Shown: piece by piece, positions 1-21,471 of the stretch
How the letters are laid out: each line of letters starts with the position of its first letter
How positions within the stretch are numbered: the first letter of the stretch is position 1
IMG/VR virus record: IMGVR_UViG_3300020172_005677
Coordinates: 1-21,471 of that record
Length of the DNA: 21,471 bases
Strand: one strand, 5' to 3'
Source: a virus
Program-made: the position numbers and the translations under genes
The notes under the pieces: generated by a model
The model's database searches: none
Told to the model about the DNA's origin: nothing
Seen by the model: only the letters and a program-made list of their open reading frames with translations

Positions 1-195
1 AGCACACACAACAATCCTGGTGAAAGCTATGGCAACATCATGAAAAGAGTGCCACAGCATGAACCTTGGTCACAGCATGAGAATTTAAATCCAACCAGAG
101 TCAGCACAGGCAAGACAGATGCCAATACCATTGAACCTATTGAAGGCACTGAACTGTCCAGCATACCTGACACATTTAACAAGAGCATCATATGA
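1..195 (+). CDS. C-terminal end of a putative tail-lysozyme/baseplate hub protein (5' truncated by the window)
   Basis: The frame is open from base 1 and ends at TGA 193-195, giving the last 64 residues of a protein whose start lies outside the window. The visible part is polar and low in hydrophobic residues. It contains RVPQHEPWSQHENLNP, a His/Pro/Trp-rich signature that I recall from the C-terminal ends of tail-associated lysozyme, hub or spike proteins of marine myoviruses. That recollection is not verified. Position agrees: a gene-5-like spike/lysozyme would suitably precede the PAAR tip protein at 918. The stop overlaps the next start (ATGA, 192-195), so the two genes are probably translationally coupled. 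No catalytic domain is visible here, so enzymatic function cannot be judged. It could also be another hub or spike component. Confidence 0.5.
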   Translation, partial: STHNNPGESYGNIMKRVPQHEPWSQHENLNPTRVSTGKTDANTIEPIEGTELSSIPDTFNKSII

Positions 196-902
196 TAATA
201 CCAGAAGCACTTACTTCCAGTCTGGACTCCATGAAGGAGCAAGCCAAAGATCTCACACTCACAGCAGGCAGTGCCTGCGACCTCATGGGCACCTTGGGAG
301 CCACAGTGGGGGGTGATGCAATACAATTGGCCAAAGACGCTGAGGCAGCGGTGCAGGCACAAATTCCCAAACTGATGGCAGTGGCTGGTGACATGAGCAA
401 TCTTTTGACCGGTGACATAGAATTGCCTGAACTGGGATCGGTCAATCTTGGATCGCTGTTGGACAGTATTGATGTGTCTACTTTAGATCCAGGTGCGTTG
501 GATGACCTCACAGAAGCGTTAAGTACATTTGAAGGCGTAGCCAGCAGTGCAGTCAGCACTATCACTGCATCAGTGGGAGGCATTGAATCCTCTTTGGACA
601 GTTTGAAACCGTTGTTGGTGCAGTCGGTCAACATCACCAGCGCTTGTGGTTGCGCAGGAGTCACAGACACAGTGGCAGGATTGCCAGAAGACATCACAGC
701 CCTAGTGCCTGAGTTAGAGAGCATACTATCCAAAGCAGCAGGTGAAGGCATACCCAATCTAGAAGCAGCAGCCAGCACAGCTCTCAATCAAGTGAAGGCA
801 GCTGGTGAATCAGCTGGAGCAGCATTCTTAGCTCAAAAAAATTCCATGCTGTCAGCAGCCACTGATATGATCGAAGATATTAATAAAATTTTTTATCCAT
901 AA
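192..902 (+). CDS. Acidic Ala/Ser/Leu-rich helical protein, unknown function, likely virion-associated
   Basis: This 236-residue protein is not recognised. It is rich in Ala, Ser, Leu, Asp and Glu, poor in aromatics, and carries few basic residues. Most of its length reads as amphipathic helix with small-residue spacing. A Gly/Leu-rich stretch around residues 73-92 and a CGC motif near residue 152 break the pattern. The C-terminal third (about 175-230) is Ala-rich helix ending in an IFYP tail. No signal peptide or clear transmembrane segment is seen. The start at 192 is favoured by the ATGA overlap with the previous stop. A long frame on the opposite strand (188-787) mirrors this gene and is taken as its shadow. 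Its place between a putative spike/lysozyme gene and the PAAR gene suggests a spike- or hub-associated structural or chaperone role, by location only. Confidence 0.75.
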   Translation: MIIPEALTSSLDSMKEQAKDLTLTAGSACDLMGTLGATVGGDAIQLAKDAEAAVQAQIPKLMAVAGDMSNLLTGDIELPELGSVNLGSLLDSIDVSTLDPGALDDLTEALSTFEGVASSAVSTITASVGGIESSLDSLKPLLVQSVNITSACGCAGVTDTVAGLPEDITALVPELESILSKAAGEGIPNLEAAASTALNQVKAAGESAGAAFLAQKNSMLSAATDMIEDINKIFYP

Positions 903-917
903 ACCTAAATTTAAATT

Positions 918-1226
918 ATGAGCATCAGAGGATTAGCAAGATTGGGAGACAAAACAGAAGGTACCTGTGACATACACGGTGATCAGTCTGGAGAAATCAT
1001 TTCATCGTCACAGAATGTGATAGGCAATCAACAGAGAGGATATGCCAGACTGGGAGATGAAGTGCGTGCTGATTGTGGACACACCAGCAAGATAGTCACT
1101 GCTTCTGCCAAAGTGTTGATCAACGGCAAGGCACAGCTGGTGGCAAGATTGGGAGATCAAGTGAATGGAGACAATTATGAGGCAAAAATTGTTTCTGTGT
1201 CCAGCAAAATTTTCATAGGAGGATAG
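918..1226 (+). CDS. PAAR-repeat spike-tip protein (T4 gp5.4-like role)
   Basis: This 102-residue protein has three copies of an ARLGD-type PAAR repeat, starting near residues 7, 43 and 76. The repeats are joined by Gly-rich beta segments and end in IFIGG. PAAR proteins fold into small cones that cap the trimeric spike of phage tails and type VI secretion systems and bind zinc near the tip. Candidate ligands here are Cys17/His20 in repeat one and Cys53/His55 in repeat two; repeat three has neither Cys nor His. The length is normal for a stand-alone PAAR protein and no C-terminal effector extension is present. It sits 15 bp after the helical protein and 15 bp before the gp25-like gene. No Shine-Dalgarno sequence is seen in its AT-rich leader (903-917). 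Confidence 0.9.
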   Translation: MSIRGLARLGDKTEGTCDIHGDQSGEIISSSQNVIGNQQRGYARLGDEVRADCGHTSKIVTASAKVLINGKAQLVARLGDQVNGDNYEAKIVSVSSKIFIGG

Positions 1227-1241
1227 CACATAAATATTCAT

Positions 1242-1685
1242 ATGAGCAGCAAAGAAAAAAAATTATACAAAGACATCACGGTGAAATCAAAGATCATCAG
1301 TGCTGCCCTGGGTCCTAGATCATACAGAGGTATCAGCACAGTGAATCCTGATGCCAACAGTTTCAATCTGTATGACATAGCACTGATCAAACAGGATCTG
1401 ATCAATCATTTACACATTCGTCAGGGAGAAAAATTAGAAAATCCTGAATTTGGTACCATCATATGGGACGCACTGTTTGAACCATTAACAGAAAGCATGA
1501 AAACAGCAATAATTGACAATGTCACCCAAATCATCAACTATGACCCCAGAGTTCAGGTCAATAACGTGGTTGTGGAGTCCTATGAAAGCGGAATCCAGAT
1601 TGAATGTGCGTTAACTTATCTGACCTACAACATATCTGAAAGTTTGCGTTTAAAATTCGATGAAAATCTTGGATTAATCAACTAG
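1242..1685 (+). CDS. 25: Baseplate wedge protein, gp25/TssE family
   Basis: This 147-residue protein belongs to the gp25-like family (T4 gp25 is 132 residues). The family sits in the inner wedge, contacts gp6, and helps start sheath assembly at the baseplate; TssE is its type VI secretion counterpart. The diagnostic part runs from about residue 42 to 112: a helix with DIALIKQDLINHLHIRQGE, the turn NPEFGTIIWDALFEP, then a helix leading to YDPRV at 100-104. That DPR matches the position of the family's EPR core motif, with Asp for Glu. A beta segment with VVVES follows. The first 40 residues are a basic extension. The AGGAGG at 1217-1222 lies inside the PAAR stop region, about 19 nt from the ATG, farther than usual. 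The gene is followed by a 58-bp gap and gp6. Confidence 0.92.
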   Translation: MSSKEKKLYKDITVKSKIISAALGPRSYRGISTVNPDANSFNLYDIALIKQDLINHLHIRQGEKLENPEFGTIIWDALFEPLTESMKTAIIDNVTQIINYDPRVQVNNVVVESYESGIQIECALTYLTYNISESLRLKFDENLGLIN

Positions 1686-1721
1686 AATTAACTGCTCAGT
1701 TTATCATTTAAAATAAATAAG

Positions 1722-1729
1722 TATAAATT
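1722..1729 (+). promoter_or_regulatory. Possible T4-type late-promoter element before gp6
   Basis: TATAAATT matches the T4 late-promoter consensus TATAAATA at 7 of 8 positions. It lies in the largest intergenic gap of the window (1686-1743, AT-rich). It sits close to the ribosome-binding sequence, so a transcript from it would have a very short leader. That weakens the call. Confidence 0.3.
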
Positions 1730-1731
1730 TT

Positions 1732-1738
1732 AAAGGAA
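1732..1738 (+). promoter_or_regulatory. Shine-Dalgarno sequence of gp6
   Basis: AAAGGAA ends 5 nt before the ATG at 1744. It is the only well-placed ribosome-binding sequence in the window and fixes the gp6 start. Confidence 0.7.
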
Positions 1739-1743
1739 CAAGC

Positions 1744-4700
1744 ATGTCATCCACAGATAGACTCAATAGGTTAATTTTGGCAGAGGATTGGAAAAAAATC
1801 TATCAGAGCTTTAGAAACGCTGATTTTCAAAGTTATGACTTTGACAACCTACGCAGATCCATGATCAACTATCTGCGTCAAAACTACCCCGAAGACTTCA
1901 ACGATTATTTAGAAAGCAGCGAGTACTTGGCACTGATTGACCTTATCGCTTTCTTGGGCCAAAACATTGCTTTTAGAATTGACTTAAATGCCAGAGAAAA
2001 TTTCATAGAACTGGCAGAACGCAGAGAATCAGTGCTGCGTCTTGCAAGACTGTTGAGCTACAACGCCAAGCGTAATCAGTGTGCCAATGGCTTGTTAAAA
2101 ATAGATTCCATATCTACCACCGAAGAAATAATTGACAGCAACAACATAAATCTCAGCAATCAAACCATCATATGGAATGATCCCAGCAACGAGGATTGGT
2201 ATGAACAATTTGTAAAAATTATGAATACGCTGTTGCCGGTCAACACAAAAATAGGTCGACCCAATAAAAAAGACACAGTGAACAATTTGCCAGTCGAGCT
2301 GTATCAGTGTAATTCAGCTTTACAACAGGTTCCGATATTTGGATTTAACAAAAGTATAGATGGAAGAAATCTAACTTTCGAAATAGTCAGCGTGGATATA
2401 AATGATGGAGAACTACAAGAATTAGCACCGTTGCCCACAAACAAACTAACTTTCATCTACAAAGAAGATGGCAAGGGCAGTGCCAGCAGCAACACTGGAT
2501 TTTTTTTCCATTTTAGACAAGGCACTCTGCAACAAGGCACATTCAACGTGGATCTATCAGTGCCGAATCAGATAGTGTCAATAGATGCTGTGAACATCAA
2601 CCAGACAGACGTCTGGCTCTATGCATTGGACAATGATCAAAACGAAACTGAATTGTGGACCAAAGTGAGTGCTACCGAAGGCAACAATGTGATCTACAAC
2701 AGCACTGCGAAATCTATCAGAAATATCTACAGCGTGATCACCAAGACCGAAGACAGAATCAATCTTCAATTTGCTGACGGCACATTTGGAAACGTGCCCA
2801 AAGGTGCGTTTAAAATTTATTACAGAACCAGCGACAATACATCATTTAAAATTGTGCCCGCGGACATGTCCAACATAACAATCACTGTGCCTTATATCAG
2901 TGTGACAGGCAAAAGTGAAGTGCTCACGGTGAATATGTCACTGCAGTACACAGTGGACAATGCCAGCAGCAATGAAACTACTGAGTCTATCAAAACCAAC
3001 GCTCCTTCTATTTTCTACACACAGAACAGAATGATCACAGGAGAGGATTACAATGTAGCTCCATTGGCTGTGAATCAAGAAATAATAAAAGTGAAAGCAG
3101 TGAACAGGATCAGCAGCGGGGTATCAAGATATTTAGATTTATTAGATGCCACAGGCAAATACAGCAGCACCAATCTGTATGGCAATGATGGAGTAATTTA
3201 CAGAGAAATATTAACGGATACTATAAATTTCAGTTATGTGAGTCGAACTGACATCGAGGGAGTAATCAACAACAACATCGAACCTATCTTAGCTGAACCA
3301 AAATTATTTAATTTTTATCTGAATAATTTTAACAAGATATTGGTCACCGACGTGGTGGCGACCTGGAATCAATCAACCAGATTCACCAACATAAGCACAG
3401 GCCGTCTGACCGATGAAAATAGTAATGTAATGCCTGTGGCTGGATTTACTGCCAGTGTGTTAAAAAATTTGCAAATTGGAGCAAAATTAAAATTTACGCC
3501 ACCTGTAGGACAATTTTTTACTAATGATAACAAATTAACCAGCAGTGTCAATGAAGCTGGAGACAACAGCACTGTGCGATGGGCTACGGTCGCTAGAATA
3601 ATCGATGACGGCACAGTGATACAAAACGATGACTCAGGACCTATAATTTTCAATGATGTGATTCCTACTGGAGCAATACTGACTCAAATAATCCCAAAAT
3701 TCACTACAAATCTATCGCAAGATATCAAATTACGCATGTTGGATGAAATATTTGCCAATAATATTTTTGGATTGAGATATGACAGCACAGTGCAAGACTG
3801 GGAAATCATTGGTGAAAACGATCTCAATCTTTATGCAGATTTCAGCATAGGCAAAACAGGTGATATCAGCAATCAGCAGTTAGATGCCAGTTGGTTGTTG
3901 TTGTTTACCACAGACACAGAATTATACACAGTGACCTATAGGGGCATACGATACGTGTTTGAAAGTGACAAAGAAATACGTTTTTATTATGAAAGCACAG
4001 ACAAAAATTTTAATAACACAACAGGGAGAATCATTAAAGACAAGATTTCCGTGTTAAATATCAACACTCAACCTGCGCCATCGACCAGTGCGCTTAAACA
4101 AAATATTGATTGGCAAGTGGTTGCAGAATACAGAGATGCTGCCGGCTACGTGGACAGCAAAAAAATTGAGATTACGTTTTTTGATTCGGATGATGACGGG
4201 ATAATGGATCAACCAGACTCGTTTGATCTTCTTATACCTCAAAGCACTGATACCACCATAGATTATAAAAAATATATCTATCAGAAAAAAATCACTAGTG
4301 CAGATGGTGTGGAAGATTATCGATATGTCAATGCCTTGGCTGAAAACATAGTGCCAAAGATAAGCGTGGCTGCAATAGGATCACTGCATCAGTACACTGA
4401 AACAATCACATTTTATATTGTGCCTTTGAATGTCTTTAAAACATTGAATGTTTCCACAATGACTTTAGAAAATAACACAAATTACAAAGCATTTGTTGGT
4501 AGAAGTGATTTGAAATTTCAATATCTGCACAGTGCCAATCTAACCAATAGAATTGATCCCAGCATCACCAACATAATAGACATATACATGCTGACCAGAA
4601 CATATGATAATAATTTTAGATCATATCTAGACGGAAATATAAACAGCAAGCCTTTGACAATGAGTTCTGATGAAATGTATCTAAATTTTGGAAAAGACAT

Positions 4701-5223
4701 AAATCTTATCAAATCAATCAGCGATGAAGTAATTTATCACCCAGTCAAATACAAGATTTTATTCGGAGATAAAGCAGACACTAAATTTCAGGCAACCTTC
4801 AAGGTGGTAAAAAATGCCAACGAAGTGGTAAACAACGATGACATAAAAGTGCGAGTCATACAGGCTATCAATCAATATTTTGCCCTTGAGAATTGGGATT
4901 TTGGTGATGTGTTTTATTTTTCAGAACTTAGTGCCTATGTAATGAATCAACTGGCTCCTGACATTGTTATTTTCGTGATTGTACCTGCGCAGAGCACTCA
5001 AGCCTTTGGTAGTTTATTTGAAATTAAATCTGAAAGCGACGAAATTTTTATAAGTGGTGCAACAGTGAACGACGTTGAAATAATTGATGCAGTCACAGCC
5101 TCAAGACTTAAAGCAAGTGGCACTGTGGTAACATCTACATCCACTCTAAACGTGGGCGTTACCAGTGCTGCTGCAGGCAGTATTTCATCAAGCAGTGGAG
5201 ACGGTAGTTACTCTTATCCTTAA
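1744..5223 (+). CDS. 6: Baseplate wedge protein gp6 (enlarged)
   Basis: This 1159-residue protein is a homologue of T4 gp6, which forms the continuous ring of the inner baseplate and dimerises around gp25 and gp7 in the wedge. The N-terminal block at about residues 36-115 is characteristic: LRQNYPEDFNDYLESSEYL, then IAFLGQNIAFRIDLNAREN, then a helix ending LLSYNAKRNQ. The middle (about 120-900) is mostly beta-strand, without recognisable catalytic motifs. The C-terminal block at about 1030-1110 is typical of phage gp6: FALENWDFGDVFYFSELSAY followed by IVIFVIVPAQS and LFEIKSESDEIF. The last 30 residues are a Ser/Gly-rich tail. T4 gp6 has 660 residues, so this protein has several hundred extra, chiefly in the middle. 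The start follows a clear Shine-Dalgarno sequence. The giant gene begins 15 bp after its stop. Confidence 0.92.
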   Translation: MSSTDRLNRLILAEDWKKIYQSFRNADFQSYDFDNLRRSMINYLRQNYPEDFNDYLESSEYLALIDLIAFLGQNIAFRIDLNARENFIELAERRESVLRLARLLSYNAKRNQCANGLLKIDSISTTEEIIDSNNINLSNQTIIWNDPSNEDWYEQFVKIMNTLLPVNTKIGRPNKKDTVNNLPVELYQCNSALQQVPIFGFNKSIDGRNLTFEIVSVDINDGELQELAPLPTNKLTFIYKEDGKGSASSNTGFFFHFRQGTLQQGTFNVDLSVPNQIVSIDAVNINQTDVWLYALDNDQNETELWTKVSATEGNNVIYNSTAKSIRNIYSVITKTEDRINLQFADGTFGNVPKGAFKIYYRTSDNTSFKIVPADMSNITITVPYISVTGKSEVLTVNMSLQYTVDNASSNETTESIKTNAPSIFYTQNRMITGEDYNVAPLAVNQEIIKVKAVNRISSGVSRYLDLLDATGKYSSTNLYGNDGVIYREILTDTINFSYVSRTDIEGVINNNIEPILAEPKLFNFYLNNFNKILVTDVVATWNQSTRFTNISTGRLTDENSNVMPVAGFTASVLKNLQIGAKLKFTPPVGQFFTNDNKLTSSVNEAGDNSTVRWATVARIIDDGTVIQNDDSGPIIFNDVIPTGAILTQIIPKFTTNLSQDIKLRMLDEIFANNIFGLRYDSTVQDWEIIGENDLNLYADFSIGKTGDISNQQLDASWLLLFTTDTELYTVTYRGIRYVFESDKEIRFYYESTDKNFNNTTGRIIKDKISVLNINTQPAPSTSALKQNIDWQVVAEYRDAAGYVDSKKIEITFFDSDDDGIMDQPDSFDLLIPQSTDTTIDYKKYIYQKKITSADGVEDYRYVNALAENIVPKISVAAIGSLHQYTETITFYIVPLNVFKTLNVSTMTLENNTNYKAFVGRSDLKFQYLHSANLTNRIDPSITNIIDIYMLTRTYDNNFRSYLDGNINSKPLTMSSDEMYLNFGKDINLIKSISDEVIYHPVKYKILFGDKADTKFQATFKVVKNANEVVNNDDIKVRVIQAINQYFALENWDFGDVFYFSELSAYVMNQLAPDIVIFVIVPAQSTQAFGSLFEIKSESDEIFISGATVNDVEIIDAVTASRLKASGTVVTSTSTLNVGVTSAAAGSISSSSGDGSYSYP

Positions 5224-5238
5224 AATAAAAACAAAGTT

Positions 5239-8200
5239 ATGGCATACGATAACGATCAAAACGAACCAAATCTTCCTTCAGGTAATGAAACCAAACAGGA
5301 AAGAAATGCAGCGGACTTACTGCCACGATATTTCCGCACAGCCGTAAATAAAAAATTTTTATACAGCACAGTAGATCAATTGTTGTCTCCAGGCACGGTG
5401 GAAAAAATCAGTGCCTTTTACGGCAGGAAAACAGCAAAATCATTCAGTGCGGAAGACAACTACATTAATGAAATAAGTGCTGATAGACAGAATTATCAGT
5501 TTGAGCCCGTGGTGGTCAGAAAGGATAATCTAGGAAACATAACTTTCACTAAAGATTATATTGACTATATTAATCAATTGAAAATATTAGGAGGTAACAC
5601 TTCAAATCACAGCACACTCAATTCACAAGAATATTACAGTTGGAATTCCAACATTGATTGGGATAAATTTGTAAATTTTAGAGAATATTATTGGTTGCCG
5701 GAAGGCCCTGAGATCATCTCGATTACAGGTCAGCAGCAGCAATTGAACAGTCAATACACAGTGAAGCTGGCAGACAATCTGGACAACTATGCCTATGTGC
5801 TGACTCCGGATGGATTGACACAAAATCCAACCATTACTTTGTACAGAGGAGTTACATATCAGTTCAGCATTGATACTCCTGGTATGCCTTTCACCATTAA
5901 GACTGCTAGAACTTTAGATTTAGACAACATCTACGATGATGGCGTGGCATCTATTCCTGATGTGGACAAACAATTTGTGGAAAAAGGAACAGTGACATTC
6001 ACAGTAAATTATAACACTCCAGACACTTTGTATTATGTTTCGCAAAACGATATCAATGCTTATGGATTAATAAAAATTGCCGACATTGAAGAAAACACAA
6101 CAATAGATGTGGAAAAAGAAATTATTGGCAAGAAGACATACACACTGCAGAATGGCACTAAATTGTCCAATGGGATGAAAATTAATTTCAAAGGAGTTGT
6201 CACTCCTGTAAAATACGCCACAGATGAATGGTATGTGGAGGGAGTGGGATCTGCAATAGTGCTTATTAAAGAAAGAGATCTGCTATCTCCCAATGATCTA
6301 GCAGATGAAACAATTGAAGCTTTTGATGCAGAAAATTTCGACGAGACTGCTTTTGAAATCGATAACCCAGACAGAGAATTGAAAGATTACATAGTAATCA
6401 AAAAAAATTCGCCTGATTTAAATCCTTGGACTAGGTCCAACAAGTGGGTGCACAAATCAGTGTTGCAAGCCTCAGCAATCAACAACAACAATGTATTGGA
6501 CAGCAATGAGATAAACAGGGCCAAGCGACCAATCATCGAATTTGATGCAGGTTTAAAATTATTTAATTTTGGAACCAAAGCCAAACAATATGTGGATGTG
6601 GTAGACACATTTACCAAAGACGTGTTTTCCAATATAGAAGGAGCCACAGGATATAATATTGATGGAGTAAATCTGGTCCAAGACATGAGAATATTAGTGA
6701 CTGCTGACACAGACACATTGGTGAAGAACAGAATATACCAAGTAAACATCATAAACTTTGGTGGAGATGGTGACCCAACCAACAAACAAATTTCATTGCT
6801 TGACACAGACGATGGTGCTCCACAGACAGGCGACGTGGTATTGGTTGCCAGTGGCACAGTGAACCAAGGTAGGATGTATCACTACGATGGCAACAGTTGG
6901 AAAATTGCTCAGTCCAAAACAAAAATTAATGAAAGTCCATTGTTTGACTTGTGTGACAGTGAAGGCACGAGTTATAGCGATCCTGTAAAATATTTAGGCA
7001 ACAATTTTTTAGGTAACAAAATTTTTAATTATAGGGAAGGCGTTGGCACTGCTGATGTTGAACTAGGATTCCCACTGGCATATAGAAATTTCAACAATGT
7101 TGGAGATATACTTTTTGATTTTCCACTAGTCACTGAATCGTTCACATATCAATCTGGTGAAGATGTGTTATCTATCAACACTGATGTGGGATATTTAAAA
7201 AAATACAGCGATCGCACCACTTTTACCAGTGTGTCCGGCTGGACCAAGGCACACAGTGTCAGCAAACAAATGGTGGTCAGACAATACACTGCTGCTGAAC
7301 AAGTGAATGACTTTGCTGTGGATGTTTACAAAAACAGTGCACTGTTGAATGATTTAATTCTAAAAGTTTACGTGGATAATAAATTACTGTTGGATTCCAC
7401 GTCAGCTCAGCTGAATACTTTCCCTTTGAACAAAAATTATTTCGTAACCAATGCAGCATCTGAAACCTATGTGTTTTCAGGAGATGCTATAGGAAATAAC
7501 ATTACTATCAATGCCACAGTGGGTGACACTCTTACATTTAATGTCAGCGCAAACGGGCATCCGTTTATTTTAAAAAGTGTGGCGGGCGCGGGACTCAGCA
7601 ACGCTTTGAGCACAGGAGTAACAAACAACGGCTCGCAGACTGGCACAGTGACCTGGAACACCACAGGCTATGCATCGGGAATCTACTACTACAACTGTCA
7701 ATACCACACATCCATGCAAGGGCAAATTGTGCTCACGGCTGCTGGTATCAATAGGAGCGAATATCAAACAGTGGACATTAATAAAGTATTGCACGTGAGA
7801 TTGAACAATGATCTGAGTGCAGGACAGTCTATTATCTTGAAAAGCCACAGTGCTGCTGCCAAGTCAGATCAAGGACATTATGAAATTCCAATCAATCTTG
7901 AAAGTAATCCTTTCAATGAAAAACTAGAAAATTTCACATTTGGAGAAGTTTCCAATCACGTGGAAAGCATCGTGGCACAATTGGACAATTTCATAGGCGA
8001 TAATCCAGGATCTAACAATCTAAGAGACATAGGCAACTTGTCTACTTTTGGAACAAAATTTGTGCAGCACAGCGGTCCATTAAACATTGCATTATACCAC
8101 CTTCTAAACAAAGAAATAAATGTAATCAAAGCTGTGAGATATGCACAAAAAGAATACGACAAATTTAAAAAAACTTTTTTACAAACTGCTGAAACAAGCA

Positions 8201-11200
8201 ACTTTGACGGCACAGTTAGAGAGCATGTTGATAAAATACTAAAAGAAATAAATTTAGAAAAAAATAATAACATGCCGTTCTATTTCAGCGACATGTTTCC
8301 TTATGGAGCTGCCAAAAAAAATGTGTTCACAGTGTTGGACGACAGCAACAAATATTTTGCCCTAAGTAAACCTTTTTCAATGTCAGTGCTGAGCAATAAA
8401 GCAGTGCAAGTGTATGTCAACGACACACAGCTGATGCACGGAATAGATTATGAATTTACTGCAGAAAATTTTTGCTTAATAAACAAAACATTGTCGGCAG
8501 GCGATCAAGTGCTTGTGATAGAATATGAATCTACAGATGGAAATTATGTTCCGCCAACTCCTACAAAATTAGGATTGTATCCCAGATTCAAACCAATGAA
8601 ATATCTGGATGACACTTATATTACTCCAAAAAATGTTATACAAGGACATGATGGCAGCATCATGGTTGCTTATGATGATTACAGAGATGATCTGTTGATC
8701 GAATTAGAAATGCGTATCTATAACAATATTAAGATTGAATATGACAAGTATTGCAGAAACATTCATGACTTTGTGCCAAGCAAAGATCGCAGCACAGGTA
8801 TCGACGTGTCAAGCATTGACAGCAGCATGGCAGCTGATTTTATCAACTGGAACAACACGTTGGGCACGTTAGATTTCACTGCCAATGATTTTTTCAACAT
8901 TGCAGAAACTTTCACATATAATCACAATAAAATGCTCGCATTTGATGATACACGCCTACCAGGATTTTGGCGTGCTGTGTACAAGCAGGCCTATGACACC
9001 GACAGACCACACACACATCCATGGGAGATGCTTGGATTCAGTGAGCAGCCCACTTGGTGGACCACAGTGTATGGACCAGCACCCTACACCAGTGACAACT
9101 TAATTCTTTGGGAAGATCTTCAGAATGGTGTGATTAGGGAACCAGGTAAGAAATTATTGTATGACGACAAATACAAACGCACAAGTTTATTGAATCATCT
9201 GCCTGTGGACGAAGATGGTAAACTACTCAGTCCTTATGACAGCGGATATGCTGACAATTTTGTGTACACACAATCCTTGGGTGCTTACAAATTTGGCGAT
9301 CAAGCGCCCACAGAAACTGCCTGGAGACGCAGTTCACACTATCCATTTTCATTATTGAAAGCCATGCTGCTGAACAGACCAGCACACACCATGAGTGTGT
9401 ATTTTGATGCATCTAGAATCAAAAAAGATATTACCAATCAGATCATTTACACAGAAACAAATAAGAGATTAACTTTGCAGGATCTTGTGTTTCCCAACAG
9501 TCGTGTAGATGAGGAATACGTGCACACTTCAGGCTTGATCAACTATATCAGCAACTATATTAAAACAGATGTGCTGAAAAATTATAAAAATTATCAGAGC
9601 GATGTTAAAAATTTAACTCAAAATCTAGGGATAAGAGTGAAAGGATTCACGCAGAAAGAAAAATTTAAACTATTGTTGGACAGCAGATCTCCGTTGAATC
9701 AGAACAATGTGTTTGTGCCTGATGAAAATTACACAATACATCTTAATACCAGTACACCCATTGAAGTATTGGTGTACAGCGGTGTGATGGTGGAAAAATT
9801 AGCGTCAGGATATATGATAAGAGGATATGATCAGTTTAATCCTGTGTTTCAATACTATCCGCCAATAACCACTGCTCAGGATACTGTAAAAAAAGTTGGA
9901 GGCATCAGCAGATCATTTATAAAATTCAATGCCAACACAATCTTCACAGCTGGTCAAATAGTATTTGAAAGAAACAATTATTACAGAGTCTTGAGAGACT
10001 ACAGGAGCGGAGCGCAATTTGATAGCACCAAACACACGCTGCTGACGGAGTTACCCATAGATGGTGGTGCTGTGGCTACGTTCAGCAATCAATATGCAAA
10101 CAAAATTGCCACATTAGACTATGGCACAGTTTTGGCAGACGTGCAATCAGTTGTGAATTTTTTATTGGGTTACAACAGATATCTATTGTCGAAAGGTTTC
10201 ATCTTTAACAATTACAACAAAGAGATCAATACTGTAGAAAACTGGAGACTGAGTGCCCAAGAATTTATGTTCTGGTCCACACAGAACTGGAGGGAAGGTG
10301 CTGTGCTATCATTGAGTCCAGCTGCACAAAAATTAGAACTGCAAACCACATACTCTGTGGCTGATAATATTTTTGATAATTTTTATGATTTTACAGTGCT
10401 CAAAACAGATGGATCCAAACTGCCTCGAAACAAATTAAATGTTTTAAGACAAAACAATTATTTTTGTTTGACCACAAAAAACACCACAGATGGAATATAT
10501 TTTGTAAAAATTCCCCTAGTGCAAAAAGAACATATGGTCCTAGTGGACAATGTTACAGTGTTCAATGACGTGATTTACGACCTAGCTCCTGGATACAGAC
10601 AAGATAGAATAAAAGTGATAGGATATGTGGCTAGCAACTGGACTGGTGGTCTAAACGTGCCAGGATTTATATTTGATGAGGTAATAATAAAAGAGTGGAA
10701 TGCTTTCACAGATTTCAACATGAGCGATGTGGTAAAATACAAACAATTTTTCTACAGTGCTAATGAATTTGTGGCAGGCAGCAGTACGTTTGCATTTGAC
10801 AAATGGACTAAACTGGCGGAAAAACCAGTCAGCAGTCTTAAACCCAACTTTGAATACAAAACTAATCAGTTCGGTGATTTCTATGATTTGGACACAGACA
10901 ATTTTGATGTGGAGCAACAAAAGTTAGCTCAGCATTTGATAGGTTATCAAAAAAGACAATATCTACAAAATATCATCAATGATGATGTGGCACAATACAA
11001 ATTCTATCAAGGATTCCTACAGGACAAAGGCACCAAGAATGCGTTGGAAAAATTATTTAATTCACTGGCCAGTGCAAACAAAGACAGCATAGAGTTCCAT
11101 GAGGAATGGGCCATCAGAACAGGTCAGTTTGGGGCAGTCAACGCATTTGATGAAGTTGAATACTTGTTGGATGAAAAACAATTTAGACTTAACCCACAAC

Positions 11201-14200
11201 CAATTGAGTTGACAGATGTGGAAACTTTTGAAACCACTAATTTCGTTTATAAAATTAAATCAGGTGATGCCTATCTAACTCCGGAAAATTATGATCACAA
11301 ACCTTTCCCCAGCAAATACGTATCCGAAGGCTATGTAAGAACTGCAGGTTTTGTGGATCCTAATGATGTGCATTACACTTTGAAAAATTATGATGATATT
11401 CTTCAAGTAAATGCTGCAACATTAACCTACAATCAATATGTATGGATAGCTTTTGAAAAACAAAGTTGGAATGTGTACAAACACAAATTGATCACTGTAG
11501 ACCCTCTTGATTATAGCACTACAATCAAAAACTCAGTGACGTCAGTGGCAGAAAGCGGCGACGACGTGCTTGTGACAGTGGCACAATATAACGCCAACAT
11601 TCAAGCAAATCAAATAATTTCTGTTAGGGTCAATCAGATCACTCAGTTGTTAAAGGTTAAGAATGTGTCGGGCAACATCATAACTTGTTTTAAAAACGGC
11701 ACCACCAATGAAACAATTGACAGCAGCACTGGCACACTGGGCATCTTTATCGGCGCAAAACTGGCAGATCTGAGTGAGGTAAATGCTCATTTGATCGATA
11801 ATGGAAAGATGTCAGGAGAATTGTTATGGGTGGAAAATGACAACAATGATCGTTGGGTAACTCTTAAAAATATTCCTTCCTGGCAGAAACATCAAGAAAT
11901 TCTTAATCCTGCTGATGACTCCACTGCAAGTTTTGGCTTGGCTATGGCTGCCAACAGCGACAACACAGTGTTGGCAGTGGCCAACGTAAACAATTCCGTT
12001 TATATCTATAGCAGAGATTCCAGCGCAAATACTTTCACATTGCGTCAGGAAATCAGTTCTCCTTCAGCTCTCTGGAGCAATGCAGATGATGATTTCGGAG
12101 CCAGTCTAGCACTCAGTGCCGATGGAAGATATCTCATAGTCGGTGCGCCCAAGGCTAGTCAAGTGAAAAGCAATTACCAAGGTAACTTTGATCCAGATTT
12201 CAACTATGTCAATGGTGACATTGTGAGACACAATGAGCAATTATGGCAGGTGTTAAAACCAATTTTGCCTGCTGATCTTGTGAATATTCCAGGAGATTCA
12301 GCGGGTGTGAATTTCACAACCTTTGATAGCGCTGCTTTCGTATATGAGACTTTGTACAACAACCTTGAAAATAGTTATCCCGACCTTAAAATATTATTGC
12401 GAGGTGATTACGTACATACGCTTAATGACACATTGGCCACTCCTATAGTGACTGATCATATACTAGTGAGAGCTTCATTAGAACAATACAATGGCACAGA
12501 CGTGGGCGACAAATTACAATTGTTGTGGAATCTGCTCAATACCAGTTATCCATCGGGCACAGGCAATGTGCCATTTGACGGGAATATTACCGGCATAGAC
12601 AAATCTTTCATTGATGGACAGCATGTGATACAACACAAAGTTGATGACATCCTTAATGTAGCGATTACTACCACTGACGTGAATGTTAATGATGTATTGG
12701 AGTCGGATCAGGCATCGGGCACAGTGTGTTACAAAAGAAAGATTGGTCTGCGCACAATTATCTACCTAAAGAATATCAATGGTCAATTTGCAGATTCAGG
12801 ATCATTGCTGAAAAATTCTTTGCCAGTGGGCAATTATACAAGAACAGTGACTGATGATTATGCTAATCTAGGCGGATGGTGGTACATCAATCTGGGATTC
12901 GATGTTGGAAACACACAATCAAACACTTTCAAAAGTGATTCAAAGAAATCTCTCATAGTGCAGGACATAATAAAAGCGGCAGATACGAGAGCAGTGAAAC
13001 CATTCATCAACATCCTGGACAGTCAAGCACAGCAAGCAGTGTCCTTGCCCACAGCTCCAACTGCAGCTTCAGAGATAGCTATTTTAAGTTACCGCAAGTC
13101 TGCAGAACTTTTGGGGTCTGGTGGACAGTATTACGAACAAGATGGCACTCTGGGTGCCGCAACCAAAGGCGTGCAAAACAGCAAGCTATATGTGGTGAGA
13201 GTGCCTAAAACTCTCAGTGATCAATATAATCTGCCATATGTCAGCAACAGTGCACAGATCAGCATGTGGGTCAACAGCATATACACCGGAAACTCTTTAG
13301 CAAGATTTGAAATAGACAATCTTTCAGACGATTTGACCTTTGACACAGTAAACAGCAAGGACAACAACGACTCAACTGTGGCACGTAAAGAAATATATGA
13401 TATATGGAATGGACTATTGTATGTGACTGCAAATCAGTCTGCTGGCAACTTTTGGGTACCTTCAGAGGGTGATACCATAAGAGCAAGAACGGGCAGCTTT
13501 CTAACTGGTTTCGTGACAGGCACTGCCACAGTGGCTTATGTGAAGACTATTTCTCCTGCTGGTGGCGCAACAGTATTACAAATCTATATTAAAAATAAAT
13601 CAGGTTCGTTCACACCCGCACAAACAATAGACATTATTTCTTCTGTGAATCTAAATATTCCTAGCAGTGCCAGTCATAGAGATATAGGACCATTAAACAG
13701 CGCTGAATTAGAAAATGCCATCACAGGCAGCTTGTTTGTGTTTGAAGCGAAAGATGCTTTAGGAGATTCAACAAACACTAAAATACTCAATGTGAAGACA
13801 CAGTTCCAAGATGTAGATTACATCACAAACAGCTTTGTGATCGATGCTGCTGGAGCCTCGGTGATGAATAATTCTGCCGTGATTAACATAGAAAAATCCA
13901 TCATTACCAATGCCACGCCTGGGTCAACTGACACACTTACATATGCAGTGTCTATTGTCCAGCCAGGAAATCAATTTCAGATTGGCAACACATTCACTGT
14001 TGATGGCTCTTTATTAGGCAGCGAATCAGGAACGAATGACTGCACTTTTGCAGTGTTGGCCACCAAGACACAATTCTCCAACATCACTCAGAGTGACATC
14101 AAAACATCGGATCAAATCAGCCAAGGAGCAGGAGTGAATGCAAGATTTAATATTGAGCGACAAGGATCACTGTATGTGATACAGAGTGTGGAAGATTCAG

Positions 14201-17200
14201 GTGTGGGCTATCAGAAAGATGACATAATCACTATATTGGGCAACAGACTTGGTGGAAATACTATCACCAATGATTTAACTTTCAAACTCTTGGGCATAAG
14301 AAAAATTTATGCCAATATATCTGCCAGTTCCAACTCAGTCGCAGGCATTGGGGCCTTATTCAACGTAATCAGAGAAGGCAGCACATACAGCATAGAAATA
14401 AGAAATTCAGGTTCTGGATATGTTGTAGGTGATCAGTTGACGTTCTTAGGCAGCAGTCTAGAAGGAACAGCTCCAGCCAACAATTGCACAGGCACAGTGA
14501 GCACAGTGAGCGCAGGTGGTCGAATACTCACAGTGTCCGCTACAGGCACAGCAGTACAGAGCGGAGTGGGTGGTGTGCCACAGAACACTGCACTGTTAGA
14601 ATTTGCGCCAAAAGTAGTCACATTTAACTTACTCACTCTTGTGCCAGGCACAAATTACACCAACGGCGGCATTTACGAAACAACCACTACAGGATTGGGT
14701 GTGGGTCTGCAGGTTCAGGTATTCAGTACAGGCGGAGTAATTGATTCAGTTGTGATTATCAGAGCTGGGATAGGTTACGCAGCAGGAGATACAGTCACCA
14801 TTTTAAATATATTCGGTGGCAGTCCTGCCAGCATCAACATCAGCACTGTGGACTCGATTGGAGATATTGCACAGGTTGGAGGGCTGCATGCTGTGCATAA
14901 CATCAACGGCTTGGTGAACTTAGATCACACCAAAGTGAATGGATTAGAGTATTGGCTATGGGATGAAGACAAGCAGGATGGAATCTTAAGACAGGCCAAC
15001 GCACCTTTCCGAAAGAATAGGGATTACAAACAGGTATTCAACATACCTGTGGGCAGTGGTCCTGCATCTGCCTACACCAACGAAGGTGCATTTGTGGTGT
15101 ATGAAAAAACTGCAGCAGGTTCATATGATACAGTTGGGGCATTTACCACTCCAGATCAAAAAAACAATGCAAGGTTGGGCAGTAAAATAAAGATCAGCCA
15201 ATCTGGCAACAGTACTGTAGCATTTGTGAGCACGGCAAGCTCAACTGCATTGGATGACAAAATATATTTTATACAGCATGATGCCAGCAAAAAATGGCAT
15301 TTGTCCATCGATCCTAATTATACCGGTGTGTTTGATACGACGAGCACATATTTTCTAGGTGATCTTGCGCAGCAAGGTGGTAAAATTTATCAAAGCAAAA
15401 CTAATCAAGCAGCTGGTGCTTTCAATATTAATTTTTGGACTGAATTGCCAGAAGGTGTGGATTATCTAGGCTATGTGCCTCCATCTCCGTCAGATCCTTT
15501 GTTGGACGTCAGCAATCTTGATTTGACTAATCTTTCCAACTTTTCAGAAAATTTTGATATCAGCAAATCAGGTGGAGTACTGGCCATTTCATTGACTTAT
15601 TCATCTCCTGCTAGACAGAGAGTTGCGGTTTATTCTCTGTATGACGGCAGATATCGTTACAGACAGATCATAGCACCACCAAGTGACTTGATTGATCTTT
15701 CGGCGGAATATGCCACTTCTGTGGCTGTGAGTGATGATGGAAGATTCATAGCAGTAGGCAGCCCTACTTTTGAAGGAGCTCTGACTGACTCCGGAGCGGT
15801 GTACGTGTATAAATTAATCCCCACAGGCACCAATCCCCAGTATGAACTGAGCCAGACACTGACCAGTCCAAAACCTCAGACCAACGAGCGCTTTGGAAAG
15901 AAATTAGATTTTGATGGCAACACTTTGGTGATCAGCAGTGTCAACAGGATTGATTCTACCACTGAATATCCGTCGGGATCTGTGTATATTTTCGAAAATT
16001 ACAATGATTTTTATATTTTTGCTGACACTTTCGAATATGCCAATGAAATCTTCACAGATTTTGGCAAGGATATATTAATTTCTGACAATCACGTGTACGT
16101 GGCTCTGCCAGATTTTGATAATGGCAATGCTATTAATGGTTTGGTTGTGGACTTTAAAAGATATAATGCTGCCAGCTGGACCACACACAAATATCCATTA
16201 GAACCTGTGAACGTAGAAAAAATCAAAAGCATTTTCCTATACAATGTGCGCTCTAACTTTATTTCACAGAATTTAGATTATATCGATCCTATACAAGGAA
16301 AAATAGCTGGCACAGCCGAACAGGAGTTATTTTACAAAACATACTATGATCCAGCAATATACAACACAGGCACTTCGACTGTGAGCGTGGATGTAAAAAA
16401 TATTTGGGGAGAACTTCAAGTGGGCAGATTATGGTGGGATCTAAGCACTGTGAAATTTTATGATCCTTATCAGGTCAACATCATATTCCAAACCAATTAT
16501 TGGAACAAAATATATCCAGGATCTTCAGTGGATGTGTATGAATGGGTAGAATCTGAATATCTGCCAGAACAATGGAATCAACTCAGTCAGACCAAGGAAG
16601 GTATCGCCAAAGGCATCAGTGGCAACACAAAATATGACAACACTGTGTATGTCAGCCAACAGACTTATGATTTCATATCAGATAGTTTCAACAATAGATA
16701 TTACTACTGGGTAAAAAATAAAAAAACCTTGCCTAATTATGAATTTAGAAAACTGTCTGCCTTTGATGTGGCTAGATTGATTGAAGATCCCAAAAAACAA
16801 TTGTATAGATTTGTGGCCATGCTGTCAGAGAATAAGTTTTCTTTATTCAACTGCAACAATATATTGGTCAACAAAGATGTTGCAATTAATTTTAAATTAT
16901 GGACTATAGACAATCAGAACATCAATAGTCACAATCAGTATCAATTGGTCAGCGAAGGTATCAGCTACAGTTTTCCTAAAAAAGAGATTGAGGCTGTTTG
17001 GTTCAACAGTCTGATTGGGGTTGACGAACAATTTAGACCTGTACCAGATCCTAATCTTAGTCCCAAATATAGATATGGCACACTGAGAAGACCAAGACAG
17101 AGCTGGTTCGTTAACAAAACTGAAGCATTCAAACAAGTGATTGAGCGAATAAATTCGGTCATGATTAAATATCAAATTGCGGAAGATCGTGATTTAACAG

Positions 17201-20200
17201 ATCTGTCTACCTTGCAAAATTTTCCATCCACGGTGACTAGATTATATGATCAAGTCAAAGACACACTGCTAGAATTACAATTTATTAATGCCACTAGAAT
17301 AAAACAAGCTCAGTTGCAATTGGTTATCAGCAACGGAAGTATAATATCTGTGAACATAATCCAACAAGGATATGGATATCTTGTGGTGCCCACATACAAA
17401 ATTATAGATTCCACTGGCACAGGTGCAGAAATCACTCTAACTATAAATGCAGTAGGACAGGTTATCACAGCCACAGTGGATAAGCAAGGACAGAATTATA
17501 GTGATGCCGCAAGTATCACTGTGCGAAAATACAGCGTGCTGGTGAAGAACGATACAACTGTGAACAATAAATGGTCAATACATAATTATGATCCGAAAGA
17601 ACTGTGGCAGAGAGCACAGTCTCAAACATTTGATGTGAATCTATATTGGTCCTATGTGGATTGGTATGCAGAAGGCTACAATAAATTTACTGAAATAAAT
17701 CATTTGGTTCCTGCCAGTTATGAGCTACAATTGTTCGATATCTCCATCGGTGACGTGGTAAAAATTGAAAATGTTGGCATAGGTGGATGGCTATTACTGA
17801 AAAAAATTGATGATCAAGTCAATGTTGACTACACAATTAATTACGAAACTATTGGCAGACAAAATGGTACCATACAATTTAACAGCAAATTGTATGACAA
17901 CACCACTGCCAATCTCGGTTACAATAGCAATAGCTTTGATTTAACTTTGTATGACAGTCAACCTTTGATAGAATCGCGCATCATATTAGAAACCGTGCGT
18001 GATAAAATTTTTATTGATGAGCTGGCTGTGGAATACAATAAACTATTTTTTGCCAGTATGAAATATGTGTTCAACGAGCAATTATTTGTGGATTGGGCTT
18101 TCAAAACCAGTTTTGTCACAGCCACTCACAATGTGGGCGAACTATCACAGAAGACAGTGTTTAAAAATGATAATCTTTCCAACTATCAAGATTTTGTGAA
18201 CGAAGCCAAACCCTACAAGACTAAAGTGAGAGAATATATCAGTTCATACGAATCCAATGAGCAATCACAATCTCTTACTACAGATTTTGATTTACCACCC
18301 ACTTACAGTGTTGCAACCAACAGCATTGAAGCTAGTGTGGCACAAGTGAACAATAATCAGATTACAAACTCTAATCTAACCAGCGATTATCCCAATAAAC
18401 ATTGGAGCGACAATGTAGGATTTAAAATTATATCCATAAATTTAGCAGATGCCGGACTGGGATATCTGGGCGTGCCTAACATCACAATCACCGGTGGTGG
18501 TGGCAGTGGTGCTGAGGCGCAGGCCTATGTGTCCAACGGAAAAATCACAAGAATAAAAATTATCAAATCTGGATCTGGGTATCTATCAGCTCCTACAGTG
18601 ATTATATCTGGCAGCATCGGCAACACAGGAAGAACAGCCAAAGCAACCTGCGTTTTAGGCGGGTCATTGATCAAAACCACACACATGAGAGTAAAATTTG
18701 ACAGAACCACCAGCAAATTATTGATACTAAATCTTAGCAAGACGGAAACCTTCAGCGGTACAGGTTCTAAATTTAACTTTGATCTCAAATGGCCTATAAA
18801 TCTCAAATCTAACAAGATCATGGTGACTGTGAATCAGAAAAGAGCATTGTTCAGCGAATATGTGTACGCTAATACACAGGACACTGCTACCACATACACA
18901 TCTGCACCAGTGCAAACCACCGGTGCGTCCAGCAATGGTCAAACTGCAACATTAACTTTTGCTGCACAGATAACTCCTGCTTTCATCAAGGGTCAAACTG
19001 TTAAAGTATCGGGAATAACTCCTTTGGGCTACAATGGAATACACATTGTGACTGACAGTACACTGAATTCTGTCAGTTTCAATCTGACCTCGGCATCCCC
19101 TCTAGGATCGCAAACAGTGGCAGGCAATATAGTAGTCACAAATCAATTAACAAACTCTTATGTGAGATACAAAGGTGAAGTTACATTCAATGTCCCACCC
19201 GCATTGGGCAGCACAATTGTTATTCAGTATGAAATTGATGCCAATATTTTGCAGACGCAAGATCGTGTGAATCTGTTGTATGAACCAACCACAGGCATGT
19301 TGGGCAAGGATTTAGCACAACTGATCGATGGCATTGACTATGGTGGAGTTGAAATACGTAGTTTTGATTTTCCTACTTTAGGAGGTTATGGCAGTGGTCC
19401 ATTCATGATAGGGCTTTTTGATTCATATGATACCAGCTATGAAGATGAAGTATTCACTCTGGATCAAAGCACAAATAAATTTCAACTTTCCAAACCTTTG
19501 GCAGCTGGAGTCAGTTACAACGTGTATAGAAGAGGAGCTCGCACACACACAGCAGATGGCAGCAGCAAGATTTACTCTTATGCCAGCTTCAATTATCCTG
19601 GATTGGGAGGACCAGTGTCAAACAATGTGTTGGTTCGAGTGGATGGTATCATCATCGACAAAAATTTATATGCACTGAATTCAAACAATCAAACTATCGA
19701 ATTTGTCACAGCTCCTTTGGCTGGCACAACCGTGATAATATCTGACAGCAATCCGGTGAGAATAGATGATCCTCTATATGGATTTGTGCCTTTGACTGTC
19801 ACAGCGGCTGATGACAGCACCAATCAATTCACTGTGAACAGCACCAGTACTTTAGCAGCCAATATGCCAATAATTTTTAACGGCACAGTGTTTGGAGGTA
19901 TAGTAAACACTGCCAACAACCCAACCATCTATTTTATCAAAGATATCATTGGACCTACTCAATTCACAATCAGTGCCACAGCAGGAGGATCAATTTTTGG
20001 AGGAGTTCTAACTGACACAGGCAGCATGACTCTGCGCAGACCTTTGGCTAATCCATACGCTAGAATGCAGACCATAATAGGTGATGGATCCACCACAGAG
20101 GTGCAGATCGACGAACAATCGATTAACCCGGAAACCAATGACATTATAGTGATACGTAAAAGCACCAGCGATGGCAGTTTTCTACCAGATCCAGACGAGT

Positions 20201-21471
20201 ATGACACGTTGCTATCAGGAGGTAATCTAGGTTATACCACTGCCACAGGCATACTGGCGCAGGACATTTTGATCGATGGCGATGGATTCGTCACACCCAC
20301 AACCAGCAAAGGACCAGAAGAACTGGTTCCTGGACAGGTGTTGGATACTCTAGACATACAGGTCTATGACAGATCAGGTGACACTGGATCAAGGATTTTC
20401 AGTTACAATTATCGCACGGACGGAGTAAACAAAAATTATTCCATAGATTCATTACCACAAAGCCAGCAAGCTGTGTTTGTTAAATTGAATAACATTATTT
20501 TAGATAACAGTCAATATACCACTGATTATGAAAATAAAACTGTGATCCTTAACACGCTGCCAGCGGCCGGTCTTGCTGTGAATATTGTGACCATGGGTAT
20601 CAACGGTGAAAAGATTGTGGACACAGATAAATTTATTGGCGATGGCAGCACATTTATCTTTGTGACCAGAGCACAATTTAACTCAGATTACACGTCTTTT
20701 GTACGAGTCAATGGCGAAGAGTTATCTTATGTGTTGGAAGAGACAGATAGCAGTTATCAAGCCAGCAACAGAATCTTAATTAAATTTGCTGTGCCACCAA
20801 CAGCTGGCAGTGTGATCAACTATGTGATATATGCCAGTGCCAACAAAGTATTCAGTGAAGTGATCATGGATGATTTCATTGGTGATGGATCATCTGTAGT
20901 GTTTACTCTCAGTCAGACTCCTTTCAATCAACAACCACTCACAAACAATGTGATAGTTAAGGTCGGTAATGCCATATTAAATGCAGGTTACAATCAGACG
21001 TTTGACGTGCAGACATCTATACGCACATACAATCTCAGCAAGTGGCAACAGCCTGCTGGTTCGGTAGCAGGTTCCAATGTGAAAGTCTTTCTAAATAATG
21101 TTGAAGTTCCTGTGGCTGATTACACATGGAATATCACAGCAACCAGTATTAATTTAAGACCAGGCGTGGGTTTCACTGGAGACAAGTTGAAAATTTTTGT
21201 ACTCAACGACGGCGATTACACTGTGGTCAATAATACTTTGACTTTGGATACTGCGCCTGCGAATGCCGCAAATATTAAAGTTTATCAATTCAGCAATCAT
21301 GATATTTTACAAATAGATAGAATAAATTATGACGTGGTAGCCAGAGACACTCTCATAGTGGGATCTTCTGATTATTTCCAATATCAAAATTTAAAAAATG
21401 GGCTAATTAGACTGAGACGCACTGCCACAGATGCTCAATATGTTTGGGTGCTCGTGAATGGACAACTGTTG
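5239..21471 (+). CDS. Giant modular virion protein in the gp7 position (3' end beyond the window)
   Basis: From ATG 5239 the frame stays open for 5411 codons to the last base, so the protein exceeds 5400 residues and about 590 kDa. I translated it in full and found no stop. It is very probably a virion baseplate or fibre protein, from its place after gp6 and its many beta modules. Order by residue: N-terminal block (about 1-160, REYYWLP at 147-153); degenerate cupredoxin fold (175-280); virion block (395-590, NRAKRPIIEF); cupredoxin with copper ligands (742-834); helical stretch (950-1015); conserved blocks (PTKLGLY 1108-1114, HTHPWEML 1258-1265); KGT block (1895-1995); propeller (2215-2314 and 3298-3664) around a 1000-residue insert; virion blocks (3815-4345); GxGY modules; tandem beta modules to the end. 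No signal peptide, transmembrane helix or Shine-Dalgarno is seen. Whether it is a true gp7 homologue is unproven. I recall similar blocks in very large proteins of marine myoviruses. Confidence 0.93.
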   Translation, partial: MAYDNDQNEPNLPSGNETKQERNAADLLPRYFRTAVNKKFLYSTVDQLLSPGTVEKISAFYGRKTAKSFSAEDNYINEISADRQNYQFEPVVVRKDNLGNITFTKDYIDYINQLKILGGNTSNHSTLNSQEYYSWNSNIDWDKFVNFREYYWLPEGPEIISITGQQQQLNSQYTVKLADNLDNYAYVLTPDGLTQNPTITLYRGVTYQFSIDTPGMPFTIKTARTLDLDNIYDDGVASIPDVDKQFVEKGTVTFTVNYNTPDTLYYVSQNDINAYGLIKIADIEENTTIDVEKEIIGKKTYTLQNGTKLSNGMKINFKGVVTPVKYATDEWYVEGVGSAIVLIKERDLLSPNDLADETIEAFDAENFDETAFEIDNPDRELKDYIVIKKNSPDLNPWTRSNKWVHKSVLQASAINNNNVLDSNEINRAKRPIIEFDAGLKLFNFGTKAKQYVDVVDTFTKDVFSNIEGATGYNIDGVNLVQDMRILVTADTDTLVKNRIYQVNIINFGGDGDPTNKQISLLDTDDGAPQTGDVVLVASGTVNQGRMYHYDGNSWKIAQSKTKINESPLFDLCDSEGTSYSDPVKYLGNNFLGNKIFNYREGVGTADVELGFPLAYRNFNNVGDILFDFPLVTESFTYQSGEDVLSINTDVGYLKKYSDRTTFTSVSGWTKAHSVSKQMVVRQYTAAEQVNDFAVDVYKNSALLNDLILKVYVDNKLLLDSTSAQLNTFPLNKNYFVTNAASETYVFSGDAIGNNITINATVGDTLTFNVSANGHPFILKSVAGAGLSNALSTGVTNNGSQTGTVTWNTTGYASGIYYYNCQYHTSMQGQIVLTAAGINRSEYQTVDINKVLHVRLNNDLSAGQSIILKSHSAAAKSDQGHYEIPINLESNPFNEKLENFTFGEVSNHVESIVAQLDNFIGDNPGSNNLRDIGNLSTFGTKFVQHSGPLNIALYHLLNKEINVIKAVRYAQKEYDKFKKTFLQTAETSNFDGTVREHVDKILKEINLEKNNNMPFYFSDMFPYGAAKKNVFTVLDDSNKYFALSKPFSMSVLSNKAVQVYVNDTQLMHGIDYEFTAENFCLINKTLSAGDQVLVIEYESTDGNYVPPTPTKLGLYPRFKPMKYLDDTYITPKNVIQGHDGSIMVAYDDYRDDLLIELEMRIYNNIKIEYDKYCRNIHDFVPSKDRSTGIDVSSIDSSMAADFINWNNTLGTLDFTANDFFNIAETFTYNHNKMLAFDDTRLPGFWRAVYKQAYDTDRPHTHPWEMLGFSEQPTWWTTVYGPAPYTSDNLILWEDLQNGVIREPGKKLLYDDKYKRTSLLNHLPVDEDGKLLSPYDSGYADNFVYTQSLGAYKFGDQAPTETAWRRSSHYPFSLLKAMLLNRPAHTMSVYFDASRIKKDITNQIIYTETNKRLTLQDLVFPNSRVDEEYVHTSGLINYISNYIKTDVLKNYKNYQSDVKNLTQNLGIRVKGFTQKEKFKLLLDSRSPLNQNNVFVPDENYTIHLNTSTPIEVLVYSGVMVEKLASGYMIRGYDQFNPVFQYYPPITTAQDTVKKVGGISRSFIKFNANTIFTAGQIVFERNNYYRVLRDYRSGAQFDSTKHTLLTELPIDGGAVATFSNQYANKIATLDYGTVLADVQSVVNFLLGYNRYLLSKGFIFNNYNKEINTVENWRLSAQEFMFWSTQNWREGAVLSLSPAAQKLELQTTYSVADNIFDNFYDFTVLKTDGSKLPRNKLNVLRQNNYFCLTTKNTTDGIYFVKIPLVQKEHMVLVDNVTVFNDVIYDLAPGYRQDRIKVIGYVASNWTGGLNVPGFIFDEVIIKEWNAFTDFNMSDVVKYKQFFYSANEFVAGSSTFAFDKWTKLAEKPVSSLKPNFEYKTNQFGDFYDLDTDNFDVEQQKLAQHLIGYQKRQYLQNIINDDVAQYKFYQGFLQDKGTKNALEKLFNSLASANKDSIEFHEEWAIRTGQFGAVNAFDEVEYLLDEKQFRLNPQPIELTDVETFETTNFVYKIKSGDAYLTPENYDHKPFPSKYVSEGYVRTAGFVDPNDVHYTLKNYDDILQVNAATLTYNQYVWIAFEKQSWNVYKHKLITVDPLDYSTTIKNSVTSVAESGDDVLVTVAQYNANIQANQIISVRVNQITQLLKVKNVSGNIITCFKNGTTNETIDSSTGTLGIFIGAKLADLSEVNAHLIDNGKMSGELLWVENDNNDRWVTLKNIPSWQKHQEILNPADDSTASFGLAMAANSDNTVLAVANVNNSVYIYSRDSSANTFTLRQEISSPSALWSNADDDFGASLALSADGRYLIVGAPKASQVKSNYQGNFDPDFNYVNGDIVRHNEQLWQVLKPILPADLVNIPGDSAGVNFTTFDSAAFVYETLYNNLENSYPDLKILLRGDYVHTLNDTLATPIVTDHILVRASLEQYNGTDVGDKLQLLWNLLNTSYPSGTGNVPFDGNITGIDKSFIDGQHVIQHKVDDILNVAITTTDVNVNDVLESDQASGTVCYKRKIGLRTIIYLKNINGQFADSGSLLKNSLPVGNYTRTVTDDYANLGGWWYINLGFDVGNTQSNTFKSDSKKSLIVQDIIKAADTRAVKPFINILDSQAQQAVSLPTAPTAASEIAILSYRKSAELLGSGGQYYEQDGTLGAATKGVQNSKLYVVRVPKTLSDQYNLPYVSNSAQISMWVNSIYTGNSLARFEIDNLSDDLTFDTVNSKDNNDSTVARKEIYDIWNGLLYVTANQSAGNFWVPSEGDTIRARTGSFLTGFVTGTATVAYVKTISPAGGATVLQIYIKNKSGSFTPAQTIDIISSVNLNIPSSASHRDIGPLNSAELENAITGSLFVFEAKDALGDSTNTKILNVKTQFQDVDYITNSFVIDAAGASVMNNSAVINIEKSIITNATPGSTDTLTYAVSIVQPGNQFQIGNTFTVDGSLLGSESGTNDCTFAVLATKTQFSNITQSDIKTSDQISQGAGVNARFNIERQGSLYVIQSVEDSGVGYQKDDIITILGNRLGGNTITNDLTFKLLGIRKIYANISASSNSVAGIGALFNVIREGSTYSIEIRNSGSGYVVGDQLTFLGSSLEGTAPANNCTGTVSTVSAGGRILTVSATGTAVQSGVGGVPQNTALLEFAPKVVTFNLLTLVPGTNYTNGGIYETTTTGLGVGLQVQVFSTGGVIDSVVIIRAGIGYAAGDTVTILNIFGGSPASINISTVDSIGDIAQVGGLHAVHNINGLVNLDHTKVNGLEYWLWDEDKQDGILRQANAPFRKNRDYKQVFNIPVGSGPASAYTNEGAFVVYEKTAAGSYDTVGAFTTPDQKNNARLGSKIKISQSGNSTVAFVSTASSTALDDKIYFIQHDASKKWHLSIDPNYTGVFDTTSTYFLGDLAQQGGKIYQSKTNQAAGAFNINFWTELPEGVDYLGYVPPSPSDPLLDVSNLDLTNLSNFSENFDISKSGGVLAISLTYSSPARQRVAVYSLYDGRYRYRQIIAPPSDLIDLSAEYATSVAVSDDGRFIAVGSPTFEGALTDSGAVYVYKLIPTGTNPQYELSQTLTSPKPQTNERFGKKLDFDGNTLVISSVNRIDSTTEYPSGSVYIFENYNDFYIFADTFEYANEIFTDFGKDILISDNHVYVALPDFDNGNAINGLVVDFKRYNAASWTTHKYPLEPVNVEKIKSIFLYNVRSNFISQNLDYIDPIQGKIAGTAEQELFYKTYYDPAIYNTGTSTVSVDVKNIWGELQVGRLWWDLSTVKFYDPYQVNIIFQTNYWNKIYPGSSVDVYEWVESEYLPEQWNQLSQTKEGIAKGISGNTKYDNTVYVSQQTYDFISDSFNNRYYYWVKNKKTLPNYEFRKLSAFDVARLIEDPKKQLYRFVAMLSENKFSLFNCNNILVNKDVAINFKLWTIDNQNINSHNQYQLVSEGISYSFPKKEIEAVWFNSLIGVDEQFRPVPDPNLSPKYRYGTLRRPRQSWFVNKTEAFKQVIERINSVMIKYQIAEDRDLTDLSTLQNFPSTVTRLYDQVKDTLLELQFINATRIKQAQLQLVISNGSIISVNIIQQGYGYLVVPTYKIIDSTGTGAEITLTINAVGQVITATVDKQGQNYSDAASITVRKYSVLVKNDTTVNNKWSIHNYDPKELWQRAQSQTFDVNLYWSYVDWYAEGYNKFTEINHLVPASYELQLFDISIGDVVKIENVGIGGWLLLKKIDDQVNVDYTINYETIGRQNGTIQFNSKLYDNTTANLGYNSNSFDLTLYDSQPLIESRIILETVRDKIFIDELAVEYNKLFFASMKYVFNEQLFVDWAFKTSFVTATHNVGELSQKTVFKNDNLSNYQDFVNEAKPYKTKVREYISSYESNEQSQSLTTDFDLPPTYSVATNSIEASVAQVNNNQITNSNLTSDYPNKHWSDNVGFKIISINLADAGLGYLGVPNITITGGGGSGAEAQAYVSNGKITRIKIIKSGSGYLSAPTVIISGSIGNTGRTAKATCVLGGSLIKTTHMRVKFDRTTSKLLILNLSKTETFSGTGSKFNFDLKWPINLKSNKIMVTVNQKRALFSEYVYANTQDTATTYTSAPVQTTGASSNGQTATLTFAAQITPAFIKGQTVKVSGITPLGYNGIHIVTDSTLNSVSFNLTSASPLGSQTVAGNIVVTNQLTNSYVRYKGEVTFNVPPALGSTIVIQYEIDANILQTQDRVNLLYEPTTGMLGKDLAQLIDGIDYGGVEIRSFDFPTLGGYGSGPFMIGLFDSYDTSYEDEVFTLDQSTNKFQLSKPLAAGVSYNVYRRGARTHTADGSSKIYSYASFNYPGLGGPVSNNVLVRVDGIIIDKNLYALNSNNQTIEFVTAPLAGTTVIISDSNPVRIDDPLYGFVPLTVTAADDSTNQFTVNSTSTLAANMPIIFNGTVFGGIVNTANNPTIYFIKDIIGPTQFTISATAGGSIFGGVLTDTGSMTLRRPLANPYARMQTIIGDGSTTEVQIDEQSINPETNDIIVIRKSTSDGSFLPDPDEYDTLLSGGNLGYTTATGILAQDILIDGDGFVTPTTSKGPEELVPGQVLDTLDIQVYDRSGDTGSRIFSYNYRTDGVNKNYSIDSLPQSQQAVFVKLNNIILDNSQYTTDYENKTVILNTLPAAGLAVNIVTMGINGEKIVDTDKFIGDGSTFIFVTRAQFNSDYTSFVRVNGEELSYVLEETDSSYQASNRILIKFAVPPTAGSVINYVIYASANKVFSEVIMDDFIGDGSSVVFTLSQTPFNQQPLTNNVIVKVGNAILNAGYNQTFDVQTSIRTYNLSKWQQPAGSVAGSNVKVFLNNVEVPVADYTWNITATSINLRPGVGFTGDKLKIFVLNDGDYTVVNNTLTLDTAPANAANIKVYQFSNHDILQIDRINYDVVARDTLIVGSSDYFQYQNLKNGLIRLRRTATDAQYVWVLVNGQLL
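5761..6078 (+). other. Domain: degenerate cupredoxin-like fold in the giant protein (residues about 175-280)
   Basis: The strand pattern follows a small cupredoxin: NPTITLYRGVTYQFSID, then GMPFTIKTAR, a spacer, GTVTFTVNYNTPD and LYYVSQNDINAYGLIKI. It parallels the domain at 7462-7740 strand for strand. At the expected ligand positions the His is replaced (Met216 before PF), and residues 264-278 contain no Cys, His or Met. The fold may be kept for structure without copper. The assignment rests on internal resemblance. Confidence 0.6.
7462..7740 (+). other. Domain: cupredoxin with an apparently complete type-1 copper site (residues about 742-834)
   Basis: The segment reads as a plastocyanin/amicyanin-like beta-sandwich: ITINATVGDTLTFNVSANG, then HPFILKS, a variable loop, GTVTWNTTGYASGIYYYNC and HTSMQGQIVLTA. 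The four classic type-1 ligands are present in order: His774, Cys820, His823 and Met826. The C-x2-H-x2-M spacing is that of amicyanin (Cys92, His95, Met98); plastocyanin has C-x2-H-x4-M. The domain lies in the same frame as the virion blocks on both sides, so it is part of the giant protein and not a separate gene. Copper binding is inferred from the ligands, not shown. Confidence 0.75.
8101..8280 (+). other. Domain: helical, Lys/Glu-rich stretch in the giant protein
   Basis: Residues about 955-1014 are the clearest predominantly helical part of an otherwise beta-rich polypeptide, with LLNKEINVIKAVRYAQKEYD and HVDKILKEINLEKNN. It separates the copper-site domain from a conserved beta block and may be a hinge or an oligomerisation element. 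This is inference from composition. Confidence 0.4.
8281..9120 (+). other. Conserved virion blocks in the giant protein (residues about 1015-1294)
   Basis: A beta module (VQVYVNDTQL, then GIDYEFT) leads into PPTPTKLGLYPRFKP, VIQGHDGSIMVAYDDYRDD and a helix with ELEMRIYNNIKIEYD. Further on comes FWRAVYKQAYDTDRPHTHPW, then LGFSEQPTWWTTVYGPAPYT and LILWEDLQNGVI. I recognise these as strongly conserved phrases in very large structural proteins of marine tailed phages. Their molecular role is not known to me. The Trp/Tyr/His richness suggests a tightly packed core domain. Confidence 0.55.
9937..10056 (+). repeat. Carbohydrate-binding-like beta module, copy 1
   Basis: Residues 1567-1606 have the pattern of CBM5/12-like modules: AGQIVFERNNYYRVLRDY followed by a loop and LLTELP. 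The usual late Trp is missing. It is the weakest of four dispersed copies in the giant protein. Confidence 0.4.
10696..10815 (+). repeat. Carbohydrate-binding-like beta module, copy 2
   Basis: Residues 1820-1859 run W...FNMSDVVKYKQFFYSANEF, a short loop, then FDKWTKL. This fits a CBM5/12-like layout of leading Trp, a D-V-V-x-Y strand, an aromatic strand and a closing W-x-x-L. It lies directly before the KGT block. Confidence 0.5.
10921..11220 (+). other. KGT block: possible gp7-like wedge motif (residues about 1895-1994)
   Basis: The block begins with helix (KLAQHLIGYQKRQYLQNIIN), then YKFYQGFLQDKGTKNALEKL at 1920-1939 and EEWAIRTGQFGAV at 1956-1968. The F-Y-x(n)-K-G-T-x(n)-LF pattern resembles the segment of T4 gp7 that reads YDFYSTKGIEASYKFLF. 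Related KGT motifs occur in other phage tail and baseplate proteins. The match is short, so homology to gp7 is a hypothesis supported mainly by gene position. Confidence 0.45.
11881..12180 (+). other. FG-GAP-like beta-propeller, blades 1-2 (residues about 2215-2314)
   Basis: Two integrin-type FG-GAP blades are visible. Blade one has SFGLAMAANSDNTVLAVAN and then VYIYSRD. Blade two has DDFGASLALSADGRYLIVG ending in AP. Such blades form seven-bladed propellers that often bind ligands or partner proteins. The propeller breaks off after blade two and resumes near 15130. Confidence 0.65.
12187..12261 (+). repeat. Carbohydrate-binding-like beta module, copy 3
   Basis: Residues 2317-2341 include FDPDFNYVNGDIVRHNEQLW followed by QVLKP. 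The Y-x-x-G-D-I-V-x-x-N strand is typical of CBM5/12-like modules. The module opens the insert that interrupts the propeller. The closing W-x-x-L is not seen nearby, so it may be partial. Confidence 0.45.
13939..14850 (+). repeat. Cluster of four 'GxGY' beta modules (residues about 2901-3204)
   Basis: Four related units lie in a row inside the propeller insert. Their cores are QPGNQFQIGNTFTVDGSLLG, DSGVGYQKDDIITILGNRLG, NSGSGYVVGDQLTFLGSSLE and RAGIGYAAGDTVTIL. The shared pattern is G-x-G-Y/F, three or four residues, then D/N, three beta residues, Gly and a Gly/Asn-rich turn. The first unit has lost the exact GxGY. The copies are diverged at DNA level, so this is an old protein-level repeat. 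Confidence 0.6.
14492..14509 (+). repeat. Short 9-bp tandem repeat
   Basis: GCACAGTGA occurs twice head to tail, encoding T-V-S-T-V-S inside the second GxGY unit. It is a local example of the CACAGTG motif that recurs through the window. It is probably the product of slippage or codon bias. Confidence 0.7.
15130..16230 (+). other. FG-GAP-like beta-propeller, blades 3-7 (residues about 3298-3664)
   Basis: Five further blades complete a set of seven with the two at 11881-12180. Cores start at LGSKIKIS (3313), ENFDISKSGGVLAIS (3437), YATSVAVSDDGRFIAVGSP (3491), RFGKKLDFDGNTLVISS (3551) and DFGKDILISDNHVYVALP (3607). Several are followed by V-Y-V/I-Y/F strands, as expected for the next strand of a blade. 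A carbohydrate-binding-like module is inserted between blades 3 and 4. The blade count is my reading of the motif spacing. Confidence 0.6.
15331..15447 (+). repeat. Carbohydrate-binding-like beta module, copy 4
   Basis: Residues 3365-3403 give TTSTYFLGDLAQQGGKIYQS, a short loop, then INFWTEL. This is a good CBM5/12-like outline: Y-x-x-G-D strand, G-G-x-I-Y strand and closing W-x-x-L. It sits in a loop of the propeller between blades 3 and 4. Confidence 0.5.
16681..17190 (+). other. Conserved virion block in the giant protein (residues about 3815-3984)
   Basis: After the propeller the protein returns to conserved virion phrases: RYYYWVKNKKTLPNYEFRKL, DVARLIEDPKKQLYRFVAML, then VDEQFRPVPDPNLSPKYRYG and LRRPRQSWFVNKTEAF. 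I recognise the style from very large marine phage structural proteins. No enzymatic motif is visible. Confidence 0.5.
17323..17529 (+). repeat. Two 'GxGY'-type beta modules (residues about 4029-4097)
   Basis: SVNIIQQGYGYLVVPTYKII is followed by GTGAEITLTI and then ATVDKQGQNYSDAASITV. This is the same two-layer pattern as the better-preserved pair near 18421. Both copies are diverged. Confidence 0.5.
17581..18300 (+). other. Conserved virion block in the giant protein (residues about 4115-4354)
   Basis: This block contains LWQRAQSQTFDVNLYWSYVD followed by WYAEGYNKFTE, and later YNKLFFASMKYVFNEQLFVD with WAFKTSFV, ending in NEAKPYKTKVREYISSYE. It mixes helix and aromatic-rich strands and looks like a compact folded core. 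I recall near-identical phrases in giant phage virion proteins, which supports calling the gene structural. Function is unknown. Confidence 0.5.
18421..18651 (+). repeat. Two well-preserved 'GxGY' beta modules (residues about 4395-4471)
   Basis: INLADAGLGYLGVPNITITG runs into GGGGSGAEAQAYV, then IKIIKSGSGYLSAPTVIISG and a Gly/Asn turn. This is a common bacterial and phage beta repeat (I-x-x-x-G-S-G-Y-x-x-x-P-x-V-x-I-x-G-G-G). The all-Gly turn uses four consecutive Gly codons. Confidence 0.6.
18901..20040 (+). other. Beta-domain series in the giant protein (residues about 4555-4934)
   Basis: Consecutive small beta domains are visible. One is Ig-like, with FIKGQTVKVSGITPLGYNGI. Next is a Gly/Tyr-rich domain, LIDGIDYGGVEIRSFDFPTL, followed by GGYGSGPFMIGLFDSYDTSY. 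Then come VLVRVDGIIIDKNLYALN and a domain with PIIFNGTVFGGIV and TQFTISATAGGSIFGGV. They look like the stacked modules of fibre or baseplate arms. No enzymatic signature is seen. Confidence 0.45.
20071..21471 (+). repeat. Tandem beta modules with GDGS turns at the visible end of the giant protein
   Basis: The pattern GDGS-x(n)-beta, then V-x-V-N-G-x-x-L, a variable tyrosine strand, and I-x-F-x-x-P-P-x-x-G recurs. GDGS turns are at residues 4948, 5134 and 5215. Between them lies EELVPGQVLDTLDIQVYDR (5027-5045), a phrase I recall from other giant phage proteins. Further VFLNN and VLVNG units follow to the window end without a stop, so more modules are likely beyond it. Confidence 0.55.

Follow-up and report, generated by a model that had tools for sequence, protein, structure and literature searches.

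Do phages carry blue copper centres on their virions? The question is raised by a giant gene in the viral record IMGVR_UViG_3300020172_005677, which is 21,471 bases in full and which was analysed whole (hereafter, the window). To our knowledge, redox-active metal centres have no established place in phage virions. A preliminary description of this DNA had placed a cupredoxin with a full type-1 copper ligand set inside a phage structural protein, a reading that is now well supported: the evidence below makes it likely that a true cupredoxin domain, its type-1 ligand set intact, was inserted into a giant baseplate protein that already carried a ligandless cupredoxin. The fold and the site are already known, and the novelty is where this cupredoxin sits. 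The literature searched (subscription journals, preprints and InterPro excluded) contained no description of a virion-borne blue-copper site in phages, and an annotation may exist. Two papers, on Borgs (PMC9605863) and on a Roseobacter genome (PMC3141670), were set aside, their titles and the opening of their abstracts being judged unrelated to phage cupredoxins.

The inserted domain and its predicted copper site

The giant gene lies at the end of the contig, with the following genes upstream of it:

918..1226, plus strand: PAAR-like protein, perhaps the spike tip (PHROG 281, E 1.1e-7)
1242..1685, plus strand: gp25-like baseplate wedge subunit (PHROG 261 'baseplate wedge subunit', E 6.4e-18)
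1744..5223, plus strand: gp6-like baseplate wedge subunit, adjoining the giant gene (PHROG 10646, E 2.5e-301)
5239..21471, plus strand: giant virion structural protein of at least 5411 amino acids, running off the contig end (PHROG 10938)

The giant frame (5239-21471, plus strand) contains 5411 stop-free codons up to the contig end, and its product belongs to PHROG 10938, 'virion structural protein', which was matched in three scanned parts of the protein with E-values of 8.1e-120 (residues 18-1254), 1.5e-122 and 3.1e-81. The gp25-like gene and the gp6-like gene lie directly upstream, forming a T4-like baseplate wedge region. The gp6-like protein has its nearest relatives, approximately 34-38% identical, in jumbo phages, among them Sinorhizobium phage Phosso, Agrobacterium phage Atu_ph07, Salmonella phage Munch and Cronobacter phage GAP32.

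Within the giant gene, the domain and its candidate ligands are positioned as follows:

7390..7746, plus strand: cupredoxin insert, linkers included, about residues 718-836 (BLAST junctions; absent from 79 orthologs)
7441..7767, plus strand: stretch modelled as a cupredoxin fold, residues 735-843 (AlphaFold2 pLDDT 92.0, pTM 0.83)
7558..7560, plus strand: His774, predicted first copper ligand (frame reading and conservation in homologues)
7696..7698, plus strand: Cys820, predicted copper ligand (same basis)
7705..7707, plus strand: His823, predicted copper ligand (same basis)
7714..7716, plus strand: Met826, predicted axial ligand (same basis)

The preliminary description had put the domain at 7462-7740, and while its location stands, the limits are better drawn slightly wider, at 7390-7746. 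The four ligand residues it named (774, 820, 823 and 826) were confirmed in one open frame, where His, Cys, His and Met follow in the order of a type-1 copper site with a Cys-to-Met loop of known length. The spacing C-x2-H-x2-M, which had been called amicyanin-like, is that of amicyanin, and the motif is present once in the giant protein. From the composition of the giant frame (11 Cys, 55 His and 40 Met), approximately 0.0008 occurrences would be expected, although this figure concerns a motif that was picked after being seen.

A cupredoxin-like strand pattern had also been proposed, together with an AlphaFold check. The resulting model of residues 735-843 contains nine strands at a pLDDT of 92.0, and its fold matches rusticyanin and an azurin carrying the amicyanin loop. 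With giant-protein residues numbered as 734 plus the model residue, H40 precedes a strand at model residues 42-45, and the loop with C86, H89 and M92 is flanked by strands 80-86 and 93-99, so that in the model the order of strands around H40, C86, H89 and M92 is the order of a type-1 site. The evidence that the four ligands would cluster in space consists of this strand order and the structural matches.

These matches extend over most of the domain and identify its predicted structure as a cupredoxin fold. Structural re-alignment of the inserted-domain model gave Z-scores of 10.5 for a nitrite reductase cupredoxin domain, 9.1 for rusticyanin (1rcy; rmsd of 2.0 Å over 88 of 109 residues), 8.2 for auracyanin A and 7.7 for azurin with an amicyanin-type loop; the row 2fta is by its title an azurin whose loop was replaced by CTPHPFM. 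The 50 rows listed comprised copper proteins, multicopper oxidases, one uncharacterised Cupredoxin_1 protein and coagulation factors V/VIII (three rows), with rusticyanin and auracyanin ahead among the free blue copper proteins. Foldseek ranked AcoP first (E 1.2e-4, TM-score 0.51) and amicyanin second, with E-values of 1e-4 to 1e-3 and modest TM-scores (0.35-0.62 in the 50 rows listed). One of its 13 rows at E<=0.001 was an Ig domain, and more Ig domains followed lower down. Rusticyanin, AcoP and auracyanin, which are among the closest folds, share the type-1 ligand order His, Cys, His, Met; they carry electrons as free or membrane-anchored proteins and have a longer loop between Cys and Met, whereas the inserted domain sits inside a giant virion protein. 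Among predicted viral structures (BFVD), the best matches were cyanophage tail and S8-peptidase proteins, with 39 rows at E<=0.001. The model of 7441-7767 also matched BFVD 'beta-sandwich proteins' of pithovirus- and marseillevirus-like giant viruses (best E 5.5e-6).

Judged by its own sequence alone, the inserted domain is a borderline cupredoxin. It is not filed under Pfam PF00127 (Copper-bind) because its score of 13.5 bits (E 0.1) falls below the curated cut-off of 21.2. The best single-sequence match in the PDB (phmmer) was weak, to amicyanin of Paracoccus (E 0.038), which has the same C-x2-H-x2-M spacing but shares little sequence, and whose partner, methylamine dehydrogenase (from the title of 1mda), belongs to a setting absent here. 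A family profile (A4), built from 71 of 73 non-redundant four-ligand copies from viral contigs plus the window copy, matched 30 PDB sequences at E<=0.1 (best 7e-4), each of them a plastocyanin, amicyanin, auracyanin, azurin, pseudoazurin, rusticyanin or copper nitrite reductase and nothing else, although this similarity is partly the motif itself, since the rows of A4 were chosen for having four ligands. Scanned singly (E<=0.01), 19 of the 72 members matched Copper-bind, the window copy not among them, and 10 of 72 matched Cupredoxin_1; 10 of 72 also matched the plant domain model At5g54830, and a few matched unrelated families. The structural evidence for the fold, taken from the predicted model, leans less on the ligand motif than does the profile evidence.

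Ligand conservation and distribution of the family

Two observations went beyond the preliminary description, namely a second cupredoxin copy in the giant protein and a wide family of related domains. The family allowed ligand conservation to be assessed with a profile whose four ligand columns had been blanked, searched against all frames of the collected loci. This masked search returned 416 stretches, of which 351 remained after removal of four from the window's duplicate loci and of those not spanning all four positions, and a redundancy cut to <70% identity left 112 copies. All four ligands were in register in 91 of these, and one further ligand-bearing copy (L148) had its Met one place further on. 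The remaining 20 had neither the Cys nor the second His; 17 of them belong to giant-protein orthologs, and the others are L124, L164 and the older copy in the window. Agreement between Cys and the second His was thus seen in 112 of 112 copies (both present in 92, both absent in 20, mixed in none), and in 89 of 89 once the scan with a ligand-containing pattern was left out.

Several of the searches bear on how such counts are to be read. The A3 search pattern contains Cys, His and Met, and its 82 of 82 complete copies are uninformative on conservation. Other scan patterns also held Cys, and a separate count was therefore made of copies lying outside the match that had fetched their locus. Among loci L103-L260 there were 30 full copies of this kind, 16 of them at <80% identity; of these independent 16, 14 were complete, one had the shifted Met and one was ligandless, so that Cys and both His were present in 15. 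The ligand-free pattern GVTNNG[SAT]Q, applied to L103-L180, gave complete copies in 13 of 14 cases. The invariant ligand columns of alignments A1 and A4 are partly or wholly circular because of how their copies were chosen, A1 having been built without L010, which is ligandless, and without a few further copies, and A4 from four-ligand copies only. The type-1 ligands are nonetheless conserved in homologues. The preliminary description had asked whether Cys, His and Met vary freely, and they do not; Cys and the second His are retained or lost jointly.

This joint behaviour bears on the reading that there is no metal site at all and that four residues happen to coincide in an Ig-like beta sandwich. 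While Ig-domain entries among the Foldseek matches and a Pfam score under the cut-off would fit such a coincidence, the concordance of Cys and the second His in every one of the 112 copies and the fact that copper proteins head both structural lists make it highly improbable.

The domain was found by tblastn in 56 of 50,697 phage records, at 66 places. Thirty-seven of these records are Synechococcus phages, 15 Prochlorococcus phages, three other marine viruses and one an Actinomycetia phage, such that cyanophages or marine viruses account for 55 of the 56. Isolates with the domain include Synechococcus phages S-CAM4 and Bellamy and Prochlorococcus phage P-SSM2. Isolate stretches were examined from 12 of the 56 records, and the ligands were complete in 13 of the 13 full copies in these 12 stretches. 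Scans of viral contigs yielded 8, at least 80 and at least 80 loci. In phage proteins the domain may be C-terminal, near the N-terminus or mid-protein, sometimes in two or three copies per protein, with many of the phage open reading frames being cut by contig ends. When 13 of the phage proteins were compared with PHROGs, most matched PHROG 677 (baseplate wedge tail-fibre connector) or PHROG 9158, and further families in this set were tail-fibre and baseplate wedge families. The last ~100 positions of these two cyanophage families match the inserted domain (E 1.5e-14 for PHROG 677 and 6.7e-22 for PHROG 9158), and copper is not mentioned in the PHROGs description of either. There, the domain is often the terminal one of a protein of 400-800 amino acids, whereas here it is inserted into a protein of more than 5400. 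In three loci a subtilisin-like (S8) protease is joined to a downstream cupredoxin-like domain (L106:485-4018 and L117:1243-3315, by profile; L013:3312-5318, by the depositor's annotation).

The scan of bacterial and archaeal genomes covered 80 of 114 loci, 73 of which are Bacteroidota by title. Bacteroidota proteins carrying the ligand-bearing domain include L264, L274 and others of L261-L340. Their domain is 36-50% identical to the inserted domain, and all 88 of 88 full copies have the complete ligand set, Cys and the second His having been part of one of the two search patterns; unlike the phage proteins, these are chromosomal and not virion proteins. At the bacterial loci the domain often ends proteins of several hundred residues, many of which have a lipobox-like start (by eye), and among seven bacterial proteins scanned, one carried Lipoprotein_15 repeats and one CHRD domains, in both cases ahead of the ligand-bearing domain. 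The family is thus modular, occurring in phage tail and baseplate proteins (among isolates, mostly of cyanophages) and in surface-type proteins of Bacteroidota, and exchange of the domain between bacterial surfaces and phage tails is possible.

The insertion and the older ligandless copy

With residues 1-720 of the giant protein as query, at least 591 stretches were confirmed, the best 80 of which, at 46-73% identity, served as orthologs. Because L081 ends before the insertion site, 79 of the 80 bear on the insertion, and the insert was found in 0 of these 79 (59 distinct stretches, among the best 80 of at least 591). The ortholog L034 reads across the site without interruption as VYVDNKLLDSNEYQTVSINNILYVQL, where the giant protein of the window has VYVDNKLLLD, then the insert, then SEYQTVDINKVLHVRL. 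The junction was read by eye and by BLAST, since automatic alignment misplaces the far side. In L346-L350 and L358 two BLAST pieces meet at one point, indicating an insert of ~119-120 residues. Among 16 loci fetched from the far side, 6 of them on contigs outside the 80, none contained the insert. Twenty of the viral records behind these loci were searched whole, and in all 20 the giant frame (2824-5345 amino acids, some cut) contains the older copy. Two of them, G008 and G011, also encode another family member in a separate, shorter frame, the one in G011 matching PHROG 677.

A model built from the window and 40 orthologs (A7) had a mean pLDDT of 65.1. The insert (model residues 574-689), which lacks alignment depth there, fell below 50 nearly throughout, and the strands on either side of it (giant residues 707-712 and 842-847) belong to blocks with a mean pLDDT of 76-84. 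From these flanking strands, the insert is predicted to lie between neighbouring strands of a beta domain. At the insert, a search for flanking repeats that might betray transposition found only short, chance-like ones.

The copy already present in the giant protein is located as follows:

5788..6081, plus strand: older ligandless cupredoxin-like domain, about residues 184-281 (profile, hhalign and structural match)

It matches the insert with an E-value of 9.4e-7 and the family profile with 4.8e-19 (hhalign 99.6%, E 1.2e-23), and has Met216, Ser268, Asp271 and Ala274 at the ligand positions. By profile, the older copy is present in 80 of 80 orthologs (at their residues ~164-345, in some split in two), and the same profile search found no second cupredoxin-like match in any of the 80. 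Cys, the second His or Met occurred at the ligand positions in 0 of 51 scored copies (51 loci), and the first His is retained in 8 of the 51; at the other 29 loci the stretch falls short of all ligand positions or, in one case, was not found by the masked profile. The former ligand loop reads Asn-Asp-Ile, which is invariant in 14 aligned copies. In the 40-ortholog model, this phage's older copy lies in a block with a pLDDT of 68-90 and matches a nitrite reductase cupredoxin with a Z-score of 11.0 and rusticyanin entries with Z-scores of 10.0 and 9.4, such that it is still predicted to be a cupredoxin. Compared with PDB sequences, the profile of the older copy gave a single row (E 0.64), which is not meaningful, and the fold is accordingly one seen in the model.

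The persistence of a ligandless copy bears on the view that copper, or another soft metal, only stiffens an exposed Ig-like decoration module and has no redox or signalling role. The module does turn up at the ends and in the interior of many different phage proteins, as a decoration might. However, the ligandless copy is kept in 80 of 80 orthologs and is without ligands in 51 of 51 scored, this phage's own still being predicted as a cupredoxin, and L164 and L124 have lost their ligands as well. Apo-cupredoxins moreover stay folded, and one entry of the Foldseek list, 2pcy, is by title an apoplastocyanin. Since ligandless copies persist, metal is not needed to keep the domain, yet elsewhere the site stays complete. 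We therefore regard mere stiffening as rather unlikely, and the earlier suggestion that copper serves stability loses ground in view of the same ligandless orthologous copies.

The relationship of the insert to other copies was assessed with a quick tree of 77 copies and 89 columns, the ligand columns being left out, in which 47 of 74 branches were open. The older copies form one group (support 99, 12 rows), and the insert falls in another (97) with phage and bacterial copies. The tree contains at least three changes between ligand-bearing and ligandless states, or two if only strong branches are counted. An origin of the insert by duplication of the giant protein's own ligandless copy is not favoured by this tree, which clusters the insert with copies from other phages and from bacteria (SH-aLRT 97), away from the older ones (99). 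With 89 columns, most forks are weak. The preliminary suggestion of a captured host fold is borne out insofar as the domain was inserted (it is missing from all 79 orthologs that reach the site), the donor being perhaps a host or perhaps another phage.

Next to the insert in the tree stand a protease fusion (L106) and a decayed copy (L164). The latter is a cupredoxin-like copy in a repeat-rich phage protein (L164:2689-6285) that has lost His, Cys and His and retains Met, a separate decay. Since this neighbour of the insert lost three of its four ligands, the copper site is dispensable. The decay of this neighbour would fit a reading of the insert as inherited baggage, acquired from another phage or a bacterium, functionless here and not yet decayed. 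That the insertion occurs on this contig only, among those examined, would also suit this history, as would the insert's GC content of 0.453 (compared to 0.39 and 0.349 in the flanks). On the other hand, the insert is <=58% identical to 71 aligned relatives and retains all of its ligands, for which reasons it is not obviously fresh, although the donor line may be unsampled. Overall, we consider it unlikely that the domain is baggage.

Possible roles of the inserted domain and further features of the giant protein

In the explanation we prefer, a module of the family was inserted between two neighbouring strands of a beta domain in the giant baseplate protein. The inserted domain presumably binds copper and is probably exposed on the virion near the baseplate, and its copper pole could then form a docking or redox-active surface, as in free cupredoxins. 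That the domain acts as a copper-bearing host-contact module is a tentative proposal, to which we give somewhat less than even weight. The argument for copper binding starts from the older copy, which persists without ligands and is still predicted to be a cupredoxin, so that ligands are not needed to keep the fold. Because the fold lasts without copper in the giant protein, an intact site is argued to be kept for copper chemistry rather than for folding. The joint retention of the ligands would be explained most simply by a metal-specific use, and a lone Cys in an extracellular particle would presumably otherwise be a liability. Since the insertion occurs on this contig alone among those examined, a benefit to this phage lacks support from recurrence.

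A broader reading would extend this role to many phages, marine ones above all, each carrying a working blue-copper centre on the tail or baseplate for use in host contact. The site might then exchange electrons with the host surface or allow copper-dependent docking, and adsorption or tail triggering might be set by redox state or copper. The giant protein may show both outcomes, the old copy having turned structural after copper loss and the inserted copy having kept an intact site. We think it improbable that the generalisation holds in this full form.

The nearest printed idea encountered is iron in phage tail fibres, with putative iron-binding HxH motifs reported in the tail fibre of Alteromonas phage R22Y (PMC11705849). 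The two cases are alike in proposing a metal in a marine phage tail and differ in that the R22Y fibre would use iron and HxH motifs, whereas here a cupredoxin bears a predicted copper site (PMC11705849). By analogy, virion copper might act as a Trojan horse, letting a host copper-uptake receptor recognise the tail. The iron version proposed for marine phage tail fibres (PMC11705849) gives this idea a precedent, and the cyanophage or marine origin of 55 of the 56 matching phage records suits it. Against it, this phage has neither a known host nor a known copper receptor, and a buried type-1 site, which binds its copper tightly, suits bait less than an open chelate would. Copper as bait is in our view distinctly unlikely.

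If the inserted domain does bind copper, a chemical factor open to experiment would enter into how phages adsorb in the copper-poor ocean, and phages would join the possible carriers of marine copper. The paired copies in one protein, with and without ligands, provide a built-in control for the effect of copper. Even without a function, one domain is seen to be common to phage tails and bacterial surface-type proteins.

Two further stretches of the giant gene were noted. Repeats of the type G-x-Y-x-x-G-D/N-x-x-T occur at window positions ~13900-14550, outside the best-scoring PHROG 10938 stretches listed, and the part of the giant protein encoded at 18322-18741 resembles PHROG 460, 'head closure Hc2' (E 1.4e-18), a likeness that perhaps reflects a shared beta module rather than head closure.
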